From NCBI GenBank assembly GCA_016177735.1, contig JACOUS010000014.1, positions 124,001 to 188,000 on the forward strand: a DNA stretch of 64,000 nucleotides, read 5' to 3'. The DNA is from Ignavibacteriales bacterium. Its GTDB lineage: Bacteria; Bacteroidota; Ignavibacteria; Ignavibacteriales; Melioribacteraceae. Of the stretch, positions 1 to 64,000 are shown piece by piece. Each line of letters starts with the position of its first letter. The first letter of the stretch is position 1. Both the position numbers and the translations under genes were made by a program. The notes beneath the pieces are model-generated. The model did no database searches. It saw only the letters and a program-made list of their open reading frames with translations, and had not been told where the DNA came from.

Positions 1-796
1 CCAAAAGTGTATTGCCAATTAAGAAATCACTAATCGCCAAGGTTGATGCCGTTAAAGGAGGTAAATCAATATCAAACTTTACAAACAGTTTTGCAGTCTC
101 CGGAAAAATATAACCGACATAAAAAATAACAGCGAGAAAAAGTACAAACAATGTAACAAGCGGTGTAATAAGCGCACTTCGTAAATTTTTTCTGAATTCT
201 TGTTGTCTTTCCAAAAATTTTGCAGTTGCTTTATAAATTTCGGCCATGTTACCGCTCTTTGATGCGAGACCAAGCATGTATGCTGTAAATTTCCCGAAGA
301 TTGATTGATAGCGTAAAAATGCGGCTTCGCTATCGGCGCCTTTTTTTAATTCGTTGTTGATCTGCTTTAATGTTTCTTTGAGTGTTTTATTTTCTATATC
401 ATTAATCAACAGAGTAAGAATTTCACTGAACGGTAGTTTTTGATCAAGTAGTTCAGCACTAATTTTAACGAATGATACAATATCTTGCTGAGGCGGTTTA
501 AAATTAAAATCGAGAAGTTTTCTATTAACCGATACAACCTCGTAGCCAAGTTTGCGCAATGCGTTGGCAACTTCATCTTTGCTGAAAGCTCTTTGTTCAC
601 CTATGATCGGTTTTTCTTTACCGCGTTTTATTTTATAAATGAAGGAGCCTTTTTTCTCAATCGAACTAATTTTTAGTTGATGACGTTCGGCAAGTTTATT
701 TATTTTTTGTTTTGCTTCCTTAAAAGTAGGCTCACTTAAATTACCGGTAATTGACTGCCCGTTTGGTTTTACGGCATTGAATCGGACTTCGATCAT
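1..796 (-). CDS. pilC: PilC/GspF-like inner-membrane platform protein of a type IV pilus or type II secretion system (3' part beyond the window)
   Basis: Read leftwards from an ATG at 796 (MIEVRFNAVKPNG); the frame stays open to base 1, so about 265 N-terminal residues are visible and the rest is cut off. GspF-family proteins form the cytoplasmic-membrane platform that couples the assembly ATPase to the growing pilus. The visible part has the usual N-terminal soluble region followed by the first GspF domain (about residues 150-260), including KSGNMAEIYKATAKFLERQ and then a long hydrophobic stretch (LRSALITPLVTLFVLFLAV) fitting the first membrane segment. The GE usually seen before SG-N in this loop is replaced by SK. 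It follows two pilin-like genes on the same strand, separated from them by a terminator-like hairpin. The family call is fairly sure; the system it serves is inferred. Confidence 0.8.
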   Translation of the reverse strand, partial: MIEVRFNAVKPNGQSITGNLSEPTFKEAKQKINKLAERHQLKISSIEKKGSFIYKIKRGKEKPIIGEQRAFSKDEVANALRKLGYEVVSVNRKLLDFNFKPPQQDIVSFVKISAELLDQKLPFSEILTLLINDIENKTLKETLKQINNELKKGADSEAAFLRYQSIFGKFTAYMLGLASKSGNMAEIYKATAKFLERQQEFRKNLRSALITPLVTLFVLFLAVIFYVGYIFPETAKLFVKFDIDLPPLTASTLAISDFLIGNTLL

Positions 797-811
797 TTCT
801 TTGTGCCTTCT

Positions 812-855
812 TATTTAAAAAATAAGGCTGATAAAAACAGTGCTTTATCAGCCTT
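812..855 (-). terminator. Strong hairpin with T-run between the pilin-like genes and pilC
   Basis: The arms AAGGCTGATAAA (824-835) and TTTATCAGCCTT (844-855) pair perfectly over 12 bp with an 8-base loop. Read on the minus strand, the right-to-left hairpin is followed by ATTTTTTAAA. It lies downstream of the 890-1276 pilin-like gene and 16 bases before the pilC start, so it probably ends most pilin transcripts and leaves pilC on read-through, keeping the platform protein much scarcer than the pilins. Confidence 0.75.
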
Positions 856-889
856 AATTTAAGAAAATTCGTAGAAAAAAGAATTAAAA

Positions 890-1276
890 CTAATTGTTTA
901 TTGTAGTTGATGTGATGGAGTTCGGACCTACAACCATCGTGGCTTGCACATTAGTTGTTCCGTTGTTTCCTTTTTCATTACCGGTGCCGGTTAATGTAAC
1001 TGATTGCGCCGCAACAACAGCAGTATAAACACCATTGCCTGTTGTGTCAAGTGCAGCTGGAACTGTCCATCCGGTAAATGTATTGCCGCCGCCGCCAAGA
1101 GCTGTCGGTTTTCTATAAAATTGCTGAGCTAAAGATGCGAGATTTGTACAATCTGCGATAATAGCATCTCTGTTTGCCTGTGAGCTGCTTGCAGTAAACA
1201 CGTTAATTCCTACTACTACCGCGATACCAACAATGATAACGCCAAGTACGATAAGCAGAAGTTGTTGCTGACCCAT
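890..1276 (-). CDS. Pilin-like protein with an MGQQQ N-terminus (paralogue B)
   Basis: This 128-residue protein starts at an ATG preceded by AAAGGAG. It begins MGQQQLLLIVLGVIIVGIA, a long uninterrupted hydrophobic helix like the N-terminal helix of type IV pilins, followed by a small globular part (residues about 30-128) rich in Gly, Thr and Asn. It has no ordinary prepilin leader: a Gly is at position 2, but the aromatic +1 residue and Glu at +5 of classical pilins are absent. It shares the N-terminus and the core ALGGGG...FTGWTVPA...GNGVY...VTLTGTGNE with the neighbour at 1333-1713, so the two are tandem paralogues. The following gene is PilC-like, which supports a role as structural subunit. 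I recognise the general shape but no characterised family. Confidence 0.7.
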   Translation of the reverse strand: MGQQQLLLIVLGVIIVGIAVVVGINVFTASSSQANRDAIIADCTNLASLAQQFYRKPTALGGGGNTFTGWTVPAALDTTGNGVYTAVVAAQSVTLTGTGNEKGNNGTTNVQATMVVGPNSITSTTINN

Positions 1277-1332
1277 GACTTACTCCTTTTGTTTAGTGAT
1301 GATTGAATTAATTATTTGAGTATTGGCAATAT

Positions 1333-1713
1333 TTAATTGATAATTTGTGTCCCAAAAGTTGTTGATTGAACAGTAATTTTAACTTTTACAGAATCATTAC
1401 TTGTTACTACTTCATTCCCCGTTCCGTTAATAACAACGCTGTCTGAAAAAACTTCAGCGATATAATGTCCGTTCGCAGTAGTTACTAATTCAGCTGGGAT
1501 TGACCATCCGGTGAAAGAACGAGAGCCGCCGCCAAGGGAACTTGGTCTCATGTAATACTGCTGTGCAAGTGAAGCAAGATTTACTAATTCATTTGTAATA
1601 TTATTTCTTTTTGCTTCTACTGCATTAGCTCTGAAAAGATTAATTCCTACAAAGATCGCAATACCAACAATGATTATTCCTAAAACTATTAAAAGCAATT
1701 GTTGCTGTCCCAC
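1333..1713 (-). CDS. Pilin-like protein with an MGQQQ N-terminus (paralogue A)
   Basis: This 126-residue protein starts with GTG at 1713, preceded by AAAGGAAG. It begins MGQQQLLLIVLGIIIVGIA and continues with a core matching paralogue B: SLAQQYYMRPSSLGGG, FTGWSIPAEL, NGHYIAEV and INGTGNE. The first 20 residues are almost identical between the two copies, while the C-terminal half has diverged, as expected for subunits that share an assembly surface but expose different tips. It lacks a canonical prepilin cleavage motif. It is probably co-transcribed with paralogue B, 56 bases downstream. A structural-subunit role is inferred from the hydrophobic helix and the PilC neighbour. Confidence 0.68.
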   Translation of the reverse strand: MGQQQLLLIVLGIIIVGIAIFVGINLFRANAVEAKRNNITNELVNLASLAQQYYMRPSSLGGGSRSFTGWSIPAELVTTANGHYIAEVFSDSVVINGTGNEVVTSNDSVKVKITVQSTTFGTQIIN

Positions 1714-1726
1714 TTACTTCCTTTTA

Positions 1727-1746
1727 ATTTACCACTATTGGTAAAT
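1727..1746. promoter_or_regulatory. Short perfect inverted repeat just upstream of the first pilin-like gene
   Basis: ATTTACCA (1727-1734), four-base spacer CTAT, TGGTAAAT (1739-1746). It sits immediately upstream of the ribosome-binding site of the GTG-started pilin-like gene, so it could be an operator or a 5' mRNA hairpin. The rest of 1714-1932 is AT-rich with no gene seen. Confidence 0.4.
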
Positions 1747-1932
1747 ATTTCCGATTACGTTTATGATCATTTTTTTTTGTTCTGTTAACCTAATAACAAA
1801 TATCAAACCAATTAGAAAAGTGGAAAAAATTTCCTATAGCGTGATTGGGAATATAAGGATTGGGTCTAAAAATGCAAAGGAATTTCTTGCGATGGAAAAA
1901 TGATTTTGAGTTAGTAAGTAATTGTTACTTGT

Positions 1933-1960
1933 AAAAGGGAGGAATAACATTCCCCCTTTT
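1933..1960 (-). terminator. Hairpin at the end of aspS
   Basis: The imperfect arms AAAAGGGAGGAAT (1933-1945) and ATTCCCCCTTTT (1949-1960) abut the aspS stop codon. The stem is strong, but the minus-strand T-run is only four bases, so termination is plausible but not certain. Confidence 0.5.
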
Positions 1961-3725
1961 ATTTAACTTTGATATGAAGTTCATTGAGTTGAGCGATATC
2001 TACGGAAGATGGTGAATCATCCATTAACGAAAAACCACTTGAGGTTTTCGGGAAGGCGATCACATCTCTAATAGATGACTTGCCGACAAATAACATTGCC
2101 AGTCTGTCAAATCCGAATGCTATGCCGCCGTGCGGAGGAGCGCCGTATTTGAATGCGTTCATTAAAAAGCCGAATTTTTCTTGAGCCTCTTCTTCCCCGA
2201 TGCCGAGTACATTAAACATTTTGGCTTGCAAATCCGAATTATGAATTCTGATACTCCCACCCGCAATTTCATTTCCGTTCAGCACCAGATCATATGCCCG
2301 CGCTTTAACTTTTGAAGGGTCTGTATCCATAAGCGGAATATCTTCAATCCTCGGCGATGTAAACGGATGATGCATTGCATAATATCTTTTTGTTTCTTCG
2401 TCCCACTCAAACAACGGGAAATCAGTAACCCACAAAAGAGCAGGCTTTGCATCTTCTTTTATTAAGTTCATTCGCTTTGCCATCTCAAGCCGAAGTGCGC
2501 CCATAATGGAAAGTGTTTTATTTTTTTGACCGGTAAGAATAAATAATAAATCGCCCGATTCGGCTTTCATGCTCTTAATCAGATTTTGTTTTTCATCATC
2601 ACTCAAAAATTTTGCAATTGGTGCTTCGAGATCATTTTCTTTTACGCGCATCCATATGAGTCCGCCGGCACCGAGTTTTTTTACAAAATCAGTTAACACA
2701 TCAAGTTGATTTCTTGTGTAATCTCCGCATCCTTTAGCAAGAAGACCGGTAATAATTCCGCCTTTATCATGCGATTCCTTAAAAACTTTGAACTCGGAAT
2801 TTTCGAAAACATCATTGAGAGTAACCATTTCCAAACCAAATCGTAGATCGGGTTTATCGCTTCCGTATTTTTCCATTGCTTCGTCAAAACTCAAGCGTGG
2901 TATTGGTAGTTGCAAATCAATGTTCCAAATTTCTTTGAAGAATATTTTCATTAATTCTTCTACAATTAAAAAAATATCTTCGACATCAACGAACGACATC
3001 TCAACATCAATCTGTGTAAATTCATATTGACGATCTGCACGCAAGTCTTCATCGCGAAAACATTTTACGATTTGAAAATATCTATCGAATCCGGCAACCA
3101 TTAATATCTGTTTGTAGGTTTGCGGCGATTGCGGCAGTGCATAAAATTTGCCTTTGTGAAGCCTGCTCGGGACAAGAAAATCTCTCGCTCCTTCCGGAGT
3201 ACTTTTCATCAACACGGGAGTTTCTACTTCGATAAACGATTTTGAATCAAAAAATTTTCTTGTTATTTGAGACATCTTGTGACGCAAAAAAAGATTTTTT
3301 TGCATCTCCGTTCTTCGCAAATCGAGATAACGATATTTCAACCTAACATCTTCACTCGCTTCAACGTTATCAACAATTTGGAACGGTGTTGTTTCGGCTT
3401 GATTTAGTATCACAAGTTTGTCAACCATTACATCAATAAAGCCGGTTTGTAAAGAAGCGTTTTCAGTTCCTTCGGGTCGTTTGCGTACAATCCCTTCAAT
3501 TGAGACAACAAATTCGTTGCGTAATTTTTTTGCGTGTTCATGTGAATCGGAATTATAGGAAGGTTCAAATACTACTTGAATAATTCCATAACGGTCTCTC
3601 AATTCAATAAAAATAACTCCACCGAGATCGCGTCTTGTTGCTACCCAGCCGTTTAGTACAACACGTTGACCAATGTTTGATTCTCGTAAATCCCCGCATG
3701 TATGTGTTCTTGCATTAAACTTCAT
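1959..3725 (-). CDS. aspS: Aspartyl-tRNA synthetase
   Basis: This class II aminoacyl-tRNA synthetase (588 residues) charges tRNA-Asp with aspartate in the cytoplasm. An N-terminal OB-fold anticodon-binding domain (GWVATRRDLGGVIFIELRD, about residues 18-105) is followed by the catalytic core, with motif 2 around FRDEDLRADRQYEFTQID and motif 3 at GIAFGFDRLAMLF. The bacterial-type GAD insertion domain lies between them (about 285-410). I place the start at 3725 (MKFNARTHTCGDL) because AGGAG lies about 11 bases upstream; an in-frame ATG 36 bases earlier would add a non-conserved MPLNFFRSSNSY. The length is normal for bacterial AspRS. It is divergent from pdxB, with about 136 bp between the starts. 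Confidence 0.97.
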   Translation of the reverse strand: MKFNARTHTCGDLRESNIGQRVVLNGWVATRRDLGGVIFIELRDRYGIIQVVFEPSYNSDSHEHAKKLRNEFVVSIEGIVRKRPEGTENASLQTGFIDVMVDKLVILNQAETTPFQIVDNVEASEDVRLKYRYLDLRRTEMQKNLFLRHKMSQITRKFFDSKSFIEVETPVLMKSTPEGARDFLVPSRLHKGKFYALPQSPQTYKQILMVAGFDRYFQIVKCFRDEDLRADRQYEFTQIDVEMSFVDVEDIFLIVEELMKIFFKEIWNIDLQLPIPRLSFDEAMEKYGSDKPDLRFGLEMVTLNDVFENSEFKVFKESHDKGGIITGLLAKGCGDYTRNQLDVLTDFVKKLGAGGLIWMRVKENDLEAPIAKFLSDDEKQNLIKSMKAESGDLLFILTGQKNKTLSIMGALRLEMAKRMNLIKEDAKPALLWVTDFPLFEWDEETKRYYAMHHPFTSPRIEDIPLMDTDPSKVKARAYDLVLNGNEIAGGSIRIHNSDLQAKMFNVLGIGEEEAQEKFGFLMNAFKYGAPPHGGIAFGFDRLAMLFVGKSSIRDVIAFPKTSSGFSLMDDSPSSVDIAQLNELHIKVK

Positions 3726-3861
3726 ATAACTATTACTGCTCCTAAAAAAATTTAGGGGCAAAGATAAATATTTAATAAGGGGTTTACAAATAGAAGCTTG
3801 GTTCAGAGTTTCTTATTCATATTTAAGGTATATTTGCCGGCGAACATAACTTTTACTGATT

Positions 3862-4998
3862 ATGAAAATTGTTGCCGACGAAAACATTCCGCAAGTTAAA
3901 GAAGCCTTTGAGAATTTCGGAAATGTTATTCTTCAAGATGGTAGAAAAATTTCAAACAAAGATGTTATTGATGCTGATGTACTTCTCGTTCGTTCGATTA
4001 CAAATGTTAACGGATCACTTCTAAAAAATTCCAAAGTGAAATTTGTTGCAACGGCAACTATTGGAACCGATCACGTCGATACTGAATATTTGCACGCCAG
4101 CAATATTTTCTTTATTGACGCGAAAGGATGTAATGCTTTCTCCGTTGCCGAATATGTTGTTTGCGCCGTAACCGACTTATTTTCTTCGAATGGGAAAAAA
4201 TTCAGCGGCAAAACTTTTGGCGTTGTTGGTTACGGAAATATCGGGACAAAAGTTGCGCGGTTTGCAAACGCTCTCGGCTTTAATGTTTTGATTAACGACC
4301 CCCCTCTCCAAAGAATAAATTATCCGCAAACATTTCATCCGCTTACGGATGTGCTGAACTGTGATGTTGTAACTTTTCATGTGCCGCTAAACAAAGAAGG
4401 TGTTGATAAAACTTTGCACATGATTAACAACGAAACGCTCGGTCTAATAAGAAGCGGTTCTGTTTTGATAAACTCATCACGCGGTCCAGTTGTACAAAAC
4501 GAAATTTTAAAAGAAAGAATCATCAAAAAGAAAAATCTTTTTACCGTACTTGATGTTTGGGAAAACGAACCAAACATAGATAGCGAACTTCTTTCGCTTG
4601 TAGATTTTGGAACACCGCACATTGCGGGTTATTCGCTCGAAGGGAAACTGAACGGAACATTAATTATCTACAATAAATTCTGCGAACATTTTAATTTCAC
4701 ACAGAACTGGGTACCAAATTATCCTTCTATTGTGAACAAGGTCACTGAAATAAATTCCGAAAAAAGTATTGAAGAAACTTTGCAAGAAATTTGTTCTAAA
4801 ATTTATGATATAAAAAAAGACAGTGCCGAATTGAAATCCTCTGTAAATTTTGATGACGAGAAAAGAAAAAAACATTTCGATGAGTTAAGAAAAAATTATC
4901 CTATACGAAGGGAATTCAATAACTACACGATCAAACTTTCCGGAAATGACGGCAAGGTGAAACAAATTTTATCCACACTCCGCTTCAAAGTTATTTGA
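3862..4998 (+). CDS. pdxB: Erythronate-4-phosphate dehydrogenase (PdxB-like)
   Basis: This 378-residue member of the D-isomer-specific 2-hydroxyacid dehydrogenases oxidises 4-phosphoerythronate in the DXP-dependent pyridoxal phosphate pathway. The N-terminus MKIVADENIP, VLLVRSITNV and TATIGTDHVDTEYL, and GCNAFSVAEYV, match PdxB rather than general hydroxyacid dehydrogenases. The NAD-binding Rossmann motif is VVGYGNIGTKVA (about residues 120-131). Catalytic residues fit SSRGPVV (Arg), DVWENEP (Glu) and TPHIAGYS (His). A C-terminal extension past residue 290 corresponds to the PdxB dimerisation domain but is divergent. It is convergent with the M28 peptidase gene, overlapping by 8 bases at the 3' ends. 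TATATTTG at 3829-3836 resembles a Bacteroidota -7 box, although no well-spaced -33 element is clear. Confidence 0.88.
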   Translation: MKIVADENIPQVKEAFENFGNVILQDGRKISNKDVIDADVLLVRSITNVNGSLLKNSKVKFVATATIGTDHVDTEYLHASNIFFIDAKGCNAFSVAEYVVCAVTDLFSSNGKKFSGKTFGVVGYGNIGTKVARFANALGFNVLINDPPLQRINYPQTFHPLTDVLNCDVVTFHVPLNKEGVDKTLHMINNETLGLIRSGSVLINSSRGPVVQNEILKERIIKKKNLFTVLDVWENEPNIDSELLSLVDFGTPHIAGYSLEGKLNGTLIIYNKFCEHFNFTQNWVPNYPSIVNKVTEINSEKSIEETLQEICSKIYDIKKDSAELKSSVNFDDEKRKKHFDELRKNYPIRREFNNYTIKLSGNDGKVKQILSTLRFKVI

Positions 4999-6247
4999 GC
5001 AGCAACATTTTCTTTTCCGAAGTAAAATTACCGGTTGTTAATCTGTAAAAATAAATTCCGCTTTGTAGGGCAAATCGCCGATTCGCCCCTACATTAAACA
5101 TTACATTATATTTCCCAGGCACTTGGTATTCATTCACAAGTACTGCTACCTCTCTTCCAAGAAGATCGTAAACTTTCAAAGTGGTGTAACCGGAAACTTG
5201 TAATGCGTAACTAATTGTTGTTGACGGATTAAACGGATTCGGATAGTTCTGCGAAAGATTAAATGATAACGGCAATTCGTTCTCTAATTCTACATAAGTT
5301 GGTACACTAACTCCGGCTGATTGCGCAAGTGAACCCACAGCCAATTTACAACAGAGTTGAAAATAATTCTTATTAATGTTGGCAAGATTATCCGTTACTT
5401 TATGATACTGATTGTTAAAATCATTATGCCCGTCAGAGTTTTTAGTAAAATCTTCTATCAGTAAAACAGCAGAATAATTTTGAAACCAGAACGAGGCATG
5501 ATCGCTTCGTGTTGTTCCGGGATTAATAATTTGTGCCGTCAATCCAATGTTGTAATTGTTGTTCACGGATTCAACTTGCGATGCAAGCGAGTTTGAAGAA
5601 GCATAATTCTGCGTGTGAATTTCCATAATGCCGTCGTTATTGCTGTCCCATCCGATCATATCGAGATTAATCACGGAAATAATTTTATCTCCGTTTGTTT
5701 TTGCTTGTTGTGCATAATAAGCACTGCCTTGCAAACCTTGTTCTTCCTGATCCCACAGTGCAAAAATTATAGTGTAGTTGGTTTGGTACTTTGAAAAAAT
5801 TCTTGCGGCTTCCAAAACAGCGGCTGTGCCTGAACCGTTATCATCGGCACCGGGTGCAATACCACCCGAAGGCATAGCATCGTAATGTGCACAGATAATT
5901 ACAAACTCATCTTGAATTTTTCCGTATCGATATGCAAAAATATTTTGACCGCTTGTTAAAAAATCTTGCCGCGAAACGTTCAAACCGTAAGAGAAAAATT
6001 TATTGTAAATAAAATCCGCGGCGTACTGATTTGCCTGGCTATCTTTATGGCGTGACACGATTGTAACTTCTTTCCCATTTAATGTAACCGGTTTATCGCC
6101 CGTTAATATTCTCAGATTATCATAAAGCGAATCTAAATTTACCTGATTAATAATTTGGCTGATTGTAGAATCTGCTTGCGGAAATAATTTTGCCGTGCAG
6201 AAAAAAATCAATACGGATATTTGTTTCAGAAATTTTCTCATTTTCAT
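4991..6247 (-). CDS. Secreted M28-family zinc aminopeptidase with a T9SS sorting domain
   Basis: This exported metallopeptidase (418 residues) has a signal peptide (KFLKQISVLIFFCTAKLFPQ). The M28 domain (about residues 60-300) has the expected two-zinc ligands: CAHYDAMP (His and Asp near residue 121), GADDNGSGTA, WDQEEQGLQGS (Glu-Glu), NLDMIGWD and RSDHASFWF. The last 85 residues are a type IX secretion sorting domain (FNLSQNYPNPFNPSTTISYA ... FTSEKKMLLLK), so the enzyme should cross the outer membrane by T9SS and be released or anchored at the surface. The sorting domain carries an odd segment, NVGANRRFALQSG, where the family usually reads N-x-S-x-L-x-SG; this is the translation of a palindromic repeat at 5065-5092. 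Nearest ATG alternatives differ by two codons. Confidence 0.92.
   Translation of the reverse strand: MKMRKFLKQISVLIFFCTAKLFPQADSTISQIINQVNLDSLYDNLRILTGDKPVTLNGKEVTIVSRHKDSQANQYAADFIYNKFFSYGLNVSRQDFLTSGQNIFAYRYGKIQDEFVIICAHYDAMPSGGIAPGADDNGSGTAAVLEAARIFSKYQTNYTIIFALWDQEEQGLQGSAYYAQQAKTNGDKIISVINLDMIGWDSNNDGIMEIHTQNYASSNSLASQVESVNNNYNIGLTAQIINPGTTRSDHASFWFQNYSAVLLIEDFTKNSDGHNDFNNQYHKVTDNLANINKNYFQLCCKLAVGSLAQSAGVSVPTYVELENELPLSFNLSQNYPNPFNPSTTISYALQVSGYTTLKVYDLLGREVAVLVNEYQVPGKYNVMFNVGANRRFALQSGIYFYRLTTGNFTSEKKMLLLK
5065..5092. repeat. REP-like palindrome inside the M28 peptidase sorting domain
   Basis: A 28-bp imperfect palindrome begins GTAGGGCAAATCG and ends CGATTCGCCCCTAC; the arms differ by one base and a one-base gap. 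The GTAG head and CTAC foot match the palindromes around the RAYT gene near 35 kb. It is read through in frame on the minus strand. Confidence 0.8.
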
Positions 6248-6413
6248 TGTGCAAATCTAAATTTTGGCAAGATTAATTCAAGCCCTTTAATAATAACCCC
6301 TCTTTTTGCGGAATTCCGTATATAAAATTTTAAGTTAGAATTTGCGTTTATAAATCCGCCACCTTATATTTTGAGTTACCAAAATAATTTTACCTAAAAA
6401 ATTAAGTGAGTGC

Positions 6414-6860
6414 ATGTTGGACGACTTAGACATTACCATCCTAAAAAAGCTTCAGGAGAACGGCCGAACAAAGCGGAGTGAACTCGCCGAAGCTATAGGT
6501 CTATCTCTTCCCTCGCTTAGCGAGAGATTAAAAAAACTTGAGGACCACAAAGTTATCGAAGGCTACTACACAAAATTGAACCGACACACTTTCGGTTTCG
6601 ATATCATGGCTTTCATTCTTGTTATTATGGATTCATCAAAAAATTTTGACAAGCTGACCGATCATGTAAAAAAGACTCCGGAAATTCTGGAGTGCCATGC
6701 TATTCTCGGAGAAGGCTCTCACATCTTAAAAGCACTCGTGAAAGATTCCAGAGCATTGGAAGACCTGCTTGCCAAAATTCAATCTTGGCAAGGTGTTGCA
6801 AGAACGGTTACAAGTTTCGTTTTATCAACTATCAAAGAGACAACTAATCTTAACATTTAA
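6414..6860 (+). CDS. Lrp/AsnC-family transcriptional regulator
   Basis: This 148-residue protein has the two standard parts of the family: an N-terminal winged helix-turn-helix ([37 protein letters not shown], residues 1-60) and a C-terminal RAM ligand-binding and oligomerisation domain (residues about 65-148). It ends 20 bases before glnA on the same strand, so it is almost certainly co-transcribed with glutamine synthetase and probably controls nitrogen or amino-acid genes, perhaps including this operon. No clear ribosome-binding site precedes the ATG. The effector amino acid cannot be read from the sequence. Confidence 0.9.
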
Positions 6861-6880
6861 CAAATAATATAGGAGATCAT

Positions 6881-8308
6881 ATGGGTAAAAGTGAGTCACC
6901 TGCCCAAAGTGTGCTGTCGTATATTAAAGCGAACAAAATAGAGTTCGTTGATTTCAAGTTCATGGATTTTCCAGGACAGTGGCAGCACTTTACAGTACCT
7001 TCAAGCGAATTAAAAGAAGATTCATTTGAAAATGGTTTTGGATTCGATGGATCATCAATCCGCGGTTGGAAGAGTATCAATGAAAGCGATATGCTTATCA
7101 TTCCCGATCCTACAACTTTATTTGCCGATCCGTTCATCATTGCACCAACAATCAGTTTAACTTGCGATGTAGTTGAACCGGCTACAAAAGAAAAATATGC
7201 TCGATGCCCGCGCAGCATTGCACAAAAAGCCGACGCATATTTAAAATCAACCGGTCTTGCAGATACAGCTTATTTTGGTCCCGAAGCAGAATTTTTCATT
7301 TTTGATGATGCACGATTTGATTCCGGTCCAAACTTTTCTTTCTACTCCGTAGATTCAATTGAAGGCAAATGGAATTCCGGACGTGAAGAGAATCCGAATC
7401 TTGCTTACAAACCGCGTTACAAAGAAGGATATTTCCCGGTACCTCCTACAGATAAATTGACCGACTTGAGAAATGAAATGGTTCGTAACTTAATCAATGT
7501 TGGAATTGATGTTGAAGCACAACACCACGAAGTTGCAAGCGGCGGTCAATGCGAAATTGATATGAAGTTCAAACCTCTTTTGAGAGCTGCCGACCAATTA
7601 TTGATGTTCAAATATGTTATCAAAAACACGGCAACAAAAAACAACAAAACCGTTACCTACATGCCGAAACCAATTTTTGGTGATAACGGAAGCGGTATGC
7701 ACGTTCACGTAAGTTTGTGGTTAAAAGGCAAACCTCTCTTTGCCGGAAGCGGATATGCTGGCTTAAGCGAAATGGCTCTTTATTTTATCGGCGGTATTTT
7801 GAAACATGCACCGGCTTTGCTTGCACTAACCAACCCGACAACAAATTCGTACAAGAGACTCGTTCCGGGTTTTGAAGCTCCGGTTAATCTTGCTTACTCA
7901 CAAAGAAACAGAAGTGCTTCGGTAAGAATTCCGATGTACTCAACTTCGCCGAAAGCTAAACGTGTTGAATTCCGCTGCCCCGATCCCTCATGCAATCCTT
8001 ATCTTGCATTCTCTGCTATATTGATGGCTGGTCTCGATGGCGTGATGAATAGAATCGATCCGGGTAATCCTCTCGATAAAGATATTTATGATCTTTCTCC
8101 CGAAGAATTGAAAGATGTTCCTTCTACTCCGGAATCTCTCGGACACGCACTCAAAGCTTTGGAAGCTGATCACGACTTCTTATTAAAAGGCAACGTATTC
8201 ACAGAAGATGTAATCGAAACATGGATCAAATATAAGATCGACAAAGAAATCAAACCGATGGCTTTGCGTCCGCATCCGCATGAATTCGAACTCTACTTTG
8301 ATGTATAA
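6881..8308 (+). CDS. glnA: Glutamine synthetase type I
   Basis: This 475-residue enzyme makes glutamine from glutamate, ammonia and ATP. It has the beta-grasp start ([18 protein letters not shown]), [11 protein letters not shown], the metal-ligand segment [24 protein letters not shown], the loop [27 protein letters not shown] and the C-terminal [20 protein letters not shown]. The length and the 25-residue insertion typical of the GSI-beta subdivision are present. The adenylylation-loop tyrosine is conserved (Tyr403 in [10 protein letters not shown]), so control by covalent modification is possible, though no adenylyltransferase gene is in view. A good AGGAG precedes the ATG. It follows an Lrp-type regulator, and an intrinsic terminator lies 37 bases downstream. 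Confidence 0.97.
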
Positions 8309-8344
8309 TTCTTTTGCACAGAGTATCGAGCAATTAGTATTGAG

Positions 8345-8375
8345 AAGGCGGTGTAACAACCGCCTTTTTTCTTTT
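8345..8375 (+). terminator. Intrinsic terminator after glnA
   Basis: Stem AAGGCGGT (8345-8352) / ACCGCCTT with a 6-base loop, followed by TTTTTTCTTTT. It is placed just after glnA and ends the lrp-glnA transcript. Confidence 0.9.
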
Positions 8376-8614
8376 AAAGAACACCACGAAAAACTCATAC
8401 GTAGAATTCAGAAGTCTGGAATCAAAATTACAAATAGCGAAAAGTTTTTTCTTTTGTCGAAGCTTCCCTCGACCTATAATTATTTCAAAGCTTGCAAAAC
8501 AAATCCAATTCACAATTTTACAGTTAGCGCTAACGCAGATTTTTTGATTGTTCGGATATTTTTTCTTGTTCGGTTATAAAAAAAATCATAATGTGCCCGC
8601 CAAAATTCATACAT

Positions 8615-8762
8615 GTCCCAAACTTTTCTCTTCAGATAATTTATTTGAAGAGATGTAATTACAGCAAGAAAGAATTTTAGCCACATAATTTGTTTGATAG
8701 AATAAAAAAATTAAAGCATGCCGGCTTGATAAGTTTTTATTCATATCAAAAAAGTTTGGGAC
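8615..8762. repeat. 148-bp multi-stem element bounded by 13-bp inverted repeats
   Basis: GTCCCAAACTTTT (8615-8627) and its perfect complement AAAAGTTTGGGAC (8750-8762) enclose two smaller hairpins: CTCTTCA/TGAAGAG near the left arm and TTGATA/TATCAA near the right. The result is a closing stem with two arms, suggesting either a small non-autonomous mobile element or a structured RNA. No target-site duplication is evident. It lies in the 480-bp gap between glnA and the amylase gene; apart from this element and the glnA terminator I see no gene there. Confidence 0.5.
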
Positions 8763-8855
8763 GGTAATACCAAAATTTGATGACGAAACTTTTTGCTGCA
8801 ATGGGGGCGATACATTCACGCAAAACAAAATCAATCAAATCAATTGGGAGGCATT

Positions 8856-11213
8856 ATGAAACACAAAAAACTTTTTCGTGTTTTTCTTTTTCCACTTCTT
8901 TTTCTTTTTGCTAATCTCACAAATATTTATTCACAAAACGATGTAATGATGCAAGCATTCTATTGGAATCTTCCGACCGACACAACAAACAAAAACGGAA
9001 GCTGGTGGGATACACTCAGTGCAAAAGCATCAAGTTTATCATCAGCCGGTTTCACCGGTCTTTGGGTTCCTCCTCCTTCAAAAGGAAATTGGGGCATTGC
9101 CGATATGGGCTACGGTTTGTTCGATCATTACGATCTCGGCAATTACAATCAAAAAGGTTCTACCGAAACACGATTCGGAAGCAGATCGGAATTGAACTCG
9201 ATGCTTACTGCTATGCACAACAACGGCGTTAAAATTTATGCCGATATTATTTTAAACCACATTTACGGCGGCGAGCCGGAACGCGAAGTTAATCCCGCTG
9301 TTAAGAGTTATGTATTTGCCGAAGCATACACAAACGGTTCGCAGCATACACCGTATCCAACCAACGAAATAACATGGAAAATTCCAAACGCAAGTGCGGG
9401 TGATTATTACATACAAATCGTTGGCTACCAGCTCAATTGGTCTGCAAGTGAAACCGAACGAGGCTACGATGTTTATATCGATTGGACAAGTGCCGGCGCG
9501 AACGGAACAGACACGTGGGAATCAGAACCAAACAACGGCAGCGGTCAATACAACATTTTCCCCGGCTCGGGCAGAACTGTGCGCGGACACAGTTCGAGTA
9601 CCTCCGATATCGATGAGTACAAAATTACTCTCTCATCCGCACACGATATTGTAATAAAATTAATCGCAAAGAAAGAAGTCTTCAATCCGTGGGATTGGGT
9701 TTGGGCTGATCAAATTAACGGACACTATCCGAAAAGAATTTGGTATAACGGAAACGATCTTTCACAAACTACTTTGCAAGCATTAACAATGACCGGCATC
9801 GATTACGTAACACACACCGGCACCGGTGAACCGAATTACTCATGGACTTACTCGGATTTTCATCCGGTTGATGCAAATGACTGGCTCGGCAACGGCGGAA
9901 CCAACGATGAAATTATCACAAACACAAAATGGTTCGGCAACGATCTCAACACTTTCGGCACAACCGTTCAAACAAGATTGAAAGACTGGGGCTACTGGCT
10001 TGCCAACACAGTCGGCTTCGACGGCTTCCGCCTCGATTTTGTAAGAGGGTTCCAAATTTCTTTTGCAGCAGATTGGATTAAGTATCTTCCTCTTTTGAGC
10101 GGCGCGCAAAGATTTATTGTTGCAGAATATTGGGGCAATGCACAAGTAATTCATGATTGGGTTACCGATGTTGCATCAAACGGTGCCGATGCAGATGCTT
10201 TCGACTTCCCTCTAAAATTTACATTGACCGACATGTGCAACAAAAATCAAAGTGATTTTAACATGACATGGCTTAATCACGCCGGCATGATTAGAAACAA
10301 TACCGGTCAAGCTCTTTCGGGAACTTCTATAGTTACATTCGCAGAGAATCACGATTCCGGCAAAGAGAGCGATAAATGGATCTGGCAAGATTGGAAAATG
10401 GCATACGCATACATGCTTACTCACGAAGGAAGACCGTGCGTTTTCTATCCTCACTACTACGGAATTACACAAGTTGATAATCACAACTCGAGTACAACTG
10501 TTACAGCACCGGCAAGTTTGAGAACGGATATCAACAAATTAATCCATGTTAGAAAAAATTATTTGGGCGGAGTGCTTTCCGTTTTAAGCGAAACCGGCAA
10601 TCCGTATCCTTCGGCAGATACGTATAATGTTTACGCCGCAAGAAGGCAAGGCAACGGAACACGTGACGGTGCAATTGTTGTAATTAACAATCACGGTACC
10701 GATACAAAAGGATTGTGGGTTGACAGTTCACCATCAGGATTTTCGAATTGGGCAAACACAACTTTGTGCAACGCTTTCGATTACAACGAAACAACACAAG
10801 TTTATTCCGATGGACGTGTTTATGTTTCCGCACCGGCACGCGGCTACAAAATTTGGGTGAAGAGAAGTGATTACATCGCATTCTCAAAAATGAATTTTAA
10901 CGAAGAAGCCGCTGCAGATGTAGAACTTCCGGCAAAATTCCAGCTCGAACAAAATTACCCGAATCCTTTCAATCCGACTACCAATATCAAATTTGCAATT
11001 CCGTCCGATGAAAATGTTTCGATACAAATTTTCAATTCACTCGGTCAGTTGGTAGAAACTTTGCAAGAGGGATACATGAGCGCCGGTTCACATGAAAAAG
11101 TTTGGAACGCACAGAACATACCGAGCGGAATTTATTTCTATACAATCAGAGTTTACTCGCCTGGGCGAGCCGGTAATTTTACAGAGACAAAGAAGATGAC
11201 TCTTCTCAAATAA
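8856..11213 (+). CDS. Secreted GH13 alpha-amylase with a T9SS sorting domain
   Basis: This is an extracellular starch-degrading enzyme of glycoside hydrolase family 13 (785 residues). I chose the ATG at 8856 because GGGAGG lies five bases upstream and a signal peptide follows directly (MKHKKLFRVFLFPLLFLFA). The (beta/alpha)8 domain carries the catalytic triad: Asp394 (GFDGFRLDF), Glu424 (VAEYWG) and Asp500 (AENHDSG). Between the early barrel and the catalytic region, about residues 165-265, an extra beta-rich segment (YYIQIVGYQLNWS ... EYKITLSSAHDIVIKL) looks like an inserted carbohydrate-binding or jelly-roll module. A beta-sandwich C domain follows the barrel. The final 90 residues are a T9SS sorting domain (FQLEQNYPNPFNPTTNI ... 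FTETKKMTLLK), interrupted near its end by a short translated palindrome. Confidence 0.93.
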   Translation: MKHKKLFRVFLFPLLFLFANLTNIYSQNDVMMQAFYWNLPTDTTNKNGSWWDTLSAKASSLSSAGFTGLWVPPPSKGNWGIADMGYGLFDHYDLGNYNQKGSTETRFGSRSELNSMLTAMHNNGVKIYADIILNHIYGGEPEREVNPAVKSYVFAEAYTNGSQHTPYPTNEITWKIPNASAGDYYIQIVGYQLNWSASETERGYDVYIDWTSAGANGTDTWESEPNNGSGQYNIFPGSGRTVRGHSSSTSDIDEYKITLSSAHDIVIKLIAKKEVFNPWDWVWADQINGHYPKRIWYNGNDLSQTTLQALTMTGIDYVTHTGTGEPNYSWTYSDFHPVDANDWLGNGGTNDEIITNTKWFGNDLNTFGTTVQTRLKDWGYWLANTVGFDGFRLDFVRGFQISFAADWIKYLPLLSGAQRFIVAEYWGNAQVIHDWVTDVASNGADADAFDFPLKFTLTDMCNKNQSDFNMTWLNHAGMIRNNTGQALSGTSIVTFAENHDSGKESDKWIWQDWKMAYAYMLTHEGRPCVFYPHYYGITQVDNHNSSTTVTAPASLRTDINKLIHVRKNYLGGVLSVLSETGNPYPSADTYNVYAARRQGNGTRDGAIVVINNHGTDTKGLWVDSSPSGFSNWANTTLCNAFDYNETTQVYSDGRVYVSAPARGYKIWVKRSDYIAFSKMNFNEEAAADVELPAKFQLEQNYPNPFNPTTNIKFAIPSDENVSIQIFNSLGQLVETLQEGYMSAGSHEKVWNAQNIPSGIYFYTIRVYSPGRAGNFTETKKMTLLK
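11156..11169. repeat. Short palindrome inside the amylase sorting domain
   Basis: CTCGCC-TG-GGCGAG, read in frame as SPGR within YTIRVYSPGRAGNFTETKK. Removing it would restore the usual spacing of this sorting-domain strand, so it looks like an in-frame insertion. Confidence 0.6.
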
Positions 11214-11265
11214 TTTTGACGTATTAATTTTTGTTTACATCTGCCGATATTAATTGCATTATTTA

Positions 11266-11293
11266 GTAGAGACTTGCTGCGGCAAGTCTCTAC
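11266..11293. repeat. REP-like palindrome, GTAG/CTAC type
   Basis: Perfect 12-bp arms GTAGAGACTTGC / GCAAGTCTCTAC around loop TGCG. It lies 53 bp after the amylase stop. The arms are nearly identical to the palindrome next to the RAYT gene at 35230-35257. Confidence 0.88.
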
Positions 11294-11437
11294 GGATTTG
11301 ATCCTCTCACTGAAAACAATTGCTATAAAGAAATTTATATTTTACCTTGCTAAAGAAGTTTAACACGTCTCGTGTAAATCTTTTAATGCCCGAAACGAAT
11401 GGATTACTCTTTTACAAACGAGGAGAATCGGTTCAAA

Positions 11438-13627
11438 ATGAAATTGGATTTACGAACAACTACCGGTCTTTATGATAACCTTCCGGTTGGAATTGTTCTC
11501 TTCAACAAAGATTTAATCGTTACTGATTTCAATACGACGCTTGTCAAAATCCTAAAATCCAAAAAAGAACTTCTGCAAAATTTTGACATCCATTCGTTAA
11601 AGGACAAAAGAATTATTGCTTGCATAAAGGAAGCACTCAAAGGGGATAATGGATTTTACGAAGGACCTTATGATGCTACAACAAGCGGAGAACATTTACA
11701 AGTCTGCATCAAAACCTCGCCAATCTTCGATAATAACAAAAATATTATCGGAGGTGTTGGAGTTGTAGAAGATATCACCGAAAGAAAGAAACACTATACA
11801 TTTATAGAAGACACACAGAAGAAATATTACAGTATCTTCGATAAAAGCAAAGCAGTAATGTTTATTACCGATCCGGTCACCGGGCATTTTGTAGATGTTA
11901 ACGAATCTGCCGTAAAATTTTACGGCTATACAAAAGAATTTATGTTAAGCAGCCTAAAAATTTCCGACATTAATATTTCCACACAGTGGGAGATTTTGGA
12001 AGAGCTGCATAATTCCAGAAAAGAAAGAAGAGGCTATTTTCTTTTTAGGCACAAACTTGCCTCCGGTGAAATCCGCGATGTCGAAGTTTATTCCGGACCG
12101 GTAAACATTAAAGGAAAAGATTTGCTCGTAAATATTGTCCACGATATTACAGAAAGAAAAAAAATGGAAAAAGCACTTAATGAAAGCGAGGAGAGGTTCA
12201 GAGACTTTTTCGAAAGAAATGTTGCCGGCGTTTTTATAACAGATACGTCCGGCAATATAAAAGCATGTAACAGCACTTTCGCAAAAATGTACGAATTTGA
12301 TTCCGTGCAGCATGCTCTCGCTTCCAATGCTTATTCGCTCTACCTCGATCCGAGAGAACGCGACCGTTTTCTTGATGCCGTAAGAAAAAACAAAACATTG
12401 ATGAGCTATGAATCAAAATTGAAAACTGCAAAGGGGAACACTATTTACATTACCGATAATGCAGTTGGAGTTTTTGACGAAGATGGGAAACTGGTTGAAC
12501 TGCAAGGTTTTGCAGTTGACGTAACCAAACAGAAACTTGCCGAGACTGAAGCAAAGCGTTTCTCGCACGCACTTGAACACGCGCCGGCTTCAATAATAAT
12601 TACCGATAACGATGGAAAAATTTTATATGTAAATTCCAAATTCACTGCTGTTACCGGTTATAAACCCGGAGAAGTTATCGGGCGCGAAACGCTTGTTCTA
12701 AAATCAGGGTATATGCCGCCGGAACTATACAACAATATGTGGAACACGATACTATCGGGCAGAGACTGGTGCGGAGAGTTTCAAAACAAAAAGAAAAACG
12801 GAGAGTTGTATTGGGTATCAACATCCATTTCTCCACTCGTTAACAATGACGGAGATATTATTAACTTCATAGCAATTCAAGAGGATATGACGGAAAAGAA
12901 AGCGGCACTGGAAGCAATTGTGAAAGCAAAAGAAGCCGCGGAAACTGCCGATAGACTTAAATCGGAATTTCTTGCGCAGATGTCACATGAAGTGCGCACT
13001 CCGATTAATGCAATCCTAAATATTGCAGAGCTGTTAAAAGATTACATCGATTTTGAAAAAAATTCGGAAGCGGAGATATTATTCAGAGCCATTAAAGATT
13101 CCAATACAAGGTTAGTCCGCACGTTTGATCTCATCCTTAATATGTCGCAGATTCATACCGGTAATTACAAACCGGTCTTCACAGACGAAAAACTTTACGA
13201 AGATTTATTGCTTCCGCTTTTTGACGTGTTCAATAAAAAAGCCGTTTTGAAAAATGTTGTACTCAACATCGTTAATAATTCTTCCGCTAAACCGGTAACA
13301 ATAGATAAGTATAGTGTTCAACAAATTTTTTCCAATCTGATTGATAACGCAATCAAATTTACAGAGCACGGTTCGGTAACAATACAGATAGATGAAATTG
13401 ATAATCAAACTCATGTGCAAATTATCGATACCGGCATCGGCATCGCAGAGGAATTTTTGTCGCACATCTTTGATGCATTCTCTCAAGAGCAGCACGGCTA
13501 CTCAAGAAATTTTGAAGGCACGGGGCTTGGGTTATCTCTCGTTAAAAAATATTGCGAAATAAACAACGCATCAATTTCCGTTGAAAGCGAAAAAGGAACC
13601 GGTACAACTTTTAAGGTTGTGTTCTAA
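11438..13627 (+). CDS. Multi-PAS sensor histidine kinase (orphan, no receiver)
   Basis: This 729-residue two-component kinase has four PAS-type sensor modules in series (starting near YDNLPVGIVLFN, KYYSIFDKSKAVMF, RFRDFFERNVAGVF and HALEHAPASIIITD), several closed by VEDITERKK-like PAC ends. A HisKA dimerisation domain follows, with the phospho-accepting His at about residue 517 (MSHEVRTP), then a HATPase_c domain (N box NLIDNAIKFTE, G1 DTGIGI, G2 GTGLGLSLV). No membrane segment is seen, so it is probably a cytoplasmic sensor of redox, gas or small ligands. I prefer the ATG at 11438, which has AGGAG 12 bases upstream; an in-frame ATG at 11399 lacks one. No response regulator gene is adjacent. 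Confidence 0.88.
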   Translation: MKLDLRTTTGLYDNLPVGIVLFNKDLIVTDFNTTLVKILKSKKELLQNFDIHSLKDKRIIACIKEALKGDNGFYEGPYDATTSGEHLQVCIKTSPIFDNNKNIIGGVGVVEDITERKKHYTFIEDTQKKYYSIFDKSKAVMFITDPVTGHFVDVNESAVKFYGYTKEFMLSSLKISDINISTQWEILEELHNSRKERRGYFLFRHKLASGEIRDVEVYSGPVNIKGKDLLVNIVHDITERKKMEKALNESEERFRDFFERNVAGVFITDTSGNIKACNSTFAKMYEFDSVQHALASNAYSLYLDPRERDRFLDAVRKNKTLMSYESKLKTAKGNTIYITDNAVGVFDEDGKLVELQGFAVDVTKQKLAETEAKRFSHALEHAPASIIITDNDGKILYVNSKFTAVTGYKPGEVIGRETLVLKSGYMPPELYNNMWNTILSGRDWCGEFQNKKKNGELYWVSTSISPLVNNDGDIINFIAIQEDMTEKKAALEAIVKAKEAAETADRLKSEFLAQMSHEVRTPINAILNIAELLKDYIDFEKNSEAEILFRAIKDSNTRLVRTFDLILNMSQIHTGNYKPVFTDEKLYEDLLLPLFDVFNKKAVLKNVVLNIVNNSSAKPVTIDKYSVQQIFSNLIDNAIKFTEHGSVTIQIDEIDNQTHVQIIDTGIGIAEEFLSHIFDAFSQEQHGYSRNFEGTGLGLSLVKKYCEINNASISVESEKGTGTTFKVVF

Positions 13628-13758
13628 AAATATCTGCGGAGTTTGTATAAGAAAGATCACTTACTTGCAGCCGCGTGAAATTTCTTATCGATCAAAATAT
13701 TTCTTTCAGAATTCTTTCGATGATAGGAAAAAATTTCCCGGGTTCCGAGTATACCAAT

Positions 13759-14895
13759 CTATTCAGCAAATAATCTGTAATACTCCTCAAACAAAAAAAG
13801 TCGGTTTCTTTTGAAGCCTGTCATTTCTTTTAAAATTCCAAGACGCAAAAAATCTTGAATAATATTATTAGCCGGTTTACTTGTGATTTTTAATGCGGAT
13901 TCCACATCTCTAACATTTATTAAAGGTTTTGCATATAAGTAATGCACAAGGCTTTTTGCTTTAGATGTCTTCTTGCCAAGTGTTATAATTTTCTCTCCTT
14001 CAATTTTTTCTTTAAGCCGTAATATTTCTTTAAAAGTGTATATCCCTTTTTTAGATGTTTCGATTACTGCCACTAAAAAAAATTTTATCCATTGTTCTAA
14101 ATTATTTGTAGTTCGCACCAACATGAGATTATCATAGTATAGGTTTTTATTTTTTTCAAAAAAATCCGAAAGATAGAGAGTTGGTTTATCTAACAAGCCT
14201 GTACTAACCAAATATAATGTTATCATTAATCTGCCGAGCCGCCCATTGCCGTCTAAAAATGGATGTATAGTTTCAAATTGGTAGTGCCCAATTGCTATTT
14301 TAATCAAGTGAGGAACATTTATATTTTCATTATGAAAAAAATTTTCCAGATCGCCCATTAAGTCTGAAACCTCTTCCTTATCAGGAGGGATAAATGCAGC
14401 ATCATTAATTGTTGCCCCGCCAATCCAATTTTGGCTGTCTCGATATTCTCCCGGAAGTTTGGTTTCACCTCTTACTCCTTGCATCAATATTTTATGGGCA
14501 TCTTTCAATAATCTTGTGGAAAGTGGAATTTCTTTCAGCCTCTCAATAGAATAATTTAATGCTTTTACATAATTCTGCACCTCTTTCCAATCATCTCTTT
14601 TTTCCGGTGCTATATCCAGCTCATCCAACAACGCTTCATCAACACTTGTTCGAGTGCCTTCAATTTTACTTGAAGTTGTAGCTTCTTTTATAACGTGCAT
14701 CATTATAAAGAAATTAATATCCGGTACATAAAGAGAAAAAGCATTGAGTTCGCCAAGCAATTTATTGGCTTCTGCAAGTAAAGTATTTATTTTGGGTTCT
14801 GTCCACATCCATTCAAAATTAACTTTGGAAGGTAAAAAACTTTTGAATTGGAATTGTTGGGCATATTCACCAGCGATAAATGTTTTAATATCCAT
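13759..14895 (-). CDS. Fic-domain protein (probable AMPylase with built-in inhibitory helix)
   Basis: This 378-residue protein has a central Fic domain (about residues 125-260) with the intact catalytic motif HPFLDGNGR at 211-219, expected to transfer AMP to a protein hydroxyl. The upstream motif TSSKIEG (74-80) fits the inhibitory [S/T]xxxE[G/N] sequence, placing Glu79 as the self-inhibiting residue of a class II Fic protein. The N-terminal region resembles the Fic_N domain and the C-terminal 90 residues form a winged-helix-like DNA-binding part (INVRDVESALKITSKPANNIIQDFLRLGIL). The architecture is that of the widespread stand-alone housekeeping or defence-associated Fic proteins. No antitoxin gene is adjacent. 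The start ATG has no strong ribosome-binding site. Confidence 0.9.
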   Translation of the reverse strand: MDIKTFIAGEYAQQFQFKSFLPSKVNFEWMWTEPKINTLLAEANKLLGELNAFSLYVPDINFFIMMHVIKEATTSSKIEGTRTSVDEALLDELDIAPEKRDDWKEVQNYVKALNYSIERLKEIPLSTRLLKDAHKILMQGVRGETKLPGEYRDSQNWIGGATINDAAFIPPDKEEVSDLMGDLENFFHNENINVPHLIKIAIGHYQFETIHPFLDGNGRLGRLMITLYLVSTGLLDKPTLYLSDFFEKNKNLYYDNLMLVRTTNNLEQWIKFFLVAVIETSKKGIYTFKEILRLKEKIEGEKIITLGKKTSKAKSLVHYLYAKPLINVRDVESALKITSKPANNIIQDFLRLGILKEMTGFKRNRLFLFEEYYRLFAE

Positions 14896-14954
14896 GGATA
14901 TTCCAAAAGCTGTTATTCACTCCATCATAATATACCATATTTTACTTTATCCGG

Positions 14955-14990
14955 CTAAAGTCAATTATAAAATTTTATGATTGACTTTAG
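14955..14990. repeat. Inverted repeat upstream of the fic gene
   Basis: CTAAAGTCAAT (14955-14965) and ATTGACTTTAG (14980-14990) are perfect 11-bp arms. A further partial copy, AAAGCCAATTATAAAG, lies at 14997-15012. It lies 60 bp upstream of the fic start, so it may be an operator or a dispersed repeat. Confidence 0.5.
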
Positions 14991-15049
14991 AACTACAAAG
15001 CCAATTATAAAGATTCCAAATAGACGCTTTGATGAAATGGATTAGTGCT

Positions 15050-16483
15050 TTAAGTTGGCAGTAAAATTTCTTGAGTTCGAAATGCTCTGGGGAATTGGCT
15101 TTTCAATCCATCTTTCGAAATTGTGCCGGTGCCAAGTATGTAATCTTCATAACGAATTATCTGCTGTCCGGCTGCTTCAAAATTTTTTTTGATTGTCCCG
15201 CCGCCGAGATAAGTTTCAAGTTCTTTTTTGTTTTCAAGTGTGATTATGTTTTTTGATACAAAACTGCCAAGTATCTGCGCAGCAAGTGTGTGCATTTGCA
15301 GATTTTCTCTTTTATCTATCGAACCGAATTTAGAGCCGATGCGCGCGAACGATTCCAATTCGCCGCAGTCCCAATTTTTATCGACAAAATAAATATCGCC
15401 GCTGCGAAGAAGATATTTATAATCATCAAAAATAGTCCGCTCAATTCCAAAATAAGCCGAAGTTTCATCAAGATACTTTTTGATTTTGCCGCTCGACGAT
15501 TTCAACAGTTCAAGTTTTTTTTCTTTGCGCGGATTTTTATTCACCGGTTCGGCATTATCGATCTTCCTGAGTTTCGATACAAAGAAACCTTCCGAGCCGA
15601 TTTGCCAAGGTAGAATGCGGCGGGCTTTTGAAATTTCTTTATTCAGTTCTTCGTCTTCATACTTTGTAAATGCATGCACACACTCTACAGGCAATTCAAC
15701 ATCAACTAGTTCAACCGGATATTTTTTCAAAATTTTATTCATCACCAATTCATTTTCTTCGAGCGTAATTGTGCAAGTGGAATAGACAATCTCTCCGCCT
15801 ATCTTCGCCATTTTTACGGCACTAACAAGCAGACGTATTTGAATTTCCGAAAGACCTTCGGCTTTTTTCAAATTCCACCAATTGCTTACTTCTCCTTTTT
15901 TCTGTGTAATGCCGAGTGCACTGCACGGTGCATCGACTAAAATTTTGTCGAAATAATTTTCAAATGTTTTACTGAGCAGTTCGCCTTTGTTGTTCATTAC
16001 GCCGGTGTTCACAAGTTTCATTTTATCAATGTTGAACATCAGTATCCGCATTCTATCGAGCGAAATTTCGTTGGCGATAAGTGTTCCTTTGTTCTGCATT
16101 AATTCGGCAAGTTGTGTTGTTTTTGAGCCGGGCGCCGCGCACAAATCTAAAACTTTTTCGTTCTCATCCGGATTCAACACAAGCGCCGGAATCATTGATG
16201 AAAGACTTTGTATGTAATATGCGCCGAGTATGAAATCGAGTGTTTTGCCGGCAATATTGCTTCCTTCAATAATACGGTAGGCGTGCGGAATGTTTTCTAC
16301 TTTTTCTAATTGTACTCCATACTTCGCAAGATTCGAAATTACTTTTTCTTCCGGCAATGAAAGCGGTGAAATGCGCAGATACGGTTTGTACTCCGAGTTG
16401 AAATACTCCGTATAATTTTTGAGGTAATCCTCTCCAAAATTTTTCAGGATGTAGTTCGAAATATTTTCGCTGAGTTCGATCAA
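15050..16483 (-). CDS. RsmF-like rRNA (cytosine-C5) methyltransferase, NOL1/NOP2/Sun family
   Basis: This 477-residue S-adenosylmethionine-dependent m5C methyltransferase probably acts on 16S rRNA. The N-terminal Sun-family region is followed by the SAM-binding motif VLDLCAAPGSKTTQLAE (111-127) and the two family cysteines, Cys187 in DAPCS (release) and Cys237 in STCT (catalytic). The C-terminal third (about 300-477) carries the extra PUA-like region seen in RsmF/YebU-type enzymes, which separates it from the shorter RsmB. It starts with TTG at 16483, one base after the TGA of the upstream gene (TGAATTG), so translation is probably coupled to the 16485-16910 gene. Which rRNA position it modifies cannot be told from sequence. 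Confidence 0.88.
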   Translation of the reverse strand: MIELSENISNYILKNFGEDYLKNYTEYFNSEYKPYLRISPLSLPEEKVISNLAKYGVQLEKVENIPHAYRIIEGSNIAGKTLDFILGAYYIQSLSSMIPALVLNPDENEKVLDLCAAPGSKTTQLAELMQNKGTLIANEISLDRMRILMFNIDKMKLVNTGVMNNKGELLSKTFENYFDKILVDAPCSALGITQKKGEVSNWWNLKKAEGLSEIQIRLLVSAVKMAKIGGEIVYSTCTITLEENELVMNKILKKYPVELVDVELPVECVHAFTKYEDEELNKEISKARRILPWQIGSEGFFVSKLRKIDNAEPVNKNPRKEKKLELLKSSSGKIKKYLDETSAYFGIERTIFDDYKYLLRSGDIYFVDKNWDCGELESFARIGSKFGSIDKRENLQMHTLAAQILGSFVSKNIITLENKKELETYLGGGTIKKNFEAAGQQIIRYEDYILGTGTISKDGLKSQFPRAFRTQEILLPT

Positions 16484-16484
16484 T

Positions 16485-16910
16485 TCAATGGCGTGTAAGA
16501 TTTAGGGAGTTGAATGTTTGCGCGGATAACCTTTTAAAACTTTTTGAGTTCGGAAATTCTTTCTTGAATTCGCTTTCCATTTCTTTTAAAAATGCATCGA
16601 GATGTTTTTCGTAATCGCGGACAGTCTCATAAACGTGAAGATCATTTACCGGCATTTTGAGATGCAGCGGTTTGGTTCTGTTTGCGTAGATAATGTACTT
16701 GGCTTTGTATTGATCGTCGGTGCTGAAAAATGTTCCGCCGTTTTCGTCAATAATCTGGTACGAATTGAAAAGCGGCGGCGGCAGAATAAGTAATTTCCCC
16801 GGCAATGTGATTTCTTTGATTTCAACACTGCGTAGAAAATCATCCGGAAAACTTTTCAGTTCCGTTTTGATTTTCTCAATCCACTTTGCCGTAAAATCTT
16901 TTTCCGTCAT
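16485..16910 (-). CDS. Conserved-looking protein of unknown function
   Basis: This 141-residue soluble protein has no signal peptide or membrane segment. Visible features are a small beta-rich N-terminal half (VEIKEITLPGKLLILPPPLFNSYQI) and a charged helical C-terminus (YEKHLDAFLKEMESEFKKEF). I do not recognise the family. The gene is directly upstream of, and apparently translationally coupled to, the rRNA methyltransferase gene, so a role in ribosome assembly or as a partner of that enzyme is possible but only inferred from position. Confidence 0.65.
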   Translation of the reverse strand: MTEKDFTAKWIEKIKTELKSFPDDFLRSVEIKEITLPGKLLILPPPLFNSYQIIDENGGTFFSTDDQYKAKYIIYANRTKPLHLKMPVNDLHVYETVRDYEKHLDAFLKEMESEFKKEFPNSKSFKRLSAQTFNSLNLTRH

Positions 16911-16912
16911 TT

Positions 16913-17095
16913 TTTCTCCGTGTTTCTCCGTGGAATCTCAGTGTCTCTCTATGTAACTTTTTCTTTCACAGAGAATCACAGAGGACACACAGAGTTCCAC
17001 TGAGTTACAATATAATTATTTGTCTTTGTGCTTTAGTGTCTTAGCAACATTTATTTTCTTTTGCCGCAAAGGCACAAAGTCACTAAGATTTTATA
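16913..17095. repeat. Cluster of dispersed intergenic repeat words
   Basis: The gap between two genes is filled with word-like repeats: TCTCCGTGTTTCTCCGTGG, CACAGAGAATCACAGAGG, TCCACTGAGTTAC (facing GGAATCTCAGTG) and CTTTGTGC/GCAAAGGCACAAAGTCAC, the last two being inverted copies of each other. TGTAACT and AGTTACA bracket the middle part. A related CTTTGCACCTTTGCG word lies at 55221-55235. Confidence 0.65.
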
Positions 17096-17106
17096 AATGT
17101 TATTTT

Positions 17107-18225
17107 TTATTCCACCCAATCAGCAGCAAACACATTTGTATCGCGGGTTGGTTTTCTATCTGCTCTTCTGTTGGAACACCAAACTAATTTTTTGCCGTCG
17201 AACGAGAACATCGGGAAAGCATCGAACGTGCCGGAGTTTGTAATTTTTTCTAAACCGGTTCCGTCAACATTAATCATAAATATATCAAAGATGCGTCCGC
17301 CTTTATCCATCGAATGATGATTTGAGCAGAACAAAATTTTCTTTCCATCAGGATGAAAAAACGGCGCCCAATTAGCACCCGGTAAATCGGTAACTTTCCG
17401 GACATTTTTTCCATCGATATCCGCAACGTAAATATTTAGCGCTTTAGGTTCAACAAATCCGTCTGTAAGAAGTTTTTTATAAGTTTCGGCGTCATCATTT
17501 TGCGGTCTGCTTGCCCGCCAAACAATTTGTTTGGAATCGGGCGAAAAGAAAGCGCCGCCATCGTAGCCGAGTGTGTCTGTTAACTGCAAATATTCGCCGG
17601 TTTGTAAATTGTAACGCCACAAATCAAGATCGCCCGAACGCGTTGAAGTAAACACAATATATTTTCCATCCGGCGAAACCGTTGCTTCGGCATCGTAGCC
17701 TTCTCCGCCGATTAACAACTTTTCATTTCTGCCGTCTGCATCTGCGGTATATATTTCATAAGATTTATAGATGTGCCACACATATCTGCCGCCGGAAAAC
17801 ATAACTGTTGCCGGACATTTATCATCTGCTGCATGAGTGGATGCATAAATTATTTTTCCATTCTTCAAAAAATAACTGCAAGTGGTTCTTCCCTTCCCGG
17901 TTGAAACAAGCATGTATTGATTTCCATTTTCAAGCGGCGAGCCGTCTGCATTCATTTTAAATATTTGATCGCAGCCTTGAGAATTTATTTTATCCCAATC
18001 GCTTTGAAAAATTAATTGCCTGCTGTCAAAACTCCAGTATGCTTCTGCATTGTTACCGCCGAATGTAAGCTGGCGGATATTTTTCAGGTGAACTTCGCCG
18101 TCAAATCTCAGCGAATCTTTCGAAGAGTCACTCAATCTATTTACCGACGAAGAATTAACTGCGGCGGCAAGAAATAATAAAACCGGGAACACTCCAAAAA
18201 ATTTTAGAGCGGATTTAAGTTTCAT
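17107..18225 (-). CDS. Exported TolB-like beta-propeller (PD40 repeat) protein
   Basis: This 372-residue protein has a signal-like N-terminus (ALKFFGVFPVLLFLAAAVNSS) and at least six WD40-like PD40 repeats, each with a SPDGK-type turn (VSPDGKYIVFTSTRSGDLDLW, FSPDSKQIVWRASR, FHPDGKKILFCSN, FSFDGKKLVWCSNRR). This predicts a periplasmic or exported six-bladed propeller of the TolB type. Family members bind peptides or proteins, but I cannot name a ligand, and no peptidase domain is attached. It follows lgt by 15 bases on the same strand and is likely co-transcribed with it. Confidence 0.8.
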   Translation of the reverse strand: MKLKSALKFFGVFPVLLFLAAAVNSSSVNRLSDSSKDSLRFDGEVHLKNIRQLTFGGNNAEAYWSFDSRQLIFQSDWDKINSQGCDQIFKMNADGSPLENGNQYMLVSTGKGRTTCSYFLKNGKIIYASTHAADDKCPATVMFSGGRYVWHIYKSYEIYTADADGRNEKLLIGGEGYDAEATVSPDGKYIVFTSTRSGDLDLWRYNLQTGEYLQLTDTLGYDGGAFFSPDSKQIVWRASRPQNDDAETYKKLLTDGFVEPKALNIYVADIDGKNVRKVTDLPGANWAPFFHPDGKKILFCSNHHSMDKGGRIFDIFMINVDGTGLEKITNSGTFDAFPMFSFDGKKLVWCSNRRADRKPTRDTNVFAADWVE

Positions 18226-18240
18226 ATCATTTTTCTGTTG

Positions 18241-19026
18241 TTACTGGATCTTAATTACTTTTTTGTCTTTACGAAGAAGAAGATAAACACCAAGCAGTAC
18301 AAACGGAATGCTCAAAAGCTGTCCCATATTTAACGTCATGCCTTGTTCAAAATAAGTTTGATCTTCTTTTAAAAATTCTACAAAGAATCTGAATCCAAAT
18401 ACAAACACGAGAAACATCCCGAGCAGAAAACCCGGTTTCAATTTTGCAAACGCACGGAGATAGATTAAAAACAGAATTACAAAAACGACGAGATATGCAA
18501 TTGCTTCGTACAACTGTGCCGGATGGCGCGGAACATTATCTACCGATGCAAATACAAACGACCACGGCAGTTCAGCCGGCTTGCCGATAATTTCCGAGTT
18601 GAACAAATTTCCCATTCGAATGAAAAAACCGGAAAGCGCTACTGTAATTACAATTCTATCGACCACCCAAAGGTAGTTGTACTCTTTTTTCTTTTTTGTG
18701 AATAAGTAAAGCGCCAACAAAATTCCTATTGCCGCACCATGGCTCGCGAGTCCGCCTTTCCACACTTGCAAAATTTCAAGGGGGTTAGCCAAATAATAAG
18801 AAGGATTATAAAAGAAACAATGCCCCAGCCGCGCGCCGAATACTGTCCCCAAAATCATGTACCAGATTAAATCGTTCATATCGTTTTCCGGCTTGCTCTC
18901 TTTTTTGAAAACGACATGCATGATCTGATAACCAACAATAAAAGAGAGCGCAAAGAGCAATCCGTACCAGCGGATTGTGAAAGGTCCTATTGTAAATATG
19001 TCGGGGCTAACATTCCAGTAGATCAA
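18241..19026 (-). CDS. lgt: Prolipoprotein diacylglyceryl transferase
   Basis: This 261-residue inner-membrane enzyme moves a diacylglyceryl group from phosphatidylglycerol onto the lipobox cysteine of prolipoproteins. Seven hydrophobic segments are visible. Signature segments are IRWYGLLFALSF near the N-terminus, GGLASHGAAIG (catalytic-region His), the Lgt signature around RMGNLFNSEIIGKP and PRHPAQLYEA. The size is normal. It should serve the lipoproteins in this window, including BamD and the proteins at 40629 and 41782. It is followed closely by the PD40-propeller gene. Confidence 0.96.
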   Translation of the reverse strand: MIYWNVSPDIFTIGPFTIRWYGLLFALSFIVGYQIMHVVFKKESKPENDMNDLIWYMILGTVFGARLGHCFFYNPSYYLANPLEILQVWKGGLASHGAAIGILLALYLFTKKKKEYNYLWVVDRIVITVALSGFFIRMGNLFNSEIIGKPAELPWSFVFASVDNVPRHPAQLYEAIAYLVVFVILFLIYLRAFAKLKPGFLLGMFLVFVFGFRFFVEFLKEDQTYFEQGMTLNMGQLLSIPFVLLGVYLLLRKDKKVIKIQ

Positions 19027-19130
19027 GGCAGCTCTGATTTTTGTAAGTGGATTGTCAATTTTCGGACAAATTTAGTAATTGAATGGTAATAAACCAAACG
19101 GACTGTGACTGATTTAGATACTGGATGCTG

Positions 19131-19250
19131 GATGCACAATTCTGGATAAAAATAGAACATTCATGCACTCGTGCATCAATGCTTTTAAATTCCTACTTCG
19201 TAAATCCAAGATTGCCTTCGTATTTCGAACTTCGTACCTCGCACTTGTGA
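19131..19250. repeat. Intergenic repeat words upstream of lgt
   Basis: The region contains ACTTCGTACCTCGCACTT at 19229-19246, matching 17 of 18 bases of a word inside the aceF coding region (36927-36944), and GAACATTCATGCACTCGTGCATCAATG with a TGCAC/GTGCA inversion. No gene is seen in 19027-19254. Confidence 0.6.
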
Positions 19251-19254
19251 AGTG

Positions 19255-19914
19255 TTACTCTTTCCAAATAAAATCGAAGAGAAGATACGAAGCGGTGAGC
19301 ATGATTACATCGTAGCAAACCAGAACTAAAATTTCCACAAGCGAATCGTTGATGGAATTGCCGTCCATTGCAAATTTTGTGAGTTCGAGTAAAGTTAAAA
19401 TCAGCGGAAGTAAAATAGGAAATGAAAGCACCGGATAGAGTGTTCCTTTCGATGAAGCTTTGGAAATTATTGCCGCAATTATTGTGGATGAAATTGCAAT
19501 GCCGATATTTCCGAAAAGGAATGCAACCGCAAACAGAAAAATGTTTTTGATGATAAACGATTCGAACAGAACGAAGAATAAAAATGTGATTGCAAAGTTC
19601 ATCAGGAATACGAGAAGCAGATTGAAAATGAGTTTACCGGAAAAAATTGTTGAGGGCGAAGCAATCAGGTGAAGTGTCATTGTTGTACCGCGTTCTTCTT
19701 CGGAAACAAATGCGCGCGAAAGTCCGGACATAGCCGAGAAGAAAATTACAACCCACAAAAGTCCGCCGGTTAAATATTCGGTAATCTTTTCACTGCCGAT
19801 GGAAAACATTATCACGCTGATGGTAACGAGAATAAACATTGCAAGCGCGTTAATAGCGTAGCGCGTCCGCAGTTCCGATTCCCAATCTTTTTTGAATAAC
19901 GAATATGCTTTCAT
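19255..19914 (-). CDS. ccmB: Haem exporter permease CcmB
   Basis: This 219-residue inner-membrane protein has six hydrophobic segments and is the permease half of the CcmAB transporter in system I cytochrome c maturation. The N-terminal KDWESELRTRYAINALAMF and the EEERGTTMTL stretch are characteristic. I place the start at 19914 (MKAYSLFKKD), preceded by AAAGGAA; an open frame extends 19 codons further upstream but is composed of repeat sequence. It lies 90 bases downstream of ccmA on the same strand. ccmC and the remaining maturation genes are not in this window. Confidence 0.9.
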   Translation of the reverse strand: MKAYSLFKKDWESELRTRYAINALAMFILVTISVIMFSIGSEKITEYLTGGLLWVVIFFSAMSGLSRAFVSEEERGTTMTLHLIASPSTIFSGKLIFNLLLVFLMNFAITFLFFVLFESFIIKNIFLFAVAFLFGNIGIAISSTIIAAIISKASSKGTLYPVLSFPILLPLILTLLELTKFAMDGNSINDSLVEILVLVCYDVIMLTASYLLFDFIWKE

Positions 19915-19925
19915 CTTTTCCTTTG

Positions 19926-19982
19926 CGAACTCTCGGCTTTGCGAGAGATATTTCCCGCAAAGTCCCGGCAAAAACGCCGGGC
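19926..19982. repeat. Palindromic repeats between ccmA and ccmB
   Basis: Two hairpins: TCTCG-GCTTTG-CGAGA (19931-19946) and CCCGGC-AAAAAC-GCCGGG (19964-19981). The latter is followed on the minus strand by no T-run, so these look like repeat elements rather than a terminator, though they could stabilise or process the ccmA-ccmB mRNA. Confidence 0.6.
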
Positions 19983-20003
19983 AAGCGCAGAGTTCACAGT
20001 GTA

Positions 20004-20648
20004 TTATATTTTTTTATTCTGTTTATAGTTTTCGAGATTCAATACTTCGTTGCACAACTGTAAATCCGAATCTTCGTTCGATGCAACGAGAACAAGATTC
20101 TTCTTCCCTTCTTCGGAAATTATTCCGTAAACAATTTCTTTGCCGGAGTTATCAAGATTTGAAACCGGCTCATCCAAAATTATTAATTGCGGCTCGTGCA
20201 GAAGTGCAAAAATAAATTTGAGCCGCTGCTTCATTCCCGATGAATACCCGCGCACAAGATCATTTCTTCTATCAAACAAATTCACTTGAGCGAGAAGATA
20301 ATCAGCTCTTTGCTTGTTGAATTTTATTCCCCTGATATTCGAAAAATGGATCAGATTTTCTTCCGCTGTAAACTCATCGTACAAAAAAAGATAGGGCGAA
20401 ACAAACCCGATGTAATCATGAAGTTTTTCGCCTTCAATAATTTTTTGAGATGAGGTGTGAACAATTTTTCCGCGTGTCGGTGAAATTATATTCGAAATAA
20501 TTTTTACAAGTGTTGATTTACCCGATCCGTTCGGTCCGGCAATACCGTAAACATTTCCGGATTCAAATGTGAGATTCAACCCGTCAAACACGAGACGTCT
20601 GCCGAAATACTTAACAACGTTATCGAGAGTTAAAGTATAATCAATCAT
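20004..20648 (-). CDS. ccmA: Haem exporter ATP-binding protein CcmA
   Basis: This 214-residue ABC ATPase has Walker A GPNGSGKST, Q-loop region GFVSPYLFLYDE, signature YSSGMKQR and Walker B LIILDEP with SNLD. In system I cytochrome c biogenesis CcmA works with CcmB and CcmCDE to release holo-CcmE, and ccmB follows directly here. The start overlaps the end of the upstream metalloprotease gene by 8 bases, indicating co-translation in a long operon beginning at bamD. A different ABC substrate is possible, but the CcmB neighbour makes the haem role likely. Confidence 0.9.
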   Translation of the reverse strand: MIDYTLTLDNVVKYFGRRLVFDGLNLTFESGNVYGIAGPNGSGKSTLVKIISNIISPTRGKIVHTSSQKIIEGEKLHDYIGFVSPYLFLYDEFTAEENLIHFSNIRGIKFNKQRADYLLAQVNLFDRRNDLVRGYSSGMKQRLKFIFALLHEPQLIILDEPVSNLDNSGKEIVYGIISEEGKKNLVLVASNEDSDLQLCNEVLNLENYKQNKKI

Positions 20649-22254
20649 TCAGAATTACAAACTTCCCTTTTTTGTTTAGTGTATCTGTTTTGACATAATA
20701 AAAATATACGCCTGTACCGAGCCGGTTGCCGCTTTTGTCCAACACGTTCCAACTAACAGTCATGTTATTGTGGTCAACGGTTTGGCTTCCCGAAAAAACA
20801 AGATTCATATCGACGGAATAAATATATATATCGGCTGAAGTGCTCACTCCATCAGCCGGAAAATAAATAAAGCCGTCATTCGAATATTTGAACGGCTGCG
20901 GGAAGGCATAATCGACAGTAGCAAAATGCCCTTGCCCGGCAGATTTATTAAGAATATTTGATTCGACAAGCCGTAAAGGGAACTCGCTTTCAAGCTTGGA
21001 GTAGTAGCCTTCGAATATTTGTTTGTAGCCGCTTCCGTCTTGTGTTGAAACTGCATATGATAATTTTGTAAGTGAATCCGGTTTTGCAACTCCGTTTGTT
21101 ACATCTGCATTTGTGATAATTGTAATCAGCGTATCGATACCTTGACCGGTATTATTATAATAGAAAAGAAAATTTGTTGATACCGGTTCGGTAGAAATTT
21201 CCATCGACTGCTGCGGCAGTGTTAATTCTATAGTAGGCTTAACTTTCGGATAGTTTGCCGCCTCTTCAAAATATTTTCCGGCTTGCGCTCTCTCTTTTGT
21301 AAAATAGAGCCACTGCCCGAATGTATTGAACTCTGCTTTAAATGTAGAACTGTATTCTGCAATTGCATCCCTAATTGCATAAAGCGCACGTTCGGTGCGC
21401 ATCAATTCCCAAATTCTTTTTAGTATGTCAAATCCAAAACGGTCTTTCAAAAAAATATTCCAGATTGCGAGATTGTAACCGCCATATTGGTCAATCATTG
21501 TTTCGTACGTTTTGTCGAAAAAACTTTTCAAGTAGCCGTAGTAATCATTAACATCATCAAATACGAATTCTTCCATTGCCGTGGAAGTTATTTCGTGGTA
21601 AAATGAATCGGCATTGCGAAAAACATAATTTCCCATTTGTATTGCATGATGAAATTCATGGGCGGCAGTTACACGCGCGGCTTCAATTCCATGGGTATAT
21701 GTACTTGAAAAATCATTGTCTATTTCAATGTAACTCGTATAAGTTTCTGCTGTCAACGGATCTTCGTTATAAGTATTACCGTAATAACTGGCAGCAAGAT
21801 TTGCAATGTACACATCATATTTATCGTCACCGCCTTGCCCGTTATCTTTCGGCGGAGACGGGTAGCCGAGTATGTTGACTTCAAAATTATAGGACGAATC
21901 GAACGCGGCTGCAAGCTGGTTCAAATCGTAACCGGGTTTGTTTGTACCGATTGTATCGTAATGAATTCTAAAAAAACCCGAAGGCGAAACAAAACTTTTT
22001 TGCGATTGGGGTCTCGTTAGTAAACTGCTCAACACTTTTTTCTGTTTCGGATCAAACTTATCGTAATTCAATTTCACTTCGTTCGCAATTCCGAATCCGC
22101 ATTTAACCAGCTCTTCTTCAATTGCCGCGGCTACGCCGATTGCTTCTGTTCCCAATCGGATTTTGATAAACTCATTGTAGAGGGAATCTAAATTTTGCGC
22201 GTTGAGCTTGAATGCAAATGCAGTGAGCAAGGATAGATAGAGAAATTTTTTCAT
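20641..22254 (-). CDS. Exported HExxH metalloprotease-like protein (MXAN_6640 type)
   Basis: This 537-residue protein has a signal peptide (MKKFLYLSLLTAFAFKLNAQ). The zinc-protease motif HEFHHAIQ lies near residue 200, with a downstream Glu (TSTAMEEFVFDDV) that could be the third ligand; this arrangement matches what is annotated as the MXAN_6640 family of putative metalloproteases. The C-terminal 90 residues (FKYSNDGFIYFPA ... NRLGTGVYFYYVKTDT) form a beta-sandwich of the FlgD-Ig/T9SS type A-like kind, without the QNYPNPFNP start. It overlaps the FG-GAP gene upstream by 4 bases and ccmA downstream by 8. Secretion by T9SS is plausible but less certain than for the M28 peptidase. Confidence 0.8.
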   Translation of the reverse strand: MKKFLYLSLLTAFAFKLNAQNLDSLYNEFIKIRLGTEAIGVAAAIEEELVKCGFGIANEVKLNYDKFDPKQKKVLSSLLTRPQSQKSFVSPSGFFRIHYDTIGTNKPGYDLNQLAAAFDSSYNFEVNILGYPSPPKDNGQGGDDKYDVYIANLAASYYGNTYNEDPLTAETYTSYIEIDNDFSSTYTHGIEAARVTAAHEFHHAIQMGNYVFRNADSFYHEITSTAMEEFVFDDVNDYYGYLKSFFDKTYETMIDQYGGYNLAIWNIFLKDRFGFDILKRIWELMRTERALYAIRDAIAEYSSTFKAEFNTFGQWLYFTKERAQAGKYFEEAANYPKVKPTIELTLPQQSMEISTEPVSTNFLFYYNNTGQGIDTLITIITNADVTNGVAKPDSLTKLSYAVSTQDGSGYKQIFEGYYSKLESEFPLRLVESNILNKSAGQGHFATVDYAFPQPFKYSNDGFIYFPADGVSTSADIYIYSVDMNLVFSGSQTVDHNNMTVSWNVLDKSGNRLGTGVYFYYVKTDTLNKKGKFVILND

Positions 22255-24386
22255 TTAACTCTGCTGATGTTGATGAAATCGTCCGATGTTTTGGAATAAA
22301 CGAGATATTCCTTTTTACCATTAAAAACTGCGGCAATATAACTATTGATCTCTTTTGATTCAAAGACATCTTCTATCCCCAAATTGCGGAGATTATTTTT
22401 TACCCTGAGTGCTTTCATCGCACCGCTTTGTTTATCGTACATAAAAATTGAACTGCCGTTGTCGTCATCAACATATTTCACAAACTTTTTTGCCGGCACA
22501 AAATTTTTCACTTCAAAATTTTTAATCCTCTTTCCGCCGGCAAGAATAAAATTTGTCAATTCGTTTTTCTTGAACCAAGCAAAAGCGAGATTGTTGTGAA
22601 TATCTTTGTCTTCGAAGCCGATAACATCGTAACTTTGCGAGAGAGCCGGAATATCTGTAATCTTTTTTGTGCCGGTAATTTTCATGTTGTATGTTGACTG
22701 TACAAGCGACAAAGTATTCTTGCTGAACGAGAAATGAAATATCTCTTTGTAAACATCGAACAAAAGTGCGGCACTTTGGAAATTTGAAGTTATCTCTTGA
22801 ATTCCGGAACTGATATATCTGAAGTCTTTGAAATCGAACGACTGCATGAAGAGTTTGCCGTTCTTGTTTATCAAAACAAAAATTGTCTGCCGGTCTTTCA
22901 ATCGATCGCTTGTAATTTTTAATTCGATGATCGGTCCTTCTGCATAAAGAATTTTTCTGCCGAATTTTTTATCGATAAAATTTACACGCAAAAGTTCTAT
23001 CACTTTGCTGCTTCTCGAATAACAGAAAAAAGTTTTTCTTGCCGATTGCATTTCATCAACAACAACATCATCATAATTTTGAATCAACGGAACGCTGAAA
23101 TAATTTCTGAACAATTTATCTTTTTCGCCGACAAGCAGAACCAGCTTTTGTTTTTCTTCATCGATAAAAAAGATGTCTTCCGATTTGTCGTTATAAAGAT
23201 CGAACGAACCGATGATGCCCGGCTTGCCTCCGAGCGCAAGCGAAAAATTATCATCCGACGAAGGAACTCTATCAACAACATAAATTTTTCCGTTTGAATC
23301 GAGCACGCTTAAGACCCGTCCGCTTCTGTCAACAAAAGAATTCAGATCGGTAACGCCTTCTCTTTTAAGATAAAGCTGCGGCGGATAAAAAACGTTTGTG
23401 CTCTGTGCGAAAATTAAGTAGAGACTTCCGGTTTTTGTATTGATGAAAGCAATATCGTTGTAGCCGTCGGCGTTAAAATCGAGAATGGTAAACTTATCCG
23501 GTTTAACCGGTGTGCTGATAAAAAATTTTTGATCGAAAGCAGAGACCGAATCACCGGCAAAAACTTGAAAACCGCTGCTGTGCGAAGTAACGAGATCGGT
23601 AAACCCGTCGCTGTTCAAGTCTTCCGTTTTCAAATCAATGATTTCCGGTTCCGAGCCGAACGTTCTCGTTTCATTAAAACTGCCGTCAGCATTGTTGCTG
23701 AAAAGCACGATGGAATTTTTGAGGAAGTTAACCGCGGCAATATCGGGATACAAATCGTAATCGAGATCAACAAAATATGCTTGAGAAAAAATTTCATTGG
23801 AGACTTTTTGAAATTCGCGGAGACCTTTTGCCGATTCTTTAAAAATGGAAATTCCGTTGAACGAACTTCCCGAAACTAAAATTTCTTTTCTGCCGTCGCG
23901 GTCGATATCTGCAGCATCAATTGCGGATGGATACGAATCTAAAATTATTTTTGACTGCGTAGCCGCACTGCCGGATCTGGAAAAGTTTATTATTCCAATT
24001 TGTCTTCCGCCTCTCGAAGCATAAACAAATCGTTTTCCTTTTTCACCGGAACTGAGCGGACGCAGATCATAAAAAGGAACATGAAAATATCTTTCCGACG
24101 GTGCGCCGCTTTTTGTGTTATCGCGGAACTGCACAAAATATTTGTTTGACTTTCCGTCGAACGAAATAAAATCGCGCCAGCCGTCGGCATTAAAATCAAC
24201 CGCATGAATTAAAAATTGTGACTGCTTTGCGGCAAATTCATTGAATCTGCAGAAACCGTTTATCGGCAAATAGTTGATCGTTTCGGTTTGTGCAGTTATT
24301 CGGGAAGCAAAAAAGAATAATAAGATTAGAGGACTAATCCGCGTCCGGTCTTTTTTCAAGCCGTGCTTTTCTTCTTTTAAGGGCAT
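22251..24386 (-). CDS. Exported FG-GAP/VCBS-repeat beta-propeller protein
   Basis: This protein of about 711 residues has a hydrophobic signal segment (SPLILLFFFASRITAQ) and at least five calcium-loop repeats: DFNADGWRDF, DIDRDGRKEI, DLDYDLYPDI, DLNSDGFTDL, DFNADGYNDI. These define an integrin-like FG-GAP propeller in the first half; the C-terminal half has no recognisable domain. The start is uncertain. The ATG at 24386 overlaps the thioesterase gene by 53 bases; a TTG at 24359 (LKKDRTRISPL) would give a cleaner signal peptide and a 26-base overlap. It overlaps the downstream metalloprotease gene by 4 bases. It probably binds ligands or matrix at the cell surface; no specific role is evident. 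Confidence 0.75.
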   Translation of the reverse strand: MPLKEEKHGLKKDRTRISPLILLFFFASRITAQTETINYLPINGFCRFNEFAAKQSQFLIHAVDFNADGWRDFISFDGKSNKYFVQFRDNTKSGAPSERYFHVPFYDLRPLSSGEKGKRFVYASRGGRQIGIINFSRSGSAATQSKIILDSYPSAIDAADIDRDGRKEILVSGSSFNGISIFKESAKGLREFQKVSNEIFSQAYFVDLDYDLYPDIAAVNFLKNSIVLFSNNADGSFNETRTFGSEPEIIDLKTEDLNSDGFTDLVTSHSSGFQVFAGDSVSAFDQKFFISTPVKPDKFTILDFNADGYNDIAFINTKTGSLYLIFAQSTNVFYPPQLYLKREGVTDLNSFVDRSGRVLSVLDSNGKIYVVDRVPSSDDNFSLALGGKPGIIGSFDLYNDKSEDIFFIDEEKQKLVLLVGEKDKLFRNYFSVPLIQNYDDVVVDEMQSARKTFFCYSRSSKVIELLRVNFIDKKFGRKILYAEGPIIELKITSDRLKDRQTIFVLINKNGKLFMQSFDFKDFRYISSGIQEITSNFQSAALLFDVYKEIFHFSFSKNTLSLVQSTYNMKITGTKKITDIPALSQSYDVIGFEDKDIHNNLAFAWFKKNELTNFILAGGKRIKNFEVKNFVPAKKFVKYVDDDNGSSIFMYDKQSGAMKALRVKNNLRNLGIEDVFESKEINSYIAAVFNGKKEYLVYSKTSDDFINISRVK

Positions 24387-24822
24387 CTTCAAATCTTCGT
24401 TTTTCATCGACTGTTTCGGGAAGTATCTCAAAAGTTTCAACCGGTTTATTGTTTTCATCAACGCTTACAAAAGTTAAATATGCTGTATTAGTATGAATCT
24501 TCGTTCCTTGTGTAAAAGATTCCGCAAAAACTTTTACGCCCACTTCCATCGATGTTTTGAATGCTCTGTTAACGGACGCAGTTAAAGTTACAACATTGCC
24601 GAGTTTGATCGGATGATGAAAATCAATCCGATCAACCGAAGCAGTAACACAAACTCTTTGCGAATGTTTTGCAGATGAAAGCGCCGCGCAGATATCAATC
24701 CAGTGCATCAACTGTCCGCCCAAAAGATTTCCGAGTTGATTTGTGTGATGCGGCAGAACCAATTCAGTCATTGTAACAATTGATTCGCCAACTTTTTTAC
24801 TGCGTCTCTGTTTTTCTTCCAT
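24334..24822 (-). CDS. Acyl-CoA thioesterase of the hotdog fold
   Basis: This 162-residue protein is close in layout to YciA/BACH-type acyl-CoA hydrolases. The segments GESIVTMTELVLPHHTNQLG, NLLGGQLMHWIDICAALSS and RIDFHHPIKLGNVVTL follow the hotdog fold's central helix and acidic catalytic region (Asp in HWID). It should hydrolyse acyl-CoA in the cytoplasm; the chain-length preference is unknown. Its start overlaps the bamD stop by one base (TAATG) and its end overlaps the FG-GAP gene, so it sits in the middle of a tightly packed operon. Confidence 0.9.
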   Translation of the reverse strand: MEEKQRRSKKVGESIVTMTELVLPHHTNQLGNLLGGQLMHWIDICAALSSAKHSQRVCVTASVDRIDFHHPIKLGNVVTLTASVNRAFKTSMEVGVKVFAESFTQGTKIHTNTAYLTFVSVDENNKPVETFEILPETVDEKRRFEDALKRRKARLEKRPDAD

Positions 24823-25574
24823 TACTGTTTAGAGCTTAGTGATGCTTCAAGTTGTTGAAGTTCCGGCGCATTTTCATCGTCGGGAAATCTGCTCAGAAAA
24901 ACTCCGATATCGGCAAGTGCATCGTTGTTCATTTCTTTGCGTACTTCAATTTTGATTTTATTGTAAAGAGCCAGCGGCGCATATTTGGTATCGTGATAAA
25001 TTTCAAAAACCATAGTATAATATTTTATCGCGGCTTTGTCGTATTCCATCTTTTCATAAATCACCGCACTTTGAAATTCTTTTTGAGCGAGCCGTTCGTT
25101 CAACTCTTTAATTTTTGCTTCGGCTGTCTCTACCTTTTTATCCGAAGGGAAAAAATCTATGAATGCCTGAAATTCTTCGATTGCTTTTTTTGTGTACGAT
25201 TGATCGAGTTGATAAGACGGCGCCAATTGATAATATGATTCTGCAAGCATGTATTGAGCTTCGGGCACAAAAGGACTTGCCGGCGTATTACGTATAAGTT
25301 TGCTGAATTCGTATGCACCAAGCAAAAACTGCCCGCGTTTGAAATACGTCATGCCCAAATAATATTGCGCATCGTCATTAACTGTACTGCCGGGATACTG
25401 CAATGTTATATTCTGAAATTCGTTTACGGCAATTTCGTAATCTTCATCGTTGTATAATTGAAGCGCATAATTAAAATATTCTTCTGCATTGAATTTGCTC
25501 GTATCAACAGAGCTTGTACATGCGGAAATAAAAAACAGACTTAACAAAGATGGAAACAAAACTCTCTTCAACAA
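24822..25574 (-). CDS. bamD: Outer-membrane assembly lipoprotein BamD
   Basis: This 250-residue lipoprotein has a signal peptide ending in the lipobox FISAC (Cys19). Five TPR-like helical pairs follow, with YFNYALQLYNDEDYEIAVNEF, DDAQYYLGMTYFKRGQFLLG and a YMLAESYY repeat, as in BamD/YfiO. BamD is an essential periplasmic partner of BamA in inserting beta-barrel proteins such as the receptor and DUF5916 protein in this window. It is the first gene of the tight leftward run to ccmB. The size and repeat number are normal for the family. Confidence 0.9.
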   Translation of the reverse strand: MLKRVLFPSLLSLFFISACTSSVDTSKFNAEEYFNYALQLYNDEDYEIAVNEFQNITLQYPGSTVNDDAQYYLGMTYFKRGQFLLGAYEFSKLIRNTPASPFVPEAQYMLAESYYQLAPSYQLDQSYTKKAIEEFQAFIDFFPSDKKVETAEAKIKELNERLAQKEFQSAVIYEKMEYDKAAIKYYTMVFEIYHDTKYAPLALYNKIKIEVRKEMNNDALADIGVFLSRFPDDENAPELQQLEASLSSKQ

Positions 25575-25652
25575 GAATATTTCTCCGTTTTTAGTATAAT
25601 TCGTTTGTAAAGATAATTAAAATGCATTAGCTGTAAAAATGCAAACAGACCG

Positions 25653-26246
25653 TTACTTGCTTCTTATAGTAAATAACAAAATAACAGTTACGATTAAAGT
25701 CCCGACAACTATAATTGGTTCCAAAAGATTTGAAAATACCGGCGGAGGCGGAATCTGTGATTTTGTAAATGGAAGCGATTCATTTTCGAGAGCGGTTATC
25801 TCTTCAATTCTTACCGAATCTCTGTACGTTTCATTGAAATCTATCGAAGAAAATTTTTTTTCGCTGTTTGAAATTATAGCCGAGCCTTGCACAACAATAA
25901 ATCTTTCAACATAATAATCTCCGAAAAATCCGTCTTTAAAAGATTCGCCGTAACTTGTAGAAATGTTTGCGATATTGTATTCCAAATTTGCTGAGCCGCT
26001 TTCTTGTTTGATATTGTACGAGTGTTTGATAAACGAATCCAAAATTTTTGCACGTAAAAATTGGTATTCCGGCGGTGAACTGAATTTGAAACTGAATGCA
26101 TTATCCCTTTTGTTTAAAACGGAATCAATCTTGTCTGCGCTTTGATCCAATAACGAGTAAACAATTTCAAGATTTGTTTTTGTCTGCGGATGAGCAAATC
26201 CGGCAAACACGGATAAACAAAATGCGATTAGAAATATCTTCTTCAA
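25653..26246 (-). CDS. Exported protein of unknown function with C-terminal membrane anchor
   Basis: This 197-residue protein has a signal peptide (KKIFLIAFCLSVFAGFAHPQ), a soluble domain, a short proline run (SQIPPPPVF) and a C-terminal hydrophobic segment (LLEPIIVVGTLIVTVILLFTI) followed by RSK. This predicts a periplasmic domain anchored by a single C-terminal membrane helix. I do not recognise the family. It lies 78 bases upstream of bamD on the same strand, so it may be the real first gene of that operon. Confidence 0.7.
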   Translation of the reverse strand: MKKIFLIAFCLSVFAGFAHPQTKTNLEIVYSLLDQSADKIDSVLNKRDNAFSFKFSSPPEYQFLRAKILDSFIKHSYNIKQESGSANLEYNIANISTSYGESFKDGFFGDYYVERFIVVQGSAIISNSEKKFSSIDFNETYRDSVRIEEITALENESLPFTKSQIPPPPVFSNLLEPIIVVGTLIVTVILLFTIRSK

Positions 26247-26423
26247 TAGAATTAAAATTTGGTTTTAAACTGCGGACAAATTAGATAATCACAAAAGTAA
26301 TTTCAAATGGAAAAAGAAAAGGTTGTTTCTAAAATAATATTCAAAAAACAAATCCGCGAAAATCCGATTTTATCTGCGTGCTATTTTTTAAAAAGTTTAT
26401 TTTAGAAACAAGCTCTCACAAAA

Positions 26424-27278
26424 TCATCTTCTCCCCGAAGCAATTTCTTTCAATCGTTCAATTCTTTCTTCAATCGGCGGATGTGTAGAAAATAATTTCA
26501 TTAAAGATTTCCCGCTCAGCGGATTCACAATAAAAAGATGAGCAGAAGAAGTTCCGGCATTCGGCATCGGAAGCATCTCATTTGCTTTGGAAAGTTTGTT
26601 GAGTGCGGATGCAAGTCCGAGCGGCTTGCCCGAAATTTGCGAACCGCCTTCATCGGCAAGGTATTCGCGCGAACGCGATATAGCAAGCTGAATCAACACT
26701 GCGGCAATGGGTGCAACAATTAAGAGTGCGAGTTCGTAAAAAATATTTCCGTCGCGGTCATCATTTCTGCTGTGCCCGCCGAACATTGCGGCGTAGCCAG
26801 CCATTCGTGCAACAAAAGTAATTGTGCCAACCAATGTTGCGGCAATTGTGCTTACAAGTATATCGCGGTTTTTTATGTGAGCAAGTTCGTGCGCAATTAC
26901 TCCTTCAAGTTCTTCACGGTTGAGAATATTCATAATGCCGGTTGTAACTGCAACTGCACCGTTTTCCGGATTTCTTCCGGTTGCAAATGCATTAGGCGTT
27001 TGATTATTCATCACGTAAACTTTCGGCATCGGCAGTCCGGCTTTCATCGATAATTTTTCTACAATATCATAAAGCTGCGGAAAATCTTTTTGCGAAACTT
27101 CTTGTGCGCGGTACATCGCTAAGACGATTTTGCCGGAAAACCAATACGAACCAAAATTCAAAGCAAGCGATATTACAAATGCTATCATCATTCCGGACTG
27201 CCCGCCGAGAAGATTCCCGACAAGAATAAATAGAACCATCATTGCAGTCATCAGTATAACTGTCTTAAAGCTGTTCAT
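26424..27278 (-). CDS. htpX: Membrane zinc metalloprotease HtpX
   Basis: This 284-residue M48B peptidase performs membrane-protein quality control. Two N-terminal hydrophobic segments (ILMTAMMVLFILVG, MIAFVISLALNF), then the zinc motif HELAH at 130-134 followed by IKNRDI, two further membrane segments (ATLVGTITFVARMA, ALLIVAPIAAVLIQLA) and the third-ligand region REYLADEGG. The C-terminal THPPIEERIERL is typical. The protein is complete and of normal length. It stands alone, divergent from porQ with 222 bp between them. Confidence 0.96.
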   Translation of the reverse strand: MNSFKTVILMTAMMVLFILVGNLLGGQSGMMIAFVISLALNFGSYWFSGKIVLAMYRAQEVSQKDFPQLYDIVEKLSMKAGLPMPKVYVMNNQTPNAFATGRNPENGAVAVTTGIMNILNREELEGVIAHELAHIKNRDILVSTIAATLVGTITFVARMAGYAAMFGGHSRNDDRDGNIFYELALLIVAPIAAVLIQLAISRSREYLADEGGSQISGKPLGLASALNKLSKANEMLPMPNAGTSSAHLFIVNPLSGKSLMKLFSTHPPIEERIERLKEIASGRR

Positions 27279-27386
27279 TTTACCTTCCTTCTAATTTATT
27301 TGCACTCAAATTTATATACGATTGATCACATGTTTCAAGCTGTCATTTCTAACATAATTAGATTTATAAATGTTCCAACACCTCAA

Positions 27387-27420
27387 AGACCTTGAAGGCT
27401 GCCCGGAACCTTCAAAGTCT
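27387..27420. repeat. Inverted repeat between htpX and porQ
   Basis: AGACCTTGAAGG (27387-27398) and CCTTCAAAGTCT (27409-27420) are complementary with one mismatch. A third partial copy, AACTTCAAAGTTC, follows at 27424. It is probably a dispersed repeat. Confidence 0.5.
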
Positions 27421-27500
27421 ATCAACTTCAAAGTTCTAAAACTCTGCCTTGCCTTTATAAATCATAATCTTTAAAATCGCACATCCATAATGAGAAGAAT

Positions 27501-28433
27501 ATGAACAAAAAACTTTTAGCACTTGTGCTCGTTATAACTTTTTCGAACATTTATTCGCAAACTACTTATGAATTTTTGCGGCTCGATACGAGTCCGCGTG
27601 CCGCAGCAGTAGCCGGAAGCTTCGTAGCAAATAGCGACGACCCGAACGTAATTTTCTATAATCCGGCTGGAATTAATTTATTAAGTAATACGCCGGTTTC
27701 ATTTTCATTTTTAAAACACTTGATGGATATAAATTCCGCATCGCTGGCATTATCAAAAGAATATGATGAACTCGGAAGATTCAGTCTCGGAATTAAATAC
27801 ATTAATTACGGCGAGTTCACAAAAGCAACTTCCGAGGGAACCAAAACCGGGAATTTCGGTGCCGGTGATATTGCTTTCATCGTTGGTTATGGAAATGAAC
27901 TTGGAGAAAATTTTTATTACGGCACAAACGTAAAATTTATTTATTCGGGAATTGCAGATTATTCTTCGACTGCTCTTGCGGTTGATCTCGGATTGCTTTA
28001 CACACTTCCGGACGATAACTGGAATTTCGGTTTCTCGGTTTTGAATCTCGGCACGCAGCTTTCAAAATATATTGATAAAAGCGAAGACCTCCCTCTCGAT
28101 ATACGTCTCGGATTTTCAAAACGATTGGAGAAAGTACCGTTCAGATTTTTTTGGTCGTTCAACAAACTCAACGAAGAAGAAGGATCGTTCTTCGACCGCT
28201 TTAAACAAATTACATTCGGCGGCGAATTCAAGCTGGGGCAAAGCCTCAACCTCCGTTTCGGTTACGATACGGAAAAGAGAAAAGATTTGAAGATCGGAAC
28301 AACAGCGGGTCTCGCCGGATTTAGTCTCGGACTCGGGTTTAACGCTGCATCATATACTGTTGATTATTCTTTCTCATCGATGGGATCAATCGGTGCGCTT
28401 CACAGATTCGGAATCTCAACCAATTTTGATTGA
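27501..28433 (+). CDS. porQ: PorQ-like outer-membrane beta-barrel of the type IX secretion system
   Basis: This 310-residue protein has a signal peptide (NKKLLALVLVITFSNIYSQ) and the PorV/PorQ-type opening YEFLRLDTSPRAAAVAGSF, DPNVIFYNPAGI, followed by alternating amphipathic strands ending in an outer-membrane-like FGISTNFD. PorQ and PorV belong to the same barrel family; the YEFLRL-S-RAAA-G start fits PorQ best. PorQ acts with PorZ at the attachment end of T9SS. Its presence fits the T9SS cargo genes in this window. GAGAAGA precedes the ATG. Other T9SS genes are not in view. Confidence 0.8.
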   Translation: MNKKLLALVLVITFSNIYSQTTYEFLRLDTSPRAAAVAGSFVANSDDPNVIFYNPAGINLLSNTPVSFSFLKHLMDINSASLALSKEYDELGRFSLGIKYINYGEFTKATSEGTKTGNFGAGDIAFIVGYGNELGENFYYGTNVKFIYSGIADYSSTALAVDLGLLYTLPDDNWNFGFSVLNLGTQLSKYIDKSEDLPLDIRLGFSKRLEKVPFRFFWSFNKLNEEEGSFFDRFKQITFGGEFKLGQSLNLRFGYDTEKRKDLKIGTTAGLAGFSLGLGFNAASYTVDYSFSSMGSIGALHRFGISTNFD

Positions 28434-28474
28434 GCTGTAAAAAATTTTTCTGCAAAAGAATGGAACGCGGATAA

Positions 28475-28493
28475 CCCGCCAACAAACGGCGGG
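28475..28493. repeat. Palindromic word shared with mfd
   Basis: CCCGCC-AACAAAC-GGCGGG followed by CAAG. The same word occurs in reverse orientation inside mfd (62617-62640). It lies in the 200-bp porQ-TPR gap, which otherwise contains no gene. Confidence 0.65.
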
Positions 28494-28633
28494 CAAGCTC
28501 TGATTAAGCGGATTTAATCTGTAAATATCTGGTTCATCCGTTAAACTTGTTTGCCTATCTATGATAGGTAAAGTCCGTGGTCTATTCTTTTTAATATTTT
28601 CGTGCAATTAAAAATCGTAATTCGTAAATCAAA

Positions 28634-29788
28634 TTATTTTTTGTACGGAGATTTAAGATAGAGTTCGGCATATTTGTGTGAATCGTTTCTGTCTTTCAGT
28701 TTGAGAGTTTCTTTGTAATAACGGATTGCTTTTTCTCTCATTCCTATTTGATCGTACAACATTCCCAAATAAAAAACTGTGTTGATCAAGAACCCGGATT
28801 CATTTTCTTTATCGAGTTCGCGCGAAAGTTTTTCAGATATTTCAAAATAGTGTGCGGCAGAATCAACCTTCTCTCTTATTTTATAATCCATCCCCAAATA
28901 ATATGACGCTTCCCTTTTGAATCTTTTGTTGTAACCGGGTTTGTTGTTTTCACACTTGCCGAAAATATCTCCAAAAATTTCCGCGGCTTGTTTGTAATTA
29001 TTTTCTTTAACAAAAGTGAGTCCGTAATATTTTTGGAAATTCGGATTGTTCGGAAAATCTTTTAAAAGCAGATCGCCCCATTTTCTTGCTTCGTTCATAT
29101 TTTCTTCGAACTGGAAATTGAGAGTCATCAAAAAATATCTCGATTCCAAACGCGCATATCTTCCGTTCCATGCAACATTTTCCAATTCTTTCAATCCTCT
29201 GTCTTTATCTCCCTTGGGGAAGAAAACCATGAAAGGTTTTACTGCCGGGTATCTTTGCGGAATTACATCTGCATAGTAATGATAAATACCGAAGCCGAGT
29301 TGAACGTCTCTGTTTTTAGGATCGGCTTCGTAAGCTTTGAAAACAAGCGCGAGACCTTCCTTGCCGTCTAGTGCCGCTTTAAACCAGCTTTCACGGATTG
29401 CGAGCAACCGCCCCCTAAAACCAAGCGCACCCCCTTTGAAAAATATTGCATCGGAATTTTTTTCGTTGTTATCGAGAATATCATCGCAGATATCAATTAC
29501 TTCTTCAAGCTGATCGTAAAATTTTTCATCCATACTTTCATCATCAAGATTAAGAAGGATGCGCCACCAGGTAATCATCGCCTTAAAAAATTTGCATGAA
29601 GGATGCGCCGGGTATTCTTTCGCAACAATATCAAAAGTTTTTTCCGCTCTGTCGAATTCGATGCCGTAGATTTGATTTACGCCGGATTTCACAAGCGAAT
29701 CATGGCGTACCCAATCATAACTTTGAGCAGAAATTTGAAGCGCTGTAATGAACAGAACCGGAAAGATGAATTTTATTTTCAAAACCAC
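28634..29788 (-). CDS. Exported TPR-repeat protein
   Basis: This 384-residue protein has a signal peptide (KIKFIFPVLFITALQISAQ) and several tetratricopeptide repeats, clear at PNFQKYYGLTFVKENNYKQAAEIF, ASYYLGMDYKIREKVDSAAHYFEIS and VFYLGMLYDQIGMREKAIRYY. A middle portion (WRILLNLDDESMDEKFYDQLEE ... FGIYHYYADVIPQRYP) is conserved-looking but has no name I can give. It probably acts as a periplasmic or surface scaffold. It is convergent with porQ and co-directional with, but well separated from, the LysE gene. Confidence 0.75.
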   Translation of the reverse strand: MVLKIKFIFPVLFITALQISAQSYDWVRHDSLVKSGVNQIYGIEFDRAEKTFDIVAKEYPAHPSCKFFKAMITWWRILLNLDDESMDEKFYDQLEEVIDICDDILDNNEKNSDAIFFKGGALGFRGRLLAIRESWFKAALDGKEGLALVFKAYEADPKNRDVQLGFGIYHYYADVIPQRYPAVKPFMVFFPKGDKDRGLKELENVAWNGRYARLESRYFLMTLNFQFEENMNEARKWGDLLLKDFPNNPNFQKYYGLTFVKENNYKQAAEIFGDIFGKCENNKPGYNKRFKREASYYLGMDYKIREKVDSAAHYFEISEKLSRELDKENESGFLINTVFYLGMLYDQIGMREKAIRYYKETLKLKDRNDSHKYAELYLKSPYKK

Positions 29789-29892
29789 ACCATATTTTTT
29801 TTATGCGTGTTACAAGCTAATCAGCAGTTTCGAAATATTCCATTCAAAAAATAAAAGTGGTCTGTTTTATATTTTTTTATTAGATGCTAATA

Positions 29893-30519
29893 TTAGTTAC
29901 GCTGTGCCAATGCTAATCGCAAACCCAAACCAACAAGCACTGACCCGGTTATTCTTCTTCGCCATATTGTAAAACGCTGGTTCTGAAGAAACCATTTGCT
30001 TGCTGTAGTAAAAACTATCACAAGTAATGATTCATAAATTACATCCATAATTCCCAAAATTATTCCGAGCAGAAGAAATTGAATTAAAACATAACCGCTT
30101 TTCGGATCAACAAACTGAGGAAGAAAAGCCAAAAAGAAAATTGCAACTTTCGGATTCAGCACACCGGTGATGAATGCTTTTGTTAATGTTTTGGATGTTC
30201 GTTGATTTTCATTTATTGCAACGACTGTTTCTTCTTTCGCGCGAAAAGTTTTTATGCCGATGTAAATCAAATAAGCCGCACCAACAAATTTTACAATTGA
30301 AAAAGCTAACGCCGATGCCGCGAGTATTGCAGATAAACCGAGTGCCGCCGTAACCGCGTGAAATATTGTTGCAAGATTTAATCCGACTGCAGTAATGATG
30401 CCTGCCCTTCTGCCCGAACTGATGCTGTTGGTAAGAACGAGTGCTTGCGCCGGTCCCGGAATTAAAATGATTACACTACATGCCGCCATGTACGTGAGTA
30501 AAGTTGTAAAGTGAAACAC
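29893..30519 (-). CDS. LysE/RhtB-family amino-acid exporter
   Basis: This 208-residue inner-membrane protein has six hydrophobic segments. The N-terminal ILIPGPAQALVLTNSISSGRRAG and the central GAAYLIYIG followed by FLAFLPQFVDP are hallmarks of LysE/RhtB amino-acid efflux proteins. The substrate is unknown, commonly homoserine, threonine, leucine or lysine. It is a single gene with no adjacent regulator on either side. Confidence 0.9.
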   Translation of the reverse strand: MFHFTTLLTYMAACSVIILIPGPAQALVLTNSISSGRRAGIITAVGLNLATIFHAVTAALGLSAILAASALAFSIVKFVGAAYLIYIGIKTFRAKEETVVAINENQRTSKTLTKAFITGVLNPKVAIFFLAFLPQFVDPKSGYVLIQFLLLGIILGIMDVIYESLLVIVFTTASKWFLQNQRFTIWRRRITGSVLVGLGLRLALAQRN

Positions 30520-30637
30520 GGTTTCCTCAAAAAAAATTTCTTCTAAGATTTTTTATGATCAAAAATAAATTCTTGATGAAGAAAAAAATTTAGGAATCTT
30601 GCTTTTTACAAACTATTAATTGGGCTGTTCGATAAAT

Positions 30638-30664
30638 GTAGGTCGAACAGTCTGTTCGACCTAC
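30638..30664. repeat. REP-like palindrome, GTAG/CTAC type
   Basis: Perfect 13-bp arms GTAGGTCGAACAG / CTGTTCGACCTAC around a single T. It lies just after the lpdA stop codon in the lpdA-LysE gap. It could also act as the 3' hairpin of the lpdA transcript, although no T-run follows. Confidence 0.85.
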
Positions 30665-30685
30665 AAGTAAAATGTGAGTGCTAAT

Positions 30686-32104
30686 TTATTTTCGTTTCGG
30701 GCGGTACATGTCTGTTGCGCGTCCGTAAAACAATTCTGCTGAAAACATCATCGTTTCGGATAAAGTGGGGTGCGGATGAATCGTCAATTCCAAATCTTTA
30801 ACAACAGCGCCCATTTCAATTGCGAGTGTTCCTTCGGCAATCATATCGCCGGCTCCAACGCCAACAATTCCAACACCGAGAATTCTTTCAGTGCCGGGCT
30901 CGATAACAAGTTTAGTCATTCCGTCATTTCTATCAAGAGTAGTTGCGCGGCCGCTTGCAGCCCACGGAAATTTTGCGACTTCAACTTTAATTCCTTTTTC
31001 GCGCGCTTCGGTTTCCGATAATCCCGTCCATGCAAGTTCGGGATCAGTAAACACGACAGCCGGAATTGCATTCGGTTCGAATGCGGCTTTGTGACCGAGT
31101 ATTGCTTCTACCGCAACTTTTCCTTCTGCGGAAGCTTTGTGTGCAAGCATCGGGTTGCCGACAATATCGCCGATTGCATAAATGTTTTCATCGTTCGTCT
31201 TCAATGATTTATCAACAACAACAAATCCGCGCTCGTTAACTTTTACTTTTGTGTTTTCGAGACCAAGTCCCGCAGTAACCGGTTTGCGTCCGATCGAGAT
31301 CAAAACTTTATCAAATGTTTGAAGCGGTTCGGTAACATTTTTGCCTTCGAGCTTAACTTGGATTCCATCGGCGGTTTCCTTTAACTCAACGACTTTCGTC
31401 TCAACAAAAATATTTTCCATAATAGTTTTAACGCGTCTTTCGAGAACAGCAACAAGATCGCGGTCGGCACCGGGTAAAATTCCGGGCATCATTTCAACAA
31501 CAGTAACTTTACTGCCGAGTGCGGCATAAACTGTGCTGAGTTCGAGACCAATGTATCCGCCGCCGATGACAAGCAAACGTTTCGGAACATCATTCAATTC
31601 GAGTGCGGAAGTTGAATCCATTACACACTGTGAATCAATCGAAAGTCCGGGTACTTTTGCCGGAACAGAACCGGTCGCAAGAATTGCTTTCCCGAAAATC
31701 ACTTCTTCTTTTGTACCGTCAACTTTTTCAACAATAAGAGATGTTGAATTTGCAAAAGAAGCTTTCCCATTTATGTAATTTACTTTCCGCTGTTTTGATA
31801 ACTGTCCCAATCCGCCGGTTAATTTATTGACAACACTGTTTTTAAAATCACGAAGTTTATTTATATCAATTTTGGGTTCGCCGAATTCAATTCCCCACTT
31901 TTTTGCTTCTTCGGCTTCGTGAATAAGTTTAGCAACATGCAACAAAGCTTTTGACGGAATACATCCGCGGTACAAACAAACACCGCCGGGATTTTTTTCC
32001 AGATCAATCAAAGTTACTTGCATTCCGAGATCTGCGGCAAGAAATGCTGCGGCATAACCGCCCGGTCCGCCGCCAATTACTGCTAATTCTGTTTTAGTAG
32101 CCAT
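30686..32104 (-). CDS. lpdA: Dihydrolipoyl dehydrogenase (E3)
   Basis: This 472-residue FAD- and NAD-dependent enzyme reoxidises the lipoyl groups of the pyruvate and other 2-oxoacid dehydrogenase complexes. FAD motif VIGGGPGGYAAA, redox disulfide Cys43-Cys48 (GGVCLYRGCIPS), NAD motif VIGGGYIGLELSTVY, central IGRKP and YAIGDI, and the C-terminal HPHPTLSE with the catalytic His. I choose the ATG at 32104 (MATKTELAVI); a TTG four codons earlier is less likely. It probably completes the complex made from aceE and aceF, which are 4-8 kb away on the same strand but in a separate unit. Confidence 0.95.
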   Translation of the reverse strand: MATKTELAVIGGGPGGYAAAFLAADLGMQVTLIDLEKNPGGVCLYRGCIPSKALLHVAKLIHEAEEAKKWGIEFGEPKIDINKLRDFKNSVVNKLTGGLGQLSKQRKVNYINGKASFANSTSLIVEKVDGTKEEVIFGKAILATGSVPAKVPGLSIDSQCVMDSTSALELNDVPKRLLVIGGGYIGLELSTVYAALGSKVTVVEMMPGILPGADRDLVAVLERRVKTIMENIFVETKVVELKETADGIQVKLEGKNVTEPLQTFDKVLISIGRKPVTAGLGLENTKVKVNERGFVVVDKSLKTNDENIYAIGDIVGNPMLAHKASAEGKVAVEAILGHKAAFEPNAIPAVVFTDPELAWTGLSETEAREKGIKVEVAKFPWAASGRATTLDRNDGMTKLVIEPGTERILGVGIVGVGAGDMIAEGTLAIEMGAVVKDLELTIHPHPTLSETMMFSAELFYGRATDMYRPKRK

Positions 32105-32274
32105 TATTAATACCAATCAACTTATTTTTAGATGAGGACAAAAATAATAAAAAGAGTTTAATAAACTCCGACAGAATAGGAACGTTTTAGTGATACACTT
32201 ATTTTTCAAACTGTATAAAAATTTTTCTTTTCCATGCTCATGAAAAGAGATAATACCTTATTTTTGCACTGGGC

Positions 32275-32302
32275 AGTTTTTCAATTCCTCGATTGAAAAA
32301 CT
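32275..32302. promoter_or_regulatory. Perfect inverted repeat in the lpdA/DUF5916 intergenic region
   Basis: AGTTTTTCAAT (32275-32285), loop TTCCTCG-like six bases, ATTGAAAAACT (32292-32302). It sits 116 bp upstream of the DUF5916 gene start and could be an operator or a 5'-UTR hairpin. TATTTTTG at 32259-32266 fits a Bacteroidota -7 box, without a clear -33 partner. Nothing else is seen in this roughly 310-bp gap. Confidence 0.4.
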
Positions 32303-32417
32303 TAATATTGTCAGGAGGCGGATAAAACCGCTAAACTGTTATTGCTTTTTTATTGGATTGATGCAAAAGTAATTATGACGAATTACTATCAACAAATTCC
32401 AAATAGATGAGGGGGCA

Positions 32418-34571
32418 ATGAAAAAAATTATTCTACTATTGGCGGTTTCCACTTATTGTTTTGCAAGTGAACCTATTAAACCTACGCGTACAGAAATTCC
32501 GCCGGTTATTGACGGCAAACTTGACGACAGAGCATGGCAGAATGTTTTATCGATATCAACATTTAAAACTTTTTCGCCCGATTTCGGAAAAGATGCATCT
32601 CAAAAAACCGTTGCTTACGCGGCATACGACAGCGAAAATCTTTATTTCGCTTTCAGATGTTACGATGCCGAACCCGACAAAATCAAAACCTCGGTTTCCA
32701 ACAGAGATAATATCCGCGCCGATGACTGGGTCTGCATCAATCTCGATTCCTTTTTCGATCAGCAATCGCTCTATGCTTTTTATGTTAATCCGCACGGAAT
32801 ACAAACCGACAGCCGCTTTGCCGCCGGCACTGAAGATTTCAGTGCAGACTTTGTTTGGTACAGCGCCGGACAATTATTACCCGACGGATACGTTGTTGAA
32901 ATTTCAATCCCACTAAAAAGTATCCGCTATTCAGATGCAAATCCGGTTACAATGTCAATCTTTTTTGAAAGATACATCAGCAGATTAATTGAACATTCTT
33001 CCTATCCCGAACTCGATCCGGCAAAAGGAATGGCGTTCCTTGTCCAGATGCAGCCGATGGAATATTACGATCTTGAACACTACAGCTTGTTTGAATTTTT
33101 GCCCGCACTTACTTACAGCAAAAAATACGAACAATCCCCTAACACTCTCGCAACAAAAGAGAACCGCGGCGAGTTAAGCTTGACAACAAAATACGGAGTA
33201 ACTTCGGATTTAATTCTTGATGCAACATATAATCCCGATTTTAGTCAAGTTGAAACAGATGCCGGACAAATAGATGTTAATCTGCGCAGCCCTCTTTTTT
33301 TCCCGGAGAAAAGACCATTCTTTTTGGAAGGAAGCGAGATATTTAATTTTGCCGGAACCGGAACCTCATCGGTTGACCCGCTAAGTTCACTTGTACACAC
33401 AAGAAATATTATTAATCCGCTTGCCGGAATAAAATTATCGGGAAAGATCGGAACGAAGAATACTCTTGCGGTACTTTACGCAGTGGATGAACTTCCGTCG
33501 GACCTTTCAGCAATCGAAGGGAAGTATTCTCACTTTCCGATTCTTCGTTACAAGCGCGCATTTACAGATGATAGTTACATCGGCGGCATTTATGCCGGCA
33601 GAGAAACAGAAAATGATTTTAACCGCACTGCCGGAATTGACGGAATAGTACGAGTTACTCAAGCAAGTACAATAGAGTGGAACGGAATTTTTTCGAGTAC
33701 AAAATTTCCCGGCTCGGGCGATGCAAAAGGCGGCTCGGCTCTCACCGTTCGTTATAATTATGATTCACGCGATCTGATTTATGATTTTTCTCTGAAAAAT
33801 ATTACGGAAGATTTTTTTACCGGGACGGGCTACTTAACACGCAATGGAATTTTTACTGCTTCAGGTTTGATCAAACCAAAAATTTATCCGGAGTCATCAT
33901 TCATTTCCAGAATCGATGTTGATGCATTCTCTGCGCAAACACACGATAAACCAAGCAGCCAATGGGAAACCTATAATTACATCAGTGCACTTGCTTATTA
34001 CCTCGGATCGATGAACACAAAAGTGAGATATCTTTACTCGACAGAAAATTTTCTCGGACAAAAATTTAATACCGGCGGATTTTCCACTTCGTTCGGTGCT
34101 CAATTCACAAAAGAGTTTTCCATTTCGGTTATATACTCCAAAGTAAAAGCAATTTATTATTCGCCTACTCCGTATCAGGGTAAATCAAACAGAGTTTCTG
34201 TTTACGCATCTTACCGCCCCATCCAAAATCTTGAATCGTACACAACATTTTTCTTTTACGATTTCAGGCGTTCATCCGATAATCAATTAATTTATGAATA
34301 TCCCATCATTAGAGAAAAACTGACTTATCAATTAAACAAATTTTTGCTCTTCAGAGGTATTGTTGAGTACAACAAATTCAGGCGGCAGCTCATTACAGAT
34401 TTTCTTGTTTCATTCACTTACGTACCGGGCACGGTATTTCATTTGGGTTACGGTTCACTTTATCAAAGAACGGAATGGGACGAGACATTGCAAAGTTATT
34501 TAACAGCAGATAAGTTTAGAGAAACTCAGCGGGGATTTTTCTTAAAGATGTCGTATTTGTGGAGGATATAA
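32418..34571 (+). CDS. DUF5916 outer-membrane protein with N-terminal CBM9-like domain
   Basis: This 717-residue protein has a signal peptide (KKIILLLAVSTYCFAS) and two parts. Residues about 20-200 form a CBM9-like carbohydrate-binding domain (PPVIDGKLDDRAWQ, VAYAAYDSENLYFAFRCYD, DWVCINLDSF, DGYVVEISIPLKSIRY). The remainder is the DUF5916 region, beginning with GELSLTTKYGVTSDLILDATYNPDFSQVE and FFPEKRPFFLEGSEIF and continuing as a predicted outer-membrane beta-barrel ending in RGFFLKMSYLWRI with a C-terminal aromatic-rich strand. It is common in Bacteroidota, with no established function; polysaccharide binding or transport at the outer membrane is a reasonable guess. GAGGGGG precedes the ATG. 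Confidence 0.82.
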   Translation: MKKIILLLAVSTYCFASEPIKPTRTEIPPVIDGKLDDRAWQNVLSISTFKTFSPDFGKDASQKTVAYAAYDSENLYFAFRCYDAEPDKIKTSVSNRDNIRADDWVCINLDSFFDQQSLYAFYVNPHGIQTDSRFAAGTEDFSADFVWYSAGQLLPDGYVVEISIPLKSIRYSDANPVTMSIFFERYISRLIEHSSYPELDPAKGMAFLVQMQPMEYYDLEHYSLFEFLPALTYSKKYEQSPNTLATKENRGELSLTTKYGVTSDLILDATYNPDFSQVETDAGQIDVNLRSPLFFPEKRPFFLEGSEIFNFAGTGTSSVDPLSSLVHTRNIINPLAGIKLSGKIGTKNTLAVLYAVDELPSDLSAIEGKYSHFPILRYKRAFTDDSYIGGIYAGRETENDFNRTAGIDGIVRVTQASTIEWNGIFSSTKFPGSGDAKGGSALTVRYNYDSRDLIYDFSLKNITEDFFTGTGYLTRNGIFTASGLIKPKIYPESSFISRIDVDAFSAQTHDKPSSQWETYNYISALAYYLGSMNTKVRYLYSTENFLGQKFNTGGFSTSFGAQFTKEFSISVIYSKVKAIYYSPTPYQGKSNRVSVYASYRPIQNLESYTTFFFYDFRRSSDNQLIYEYPIIREKLTYQLNKFLLFRGIVEYNKFRRQLITDFLVSFTYVPGTVFHLGYGSLYQRTEWDETLQSYLTADKFRETQRGFFLKMSYLWRI

Positions 34572-34579
34572 TTTTTTGT

Positions 34580-34601
34580 TGAGACGCGATTCATCGCGTC
34601 T
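34580..34601. repeat. REP-like palindrome upstream of the RAYT gene
   Basis: Perfect 10-bp arms GAGACGCGAT / ATCGCGTCTC around TC. It lies 9 bp after the DUF5916 stop and 47 bp before the transposase start, sharing GAGAC...GTCTC ends with the other palindromes here. Confidence 0.85.
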
Positions 34602-34648
34602 CACTATTACAAATATTTCCCTAACACAATGTCAATGGGAAGACATCA

Positions 34649-35227
34649 ATGACAAAATACCAAAACACTTTCCGGATTGAATCTGCCCGCTTACAAGAAT
34701 GGGATTATTTAAACCCATGGTGGTATTACATTACAATCAACACGAAAAATCATGTAGAATATTTTGGTGATGTTGCAAACGGAAAAATGATTTTGAATGA
34801 ATTAGGACATATTGTTGATGAAGAATGGATAAAAACAAAATCATTACGTCCCTATGTTGATTTAGATTATTATGTAATTATGCCGAATCATTTTCACGGT
34901 ATATTAATTATTGACCAGAACGTAGAGACTCGCCGCGGCGAGTCTCTACTACAACAAAAGACGAACACTTCTCAAAAAAATGAGTCTATTTCTCAATTCG
35001 GAAAACCGATTAAAAATTCTTTATCTGTAATTATTAATCAATTTAAAGGTTCTGTTAAACGCCGGGCTAACAAAAATAGCTATACTGATTTTTCTTGGCA
35101 ATCTCGTTTTTACGATAGAATGATTCGCAACGAAAAAGAATTGTTCAATATCAGAAAATATATAGAACAGAATCCGGCGAAGTGGTCATTTGATAAAGAC
35201 GAAATAGAAAATATGCCGGAATATTAA
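34649..35227 (+). CDS. REP-associated tyrosine transposase (RAYT, Y1_Tnp family)
   Basis: This 192-residue single-domain HUH nuclease is related to IS200/IS605 TnpA. The metal-binding HUH motif is HFH in YVIMPNHFHGILII, and the catalytic Tyr is in SRFYDRMIRNEKELFNIRKYIEQNPAKW, a C-terminal pattern typical of RAYTs. Proteins of this family bind and cut short palindromes headed by a GTAG tetranucleotide and are thought to spread REP sequences. The gene is flanked by palindromes at 34580-34601 and 35230-35257. A third, perfect 28-bp palindrome (34922-34949) lies inside the coding sequence, translated as VETRRGESLLQ between the HUH motif and the rest. It falls in a normally variable loop, so the enzyme may still be active. 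Confidence 0.93.
   Translation: MTKYQNTFRIESARLQEWDYLNPWWYYITINTKNHVEYFGDVANGKMILNELGHIVDEEWIKTKSLRPYVDLDYYVIMPNHFHGILIIDQNVETRRGESLLQQKTNTSQKNESISQFGKPIKNSLSVIINQFKGSVKRRANKNSYTDFSWQSRFYDRMIRNEKELFNIRKYIEQNPAKWSFDKDEIENMPEY
34922..34949. repeat. Perfect REP palindrome within the RAYT coding sequence
   Basis: Arms GTAGAGACTCGCCG and CGGCGAGTCTCTAC are perfectly complementary with no loop. It has GTAG at the head and CTAC at the foot. It keeps the reading frame open. Confidence 0.9.
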
Positions 35228-35229
35228 TC

Positions 35230-35257
35230 GTAGAGACTTGCCACAGCAAGCCTCTAC
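35230..35257. repeat. REP-like palindrome right after the RAYT stop codon
   Basis: Arms GTAGAGACTTGC / GCAAGCCTCTAC (one mismatch), loop CACA. It begins two bases after the transposase stop codon. The left arm is identical to that of the palindrome at 11266-11293. Confidence 0.85.
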
Positions 35258-35267
35258 ATTATCAAAC

Positions 35268-35363
35268 TCATCCTTCGAGGGAAAACAGGAAAGGATTTTC
35301 AAGGGCGTTAACAACCCATCTCAAAAATCTGATTGCATCGGCGCCGTCAATAATTCTGTGATT
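35268..35363 (-). pseudogene. Remnant duplicate of the aceF 3' end
   Basis: These 96 bases encode [20 protein letters not shown]... ending in SLEG and TGA, matching the last 31 codons of the intact aceF (35889-35984) in 29 of 31 residues. At the nucleotide level 13 of 96 positions differ, and nine of the twelve changed codons are synonymous, plus one TGA/TAA swap. Upstream of the homology the frame meets a stop after a few codons, so this is a non-functional gene end. It lies on the far side of the two-gene module 35383-35837. Confidence 0.88.
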
Positions 35364-35382
35364 TTACAAAGGGGCAATTTTA

Positions 35383-35601
35383 TTAAGAAGCTATTGCGAA
35401 GGATTTTACAGGCAAAGAATCTGATTCAAGTTTTTGCAAGTTGATAATTTTACTTGCATGGTCAATATCAATTCCTACTATCATCCCTGATTCATCAAAA
35501 TCAATTACAACTCCTTCGGCAACTTCTTTTGAATCAGCGCTTTTTTTCTCGGATAAATTTATGTACAAAGAATCTGTTTCAGGATAATAATTTAGTTTCA
35601 T
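35383..35601 (-). CDS. DUF2283 family small protein (antitoxin-like)
   Basis: This 72-residue acidic protein has the DUF2283 pattern: MKLNYYPETDSLYINLSEK, EVAEGVVIDFDESGMIVGIDIDHAS. I choose the ATG at 35601, which has GGAGAG six bases upstream and overlaps the TGA of the preceding gene (ATGA), implying coupled translation. DUF2283 proteins commonly follow small basic proteins in toxin-antitoxin-like pairs across many bacteria, but I know of no firm biochemical function, so the antitoxin role is inference. The pair lies between two copies of the aceF 3' end. Confidence 0.82.
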   Translation of the reverse strand: MKLNYYPETDSLYINLSEKKSADSKEVAEGVVIDFDESGMIVGIDIDHASKIINLQKLESDSLPVKSFAIAS

Positions 35602-35837
35602 TTCTCTCTCCATTCAAAATTTCGATCCGGGAAGGCATTATGTACGGTTTCGCCGTCACTAAGTGTAACTACCCGTAAATATTTTTTAATCTCATCTACA
35701 AAACCCCAGAAACGAATTCGATCATCTTGTTGAATCTCTTTCTTTAACGGGTTGCTCAATATTTCTAATATCCATTCCTCTTTTAAATAAGAACGTTTTG
35801 TCAAAACTTGTTCGCGAAAATATCTTGTTGCTTTCAC
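35598..35837 (-). CDS. Small DUF4258/RelE-like protein (toxin-like) partnered with DUF2283
   Basis: This 79-residue basic protein contains RYFREQVLTKRSYLKEEW, NPLKKEIQQDDRIRFWGF and the conserved-looking end KYLRVVTLSDGETVHNAFPD. This compact pattern recurs directly upstream of DUF2283 genes and resembles DUF4258 or RelE-fold toxins; the activity is not established. The start is uncertain. I use GTG at 35837; a TTG at 35885 would begin inside the aceF-proximal flank and read through a REP palindrome (35855-35880), giving an N-terminus (RRDVAYNVSN) that is only repeat sequence. The palindrome may have displaced the original start region. Confidence 0.68.
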   Translation of the reverse strand: MKATRYFREQVLTKRSYLKEEWILEILSNPLKKEIQQDDRIRFWGFVDEIKKYLRVVTLSDGETVHNAFPDRNFEWREK

Positions 35838-35854
35838 AATTATAAAATAGTTAT

Positions 35855-35880
35855 TAGAGACGTTGTATGCAACGTCTCTA
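35855..35880. repeat. REP-like palindrome between aceF and the toxin-like gene
   Basis: Perfect 11-bp arms TAGAGACGTTG / CAACGTCTCTA with loop TATG. It belongs to the same GAGAC...GTCTC family as the palindromes around the RAYT gene and lies 8 bp past the aceF stop codon. Confidence 0.85.
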
Positions 35881-35888
35881 CGCAAACA

Positions 35889-37574
35889 TTACCCTTCCAA
35901 GGAAAGAAGGAAAGGATTTTCGAGGGCATTGACGACCCACCTCAAAAATCTGATTGCATCGGCGCCGTCAATTATTCTGTGATCGTACGAAAGTGAAAGC
36001 GGCATCATCAAACGTGGCTCGAACTTGCCGTCGATGTAAACCGGTTCATACGAAGATTTTGAAACACCGAGTATTGCAACTTCCGGCGTATTTACAATAG
36101 GAGTGAAATATGTTCCGCCGATTCCGCCAAGATTGCTGATCGTAAAAGATCCGCCTTGCATATCTTCAAGCGAAAGTTTTTTATCGCGTGCTTTCTTTGA
36201 TATCCCGGCAAGCTCGACACTCAATTGTATAATATTTTTTCTGTCAACGTCACGAACTACCGGCACAAGCAAACCTCTATCGGTATCAACTGCAATCCCG
36301 ATGTTGTAAAATTTCTTGTAAACGATTTCGTTCTTTTCCATATCAACACTGCTGTTGAACTGCGGAAATACTTTCAGCGCAGAAGCAATAATTTTTAGAA
36401 GTACGGAAGTAACGGTAAGTTTTCCGCCGGCAGTTTCTACTTTTTTGCCGAACTGTTTGCGGAGATTTTCGAGTTCGGTAATATCTGCTTTATCAAATTG
36501 AGTAACGTGCGGAACGGTTGTCCACGCGTAAGATAAATGCCCGGCAGTTTTTCTGCGGATATTACTCATTTGCTGACGGTCTATTGCACCCCACTTTGAA
36601 AAATCAGGGAGTGCTTCGTGCGGAATTCCAACTGTACCGGTAGGAACAATTCCTTTTTGTATCTGCTCGTTTAACGCCTTTGCAAATGATTTAACATCTT
36701 CGATCGAAATTCTTCCGTTCGGTCCGCTGCCCTTCACTTGATTAACATCAATTCCAATCTCGCGGGCAAATTTTCTTACCGATGGCGCCGCCGGCACAAC
36801 TGTTTTAACAATATCCTTCGGCAAGTTTACTAACTGCGGCATGTGTGTGTGTTCTCTCTTTGTTTCAGGCTGCAAGTTGAAAGTTACATGTTCTTTCTTT
36901 TCTTCAACTTGAACTTCGTCCTTTGCACTTCGTACCTCGTACTTCCGTTCCGTCTCACGCACCACTGTTGTTTCCAAAACCACGGCTACTTGTCCGATCG
37001 CAGCTTTATCACCTTCTTTAACTTTTACTTCTTTAACAACACCGCCAACTTCAGTCGGAACTTCTACAGTTGCTTTGTCGGTTTCAATCTCAAGGATAAT
37101 TTGATCGGCTTCCAGTTTATCGCCGGGCTTCGCCAGAACTTTTGTGATTTGTGCAGAAGTAATATTTTCACCAAGCGCCGGAATTTTGAATTCGTAAATG
37201 TTTGTTGTTAGCTGCTTGTTGCTCGTTGTAAGTTGTTCTGTTTTTACTTGTTCCACTTTTTGTCTCGCTTCTTGCGTCTCATGTCTTACATCTTCTGTCT
37301 TCTCCGTAAGGAGTCCTTCGGACTGAACACTTTCCCCATTCACTTCAACACTAATCACCGGCTCACCAACTTGAGCTTTCGTTCCTTCTTTCACAAAAAC
37401 TTTTGTAACCAATCCCGCTACTTCGGATGGCACTTCAACAGTAGCTTTGTCTGTTTCGATCTCAACTACAATTTGATCGACTTCGATTTTATCACCTGCT
37501 TTCACATGTACTTTGATAATATCAGCATTGTTTATGTTTTCGCCGAGATGCGGCAATTTAAAATCTACAATCAT
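35889..37574 (-). CDS. aceF: Dihydrolipoyl acetyltransferase, E2 of pyruvate dehydrogenase
   Basis: This 561-residue core subunit transfers acetyl groups to CoA. Two lipoyl domains (1-80 and 127-202) carry the lipoyl lysines Lys43 and Lys167 in ETDKATVEVP. A peripheral-subunit-binding domain (about 265-297, SVRKFAREIGIDVNQVKGSGPNGRI) and the catalytic domain (about 335-561) follow, with HRIIDG near the C-terminus. The two linkers (81-126 and 203-248) are not the usual Ala/Pro-rich type: they are charged (TEKTEDVRHETQEARQKVEQ; RKYEVRSAKDEVQVEEKKEH) and their DNA consists of word-like repeats and small palindromes also found between genes. It follows aceE by 114 bases. The 3' end is duplicated at 35268-35363. 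Confidence 0.95.
   Translation of the reverse strand: MIVDFKLPHLGENINNADIIKVHVKAGDKIEVDQIVVEIETDKATVEVPSEVAGLVTKVFVKEGTKAQVGEPVISVEVNGESVQSEGLLTEKTEDVRHETQEARQKVEQVKTEQLTTSNKQLTTNIYEFKIPALGENITSAQITKVLAKPGDKLEADQIILEIETDKATVEVPTEVGGVVKEVKVKEGDKAAIGQVAVVLETTVVRETERKYEVRSAKDEVQVEEKKEHVTFNLQPETKREHTHMPQLVNLPKDIVKTVVPAAPSVRKFAREIGIDVNQVKGSGPNGRISIEDVKSFAKALNEQIQKGIVPTGTVGIPHEALPDFSKWGAIDRQQMSNIRRKTAGHLSYAWTTVPHVTQFDKADITELENLRKQFGKKVETAGGKLTVTSVLLKIIASALKVFPQFNSSVDMEKNEIVYKKFYNIGIAVDTDRGLLVPVVRDVDRKNIIQLSVELAGISKKARDKKLSLEDMQGGSFTISNLGGIGGTYFTPIVNTPEVAILGVSKSSYEPVYIDGKFEPRLMMPLSLSYDHRIIDGADAIRFLRWVVNALENPFLLSLEG
36927..36944. repeat. Dispersed repeat word inside the second aceF linker
   Basis: ACTTCGTACCTCGTACTT, differing at one base from the intergenic word at 19229-19246. 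It is part of a run of similar words (CTTCGTCCTTTGCACTTCG) encoding the linker. Confidence 0.65.
37302..37324. repeat. Tandem small palindromes inside the first aceF linker
   Basis: CTCC-GTAA-GGAG (37302-37312 region) and AGTCC-TTC-GGACT (37312-37324) are read in frame as part of QSEGLLTEKTED. Confidence 0.55.
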
Positions 37575-37602
37575 TTTTTCCTCACTAAATTCTGAGTCAT
37601 CC

Positions 37603-37670
37603 CGACTTGTCAGGGTGGCGAAGAATCTCTAACTCAATTAAGTAAGAGACCTTTCCTCCCGATAGAACCG
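37603..37670. repeat. Palindromic words between aceE and aceF
   Basis: The 114-bp spacer includes CCCG-ATAGAAC-CGGG (37656-37670) and CCCGACTTGTCAGGG (37604-37618). These match the CCCGACC...TCGGG type of word at 57874-57891. No T-run suggests a terminator, so read-through into aceF is expected. Confidence 0.5.
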
Positions 37671-37688
37671 GGATTCAGGGTTAACGAA

Positions 37689-40385
37689 TTAAGAACGTGC
37701 CGGGTTTGCTTTCTCCGGATTAATACCCAAATCTTTTTGTGCTTTCTTCAAAACATCTGCTTTGAGTTTGCCTTCTTTGAACAACGAATACAAAGTTGCA
37801 TAAACGATATGCTTCGCATCCACTTCAAAGAAATCTCTGAGTGCAGTTCTTCCCTCGCTTCTTCCAAATCCGTAAGTACCGAGCGAATGCAATGTACCCG
37901 GCAGCCATTTGGCGAGTGCATCTTTCATAATTTGTACATAATCCGAAGCCGCCACGAATACGCCGCTTTCACCTTTTGTAATCTCAGCGATGTACGGAAC
38001 TTTCGGTTCTTTATCGGGATGGAACATATTCCATCTCTCGGCTTCTTGTGCATCGAGATGCAGATTTTTATAACTCGTTACGCTCCAAATATCTGCTGCT
38101 ACTTTATAATCTTTTTCAAGAATATCTGCCGCTTTAATTACCTCATTCAAAATTGTTCCGCTTCCTAACAAGTGAGCTTTCAACTTTGCATCTTTTGCAT
38201 TGCCTTTTCCGGAAAGAGTTGAACTGCGGAATTTGTACATTCCTTTCAGTATTCCTTCTTTCACACCTTTGGGCATCGGCGGCTGTGCATAATTTTCATT
38301 CATTATTGTAATGTAATAGAAAACATCTTCCTTCTTTTCGTACATGCGGTAAATGCCATCGCGGATAATTACAGCAAGTTCGTATGCAAATGCGGGATCG
38401 TAGGCAGCAAGATTCGGAACCGGGTATGCAAGCAGATGACTATTGCCGTCTTGATGCTGCAAACCTTCGCCGGCAAGTGTTGTTCTTCCGGCTGTAGCAC
38501 CAAACAAAAATCCCTTACAACGCAAATCACCGGCAGCCCAAACGAGATCACCGACTCTCTGCATTCCGAACATCGAATAAAAAGTAAAGAAAGGAATTGT
38601 GTTGATTCCATGAACTGCGTAAGACGTACCGGCAGAAATGAATGAGGACATCGAACCGGCTTCTGTAATTCCTTCTTCAAGTATTTGCCCGTTCTTCGCT
38701 TCTTTGTAATAAAGCAAACTATCTTTGTCAACCGGTTCGTAAAGTTGACCGGTGTGCGCATAAATTCCAATTTGTCTGAAGAGTGCTTCCATTCCGAAAG
38801 TACGCGCTTCATCGGGAACTATCGGCACAATCAAATGACCGATCTCTTTATCGCGCAAAAGTTTTGCAAGTATGCGGACGTAAACCATCGTAGTGGAAAC
38901 TTCGCGCCCTTCCGTTCCGGCATAAAATTCTTCGAACAATTCTTCCGAAGGAGTTTTTAAAGCCGGTGCCGTAACAACTCTTTTGGGAAGATATCCGCCA
39001 AGTTCTTTTCTTCTTTCTTTCAAATATCTTATTTCGGGAGAATCTTCCGGCGGACGATAGAACGGCGCTTTCACTACTTCTTCATCGCTAATCGGAATTG
39101 AGAAGCGTGTTCTAAATTCTTTCAGTTCATCTTCGTTTAATTTTTTTTGTGAGTGAGTGATGTTCTTCCCTTCGCCGGCTTCGCCGAGCCCGTAACCTTT
39201 TACGGTTTTAGCAAGAATAACAGTTGGTGCGTCTTTGTGTTCAACTGCGTCTTTAAAAGCGGCATAAACTTTTTCGGGATCGTGACCGCCGCGTTTCATT
39301 TTCTCCAATTGCTCGTCTGTATATTTTTCAACAAGCTTCAAAAGTTCGGGGTACTTCCCAAAAAAATGTTCGCGGATATATTTGCCGTCGCGAGTTACAT
39401 AATTTTGGGATTCACCGTCAATACTTTCATTCATTCTTTTAACAAGCATTCCGCTTTTATCTGCATCCAAAAGAGGGTCCCAATCACCACCCCAAACAAC
39501 TTTGATAACATTCCATCCGGCACCGCGGAAAATTGCTTCAAGTTCCTGGATAATATTTCCGTTACCGCGTACCGGTCCATCCAATCTTTGCAAATTGCAG
39601 TTGATAACAAAAATTAAGTTGTCAAGTTTTTCGCGGGCGGCAAGTGTAATTGCACCGAGTGTCTCGGGTTCATCTGTTTCGCCGTCGCCGAGAAATGCCC
39701 AAACTTTTTGATCGCCCGGTTGTTTCAAACTGCGGTCTTCAAGATATCTGCTGAAGCGTGCTTGATAAATTGCTTGTATCGGTCCGAGCCCCATTGATAC
39801 GGTAGGAAATTCCCAAAAATCCGGCATAAGCCACGGATGTGGATACGATGAAAGTCCGCCGCCGGGTTTTAATTCTCTTCTAAAATTTTGGAGTTGTTCT
39901 TTTGTTAATCTACCTTCAAGAAAAGCGCGTGCATACATTCCCGGTGCCGCGTGACCTTGAAAATAAATTATATCGCCGTCGCGGTTGCCGTCTTTGCCGC
40001 GGAAAAAATGATTGAAACCGATCTCGTACAAAGTTGCGGCAGATGCATAAGTTGAAATATGTCCACCTATTCCGTTTTCCTCTTTGTTGGCGCGGACAAC
40101 CATTGCCATTGCGTTCCAGCGTATCAAACTTTTGATGCGGCGTTCAATTTCCCTTCCGCCCGGAAACGGCGGCTGATTTTCTTTGGGTATTGTATTTATG
40201 TGAGGGGTGTTTGCAGTAAATGGAATTTCAACACCGGCTTGCTGTGCATAAGTATCCAGATTATGCAGTAACTCTTTTACTTTTTCGGGTCCGCCGGATT
40301 GAAGCACATACTCAAGCGACTCAAGCCACTCTTTCAGCTCTACTTCTTCAAGTTCTGCCAATCCATTGTTTTTGTTATCGTTCAT
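37689..40385 (-). CDS. aceE: Pyruvate dehydrogenase E1, homodimeric type
   Basis: This 898-residue thiamine-diphosphate enzyme decarboxylates pyruvate and reductively acetylates E2. It is the single-chain homodimeric AceE form, rather than the alpha/beta form. Seen are the N-terminal [20 protein letters not shown] and [19 protein letters not shown], the TPP motif [10 protein letters not shown] ... [14 protein letters not shown] (about residues 230-270), then [10 protein letters not shown], the transketolase-like central domain ([19 protein letters not shown]) and the C-terminal domain ([21 protein letters not shown]). AAGGATTAAGC precedes the ATG. It heads the aceE-aceF operon; lpdA is separate. 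The length is normal. Confidence 0.97.
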
Positions 40386-40628
40386 TTTGCTTAATCCTTG
40401 TTTACGATTATATATAATAAGTTACGATGTATTTTTTTTCTTTAATACGGCACTTAAATTTAAGAAATCCCTCGATTGAATTCTATAATCTGTCCGATAA
40501 AGAACAAACACAAAGATTTCTTACCACGAAAGCACAAGCTTGGTAATCACTTTCCAAACCATACTGAACAATTCTATAAAAGATATTTTCATATCTCTAA
40601 TTTATACGTACAAGGAATGAGGATTACG

Positions 40629-41354
40629 CTATTCAACTATCACCTTTTTGTAGAGGAATGTAAATACTTTGTTATCAACATGTATTGAAAATTTTAGAAG
40701 TTCTGCTCTTTTATCCAACGGGACAAATATTAAACCGCCAACCGAATCGTTTGGATACAAATCTGTAATTCTCATAACTTCATTTTTCCAAAATTCTTTT
40801 TGGGATTTATGCTCTCTCATTGAAGCATCATAATCCATTTCTTCATTAACCTGGTTATCTGCCCACACTGCTACATCGCGCGATACTTGATTAACATCAT
40901 TTTCTTCATTCTTATCAGTTAAATCCACAACCAGACTTACTAATGCAAGGGTTGCATTAAGTCCGGTTAAAACTGAATGTTCTGTTTTTCTATTCTCCAT
41001 ATCTTGATTAATCTTATTGATTTGTTTTTCGGGGTCCAATGCATAAAGGCGTTTGAAATACGGCTCGACTGAAATCAAATCTTTTTTCATTGCATCAACG
41101 TAAAAATCTTTTGGTTCAACCAATATTTTGTTTCCGGACTTATTCTCAAAATGCACATAAAACACAACCTGCTCGCCGCTGTAACTATCTACTTCAACGG
41201 AGACCCCTATTTTATCGTCTTCTTTCGTTACAATTTCTCTTCCTTTATAATAATCTTTCTCCTCAAGGGTTTCTAATTTTACAATTTGTGTTGCACACCC
41301 GTAAATTGTTAACGCTATTAAAACGAAACAAGCTGCAATAATTTTCTTTTTCAT
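40629..41354 (-). CDS. Lipoprotein of unknown function
   Basis: This 241-residue protein has a lipoprotein signal peptide, KKKIIAACFVLIALTIYGC, with the lipobox Cys at 20. The mature part has a beta-rich domain in the first half (GVSVEVDSYSGEQVVFYVHFENKSGNKILVEPKDF) and a helical, charged middle. A second hydrophobic patch (LTGLNATLALVSLVVDLTD) could be a buried helix or a membrane-associated segment. I do not recognise the family. It stands alone, with about 240 bp on the aceE side and 427 bp on the other. Confidence 0.7.
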   Translation of the reverse strand: MKKKIIAACFVLIALTIYGCATQIVKLETLEEKDYYKGREIVTKEDDKIGVSVEVDSYSGEQVVFYVHFENKSGNKILVEPKDFYVDAMKKDLISVEPYFKRLYALDPEKQINKINQDMENRKTEHSVLTGLNATLALVSLVVDLTDKNEENDVNQVSRDVAVWADNQVNEEMDYDASMREHKSQKEFWKNEVMRITDLYPNDSVGGLIFVPLDKRAELLKFSIHVDNKVFTFLYKKVIVE

Positions 41355-41781
41355 TTTGTATTCCTCGAATTATTTCGATCGATTGTCCCAACTTAAGTGC
41401 CAACAGAAAAGACACAAATCGAAATAGATTCTGAGGAAAAGAATAAGGGGTATGCTGCTCTGTAGCAATTTTTAATTATTACGTATAATTTTTTGAACAG
41501 AAACCGGAGAATAAACAATCAACTTTTTTTGCTGCCGTCAGCTCCTTCTGCTGCACGAATATTGTATCCATTTACTTCCACGAACGCAAATTCTCTAAGT
41601 CCGTAGAGATTAATTATCAATTACAACTCAAAATTTAACCGGTTAGTTCAAAAAAAATTTATTTGAGGAACTTGCAGAGCTGCCCTGAGTTATAATCACC
41701 GCTCATCTAAAAAAATTTACAGATGAAAAATTTATTTTACTGCTCGACAAATTAATTCATCAAAAATAATAAGGGGGAATA
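41355..41781. other. 427-bp intergenic region without a recognised gene
   Basis: AT-rich. It holds the divergent promoter space for the lipoprotein and the serine hydrolase. I see a TAACCGGTTA palindrome near 41637-41646 and otherwise no convincing gene, RNA or repeat. Confidence 0.5.
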
Positions 41782-43011
41782 ATGCATAGATCAAATCCAG
41801 GATACACAATCAAAAACTATTTCTTTTCGATTATAACAGCTTTCACTTTTCTCTTATACGGTTGCAGCGACAACGCAACAGAACCAAACACAAACTCTAA
41901 CGAAGAATTAAAAAAAGAATTACAAACACTTTTAGACAGCACGGTAAGTTCCGATAACGCAATTCACAATGCCGTTCTTTTGGTTGATGCACCTGATATT
42001 AATTTCAAATGGAAAGGTGCTTCGGGAATTGCAAATCCCCAAACACAACTTAAAATGGAACCGAACGATCAATTCCGCATTGCGAGTCTCGGCAAAATGA
42101 CTCTTGCAGTATTAACAATGAAATTAATCGAAGAAGACCGGTTCAAATTGGATGACTTCATTTTTCATTATCTGCCCGGCAGCATTATGAACCGGCTGCA
42201 CATCTTTCAAGGGAAAGATTACAGCAATCAAATTACAATTCGGCAATTACTAAACCACACTTCGGGTTTGCCGGATTATATTGAGGACGGAAACAGAGAT
42301 GCAAAAGGCGCAACGGATTTTATGAATTTATTAAAGAGCGAGCCAAATAAATTTTGGAAACCGGAAGAGACAATCGAATATACAAAACAAAATCTACCAC
42401 CACACTTTGCACCGGGGAACGGTTTTCACTACGGCGATACGAATTATCAGTTATTGGGTTTGATCTTACAAAATATTACCGGCAAAAAACTAAACATACT
42501 TTACCGCGAAAAATTATTCACTCCTTTGGGGATGAATCATACTTACATGGAATATTACGATGATCCGATGCCAAGTATTGCCGGACGAAATTTATCACAT
42601 GTCTATTTTGATGCTGACAATTACACCGACTGGATCAGCAACTCTGCAGATTGGGCTGGCGGCGGAATTATCAGTACAACAGAAGATTTAAACCGGTTCA
42701 TGCGCGCTTTTGTTAACAATGAAATTTTTCGGAGCCCGCAAACAAAACAATTGATGCTGAACTGGCAGAACGAAAGCGAAGCCGGATTGTACTACGGGTT
42801 CGGAATTGTACGAATAAATTTCAGTGAATTCGGCTTGACCGAGATAGGGGAAATTTACGGACACGATGGTTTCCCGCAGTCGTTCATGTTTTATGTGCCA
42901 AAACAAAATGTAACAATAGCTGGAACTCTAAATCAAGCTGTAAGCGAAAACAATTTCATGGAGCTTGTTCTTACGGTAATAAGTTTATTGGCGGCATCGG
43001 ATCAGCATTAA
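41782..43011 (+). CDS. Lipid-anchored serine hydrolase, class C beta-lactamase fold
   Basis: This 409-residue protein has a signal peptide ending in the lipobox LLYGC (Cys28). The beta-lactamase/transpeptidase-like domain has the catalytic SxxK tetrad Ser102-Leu-Gly-Lys105 (RIASLGKM), the second motif in HYGDTNYQLLG (Tyr-x-Asp rather than the more usual Tyr-x-Asn), the helix LLNHTSGLPDY and a C-terminal GHDGF (the HxG third motif). Such proteins are usually D-amino peptidases, esterases or penicillin-binding relatives; a true beta-lactamase is less likely. GGGGGAAT precedes the ATG. The next gene is a TonB-dependent receptor 100 bp downstream. Confidence 0.85.
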   Translation: MHRSNPGYTIKNYFFSIITAFTFLLYGCSDNATEPNTNSNEELKKELQTLLDSTVSSDNAIHNAVLLVDAPDINFKWKGASGIANPQTQLKMEPNDQFRIASLGKMTLAVLTMKLIEEDRFKLDDFIFHYLPGSIMNRLHIFQGKDYSNQITIRQLLNHTSGLPDYIEDGNRDAKGATDFMNLLKSEPNKFWKPEETIEYTKQNLPPHFAPGNGFHYGDTNYQLLGLILQNITGKKLNILYREKLFTPLGMNHTYMEYYDDPMPSIAGRNLSHVYFDADNYTDWISNSADWAGGGIISTTEDLNRFMRAFVNNEIFRSPQTKQLMLNWQNESEAGLYYGFGIVRINFSEFGLTEIGEIYGHDGFPQSFMFYVPKQNVTIAGTLNQAVSENNFMELVLTVISLLAASDQH

Positions 43012-43111
43012 TAGCATGTTAAGGCAAACAATAGAACCAACATTCGTCATGTTCGTCATAATGCTTGCTAATCTTAAAGATATATTATCACTATAAAAAA
43101 GAGAGGGGGAC

Positions 43112-45598
43112 TTGAACAAACATAAATTCTTTTTATTGTTCTTAATTATCAGCTTCACAACAACCTTCGCACAGAAAAGCAGAATCAGCGGTAAAGTTGA
43201 AGATGCAACAAGCGGCGAAGCACTTATCGGTGTTAACATTTTAGTAATTGATTCCAGCGGAGTTGGAACCGCAGCCAACGAAGACGGAACATTCGAGCTT
43301 ACACTTCCACACGGAATTTATTCATTAAAGTTCAGCAGTATCGGTTATAGCACTGTGATAAAAACAGATGTTGTAGTAACCGGCGGCAAAGAAACTTTTT
43401 TGAATATCAAACTGACTCCGTCGGCAATTCAAATGAAAGAAGCTTTGGTTCAAGCCGATTATTTTGATAAAGCAGTGCAGATAAATAATCTTGCAACAGT
43501 TGTGTTGAATCCCGAAGAGGTGCGCCGCTCGCCCGGTTCGATGCAAGATTTTCAGAGAATACTTCAAGGCATGGCGGGCGTTTCTTTTTCAAACGATATG
43601 AACAATGAATTAATTGTTCGCGGCGGCTCGCCCGATGAAAATTTGACCGTGCTCGATGAGATGGAACTTCACTCCACAAATCATTACCCTAATGAATATA
43701 ATTCCGGCGGACCGATTAACATGGTTAATGTTGATTTGATTGATCACATCCAATTTTCTACCGGGGGATTCGTTTCAAAATTCGGCGATAAACTTTCTTC
43801 TGTTATGCAGATAACAACGCGCGAAGGAACGAGGAAGAACACTTTCGCAAGCGATATAAATTTATCGATGGCGGGCTTCGGCGGAGTGTTTGAAGGAGGC
43901 ATCAACAACGGCAAAGGTTCGTGGATTTTATCTGCGCGAAAAAGTTATATCAGTTTGATTGCCGGTTCGCTCGGCTTGACTGCTATTCCGTATTACTACG
44001 ATTTGCAATCCAAAATTGTTTACGATCTCTCGCCGGCTCACAAACTTTCTCTTTCGGCAATTTACGGCAATGATAAAATTTTGATCAAAGGAGAAAACAA
44101 ATCCGACATCACAAAAAGTAATCTCACCGATTCGGTCGGCATTTACCGGGTGGATATAAAACAATATCAGTTTGCAGCCGGGTTAACTTTGCGAAGCATC
44201 TGGAATAAAAATTCTTATTCCCTTCTCACGTGGTATTATAATCTTTACAACAACGATTTTAAAATTGATGAAGACTTCACGGAAAGGTCGTACGATGCCA
44301 ATGGAAAAATTATCAACAGTATTTTATTGAGCAAACGCCAAACAGTACTGGATGATCACCACAATGCAAACACTGCATTGAAGGGAGAAATTTTTTGGAA
44401 GCTGGATAACTTGCAAGAATTAAATTTCGGCATATCTGCGGCAACCGGAAATTTTGTTCAGTCGCTTTATCTTGCCGGAGATTCTGCGCGCTACTTTATT
44501 GACGGGCAATGGTCGCCCACAATTGTTGTTCCGGCTTCAAATATCAAATACAACATCAAGCTGTTTGATAACTACAAGTACTACGCATTCATCAACGACA
44601 AGCTGAAATTATTCGATGAACGGTTGATTGTTAATGCCGGCATTCGTTACGATTATTTTTCTTACAGCTTGAAAGGAAATTTTAGTCCGCGAATTTCTGC
44701 ATCCTACTTTATCATTCCTTCCGTTACGAGTTTGAATTTCGCATACGGAGAATATTATCAAGCACAAAATTACCCCACTTACGGCGATAGAGAGAAAAAA
44801 GATATTAACCGGTATCTCGAAAATTCCCACTCGAGACATTTTGTTGTCGGCATCGAACATATTATTGCAGATGGACTGCGCGCAAATTTGGAAGCATACC
44901 AAAAATCGTACGACGATCTGCCGGTCTCCGAGAAGTTTATCAATTTTAACGATAGAACTTTCCGCTCGAACAAAAATTTAAATGCCGGGAAGCAGACTGT
45001 CACCGGCGTTGATTTACAAATTCAGCAGAAACTTGTAAAAGATTATTTCGGAACACTCAGTTACTCGCGTATGTGGACGGATTACAAAGATCCGCGCATC
45101 GGATGGGCGGGAAAGAAAATAATTTCTTCGTACGATTTTCCGCACGTGCTCACTCTTATTTTTGGAAAAAGATTTTCGGGGCTTCGCACTGAACTTGACA
45201 ATACAAATTTCTTGCTGAAATATTTTAGTTACTTGCTTCCGTTTTCAGACGATATGGAAATTAGCGTCCGCTGGCGTTACGCATCCGGCAAACCGTACAC
45301 TGAAAAAATTTGGTCAACCTCCGAACAATATTACGAAGGCAGCACACGATGGAGTAAAGGGAACTGGGTCGAGTCATATGAAATAAACAACAAACGATAC
45401 CCCGATTATCACCGGCTCGATATTGCTTTCAACAGCAGATTTAATTTTGATGCGTGGAGTATCGCAATCTTTCTTTCGATACAAAATTTATACAACAGAA
45501 AGAACGTTGCATTTTATGATTACAACTCCGACGGCAAGCGCGAAACAATTTACCAGTTCGCATTTCTGCCGGTGATCGGTATTGATGTTAGATTTTAA
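43112..45598 (+). CDS. TonB-dependent outer-membrane receptor with carboxypeptidase-like N-terminal domain
   Basis: This 828-residue protein starts with TTG at 43112 preceded by GAGGGGG, and has a signal peptide (NKHKFFLLFLIISFTTTFAQ). A carboxypeptidase-regulatory-like domain (about 22-110: ISGKVEDATSGEALIGVNI ... FSSIGYST) is followed by a plug domain (about 130-240: PEEVRRSPGSMQDFQRILQG, NELIVRGGSPDENLTVLD) and a 22-strand barrel ending in FLPVIGIDVRF. The RxRG-type plug motif and SusC-like N-terminal domain place it among Bacteroidota TonB receptors; no SusD partner follows, so it is not a classic Sus pair. The substrate is unknown. It is followed by the sulfate-operon promoter. Confidence 0.9.
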   Translation: MNKHKFFLLFLIISFTTTFAQKSRISGKVEDATSGEALIGVNILVIDSSGVGTAANEDGTFELTLPHGIYSLKFSSIGYSTVIKTDVVVTGGKETFLNIKLTPSAIQMKEALVQADYFDKAVQINNLATVVLNPEEVRRSPGSMQDFQRILQGMAGVSFSNDMNNELIVRGGSPDENLTVLDEMELHSTNHYPNEYNSGGPINMVNVDLIDHIQFSTGGFVSKFGDKLSSVMQITTREGTRKNTFASDINLSMAGFGGVFEGGINNGKGSWILSARKSYISLIAGSLGLTAIPYYYDLQSKIVYDLSPAHKLSLSAIYGNDKILIKGENKSDITKSNLTDSVGIYRVDIKQYQFAAGLTLRSIWNKNSYSLLTWYYNLYNNDFKIDEDFTERSYDANGKIINSILLSKRQTVLDDHHNANTALKGEIFWKLDNLQELNFGISAATGNFVQSLYLAGDSARYFIDGQWSPTIVVPASNIKYNIKLFDNYKYYAFINDKLKLFDERLIVNAGIRYDYFSYSLKGNFSPRISASYFIIPSVTSLNFAYGEYYQAQNYPTYGDREKKDINRYLENSHSRHFVVGIEHIIADGLRANLEAYQKSYDDLPVSEKFINFNDRTFRSNKNLNAGKQTVTGVDLQIQQKLVKDYFGTLSYSRMWTDYKDPRIGWAGKKIISSYDFPHVLTLIFGKRFSGLRTELDNTNFLLKYFSYLLPFSDDMEISVRWRYASGKPYTEKIWSTSEQYYEGSTRWSKGNWVESYEINNKRYPDYHRLDIAFNSRFNFDAWSIAIFLSIQNLYNRKNVAFYDYNSDGKRETIYQFAFLPVIGIDVRF

Positions 45599-45656
45599 TT
45601 ATCAGTGTCTCGATAACTCGAAGACAAAACGACTAAAGAAATTTTTTAGCGAATAC

Positions 45657-45687
45657 TTGACATGGCATCTTCGTTTATATACCTTTG
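45657..45687 (+). promoter_or_regulatory. Bacteroidota-type sigma-A promoter of the sulfate operon leader
   Basis: TTGACA at 45657-45662, a 17-base spacer, then TACCTTTG at 45680-45687, exactly matching the TAnnTTTG -7 box described for Bacteroidota primary sigma factors. Transcription should begin near 45691-45695, so the leader peptide ATG at 45696 would have almost no 5' untranslated region. Confidence 0.75.
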
Positions 45688-45695
45688 CAACCAAT

Positions 45696-45791
45696 ATGAA
45701 ACAGAACAAAGTAAATAGCGCAATCAATACAATGATGATGGCAATGTGTATGTGTATGAACACTTATCCGCCCGCGGAGGAGATTGCCTAA
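45696..45791 (+). CDS. Leader peptide 1, Met/Cys-rich (31 aa)
   Basis: ATG to TAA encodes 31 residues beginning MKQNKVNSAINT and continuing MMMAMCMCM (residues 13-21) then NTYPPAEEIA. Five codons in nine are Met and two Cys within the cluster. It starts just after a strong promoter and ends 27 bases before an intrinsic terminator, upstream of a complete sulfate-assimilation operon. That is the layout of an attenuator leader peptide whose control codons report on the end products of the pathway, cysteine and methionine. Start support is positional (near-leaderless), as no ribosome-binding site is visible. A longer open frame extends upstream past the promoter and is unlikely to be used. Confidence 0.7.
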   Translation: MKQNKVNSAINTMMMAMCMCMNTYPPAEEIA

Positions 45792-45828
45792 CTTTAACAT
45801 AGAATAAATTTTTTAGACAAGCCCTTCG
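45775..45828 (+). promoter_or_regulatory. Candidate antiterminator pairing
   Basis: CGGAGG (45775-45780), about 17 bases past the Met/Cys cluster, is complementary (with one G-U) to CCTTCG (45823-45828) in the 5' arm of the terminator. A ribosome stalled at the cluster would leave CGGAGG free, while one reaching the stop at 45789 would cover it. The pairing is short, so this is a hypothesis. Confidence 0.4.
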
Positions 45829-45850
45829 AAACACGAAGGGCTTTTTTTTT
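45819..45850 (+). terminator. Intrinsic terminator between the two leader peptides
   Basis: AAGCCCTTCG (45819-45828), loop AAACA, CGAAGGGCTT (45834-45843), followed by an uninterrupted run of T to 45850. It lies within the leader of the sulfate operon, not at the end of a gene, which points to attenuation. Confidence 0.9.
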
Positions 45851-45875
45851 ATACAAGATTCAACGAAAGGCTAAA

Positions 45876-46031
45876 ATGAAAAATCCAATTAACCATAGAG
45901 ATACGGTATCAAGTAGGTTTACATCGCTACGCTATGATGAAATATTTCCGTCTTCACTTACAAAAACTAATCGCACCTCTATTAGCCTTCAATCCATGTC
46001 TTGTCTAATGTACTGTTGTTGCTGTTGCTAA
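45876..46031 (+). CDS. Leader peptide 2, polycysteine C-terminus (51 aa)
   Basis: ATG at 45876, preceded by GAAAGG with 6-base spacing, opens a 51-codon frame that ends MSCLMYCCCCC and TAA: five consecutive cysteine codons (TGT TGT TGC TGT TGC, 46014-46028) directly before the stop. The body is Ser/Thr-rich and has no other recognisable feature. It lies after the leader terminator and 143 bases before the sulfate-binding protein gene. A run of cysteines at the very end of a tiny frame just ahead of sulfur-assimilation genes fits a ribosome-stalling sensor of Cys-tRNA; comparable polycysteine upstream frames are known in mycobacteria. A weak hairpin (46023-46041) has the stop codon in its loop. 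Confidence 0.7.
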   Translation: MKNPINHRDTVSSRFTSLRYDEIFPSSLTKTNRTSISLQSMSCLMYCCCCC

Positions 46032-46090
46032 TCTGCTAACAACTTAATCTTGCTCTACACACTATCTAAAAAAAACAAGTTTAGCAATTC

Positions 46091-46173
46091 AGGTGAACTG
46101 CACCTTAATGGAAAAAGAAACCGGCGAGATTAACAACGATGTATTTTCAACACAGCTTCAACTTTACTTCTAA
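46091..46173 (+). promoter_or_regulatory. Hairpin and 21-codon micro-frame abutting the sbp start
   Basis: AGGTG-AACTG-CACCT (46091-46105) forms a small hairpin. It is followed by an ATG (46108) opening a 21-codon frame, MEKETGEINNDVFSTQLQLYF, whose TAA touches the next gene's ATG (TAAATG). This may couple translation of the operon to upstream ribosome flow, or may be chance. Confidence 0.35.
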
Positions 46174-47247
46174 ATGAGAATTGAAATGAAAAATTTATTC
46201 GGAATGAAATATTTAGCTGCACTAATTGCAACAGTAGTGTTTATAAATGCGGACATCAATAATAATCCGGCAAAAAATAATGAGTCTTCAAACAGTGTCC
46301 AAAGTGAAATAAAACTTTTAAATGTTTCTTATGATCCAACGCGCGAATTATATCAGGCATTCAATGCAAGCTTTGCAAAATACTGGAAAGGGAAAACCGG
46401 ACAGACTGTAACAATCAATCAGTCGCACGGCGGTTCCGGTAAACAAGCACGCGCTTTAATTGACGGACTGGAAGCTGATGTAGTGACGCTCGCTTTGGCA
46501 TACGACATTGATGCAATTGCCGAACATTCGAAATTATTGGCTGCGGATTGGCAGAAACGATTGCCGAACAACAGCACACCTTATACTTCTACAATTGTTT
46601 TTCTTGTACGAAAAGGGAATCCGAAAAAAATTAAAGACTGGAATGATCTGCTGCGCAATGACGTGTCTGTGATAACTCCTAATCCTAAAACTTCCGGCGG
46701 TGCCCGGTGGAATTATCTTGCCGCATGGGGTTGTGCACTCAAAAAATTTAACGGAGACGAAAACAAAGTTAGAAATTTCATTCAGCGTTTATTTAGAAAC
46801 GTACCGGTACTCGATACCGGCGCGCGCGGTTCAACAACAACATTTGTTGAGCGCGGTATCGGCGATATTCTGCTTGCATGGGAAAACGAGGCTCTTCTTG
46901 CCGTCAAAGAATTTGGAGAAAATAAATTTGAAATTGTTGCCCCGTCAATAAGCATACTTGCAGAACCTCCGGTTGCTGTTGTAGATAAAGTTGTTGATAA
47001 ACATAAAACACGTGCCGCAGCTCAGGCTTACCTTGAATTTCTTTATACGGAAGAAGGACAAAAAATAGCGGCAGATAATTTTTACCGTCCGCGTTCGAAA
47101 TCGGTCGCAAAGAAATATGAAAACAAATTTCCAAAAGTGAATTTATTTACAATTGATGAAATCTTCGGCGGATGGAAAAAAGCCCAGAAAAAACATTTTT
47201 CAGACGGCGGCACATTCGATCAGCTTTATGTTCCTTCGGGGAAATAA
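46174..47247 (+). CDS. sbp: Sulfate/thiosulfate-binding periplasmic protein
   Basis: This 357-residue solute-binding protein of the sulfate ABC importer has an N-terminal signal region ([19 protein letters not shown]), then the Sbp/CysP signature: [65 protein letters not shown], and [27 protein letters not shown]. The binding pocket residues lie around SHGGSGKQ and TSGGARW. The ATG at 46174 abuts a micro-frame stop; an in-frame ATG at 46186 is an equally good start. It is the first structural gene of the sulfate operon, controlled by the leader at 45657-46173. Confidence 0.93.
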
Positions 47248-47275
47248 TTATTTACTACAAAGCAATTAATCTATT

Positions 47276-48139
47276 ATGATAGTTAAAAAAATAATATCGA
47301 AACTAACCGATGGTAAAAAGAGCAAAAGAGTAATCCCCGGCTTCGGATTATCGCTCGGCTTTACTATGTTTTATTTAAGCTTGATTGTGATGATCCCGCT
47401 TTCAACACTCTTCTTCAAAACATTCAGCCTTACGTGGGAAGAATTTTATTCTACAATTTCAAGTCCGCGCGTTCTTTCGTCATTCGGTTTAACTTTTGGC
47501 GCTTCATTAACAGCCGGAGTGATTAATGTAATTTTTGGTCCGCTTGTTGCGTGGTCGCTCGTGCGTTATAATTTTCCCGCAAAGAGAATTATTGATGCAC
47601 TTGTTGATTTGCCGTTTGCACTGCCGACAGCTATTGCCGGGATTACACTTACAAGTCTTTATGCCGAGAACGGATGGTTCGGAGAATATTTGCTCGCAAT
47701 CGGAATTAAATCGGCATACACACCAATCGGAATTACAATCGCACTAATTTTTATTGGTCTCCCTTTCGTTGTTCGTACGGTACAACCGGTTCTCGAAGCA
47801 TTGGAAGTTGATATCGAAGAAGCCGCCGCAAGTCTCGGCGCAACAAGATGGCAGATAATAACACGTGTAATACTGCCCGTCATTCGCCCGGCAGTATTAA
47901 CTGGTTTTGTTCTTTCATTTGCACGTGCTCTTGGCGAATACGGTTCTGTTATTTTTATTGCCGGTAACATGCCGATGAAAACGGAAATTTCAACATTGTT
48001 AATTATTACACGGCTTGAACAATATGATTACGCCGGAGCCATTTCAATTGCAGTTACGATGCTCGCGGCATCATTCATACTAATACTAATAATAAATATT
48101 CTGCAGTCACGCATTAATAAGAAAAACCTGATTTCATGA
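47276..48139 (+). CDS. cysT: Sulfate ABC transporter permease CysT (CysU)
   Basis: This 287-residue inner-membrane permease has six hydrophobic segments and the EAA loop AAASLGATRWQIITRVILP, through which it contacts CysA. VDLPFALPTAIAGITL is a family signature. It pairs with CysW to form the channel. It follows sbp by 28 bases, and its stop overlaps the cysW ATG by 4 bases. No strong ribosome-binding site is seen, so translation may be coupled. Confidence 0.94.
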   Translation: MIVKKIISKLTDGKKSKRVIPGFGLSLGFTMFYLSLIVMIPLSTLFFKTFSLTWEEFYSTISSPRVLSSFGLTFGASLTAGVINVIFGPLVAWSLVRYNFPAKRIIDALVDLPFALPTAIAGITLTSLYAENGWFGEYLLAIGIKSAYTPIGITIALIFIGLPFVVRTVQPVLEALEVDIEEAAASLGATRWQIITRVILPVIRPAVLTGFVLSFARALGEYGSVIFIAGNMPMKTEISTLLIITRLEQYDYAGAISIAVTMLAASFILILIINILQSRINKKNLIS

Positions 48140-49050
48140 AAAGAATTAAAGACATAATAAAAAATATTCGTGCGCAAAAAAGCGTTGAGACGAAAAGCCC
48201 AAAACTCACCGAACCTTTTTTTGTTCGATGGCTTGTCATCGGAATTTCAATTCTGTTCATAGGAGTCTTTGTATGCGCTCCTTTATTTTTGGTATTTGTA
48301 AAAGCATTCGAGAAAGGAGCCGCGGCATATTATGCGGCAATCAGCGATGAAGCTTCGTTCTCTGCAATCAAACTGACTTTGATAACCGCAGTTATCGCTG
48401 TTCCGTGCAATATGATTTTTGGTTTAGCCGCTTCATGGCTCATTGCAAAATTCCACTTCAGGGGAAAAAATATTTTAACCACTTTAATCGATCTTCCCTT
48501 CACTGTTTCTCCGGTTGTTTCGGGAATGATATTCGTTATGCTTTTTGGTTTGCAAGGCTGGTTCGGCAGCTGGCTTTACGCCAACGATATTAAAATTATT
48601 TATGCCGTACCCGGCATCGTGCTTGCAACTATATTTGTAACTCTTCCATTTGTTGCGCGCGAATTGATTCCGATAATGCAGATAAACGGAACTGAAGAGG
48701 AACAAGCGGCATTAGTACTCGGCGCCGGTGGATGGAAAACATTTTTCCACGTTACTTTCCCTAATATTAAATGGGCTTTGATTTACGGAGTAATTTTATG
48801 CAATGCCCGTGCAATGGGCGAGTTTGGTGCTGTTTCGGTTGTATCGGGACACATACGCGGTTTAACAAACACAATTCCTCTTCATGCAGAAATTCTTTAC
48901 AACGAATATCAGATGAATGCCGCTTTCGCTGTTGCATCATCACTGACTTTACTTGCAGTAATTACGCTTGCACTCAAAAAATTTGCAGAGATAAAAATTA
49001 AACAAGAATTAGCTGAATCAAATTATATATCGGTAGGTGAAAATATATGA
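48136..49050 (+). CDS. cysW: Sulfate ABC transporter permease CysW
   Basis: This 304-residue inner-membrane partner of CysT has a longer cytoplasmic N-terminus and six membrane segments. [23 protein letters not shown] and the EAA-like loop [20 protein letters not shown] are typical of CysW. It overlaps cysT and cysA by 4 bases each (ATGA-type junctions), showing a translationally coupled transporter block. Confidence 0.94.
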
Positions 49051-50120
49051 GCATTGAAGTTTCCAATCTTACAAAAATATTTAACGGATTTACCGCAGTT
49101 GATGATGTTAATTTCCAAATAGAGACCGGCGAACTTGTTGCTCTTTTAGGACCAAGCGGCTCGGGAAAGAGCACTCTGCTTAGAATGATTGCCGGACTGG
49201 AAATTCCCGATAACGGCACGATCCATTTGACCGGAAAAGAAACAACATCGGCTTCTCCGCGCGACCGTAATGTTGGTTTTGTTTTTCAGCATTATGCGCT
49301 TTTCAAACACATGACGATTTACGATAACATCGCTTTCGGATTAAAAGTAAGAAAGGCGCCCAAACATGAAATCGCTCCGCGTGTTTCCGAACTTTTGGAA
49401 CTTGTTCAATTGCGAGGATTGGAAAAACGATATCCGTCACAAATTTCAGGGGGCCAGCGTCAGCGTGTTGCTGTTGCTCGTGCTCTTGCCGCCCGCCCAA
49501 ATATTTTATTGCTCGATGAACCTTTCGGTGCGCTCGATGCAAAAGTGAGAGAAGAACTTCGTAAATGGATTTTACAGCTTCACGAACAAACACAGGTAAC
49601 CACTCTCTTTGTTACTCACGATCAGCATGAAGCGCTTGAGATTGCTCATAAAGTTTTTGTAATGAATAAAGGTAAAATTGAACAAGAAGGAACTCCGGCA
49701 GAAATTTTTGATCATCCGGCTACTCCGTTCGTTGCAGAGTTTGTTGGTGAAAATAATTTTGTTGAAGCCGAGGTTGTCGAACCGCATACAGTACGCTGGG
49801 GACAGTTTACATTTAGAGTGAACGGTTATCCGACCGGACAAAAAATTAGAATTTATTTCAGACCGAACGATGTTTACGTTAGTTCTGCACCGGAATCCGG
49901 CAGCGTGAATGCAAGAATAAGTAAAACAAGATTTAAAGGAGCGCTGATAGAATTGCATTTGGTAATTGAAACCGACAAGCAAATTATCGCACATGTGCCA
50001 AAGGGCGTTGCTCACTCAAGCGGTTTTACCGAAGGCGCTGAAGTTTTTGTACAAATAACAGAATATCACGCATTCAGAAATTCCGAACATACAATTGATG
50101 AGTCGCTTGTAACAATCTAA
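49047..50120 (+). CDS. cysA: Sulfate ABC transporter ATPase CysA
   Basis: This 357-residue ABC ATPase powers sulfate import: Walker [11 protein letters not shown]-loop [13 protein letters not shown], signature [15 protein letters not shown], Walker [16 protein letters not shown] and the switch His in VTHDQHE. The C-terminal 120 residues form the TOBE regulatory domain ([12 protein letters not shown]). It overlaps cysW by 4 bases. cysH begins 33 bases downstream. Confidence 0.95.
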
Positions 50121-50153
50121 AGAGACAATAACAATTAATAGAAAGAAATAACT

Positions 50154-50891
50154 ATGGGAAAAATAGACGAACTAAATAATCTTTTAGACGGAAAAAGTGC
50201 CGAAGAAATTCTGAAATACTTTTCCGATGAATATGGAAACGAGCTGGCGTTTGCCACGAGCTTCAGCATCGAAGACCAAGTAATAACGCACTTGCTCGTT
50301 TCGTTAAAAAGTCCGGCTAAGATTTTTACACTCGATACGGGAAGGCTTCCGGCTGAAACCTACAAGCTGATAGAAAAAACTATTGATGAGTACGGCAAAA
50401 AAATAGAAATCTATTTCCCGGATTATAAACTGGTTGAAGAGATGGTTCATCAAAAAGGAATTAATCTTTTCTACAACAGCGTGGAAGACAGGAAATACTG
50501 CTGCCATGTGAGAAAGATCGAACCGTTAAAGCGCGCGCTCAAAAACACAAAAGCATGGATTGCCGGTCTCCGCAGAGAACAAGCCGTTACAAGAGGAAAC
50601 ATCAACATTGCCGAGTACGATGAAAATTTTTCAATCATAAAAATAAATCCTCTTTACAATTGGACTGAAGAACAAGTTTGGGATTACATCAGCAAAAACA
50701 ATATTCCTTACAACCAGTTATATAAACAAAATTACAGAAGCATCGGATGTGCACCGTGCACGAGACCGGTTCAAGAAGGCGGCAGTGTTAGAGACGGAAG
50801 ATGGTGGTGGGAAAATCCCGATACAAAAGAATGCGGCTTGCACATAAAGCCCATCCCAAACCCTTCCCAAAGGGAAGGGCTTTTAAATTAA
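50154..50891 (+). CDS. cysH: APS reductase (assimilatory, iron-sulfur type) with a repeat-encoded C-terminal tail
   Basis: This 245-residue enzyme reduces activated sulfate to sulfite. The two cysteine pairs that bind a [4Fe-4S] cluster are present (Cys116-Cys117 in YCCHVRK; Cys199 and Cys202 in GCAPC), pointing to an enzyme that uses adenylyl sulfate directly; this agrees with the absence of an APS kinase gene here. The catalytic end ECGLH has Cys227 and stops at residue 230 in the usual family. Here 15 further residues ([15 protein letters not shown]) are encoded by a palindromic repeat that also supplies the stop codon. cysD follows 20 bases downstream. Confidence 0.94.
50849..50884. repeat. 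Palindromic repeat forming the cysH 3' end
   Basis: GCCCATCCCAAACCCTTC then CCAAAGGGAAGGGC (stem CCCTTCCC/GGGAAGGG) followed by TTTTAAA. The same framework recurs at 60071-60117. It could also act as a partial terminator or mRNA-stability hairpin between cysH and cysD. Confidence 0.75.
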
Positions 50892-50911
50892 ATTTTGATA
50901 GGAATACAACG

Positions 50912-51793
50912 ATGGATTACTTGGATAAATTAGAAGCACACAGCATTTACATTTTGCGCGAAGCGTATAGAGAATTTAAAAACCTTGCAATGCTCTGGTC
51001 GATTGGCAAAGACAGCACTGTACTTTTGTGGCTTGCGAAAAAAGCCTTCTTCGGTCATGTTCCATTTCCGCTTGTTCACATCGATACCGCTTACAAAATC
51101 CCGGAGATGATTGATTACAGAAACAAACTTGCGCTCGAATGGAAAATCAATTTGATCGTCGGGCAGAACAAAACAGCATTGCACAACAAGCAGACTTTTC
51201 CCGACGGCGCAGTTGATAGATTAACTTGCTGTAAACTTCTTAAAACAGAAGCGCTGCGAAACACTCTTTCGGGCGAATGGACACGTTACAAACTTGATCA
51301 CTACACCGGTCAATTCATCGAAGATGAAAACAGAGAACAGTACACCGGTGTAATTGTGGGGGTTCGTGCCGATGAAGAAGGAAGCAGATCGAAGGAAAGA
51401 TATTTTTCTCCGCGCGATAAAAATAATGATTGGGATATCGGCGATCAGCCGCCGGAATTATGGAATCAATTTAAAACTGATTTTGTACCGGGCACACATG
51501 TACGCGTTCACCCTCTGCTCGACTGGACAGAATTAAATATTTGGGAATATCTCGATAGAGAAAACATTCCGATAATTCCTCTTTACTTCGACAGCGGGAA
51601 CGGAACACGTTACCGTTCGCTCGGATGCTATCCGTGCACAAAACCGGTTGAATCGAATGCGAAGAATGTGAAAGAAATTATTGGTGAGCTTAAAAGCGGA
51701 AAGTTTGCAAACATTGCCGAACGCGCCGGACGCGAACAAGATAAAGAAGGCGGCGGAACTCTCGAAGAACTTCGAAGAGACGGTTACATGTAA
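50912..51793 (+). CDS. cysD: ATP sulfurylase small subunit CysD
   Basis: This 293-residue PP-loop enzyme adenylates sulfate to APS together with the GTPase CysN. The PP-loop is [17 protein letters not shown]; further family segments are [53 protein letters not shown] and [16 protein letters not shown]. The ATG at 50912 ([13 protein letters not shown]) is preceded by GATAGGAA and gives the usual N-terminus; the open frame extends upstream through cysH but has no support. The size is normal. Confidence 0.96.
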
Positions 51794-51929
51794 TTTAAAA
51801 TCTTACTCTTGTTCTTAATCTTGATCGAAGAAAAGCAAGAGTTTAACTGCCGCTTATCCGGCATTAGTTTGACGGATATTTTTGGCGAATATGAACAAAA
51901 AAAATGTAAAAATATTTTTTAGGACTTTG

Positions 51930-53288
51930 ATGAAAGAAAGAATGAACATAGTAATTGTGGGACACGTTGACCACGGCAAGAGTACTCTTGTTGGAAGATT
52001 ACTTGCAGATACAAATTCACTTCCGCAAGGCAAGCTTGAACAAGTAAAAAGAACTTGTGAAATAAATTCCAAGCCGTTCGAATATGCATTTCTTTTGGAT
52101 GCACTGATTGACGAACAAGCACAGGGAATTACAATCGACACAGCGAGAATTTTTTTCAAATCTCCGAAACGCGAGTACATTATAATTGATGCGCCGGGGC
52201 ATATCGAGTTTTTGAAAAATATGATCAGCGGAGCCGCACGCGCCGAAGCCGCAATTCTTTTGATTGATGCGCACGAGGGCATTGCTGAAAATTCCAAACG
52301 CCATGCTTACATGCTTTCAATGCTCGGCATCAAACAAGTGGTTGTCGCGGTAAACAAAATGGACCTCGTTAATTATGATGAAGCGGTCTTCAACTCGATA
52401 CAAAAAGATTACACTCAATTCTTAAATGAGATCGATGTTAAACCAAATGCATTTGTACCGTTGGCGGCACTGCACGGAATAAACATTACAACCGGCTCAA
52501 ATACAATCGGATGGTACAACGGTCCTTCTATTCTCGAATTGATAGACACGTTCCGAAAAGAGAAAGAAGAGGATCAAAATAATTTTAGAATGTTTGTTCA
52601 AGGAGTGTACAAATTCACAGCCGACGGAGACGATAGAAGAATTATTGCCGGCACAGTTAACTCCGGGAAAATTAACGTTGGCGATGAAATAATTTTTCTT
52701 CCGTCGGGAAAAACATCGACAGTCAAATCAATCGAAATTTACGAAAAGGATTCGCCTTCAACTGCCGGAAGCGAAGAGGCAATCGGCATAACACTTTCTA
52801 CACAAGTTTATGTAAAACATTCCGAGTTGATTGCGAGAAACGATGAGACTCTTCCACACACAACAGATAGCTTCAAAGCAAATATTTTTTGGATGGGGAA
52901 AAAGCCTTTGCAGTACAACAAAAAGTATAAACTGAAAATCGGGACAAAGAAAGTTGATCTATTTCTTGAAAATATCGAAAGCGTTCTCGATGCTTCGTGT
53001 TTGGAAAAATCGAACAGCCGAAAAGAGATTCACCGGCACGAAGTTGCTCACTGCATTTTCAAAACCACAAGTCCGTTCAGCTTCGATCTTATTGATGAAA
53101 TAAAAACAACAAGCAGATTCGTAATTGTTGATGGCTACGATATTGCCGGCGGTGGAATTATAGTTGAAGCGCTTGAGCAGACAAATACTTCGAACGATGA
53201 AAAAGGTTCGCCCGATTTAGCGGCATTTGAAATCGAACTGAAAAATTTAATCGTAAAATATTTCCCGCACTGGGATATCAATATTTAA
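51930..53288 (+). CDS. cysN: ATP sulfurylase GTPase subunit CysN (no APS kinase fusion)
   Basis: This EF-Tu-like GTPase (452 residues) drives sulfate adenylation. G1 GHVDHGKST (11-19), G2 region [12 protein letters not shown]3 DAPGHIEF, G4 NKMD and a G5-like PLAALHG are followed by two beta-barrel domains. I choose the ATG at 51930, which has AGGA seven bases upstream; earlier in-frame ATGs at 51882 and 51891 would add an unconserved tail. The protein ends about where non-fused CysN does, so the APS kinase (CysC) domain found in CysNC is absent, consistent with an APS-reducing CysH. Confidence 0.94.
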
Positions 53289-53301
53289 AAAGGAGTTTAA
53301 C

Positions 53302-55212
53302 TTGGCAGAAAAAATTACATACGATGTAGATATCGGAACACTTGAGTATGCATTGAGCGAAAGAGATTTATGCACCGATGAATTGAACAAGCGAGATAAC
53401 ACATTACTCGGCGGCGACAAACTAAAAAGAGAACTCGAAGATTTATCGAGACCCGATGTTGATAAAGATCTTCACATAAATTTAAAACCGAACGGAATCT
53501 ATATTCAATGGGACCGCGTTGCAGTTAAACAAGGAATCAAAGATTGGTTTTTCATGGTGCGCGTTCCGTTTTGGGGAGGAGGAGATATTTCTCCGGACGA
53601 ATGGCTGAAGATCAGCGAACTTGCAGAAAAATATTCCCGCGATGACGACGGCTCTCCTTCAATTAGATTGACAACGCGTCAAGCAATTCAATTTCATCGA
53701 ATAAAGAAAAACGATCTCATTCCGCTTGTTCGGGAATTGATCGAACTCGGCAGAACAATTTTAAATGCTTGCGGCGACAACGTTAGAAACACTACTGCCA
53801 GTCCGGTCAAGTCTGGCATTTTTGATGCGAATGCACTCGCTCAAAAAATCGGAGAATATTTTCAACTGCCGCTCGAAGAGCATTACAAAATATTTTATCC
53901 GGAATTTTCTTCAATAGAAAAAGAAGATTCGCATGAAAACAATTCCGAAAAATTTCAATACGATCCGCTCGGGCTTCCGCGTAAATTAAAAATCGGAATT
54001 GGCGGATATTTTGTTGACCAAGAAACACAACAAGAAATTCGATGCAACGCACCCGATATTTTAACAAATGATATTGCAATCGCACCGATAGTTACAAATA
54101 AAAAAGTTAACGGCTGGCAAGTTTATATAGGCGGTTCGCTCGGACAGAAAAACAGAAAAGTTACATTCCCTTCGCTCGCCGGTGCGCTCGGAATTTTTGA
54201 ATCGGAAAAAGATTTGATGAAAGGACTCGACTCAATCGTTTATGTGCAGCAGCAGATCGGCGATAGAAAAAACCGGCATTGGTCGCGGCTCAAAAATATT
54301 CTTTACAAAAAAGGATTGGAAATAACCGGCAAGAAAATCGAAGATGTTATTTACTGCGAAGAAGAGTTTGAAAAAATCAGAGACGCCGGAATAAAATGGT
54401 TCGGTGATGAAATAAAAAAACTCGGAGTTGATTTCAAACTTCCGGTCGAATTCGATCTTGGAAAAGTTTTTCGTCATCACGGGTGGATTAAACAGCATGA
54501 CGGCAAATACAGCTACGGCTTATGGATCGAAAACGGAAGAATAAAAGATTCGAGTCACATCGGTTCATTAAAAAAATTGGTTGATGAAATTGTTCTGCAA
54601 GTTCAGCCGAATATTCGACTCACACCTTTTCAAGATTTGCTGTTGACGGATATTCCCGAATCAAAGCGAACACTTTTGGAAAACATACTTGCCCGGTTTA
54701 ATTACGGAAATTATTCTGCGCTTAGAACGAACTCGCTTGCGTGCGTTGGACTTGCAACATGCCCGCTTGCCGTTACCGAATCGGAAAAATTTTTGAACCC
54801 GCTGATTACGGAATTGGAACAAGACGGATTTGGAAATCTTGAAGGTGTTAACATCGGCATTAGCGGATGCGAACGGCATTGCTCGCGCAATGTACGATTC
54901 GATATTTCTCTCGAAGGAAAGACCGACGGCGAGTATCAGCTTAAACTTTTATTCGGCGAACAGGATAAAAATCATCTCGCGGCTGATTTGATTGACGGTG
55001 AAAAAAAATATCTGCGAAGAATACCGCAGAACCTCGCAGCATCGGTTATCCGTGTGCTGATAAAAAATTACATCGAGAACAAACTGCCGGAAGAAAAAAG
55101 TATTTCGCTTTTTCATCAAAGAATCGGAATGGCAAAAGTGATCGAGATTTTAAAAACAAACGAAGTAACAAAAAATTTAATGCAGTCAGCATACGAGTTG
55201 TATGCAGCATAA
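53302..55212 (+). CDS. Sulfite reductase, sirohaem/[4Fe-4S] type
   Basis: This 636-residue hemoprotein of the nitrite/sulfite reductase family converts sulfite to sulfide with six electrons. It has the twofold repeat of ferredoxin-like and catalytic domains: PSIRLTTRQAIQFH and ACGDNVRNTTASP in the first half, and the cluster and sirohaem ligands Cys481, Cys487 (ACVGLATCPLAV), Cys523 and Cys527 (GCERHC) in the second. Operon context favours sulfite over nitrite as substrate. It starts with TTG at 53302 preceded by AAGGAG. The electron donor is probably ferredoxin, because no flavoprotein subunit gene is present. The sirohaem is presumably made by the next gene. Confidence 0.93.
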   Translation: MAEKITYDVDIGTLEYALSERDLCTDELNKRDNTLLGGDKLKRELEDLSRPDVDKDLHINLKPNGIYIQWDRVAVKQGIKDWFFMVRVPFWGGGDISPDEWLKISELAEKYSRDDDGSPSIRLTTRQAIQFHRIKKNDLIPLVRELIELGRTILNACGDNVRNTTASPVKSGIFDANALAQKIGEYFQLPLEEHYKIFYPEFSSIEKEDSHENNSEKFQYDPLGLPRKLKIGIGGYFVDQETQQEIRCNAPDILTNDIAIAPIVTNKKVNGWQVYIGGSLGQKNRKVTFPSLAGALGIFESEKDLMKGLDSIVYVQQQIGDRKNRHWSRLKNILYKKGLEITGKKIEDVIYCEEEFEKIRDAGIKWFGDEIKKLGVDFKLPVEFDLGKVFRHHGWIKQHDGKYSYGLWIENGRIKDSSHIGSLKKLVDEIVLQVQPNIRLTPFQDLLLTDIPESKRTLLENILARFNYGNYSALRTNSLACVGLATCPLAVTESEKFLNPLITELEQDGFGNLEGVNIGISGCERHCSRNVRFDISLEGKTDGEYQLKLLFGEQDKNHLAADLIDGEKKYLRRIPQNLAASVIRVLIKNYIENKLPEEKSISLFHQRIGMAKVIEILKTNEVTKNLMQSAYELYAA

Positions 55213-55295
55213 TTTTTCTTTGCACCTTTGCGAAAAAAATCTTTTCACGCAAGGACGCAAGGGATACGCCAAGTGTGCAATGAAAGGCAAAAAAG
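55213..55295. repeat. Intergenic repeat words before the sirohaem synthase gene
   Basis: CTTTGCACCTTTGCG and CACGCAAGGACGCAAGGG are words of the same kind as those at 17030-17085. There is no gene and no terminator, so co-transcription with the sulfite reductase is likely. Confidence 0.5.
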
Positions 55296-56591
55296 ATGGA
55301 AGCAATAAAATCATTACCGGTGTTATTTAGAAACCCGAATATACTTTTAATCGGCGGAGGAAAAGTTGCGCTTCAAAAAGCAAAAGTTCTGCTCGATAAC
55401 GAAATCGATTTTTCCGTTGTCACCCAAACTTTGTGCAATGAACTGAATGCACTCAACACAAAACACAAAATCAAATCATTTGAAAAAGAAGACGCTGATA
55501 ATTTCAACATCATAATCGATGCGACCGGAAATAAAGAAGTTAATCTTCTGCTCAAAGAAATTAAGAAGAAAAGATTTTTCCTTTTGAACACGGTTGATGT
55601 GCCCGAAGAATGCGATTTCTATTTTTCATCACTGCTCAGATACAAAAATTTAAAAGTTGCCGTATCGAGCAGCGGTGCAAGCCCTACGGTAACACAAATA
55701 GTCCGGGATAAAATAAAAGAGTTTCTGCCCGATTCGCTCGGCGATCTCATCGAACAAAAATCTTTGGAAAGAGAACTCGGAATTGTCGATATCGAACGAA
55801 CAAAAGAAGAAGCAGAAAAACTTTTCGGCAAGGTTTATTTGATCGGGTGCGGAATCGGCGACCCGGAACTTCTCACAATCAAAGCATACAAAACAATTCA
55901 AACCGTTGACGTTGTGTTTTACGATAACTTGATCACGGAAGAAATATTAAATCTTGTTCCGCCGCATGTGGAAAAAATATACGTGGGAAAAGAAAAAGGT
56001 AACCACACCGCAAGTCAGGATGCGATTAACAAATTTCTGCTCGATTATGCAGAGCAAGGTTACAGAGTAGCACGATTGAAAAACGGTGACCCGTACATTT
56101 TCGGACGCGGCGCGGAAGAAGCGGAATTTTTAATTCGCAGCAACATCAACGTAGAAGTGATTGCCGGAATTTCATCTGCAATTGCGGCACCGCTATCTGC
56201 CGGTATTCCTCCTACTGCACGGGGATACTCTTCAGGAATTACAATTGTAACTGCTCACAACGACGGCTGTACTTTCAACAGCAATTGGATCGAGTTATTA
56301 AAAATTCCGAATCACACTGTAATTGTTTTGATGGGATTAACGCAAACGGAAAAAATTGTCGACGATGCTCTGCTGAAAGGTGTTGATAAAAAACTTCCGG
56401 CGGCAATTATCTCGAACGCCTCGAGGAAAAATCAAACGACAATTATCACCACACTCGAAAATCTTGCCGATGCTTCGCGCGATGCGGATAAACCGGCTGT
56501 TCTTGTCTTCGGCAATGTTGTAAATCTTTCCGAAATTCTATCTGCGGCAGCTATAAAATATTCGAGTGCAAAAGAAGTTGCAGCCGGCTGA
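55296..56591 (+). CDS. cysG: Sirohaem synthase: precorrin-2 dehydrogenase fused to uroporphyrinogen-III methyltransferase
   Basis: This 431-residue bifunctional protein supplies sirohaem for the sulfite reductase upstream. The N-terminal domain (1 to about 170) has the NAD Rossmann motif LLIGGGKVALQKAKVL and the CysG segment LLRYKNLKVAVSSSGASPTV. The C-terminal domain (from about 178) is a SUMT methyltransferase: YLIGCGIGDPELLTIKA, RLKNGDPYIFGRGAEEA, AGISSAIAAP and VLMGLTQ. The arrangement is like E. coli CysG. The end of the protein (SSAKEVAAG) adjoins a REP-like palindrome 11 bp downstream. It closes the sulfate operon. Confidence 0.94.
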   Translation: MEAIKSLPVLFRNPNILLIGGGKVALQKAKVLLDNEIDFSVVTQTLCNELNALNTKHKIKSFEKEDADNFNIIIDATGNKEVNLLLKEIKKKRFFLLNTVDVPEECDFYFSSLLRYKNLKVAVSSSGASPTVTQIVRDKIKEFLPDSLGDLIEQKSLERELGIVDIERTKEEAEKLFGKVYLIGCGIGDPELLTIKAYKTIQTVDVVFYDNLITEEILNLVPPHVEKIYVGKEKGNHTASQDAINKFLLDYAEQGYRVARLKNGDPYIFGRGAEEAEFLIRSNINVEVIAGISSAIAAPLSAGIPPTARGYSSGITIVTAHNDGCTFNSNWIELLKIPNHTVIVLMGLTQTEKIVDDALLKGVDKKLPAAIISNASRKNQTTIITTLENLADASRDADKPAVLVFGNVVNLSEILSAAAIKYSSAKEVAAG

Positions 56592-56602
56592 AAATATATT
56601 TC

Positions 56603-56626
56603 GTAGGGCGAAGCGCCGCTTCGTCC
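56603..56626. repeat. REP-like palindrome after cysG
   Basis: Starts GTAG; stem GGGCGAAGCG / CGCTTCGTCC around CC with one mismatch, followed by GGCGG. It lies 12 bp after the cysG stop codon, in the cysG / serine hydrolase convergent gap. Confidence 0.7.
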
Positions 56627-56693
56627 GGCGGTTGTATCTTTTTAGTCGAAGCTTTGCCCGTCTGATTTATGTCGTGCATGCTTCAACCTACAA

Positions 56694-57737
56694 TTACGGC
56701 TGCACCAAATATTTTTCGATCAGATCAAAAATTACGTACGAGGATTTTGCAACACTCCATTTCGAAGTATTAACAACAACCATTTGCAATTCGGGAATTA
56801 CGATTAGAAATTGTCCGCCCCAGCCGGCGGCAAGAAACGAATCATATTTTCCAAACTTGCGCGTGTGCCATTGATAACAGTAGCCGCCGATTTGCGGAAA
56901 GCCGTCAAAATATTTTTTTGTTGATTTCTCAATCCACTCACTGTTTACAATTTGTTTTCCGTTCCACTTCCCTTTTTGCAAAACAAGCAAACCAATTTTT
57001 GCGAGATCGCGCGGCGTCATCATCAATTCCGAATTGCCCATTTCATTTCCATCGTTGGATTTTTGCCAGCGCACATTTTTAATATCGAGCGGCTCGAACA
57101 AATACTTTTTTGCAAACTCAAACGTATTCATGCCGGAATATTTTTTTATCAACGTAGAAAGCAGATGGGATAGCGCACTGTTGTAATTCCATTTTGTTCC
57201 GGGTTTGTTTGCAAGCGGAACTTGCCGGATTAAATATTTTGTCGGCTCACGACTTTTATCCCACCCTCCTCTCCACCTTCCTCCAAAATTATTCCACTCA
57301 AATCCGGCACTCATTGTTAAAACATCTTTCAAAGTAATTTTTTTCTTTTCGGGATCGGTTTTATTATCAAACATTTCGGGAAGGAGATCAGATATTCTTT
57401 CGTTCTCGTCTTTTATCAACCCGTTATCAATTGCAATTCCAATAAGTAATGATGTGATACTTTTTGTTGCAGATTTAAGGTTGTTCAGTTTTTCCGCACC
57501 GTAACCGTTGTAATATTTTTCAAAAATATTTTTTCCGCTGCGGATAATCAGCAAACTGTGTGTCAGCGGTTTACTTCGATTGTATGCGGTGAGAAACGAA
57601 TCTGCTTTAACGAGATTAATATTTTTTTGCTGTACGGATTTTGTTAGTTCGAAAGTTGCTGTACTTCGTACAAACAAAAAGACAAGCAGCAATGCAGAAA
57701 AAATTTTTACCGATTTGTTTCTTGTTGGAGTTTTCAA
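56694..57737 (-). CDS. Serine hydrolase, class C beta-lactamase fold
   Basis: This 347-residue protein has an N-terminal hydrophobic segment (KIFSALLLVFLFVRSTA) acting as a signal peptide or anchor. The SxxK motif is Ser89-Ala-Thr-Lys92 (LKSATKSITSLLIG), followed by LKDVLTMSAGFEWNNF, WNYNSALSHLLSTLI (Tyr-x-Ser) and a C-terminal AAGWGGQFLIVIP in place of the HxG motif. It is of the same fold as the protein at 41782 but clearly a different subfamily. Likely an esterase or D-amino peptidase; the substrate is unknown. It is convergent with cysG. Confidence 0.83.
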   Translation of the reverse strand: MKTPTRNKSVKIFSALLLVFLFVRSTATFELTKSVQQKNINLVKADSFLTAYNRSKPLTHSLLIIRSGKNIFEKYYNGYGAEKLNNLKSATKSITSLLIGIAIDNGLIKDENERISDLLPEMFDNKTDPEKKKITLKDVLTMSAGFEWNNFGGRWRGGWDKSREPTKYLIRQVPLANKPGTKWNYNSALSHLLSTLIKKYSGMNTFEFAKKYLFEPLDIKNVRWQKSNDGNEMGNSELMMTPRDLAKIGLLVLQKGKWNGKQIVNSEWIEKSTKKYFDGFPQIGGYCYQWHTRKFGKYDSFLAAGWGGQFLIVIPELQMVVVNTSKWSVAKSSYVIFDLIEKYLVQP

Positions 57738-57749
57738 ACCACACCCTTA

Positions 57750-57926
57750 TAGAACGCGGACTTGTCCGCCTTAGGTGGATGACCCGTCAAACTAATGCCG
57801 GACATCAAACGGCTTGCCCGCTATGCGAGGGATTTAAGCGAATTAAATCCTTGAATAAGGGCTTGGCAATTGCCCCGACCTTTAGATCGGGAGATAAGGA
57901 AAACAAAAAACACACGGGCTTTAGCC
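57750..57926. repeat. Dense cluster of palindromic repeat words
   Basis: It includes CTTGTCCGCCTTAGGTGGAT (57761-57780), CCCGA-CCTTTAGA-TCGGG (57874-57891) and GGGCTTTAGCCC (57914-57925). The first is a variant of a word found inside mfd (62648-62667) and at 63719-63738. No gene is seen in the 227-bp gap. Confidence 0.65.
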
Positions 57927-57964
57927 CCATATTTAACGGAAGTCAACTCGAGTAAATTATTGAT

Positions 57965-58402
57965 TTATTCCCACGCAGATTGTTTTTCCGCCCATTCTTT
58001 CAAAGTCTTTTTTTGAGTTACATCGAGTTTTGCATTCGGATGAGTGTAGATGTAATATTCAAGCGGCATTTTTTCTTCGTTAACTTCTTCCCAAATTTCT
58101 TTTTTATATTCTGCTTTTTTACTCGAAGCAATTTTCCCCCATGTTGAAAAATTCAAGCTCTCTCTCCCTTCTTCAACATCTCTTATTACCATCCACGAAA
58201 CCGGCGCAACGTAACTGTACCAGGGCCATTTGGTCTCGTTGGAATGGCAGTCGTAACATGCGGTGTGTAAAATTCTTTTCACTTTTGCCGGAGCTTTGAG
58301 GTCAGCCGTAACCTCGGGATTTGTACGTTCCACTTCTATAAATTGACTGCCGATGAGAGCGAGAAAAATCAGAACAAAAAAAACTTTGAAGAGTCTGCCC
58401 AT
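57965..58402 (-). CDS. Exported haem-binding (cytochrome c-like) domain protein
   Basis: This 145-residue protein has an N-terminal hydrophobic anchor (RLFKVFFVLIFLALIGSQF) and one haem c attachment motif, Cys49-Tyr-Asp-Cys52-His53 (HTACYDCHSNETKWPWYSY). The pattern YDCHSNET-WPWYS..APVSW...DV..GR..LNFS matches the haem-binding domain family (Haem_bd) common in Bacteroidota. It should carry a covalently attached haem in the periplasm, requiring a c-type maturation pathway such as the CcmAB found here. I use the ATG at 58402, which has GGAGG nine bases upstream, rather than the in-frame TTG at 58414. Confidence 0.87.
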   Translation of the reverse strand: MGRLFKVFFVLIFLALIGSQFIEVERTNPEVTADLKAPAKVKRILHTACYDCHSNETKWPWYSYVAPVSWMVIRDVEEGRESLNFSTWGKIASSKKAEYKKEIWEEVNEEKMPLEYYIYTHPNAKLDVTQKKTLKEWAEKQSAWE

Positions 58403-58782
58403 TATTTCCTCCAAAAAAATTTATCGTTTTTGTTGTAGCAGCACTAAAATCCTAAACTATCTGGTATCAATTGCGGTTTGGCATGGCCACTCCTTCGGGA
58501 GAAACCGCATTAGCTTTTTATTTATCCTTTTCCACTACTTATCACCGCGAAACGGGATTCCGTTTTCACGGAAAAAGTCGTGACATTTTTTTTCTGCGGC
58601 ACAATTCGAAAAATATTTTCTTGTTCTTCAACGGCTTTAGCCGCAATTGAGTAATTCCTAATTATAAAATCAACGCAGCTTTCTTACTTCAATTCTTCTC
58701 GTATAAAAAATATTAGATGAAGCAGCGAATGACGATTAAACAAATCACAACAACTTGAAAATCTTGCTCGTGCTAATTGTCA
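58403..58782. other. 380-bp intergenic region with small hairpins
   Basis: No gene seen. It contains an inverted repeat GCGGTTT (58473-58479) / AAACCGC (58502-58508) enclosing CTCC-TTC-GGGAG, then CCGTTTTCACGG and CGGCTTTAGCCG words. It looks like repeat debris between two leftward genes. Confidence 0.5.
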
Positions 58783-60066
58783 TTAGTTATCGGGAATTTT
58801 ATACACAAGAACTTTGTCAACTCGCTTGCGGTCCATATCAACAACCTCAAATTCATAACCGCCGGCAGAAAATTTATCGCCGAGTTTTGGAATGCTGTTA
58901 ACTTTGTACATTACAAAGCCGCCGAGCGTTGTATAATGTTCTTCGCCTTCGAATTCAATTGCAAGAAGTTCTTTCAGTTCATCAATCTGAATTGATCCGT
59001 CAATCAGCAGAGAGCCGTCGCTTCTTTTAAAAATCGCAGATTCCCATCCGGGAGTGGTATCCGGCAGTTCGCCGAAAATATTTTCGATTAGATCATGGAG
59101 AGTAATTATTCCTTTAACGGAACCGTACTCATCCACAACAAGTGTGATGTATGTTTTTGTTTCAATAAATTTTTCCAAAACTTTTACAGCCGGAATGTTA
59201 TCGGGCAGAATAAGCGGCTGCGTTATAATGTCTTTCATTTCAAATTTTTCATCGGAGGCATATTTTTTCAAAAAATCTTTTACATGAATAACACCCAAAA
59301 GGTTGTCAAGATTTTCACTGCAAACCGGATATTTAGAAAACGTATTCGAGTAAATAATTTTACAGTTGGTTTCGATATCGTCGTTGATATCGAGCCAGAG
59401 AATATCCTGGCGGTTGGTCATAATCGAGTACGCGCGGCGGTCGCCGAATCTGAAAATTCCTTTCATCATTTCGGATTCTTTCGATTCGAGCACGCCGTGC
59501 CGTCTTCCTTGTTCGATCATCAATTTTAATTCTTCTTCGGTGACCGGAAGTTTTTCGGGATGTTTGATGCTCAGTATCTTCAAAATTATTTTTGTCGAAA
59601 AACTCAAAACAAAAACTACCGGCCGCGCAACAATAGCAAGCAGTAACATTACGGAAGCAACACGGATTGCAATTGCTTCGGCATTATTGAGTGCAATTGT
59701 CTTCGGCACAAGTTCGCCGATTACGAGCGAAAGGTACGTGATTAACGTAACCACAAAAATGATCGAGATATCATCGGCATAAAATTTCGGGATGCCGAAG
59801 TTTTCAAAATACGGTTGAACATCTTTCGCAATTGCAATACCGCCGTAAACGCCGGCAACGATTCCAACGAGTGTAATTCCAATCTGAATCGTCGAAAGAA
59901 ATTTTTCCGGTTCATCAAGAAGTTTCAGCGCAATCTTTGCACCGTGGCTCCCCTTTTGTGCAATATCTTCGAGCCGCAGCTTTTTGGAAGAGACAAGTGC
60001 AATTTCAGACATCGCAAAAAATCCGTTCAACGATATCAAAAGCAATATGATTATAAATTCCAGCAT
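58783..60066 (-). CDS. CNNM/CorC-type membrane protein with CBS domains (haemolysin C family)
   Basis: This 427-residue protein has an N-terminal DUF21/CNNM membrane domain with four hydrophobic segments (MLEFIIILLLISLNGFFAMSE ... IQIGITLVGIVAGVYGGIA), a pair of CBS domains (SIMTNRQDILWLDI, IITQPLILPDNIPA) and a C-terminal CorC_HlyC transporter-associated domain (GSLLIDGSIQIDELKELL). Members take part in magnesium or cobalt homeostasis. I use the ATG at 60066; the frame upstream of it is repeat sequence. It lies 55 bp downstream of mfd on the same strand, separated by a palindromic repeat. Confidence 0.9.
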   Translation of the reverse strand: MLEFIIILLLISLNGFFAMSEIALVSSKKLRLEDIAQKGSHGAKIALKLLDEPEKFLSTIQIGITLVGIVAGVYGGIAIAKDVQPYFENFGIPKFYADDISIIFVVTLITYLSLVIGELVPKTIALNNAEAIAIRVASVMLLLAIVARPVVFVLSFSTKIILKILSIKHPEKLPVTEEELKLMIEQGRRHGVLESKESEMMKGIFRFGDRRAYSIMTNRQDILWLDINDDIETNCKIIYSNTFSKYPVCSENLDNLLGVIHVKDFLKKYASDEKFEMKDIITQPLILPDNIPAVKVLEKFIETKTYITLVVDEYGSVKGIITLHDLIENIFGELPDTTPGWESAIFKRSDGSLLIDGSIQIDELKELLAIEFEGEEHYTTLGGFVMYKVNSIPKLGDKFSAGGYEFEVVDMDRKRVDKVLVYKIPDN

Positions 60067-60070
60067 CAGA

Positions 60071-60117
60071 GCCCATCCCAACCCTTCTCACATAGCGGCT
60101 ATGCCAAAGGGAAGGGC
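60071..60117. repeat. Composite palindromic repeat between mfd and the CNNM gene
   Basis: GCCCATCCCAACCCTTCTC, then an internal palindrome CATAGC-G-GCTATG, then CCAAAGGGAAGGGC. It is the same framework as the cysH-end repeat (50849-50884), with an extra hairpin inserted. It ends 5 bp before the CNNM start. Confidence 0.75.
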
Positions 60118-60121
60118 AGTT

Positions 60122-63100
60122 TTAATTTGTAACCTCGGTAATTTCCTTTATGAAGTTAATCAAAAACTCGGTCATTTTTTCTATTTGCTCGAACCGGTTT
60201 ATAATTTCGAGCTTCAGCGTTTCATTCCGTTGAACGAACTTAACATCGCGCGAATATTTTTTGTTGATGTAATCCATAAGCAAAACAAATTTCTCTTTGT
60301 AAAATTCTTCTTTATCACCCTTTGGAAGAACAACAATAATTTTTTCTTTTTGGATTACAATTCTTTCGAGCTGAGCATAAGAAGCATAATAACGAAGCAG
60401 AGCCGCTTGCAAAAGCCGTTGAACAATTGCGGGCAGTTTACCGAAACGATCTTTCATCTCTTCAACAATTTCATCTGCTTCTTCAATTTTGATCATCGAA
60501 AAGAGTGCGGTGTAAAAACTCAGGCGGTCTGCCTGATCCGGCATATAGTTCTGCGGAATTCCGATTTCATAAAATGTATCAATTGTCGGTTCGGAGCGTT
60601 CCATGTGGTGCGGTAAATCTTTGAACACATCTTTAAATTCTTCTTGCTTCAATTCCTCAACAGCTTCATCGAGAAGTTTCATATAAAGTTCAAAGCCGAC
60701 CGAATCAATGAACCCGCTCTGCTCTGTTCCGAGAAGATTTCCGGCGCCGCGTATTTCAAGATCGCGCATCGAAATACTGAAGCCTTCGCCAAGTTCTGTG
60801 TACTCTTCAATCGCTTGAAGTCTGCGCACGGCTTTCTTCGTAATTGTATTTAATGAAGGGACAAGAAAATATGCGTAGGCTTGCCGGTCGCTTCTTCCGA
60901 CTCTTCCGCGCAATTGATGAAGTTCTGCAAGTCCGAACCGGTCTGCACGGTTAATAATAATTGTATTCACATTCGGAATGTCGATTCCCGATTCTATAAT
61001 CTTTGTCGAAATAAGCATGTGATATTTCTTGTTCAAAAAATCATAGATAACTTTTTCGAGTTGAGCCGGTTTCATCCGTCCGTGTGCAACACAAATATTT
61101 ATTTCGGGAATATGTTTTTGAATGTACGACGAAATTTTATCGATTGATTGAATTCTATCATGAATAAAATAAATCTGTCCGCCGCGTTTCACTTCGTTCA
61201 AAATCCATTCACGCACTTTGAAGATATCGAACGTATCAACTTTAGTATAAATCGGCTGGCGGTTCGGCGGCGGAGTAGCAAGCAATGAAAGATCTCGCGC
61301 GCCAAGCAATGATAAATTTAACGTGCGCGGTATCGGCGTTGCCGTTAGAGTCAGCGTATCAACATTTGCCTTGAACTCGCGCAAACGTTCCTTTGCCATC
61401 ACGCCGAAGCGGTGTTCTTCATCAACAATTAATAATCCGATGTCTTTAAACTTCACATCTTTTGAAAGAAGCCGGTGCGTTCCGATCACCAAATCAACTT
61501 CCCCTTTCACAAGCTGCTCAATTATTTCAGTCTGCTTTGCTTTTGTTTGAAATCTTGAAAGCGCTTCAAGCTTTACGGGGAACTGAGTAAGCCTGTCTTT
61601 AAAAGTGTTGTAATGCTGCTCGGCAAGAATAGTGGTTGGCACAAGCATAGCGACTTGTTTGCTGTCGTTGAGAGCTTTGAAAGCTGCACGCACGGCAATT
61701 TCCGTTTTGCCGAATCCGACATCGCCGCAGACCAAACGATCCATCGGGTTTTCGCTTTCCATATCACGCTTAACTTCTTCCGTAACTTTTGTTTGATCGG
61801 GCGTATCTTCATAAAAGAAGGAGGCTTCAAGCTCTCTTTGCCAGATTGAATCCGCACTGAATGCAAAACCTTGCGCGGATTTTCTTTTTGCATACAGTGT
61901 AATAAGTTCGCGTGCGGCTTCTTTAATTTTTGATTTTACTTTTTTCTTCGTCGATTTCCATTCGCCGCTGCCCAGTACGGAAAGTCTCGGCTGTGCATTT
62001 TCCTTCGATGAAAATTTTTTTACGAGAGAGAGATAATTCAGATTAACGTAAACAACGCCGCCTTCGGCATACAAAATTTTTATCGATTCTTGTTCAACTT
62101 GCCCGATCTTAATTGTTTCGAGTCCGGCATACTGCCCGATGCCGAAATTTTCGTGAACAACGTAATCTCCTCTTTTGATCGAAGCAAAATCTTTTGTGCG
62201 GGATTTTTTCGCTTTATACTTTGCACTCAGTTTTGTTCTGTACGGTTTGTTGAAAATTTGGTAATCGGTCAGCAACAAAAGTTTATCTGCTTTAGAAATG
62301 AATCCGCTTTTAATTGCGAGCACAGTGATTTTGATTTTTGCTTCTTCGAACAAACGAGCGAGTTCTTTTTTGTAATCGGATAACAGTTCGCGAAGTCTGC
62401 TGCTTTGCAATTCATTTTCAACCGCGATGATAATCTGAAAATTTTTCGAAGCGTAATCTGTCAGCAGATTAAACAGAAGTTCGTAGTTGGAATTAATAAC
62501 CGGTGCTTCGATAAGATTCAATTGCAGCCGTTCGTCATTTTTGCCGAGTTTGTCTTCAATAATCCATCGTGCATTTTTATTGAACAATCTATCAAGTGAA
62601 AAATTTTTATTCTCTTCTTGCCCGCCTAAAGAATGGCGGGTAAATTCTTGTCCGCCTTCGGCGGATTGTTCTTCCTCGTAAAGTTCCTCTTTCAATTCAT
62701 CATCAAGATCATTTCCCATTTGAAAAGTTTGTTCTGCTTCAACTTCTTCTTTAAAAATATTTTCGAGTTCGTATTCATCAGCAAAGATGAGCGGGTTATC
62801 GAGATAATCGAATATCGAGCCGGATAAATCCGCGCCGTCTCCATCAATCGAAGCTGCAATTGTTGTGTTTGTAATTTTATCGAGCGAGCGCTGGCTTTCC
62901 GGATCGAAATGGCGGATCGATTCGAGAAAATCTCCGTCGTATTCCAAACGAGCCGGCTGTTTTTCGCTGTACGACCAAAAATCAATTATCGAACCGCGCA
63001 CGGAAAACATTCCGGGCGAATCAACATATTTATCGCTGTTATAATTTATTGCATTCAGGTATTCAATCAGTTCGTTGTAAGTAATGCTTCCGCCGATCTC

Positions 63101-63496
63101 AATCCGCGTTGTGTTTTTATCAATCTCTTTTTTTGGCGGAAGTTTTTTTGCAAGCAGTTCGTAAGTGGAAACGAGAATAAATTTTTCTCTTTCGGAAAGG
63201 TCGGTTAATTTTTCTTGAAGCATTTCGGAATTAAAATCATCTGCCGTTACAACGACATCGCCAACACCGAGAATGCTCAGTTCAACTTTTGTTTCGTTAA
63301 CAGATTGAACCGTGGGACATAAAATTAATAATTGCTTTTCCGTTCCAATGAGTTCGGCAGCAAACAATGCGCGCGCAGAACCAGCCAGCGGAGAAATAAA
63401 AATCTTTCCACCGGGGTTTTTGGACTTCTCTATTTTTTGTTTAAGAATTTTTAACGCTTCGAGCTTATCAAAAATTATTTTTTCGGGTTTGTTCAT
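60122..63496 (-). CDS. mfd: Transcription-repair coupling factor Mfd
   Basis: This 1124-residue ATPase removes RNA polymerase stalled at lesions and recruits UvrA. In order: an N-terminal UvrB-like region (about 1-330), the RNA-polymerase interaction domain (GDYVVHENFGIGQYAGLETI), the RecG-like translocase (Walker A GDVGFGKTEIA, DEEH box, TATPIPRTLNLSLLG, QLRGRVGRSDRQAYAYF) and the C-terminal TRCF domain. A segment at about residues 278-292 (SAEGGQEFTRHSLGGQ) is not part of the family: it is the translation of two palindromic repeats (62621-62665) inserted in frame within an acidic loop of the UvrB-like region. The rest is complete and of normal length. Confidence 0.96.
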   Translation of the reverse strand: MNKPEKIIFDKLEALKILKQKIEKSKNPGGKIFISPLAGSARALFAAELIGTEKQLLILCPTVQSVNETKVELSILGVGDVVVTADDFNSEMLQEKLTDLSEREKFILVSTYELLAKKLPPKKEIDKNTTRIEIGGSITYNELIEYLNAINYNSDKYVDSPGMFSVRGSIIDFWSYSEKQPARLEYDGDFLESIRHFDPESQRSLDKITNTTIAASIDGDGADLSGSIFDYLDNPLIFADEYELENIFKEEVEAEQTFQMGNDLDDELKEELYEEEQSAEGGQEFTRHSLGGQEENKNFSLDRLFNKNARWIIEDKLGKNDERLQLNLIEAPVINSNYELLFNLLTDYASKNFQIIIAVENELQSSRLRELLSDYKKELARLFEEAKIKITVLAIKSGFISKADKLLLLTDYQIFNKPYRTKLSAKYKAKKSRTKDFASIKRGDYVVHENFGIGQYAGLETIKIGQVEQESIKILYAEGGVVYVNLNYLSLVKKFSSKENAQPRLSVLGSGEWKSTKKKVKSKIKEAARELITLYAKRKSAQGFAFSADSIWQRELEASFFYEDTPDQTKVTEEVKRDMESENPMDRLVCGDVGFGKTEIAVRAAFKALNDSKQVAMLVPTTILAEQHYNTFKDRLTQFPVKLEALSRFQTKAKQTEIIEQLVKGEVDLVIGTHRLLSKDVKFKDIGLLIVDEEHRFGVMAKERLREFKANVDTLTLTATPIPRTLNLSLLGARDLSLLATPPPNRQPIYTKVDTFDIFKVREWILNEVKRGGQIYFIHDRIQSIDKISSYIQKHIPEINICVAHGRMKPAQLEKVIYDFLNKKYHMLISTKIIESGIDIPNVNTIIINRADRFGLAELHQLRGRVGRSDRQAYAYFLVPSLNTITKKAVRRLQAIEEYTELGEGFSISMRDLEIRGAGNLLGTEQSGFIDSVGFELYMKLLDEAVEELKQEEFKDVFKDLPHHMERSEPTIDTFYEIGIPQNYMPDQADRLSFYTALFSMIKIEEADEIVEEMKDRFGKLPAIVQRLLQAALLRYYASYAQLERIVIQKEKIIVVLPKGDKEEFYKEKFVLLMDYINKKYSRDVKFVQRNETLKLEIINRFEQIEKMTEFLINFIKEITEVTN
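62621..62665. repeat. Two palindromic repeats inside mfd
   Basis: CCCGCC-TAAAGAAT-GGCGGG (62621-62640) and TCCGCC-TTC-GGCGGA (62651-62665). The same words occur between genes at 28475-28493, 57761-57780 and 63719-63738. Confidence 0.8.
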
Positions 63497-63685
63497 TTTT
63501 CAAAATAGTATTTTATGATTTTCTTCGCGAACTATACGCGCTTAAAGATTTTCAAGTGCAAGGGCGTTAAGAATCCGCGGAGTTGTTTAAAATATACTTT
63601 ACCCCACAACGCATAGCGCCGGGAAATTCTTCTGTAAAACCGATAAACAAAGTTAATTCGTTTTAAACAATTTCGCTTGAATGAA

Positions 63686-63740
63686 AAAGAAAGGCGGTAA
63701 AGCCGCCCCTTCTCGATGCTTGTCCACCTTCGGCGGACTG
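63686..63740. repeat. Repeat words between mfd and the last T9SS cargo gene
   Basis: GGCGG-TAAA-GCCGCC (63693-63704) and CTTGTCCACCTTCGGCGGACT (63719-63739 region), the latter matching the mfd-internal word at all but two positions. No gene in 63497-63765. Confidence 0.65.
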
Positions 63741-63765
63741 TATGCTTGATACAGGATACTTGATT

Positions 63766-64000
63766 TTACTTTAAAAGTAACATCTTCTTTGTTAATGAAT
63801 TTCCATTTGTGGTTAGGTTATAGAAATAAACTCCGCTTGGCAAACTTGAACCGTTGAACGGAATTTCGTAACTGCCGGCTTCGTGGTAACCGTTTAATAA
63901 ATCTGCTACTTCTCTTCCCAATACATCGTAAACTTTTAGCGTTACTTTACCTGAATTCTTTATTGTGTATCTGATCAATGTTGTTGGGTTAAAAGGATTG
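63766..64000 (-). CDS. C-terminal end of a T9SS-secreted protein (5' part beyond the window)
   Basis: The visible 77 codons read NPFNPTTLIRYTIKNSGKVT ... VYDVLGREVADLLNGYHEAG ... NSLTKKMLLLK, which is almost exactly one type IX secretion sorting domain. The cargo domain lies past base 64000, so the function is unknown. The same domain ends the M28 peptidase and the amylase, and this copy shows the uninterrupted form (NGSSLPSGVYFYNL), useful for recognising the inserted residues in the M28 copy. Confidence 0.88.
   Translation of the reverse strand, partial: NPFNPTTLIRYTIKNSGKVTLKVYDVLGREVADLLNGYHEAGSYEIPFNGSSLPSGVYFYNLTTNGNSLTKKMLLLK

Follow-up and report, generated by a model that had tools for sequence, protein, structure and literature searches.

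A putative Met/Cys leader-peptide attenuator and a second, cysteine-ending leader ORF upstream of a sulfate-assimilation operon in an Ignavibacteriales bacterium

The stretch of DNA analysed here (the window, 64,000 nucleotides) comes from the genome of an Ignavibacteriales bacterium, labelled G000; other G labels denote the relatives' genomes that were compared with it. It contains a short reading frame rich in Met and Cys codons, with a terminator behind it and a sulfate-assimilation operon further on. The question raised by this locus is whether the frame and the terminator form an attenuator for the operon, and if so which amino acids it would sense and whether it acts alone.

The leader region and the operon behind it

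The features of the leader region and the operon genes described here are on the forward strand. The region begins with a promoter, recognised from its sequence (45657-45687), which consists of TTGACA (45657-45662), a spacer of 17 nt and TACCTTTG (45680-45687), the latter being of the TAnnTTTG class of -7 box described for Bacteroides (PMC7366714). Sources cited here by PMC number were available in part, and what is said of them is limited to those parts. The promoter ends 8 nt before the start of the first leader frame, ORF1, and it is therefore likely, by inference, that ORF1 has a near-leaderless start. ORF1 (45696-45791) has 31 codons and encodes MKQNKVNSAINTMMMAMCMCMNTYPPAEEIA. Its control codons, MMMAMCMCM (codons 13-21, 45732-45758), were identified from the sequence and by a scan of ribosome positions; the frame as a whole is dominated by Met, with six Met besides the start and two Cys. 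An intrinsic terminator, AAGCCCTTCG-AAACA-CGAAGGGCTT plus a T tail (45819-45850), is supported by sequence, pairing and folding. Its stem (45819-45843) has 10 bp and a 5-nt loop, its Ts reach 45850, and it lies 27 nt from the ORF1 stop codon, so that the frame and terminator described in the earlier note hold at these positions. The pairing proposed there is also present: the segment CGGAGG (45775-45780), which ends 8 nt before the ORF1 stop codon and has a similar position in relatives, is complementary, with one G-U, to CCTTCG (45823-45828) in the 5' arm of the terminator.

Both the promoter and a second leader frame, ORF2, are missing from the earlier note. ORF2 (45876-46031, 51 codons) starts 32 nt past the terminator stem, within the inferred transcript, and its product ends MSCLMYCCCCC. 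The five Cys codons (46014-46028) stand directly 5' of the TAA and are the sole instance in the window of a run of five before a stop; they are preceded by a C-rich, G-poor stretch (45950-46019), recognised from base composition, which is a possible Rho site. Clusters of this kind are rare in the window. Among its 706 small ATG-started ORFs (8-70 aa, both strands), only three have a Met/Cys cluster score of at least 8: ORF1 (11.8, within a longer frame), ORF2 (13.3), and an ORF in another frame inside sbp (8.6). Of 200 shuffled versions of the 3' segment of the leader (45765-45850), 195 fold less well than the native sequence (z -2.75).

The downstream genes were identified by profile searches from sbp through cysG. 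Their order is sbp-cysT-cysW-cysA-cysH-cysD-cysN-sulfite reductase-cysG. The first gene, sbp, encodes a sulfate-binding protein (46186-47247; NF008022 and TIGR00971 above cut-off) and is followed by cysT, cysW and cysA for the sulfate ABC transporter (47276-50120; TIGR02139, TIGR02140 and TIGR00968 above cut-off), by cysH, an APS/PAPS reductase, and cysD (50154-51793; TIGR02055 and NF003587 above cut-off), and by cysN, the sulfite reductase hemoprotein and cysG (51927-56591). The sulfite reductase is over the Pfam cut-offs and under those of the NCBIfam sulfite reductase models.

The first gene of the operon varies, being sbp in G000, a DUF2061 gene in G017 (Pfam) and, by eye, DUF2061-like ORFs at the other family loci; the leader has therefore been kept while its cargo changed. 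In the window, the sulfate ABC transporter genes (46186-50120) occupy the place of the DUF2061 gene in relatives. Relatives at about 70% identity are found in other families of the phylum and at up to 76% in other phyla, which points to these genes having been acquired.

Among 58 near genomes, sbp was found in G000 only, and sbp relatives were dropped as a comparison set. Up to 1 kb upstream was scanned at 80 named sbp loci of other phyla, a few of which have little upstream DNA; a loose Cys/Met score flagged seven of the 80, none of them resembling the window leader. Within the phylum, another family (f26, sbp loci L002-L030) has a short Cys-cluster ORF and then a terminator before sbp at 11 of the 27 loci with enough upstream sequence. 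The terminator starts GGCCGGTTCCTG in seven of these 11, and this is possibly an independent Cys attenuator.

Conservation and pairing of the first element

CysD is encoded in 16 of 79 family genomes, at 18 loci, of which 12 are assessable in being linked to cysH and having sufficient upstream sequence. At all 12, ORF1 carries a Cys/Met cluster, an intrinsic terminator is present, and the region of the ORF1 stop contains a complementary segment; this is the conservation that the earlier note had proposed looking for. The distance from the first control Cys codon to the antiterminator segment is 19-35 nt, and 24-27 nt at nine of the loci. A -7 box (TAnnTTTG, also TAnnTTCG, read by eye) stands upstream of ORF1 at all 12, and TTGAC upstream of that at 11. 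This evidence, which is from sequence only, goes against a transcript starting only beyond 45850, which would have refuted the attenuator. One further cysH-linked locus (G027:C306) could not be assessed, the contig being cut 292 nt before cysH. The remaining five cysD loci have no Cys/Met-rich leader in an identical scan; in four, which by eye are sulfation clusters, cysD is preceded by a kinase-like gene and a membrane-type ORF, and at the fifth (G028) the upstream DNA amounts to only 604 nt. It should be said that the relatives are not independent of one another, and that leader starts were chosen by hand.

The 6-bp antiterminator of G000 is not significant by itself (p=0.09, 1000 dinucleotide shuffles), and it is the comparison with relatives that carries the case for an antiterminator. 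In G007, G527 and G528 the complementarity goes beyond the shared CCCTTC core and into the loop (TCTGTGAAGG with CCTTCACAGA), and in G017 the match between segment and terminator is 13 bp; the pairing of 10-13 bp in these four genomes has p of about 0.001 in each (1000 dinucleotide shuffles). In G526, the terminator arm is altered to GCCTCC, which by eye is matched by GGAGGC in ORF1. When terminators were swapped, leaders paired more strongly with their own than with terminators from other genera (Wilcoxon p=0.0015, 20 genus-by-operon means). This test used 45 of 47 hand-listed units, the second G002 leader and G525 having no terminator by the criteria applied, and the single cysK unit was grouped with cys. 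It was near chance for the leaders beside a SAM riboswitch (0.36-0.69), and in the wrong direction (0.95) for the G526 cys duplex picked by the script, which is a different one from that read by eye.

The G000 leader was also folded with a masked ribosome. As long as the 3' arm has not been made, stalling at codons 13-22 is predicted to leave the antiterminator accessible for the most part (0.05-0.99 for a footprint of 12 nt, 0.66-0.99 for one of 15 nt), and a ribosome anywhere from codon 25 to the stop makes it inaccessible. At codons 17 and 20, competing folds lower its probability to 0.05 and 0.33, respectively, when the downstream footprint is 12 nt. One stall codon was tried for each unit, and the value was low in three of 45 (G000 0.05, G362 0.09, G532 0.20). 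The zeros obtained with the ribosome at the stop follow from the masking itself. Once the G000 hairpin is complete, the terminator prevails at every ribosome position (P 0.95-0.96), and the fold computation gave no switching at equilibrium for the complete leader; the switch must therefore be kinetic. That the antiterminator excludes the terminator and would be covered by a ribosome at the stop holds by computation only.

Taken together, we put the probability that ORF1 works with its terminator as a ribosome-mediated transcription attenuator at roughly 0.85. The conservation at 12 of 12 loci and the segment that tracks changes in the terminator are observed, and to this extent the sequence supports the attenuator first proposed; stalling, antitermination and a response to tRNA charging are inferred, there being no RNA or ribosome data. 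The mechanism would be as follows. A shortage of charged tRNA-Met or tRNA-Cys would make the ribosome stall in MMMAMCMCM, so that CGGAGG could pair with the 5' arm of the terminator, and RNA polymerase would read through. When both are plentiful, the ribosome would reach the ORF1 stop and cover CGGAGG, the hairpin would form, and transcription would end near 45850. On this reading ORF1 is like the trp/his-type attenuators in having control codons, a ribosome-covered antiterminator, an intrinsic terminator and a biosynthetic operon, and unlike them in combining two sulfur amino acids in one leader and in being one of two serial elements.

It remains possible that in G000 this attenuator senses mainly Met, its two Cys codons being incidental and Cys being sensed by ORF2 only. 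The Met-dominated ORF1 of G000 and that of the nearest locus, G519 (four Met and a lone Cys), fit such a reading, and the leaders before met genes in G000 look similar. In addition, no match to the SAM riboswitch (RF00162) was found in G000, and Met would therefore need another sensor. Against this, Cys is the constant feature of ORF1 across the 12 cys loci, with a count of 1-5, while Met drops to one in four of them. We consider this reading, of a sensor mainly for Met, to have appreciable weight, if less than an even chance. It is very improbable that the terminator at 45819 merely ends the upstream gene, with ORF1 a chance frame, for although a long ORF on the same strand (stop 45598, receptor-like by eye) ends 220 nt before the stem, and terminators of similar sequence are found at ordinary gene ends in these genomes, a promoter motif and ORF1 intervene, both conserved at 12 of 12 loci, and the ORF1 segment tracks the terminator.

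The second element: a poly-Cys ORF or a SAM riboswitch

Behind the terminator, nine of the 12 loci have an ORF2 of 37-51 codons that finishes with 3-5 Cys codons and TAA. ORF2 was sought by its terminal Cys run, and the presence of the run in nine out of nine depends on that. At the other three (G016, G506, G027) the place of ORF2 is taken by a SAM (S-box) riboswitch, RF00162, above the Rfam gathering score and followed by a terminator of its own. The second position at the cys operons is filled by a poly-Cys ORF or by a SAM riboswitch, according to lineage. RF00162 matches are found in 31 of the 79 family genomes. RF00162 is absent among the Rfam matches at E<=5 in 40000-56000 of the window; those obtained (sroB, Phe_leader, sau-31 and others) were sub-threshold and taken as chance. 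A search with the poly-Cys pattern (TGY)4-TRR proved unusable, matching in 131 of 149 genomes of the class; of 25 such loci that were read with the stop following, 22 have no start codon in the Cys frame.

Behind ORF2, the nine loci showed no intrinsic terminator. The 70 nt leading to the Cys run have much C and little G, ranking in the top 0.6% of same-strand downstream windows in G000 and in the top 0-1.8% across all nine loci, and Rho is encoded in G000. We think it probable that ORF2 acts as a Cys sensor: transcripts that read through the first terminator would meet it as a second checkpoint, its terminal Cys run responding to tRNA-Cys. If so, access for Rho, and not an intrinsic terminator, would be its most likely means of control. 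The evidence for Rho consists of the base composition of ORF2 and the presence of a Rho gene, and this part of the proposal is tentative, a little short of an even bet.

A slightly weaker, still credible, case can be made for ORF2 as a translational attenuator, in which a ribosome stalled at the Cys codons would open up the first gene's start region. Mycobacterial leaders with a poly-Cys end near the stop are reported to regulate downstream translation in this way (PMC1262725, PMC9031893), and the lack of a detected intrinsic terminator after ORF2 at the nine loci agrees with it. On the other hand, pairing between the Cys codons and the start region of the next gene showed no consistency across the nine folds: the summed pairing probability is 0.00-0.55 in seven, and 1.46 and 2.61 in the near-identical G007 and G531. 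The distance between the two regions is 74-154 nt, and the C-rich, G-poor stretch suits Rho better. The folds also disagreed on whether ORF2 works by hiding an RBS. That the ORF2 product has a function of its own, as a small, Cys-rich protein of the metal- or redox-binding kind, is hardly credible, since, although five adjacent cysteines could bind metal and ORF2 is the longer of the two ORFs, its likeness across distant loci is limited to the last residues (by eye), it stands directly before the cys operon at nine loci, and a SAM riboswitch replaces it at three.

Preferring ORF2 as a Cys sensor, we note its resemblance to the polycysteine leaders of mycobacteria and other actinobacteria, which have a Cys run by the stop, lie upstream of cys genes and have no intrinsic terminator in the accounts available. 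Terminator-less leaders of this kind go back to a 2005 prediction for Mycobacterium (PMC1262725), with tests following later (Canestrari 2020, as cited in PMC9031893, PMC9094748 and PMC13236596). ORF2 differs from the mycobacterial leaders in being internal, behind a separate terminator-type attenuator, and not leaderless. It may work like them, yet it is not placed in their type, because it lacks the leaderless start. A single upstream ORF with the end SRMTCCC before its stop is found at L172 and L173 (G072 and G067, family f21), separated by 63-98 nt from the gene that opens an operon with sbp and cysD, an arrangement that resembles ORF2 without the first attenuator.

Related leaders and the signals they may read

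A covariance model, R1, was trained on the 12 cys leaders only and run on the 79 family genomes. At E<=0.001, all 15 family matches outside the training set have metY 52-365 nt downstream (metY was recognised by motif, and in G000 by NCBIfam TIGR01326). The earlier note's single Met/Cys attenuator needs amending: a Met/Cys leader is present, but it is the first of two elements, belongs to a set that includes leaders at metY and cysK, and is Met-dominated in G000. In G000 itself (G000:C21:46825-47107, L268, minus strand), two serial Met-rich leaders, each with a terminator and ending RGMMCMMMYFFTKG and NIMMCMCMMMRMSAHKRGGPV respectively before the stop, precede metY-aspartate kinase-metX. Two leaders are listed for 12 of the 15 metY-leader genomes that have no SAM riboswitch behind; in G362 the second was found later. 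In seven genomes one metY leader is followed by a SAM riboswitch. G086 has a CCC leader at cysK.

In other families of the order, seven of eight R1 matches at E<=0.002 are upstream of metY (three), cysK (three) or a NirA-type gene (one), the calls being by NCBIfam for one metY, one cysK and the NirA-type gene and by likeness for the remainder. The three cysK leaders, which come from one such family (L312, L314, L315), each have a plain CCC cluster, and in two of them the leader end, GGAGGAxATTGCC-stop, resembles the end of ORF1 in the window. The NirA-type nitrite/sulfite reductase gene (L313, G592:C56) is preceded by two serial Cys/Met-rich short ORFs. The eighth match (L316, G595:C15:73213-73321) has a leader, MIQTIINMCCMQMGCYKTSAERFV, with the end NMCCMQMGCYKTSAERFV before the stop, and a terminator; no sulfur gene was recognised behind this Cys/Met leader, an unidentified, exported-looking long ORF lying 498 nt on. 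Among weaker R1 matches, 15 of 19 inspected places were ordinary gene-end terminators or similar, including G015:C101 (E 0.0016) and one in G000 itself (G000:C5), and four were read as leaders (L276, L277 and L285 at metY, and L303). L303 (G001:C63, at a contig edge) is a Cys-rich leader ending NTCCSYFCMCMHRACEEDL before the stop, with a differing terminator (AAAGGTCTTTC...) that is matched by GGAAGACCTTT in the ORF; it precedes an O-succinylhomoserine sulfhydrylase-like gene truncated by the end of the contig.

The codon content was compared over the 47 hand-listed units. L303, L309-L316 and the later-found G362 leader are in no statistic, and a loose scan gave 49 units, a few of them outside sulfur genes or on the opposite strand. 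The Cys share of Cys plus Met is 0.46 for cys operons without a SAM riboswitch (nine units) and 0.63 with one (three); for met operons it is 0.14 without (27 units) and 0.38 with (seven). The difference between cys and met leaders is significant both by unit (p=2e-5) and by genus (p=0.022), but the greater Cys content of met leaders beside a SAM riboswitch (p=0.009 by unit) fails by genus (p=0.14). Leader codons thus track the pathway, being Met-rich at metY, CCC at cysK and mixed at the cys operons. The simplest reading of these sequences is that each leader would sense the product of its own operon, and that the cys operon of G000 would be gated serially, being checked for Met and Cys first and then for Cys.

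Several known systems share parts of this arrangement. By 2010, leader peptides were known only in Proteobacteria and Actinobacteria, to which Firmicutes were then added (PMC2965389). The uORFC-8-2 motif has tandem Cys codons and then an intrinsic terminator, and ribosome-mediated attenuation has been proposed for it (PMC8632094); as described there, it is a single element, with Cys only, upstream of cysS in Rhodobacterales, whereas the downstream gene in the window is sbp. The metL leader of Streptomyces lividans mixes Cys and Met, with the end CMCRRMCAF (PMC8079986); it is upstream of metNIQ, leaderless and without a typical intrinsic terminator, and the available text mentions no tandem partner. 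The mgtCBR operon of Salmonella has two serial leader ORFs with different signals (PMC3641672), but these are ATP and proline, and the operon is for a Mg2+ transporter, unlike the sulfur leaders here. At three of the 12 cys loci the SAM riboswitch is the second element, and at several metY loci it comes behind a leader. Leader-peptide-like 5' regions are reported upstream of amino-acid biosynthesis operons in a flavobacterial transcriptome (PMC9723704), and are mentioned in a Bacteroides one (PMC7366714), in both cases without the present details in the parts available. Nothing in the literature searched combines a Met/Cys leader serially with either a SAM riboswitch or a poly-Cys ORF, and none of it brings Ignavibacteria, attenuation and leader peptides together. 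The remark that no attenuator sensing both Met and Cys was described in this lineage thus stands for the literature searched, the mixed peptide of Streptomyces (PMC8079986) being from elsewhere.

As far as that literature goes, the locus adds a lineage in which sulfur control by leader peptides was undescribed. It allows the signal at each operon to be predicted concretely from the identity of the leader codons, and it offers a possible case of Rho termination controlled by Cys. Because sensors of two different chemistries share one position in related operons, the question of swapping between riboswitch and leader peptide becomes testable. More broadly, the sulfur metabolism of the order may be controlled by leader-peptide attenuators that make up a modular regulon. 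The codons chosen (Met, Cys or both) would set the signal for each operon, stacking of modules would gate an operon by two end products, and a poly-Cys ORF with Rho, a second leader-terminator and a SAM riboswitch would replace one another as the second module; at present we regard the odds on this sequence-based proposal as even. If it is true, nature would here provide a series in which one pathway is read by translation-based as well as by ligand-based sensors.
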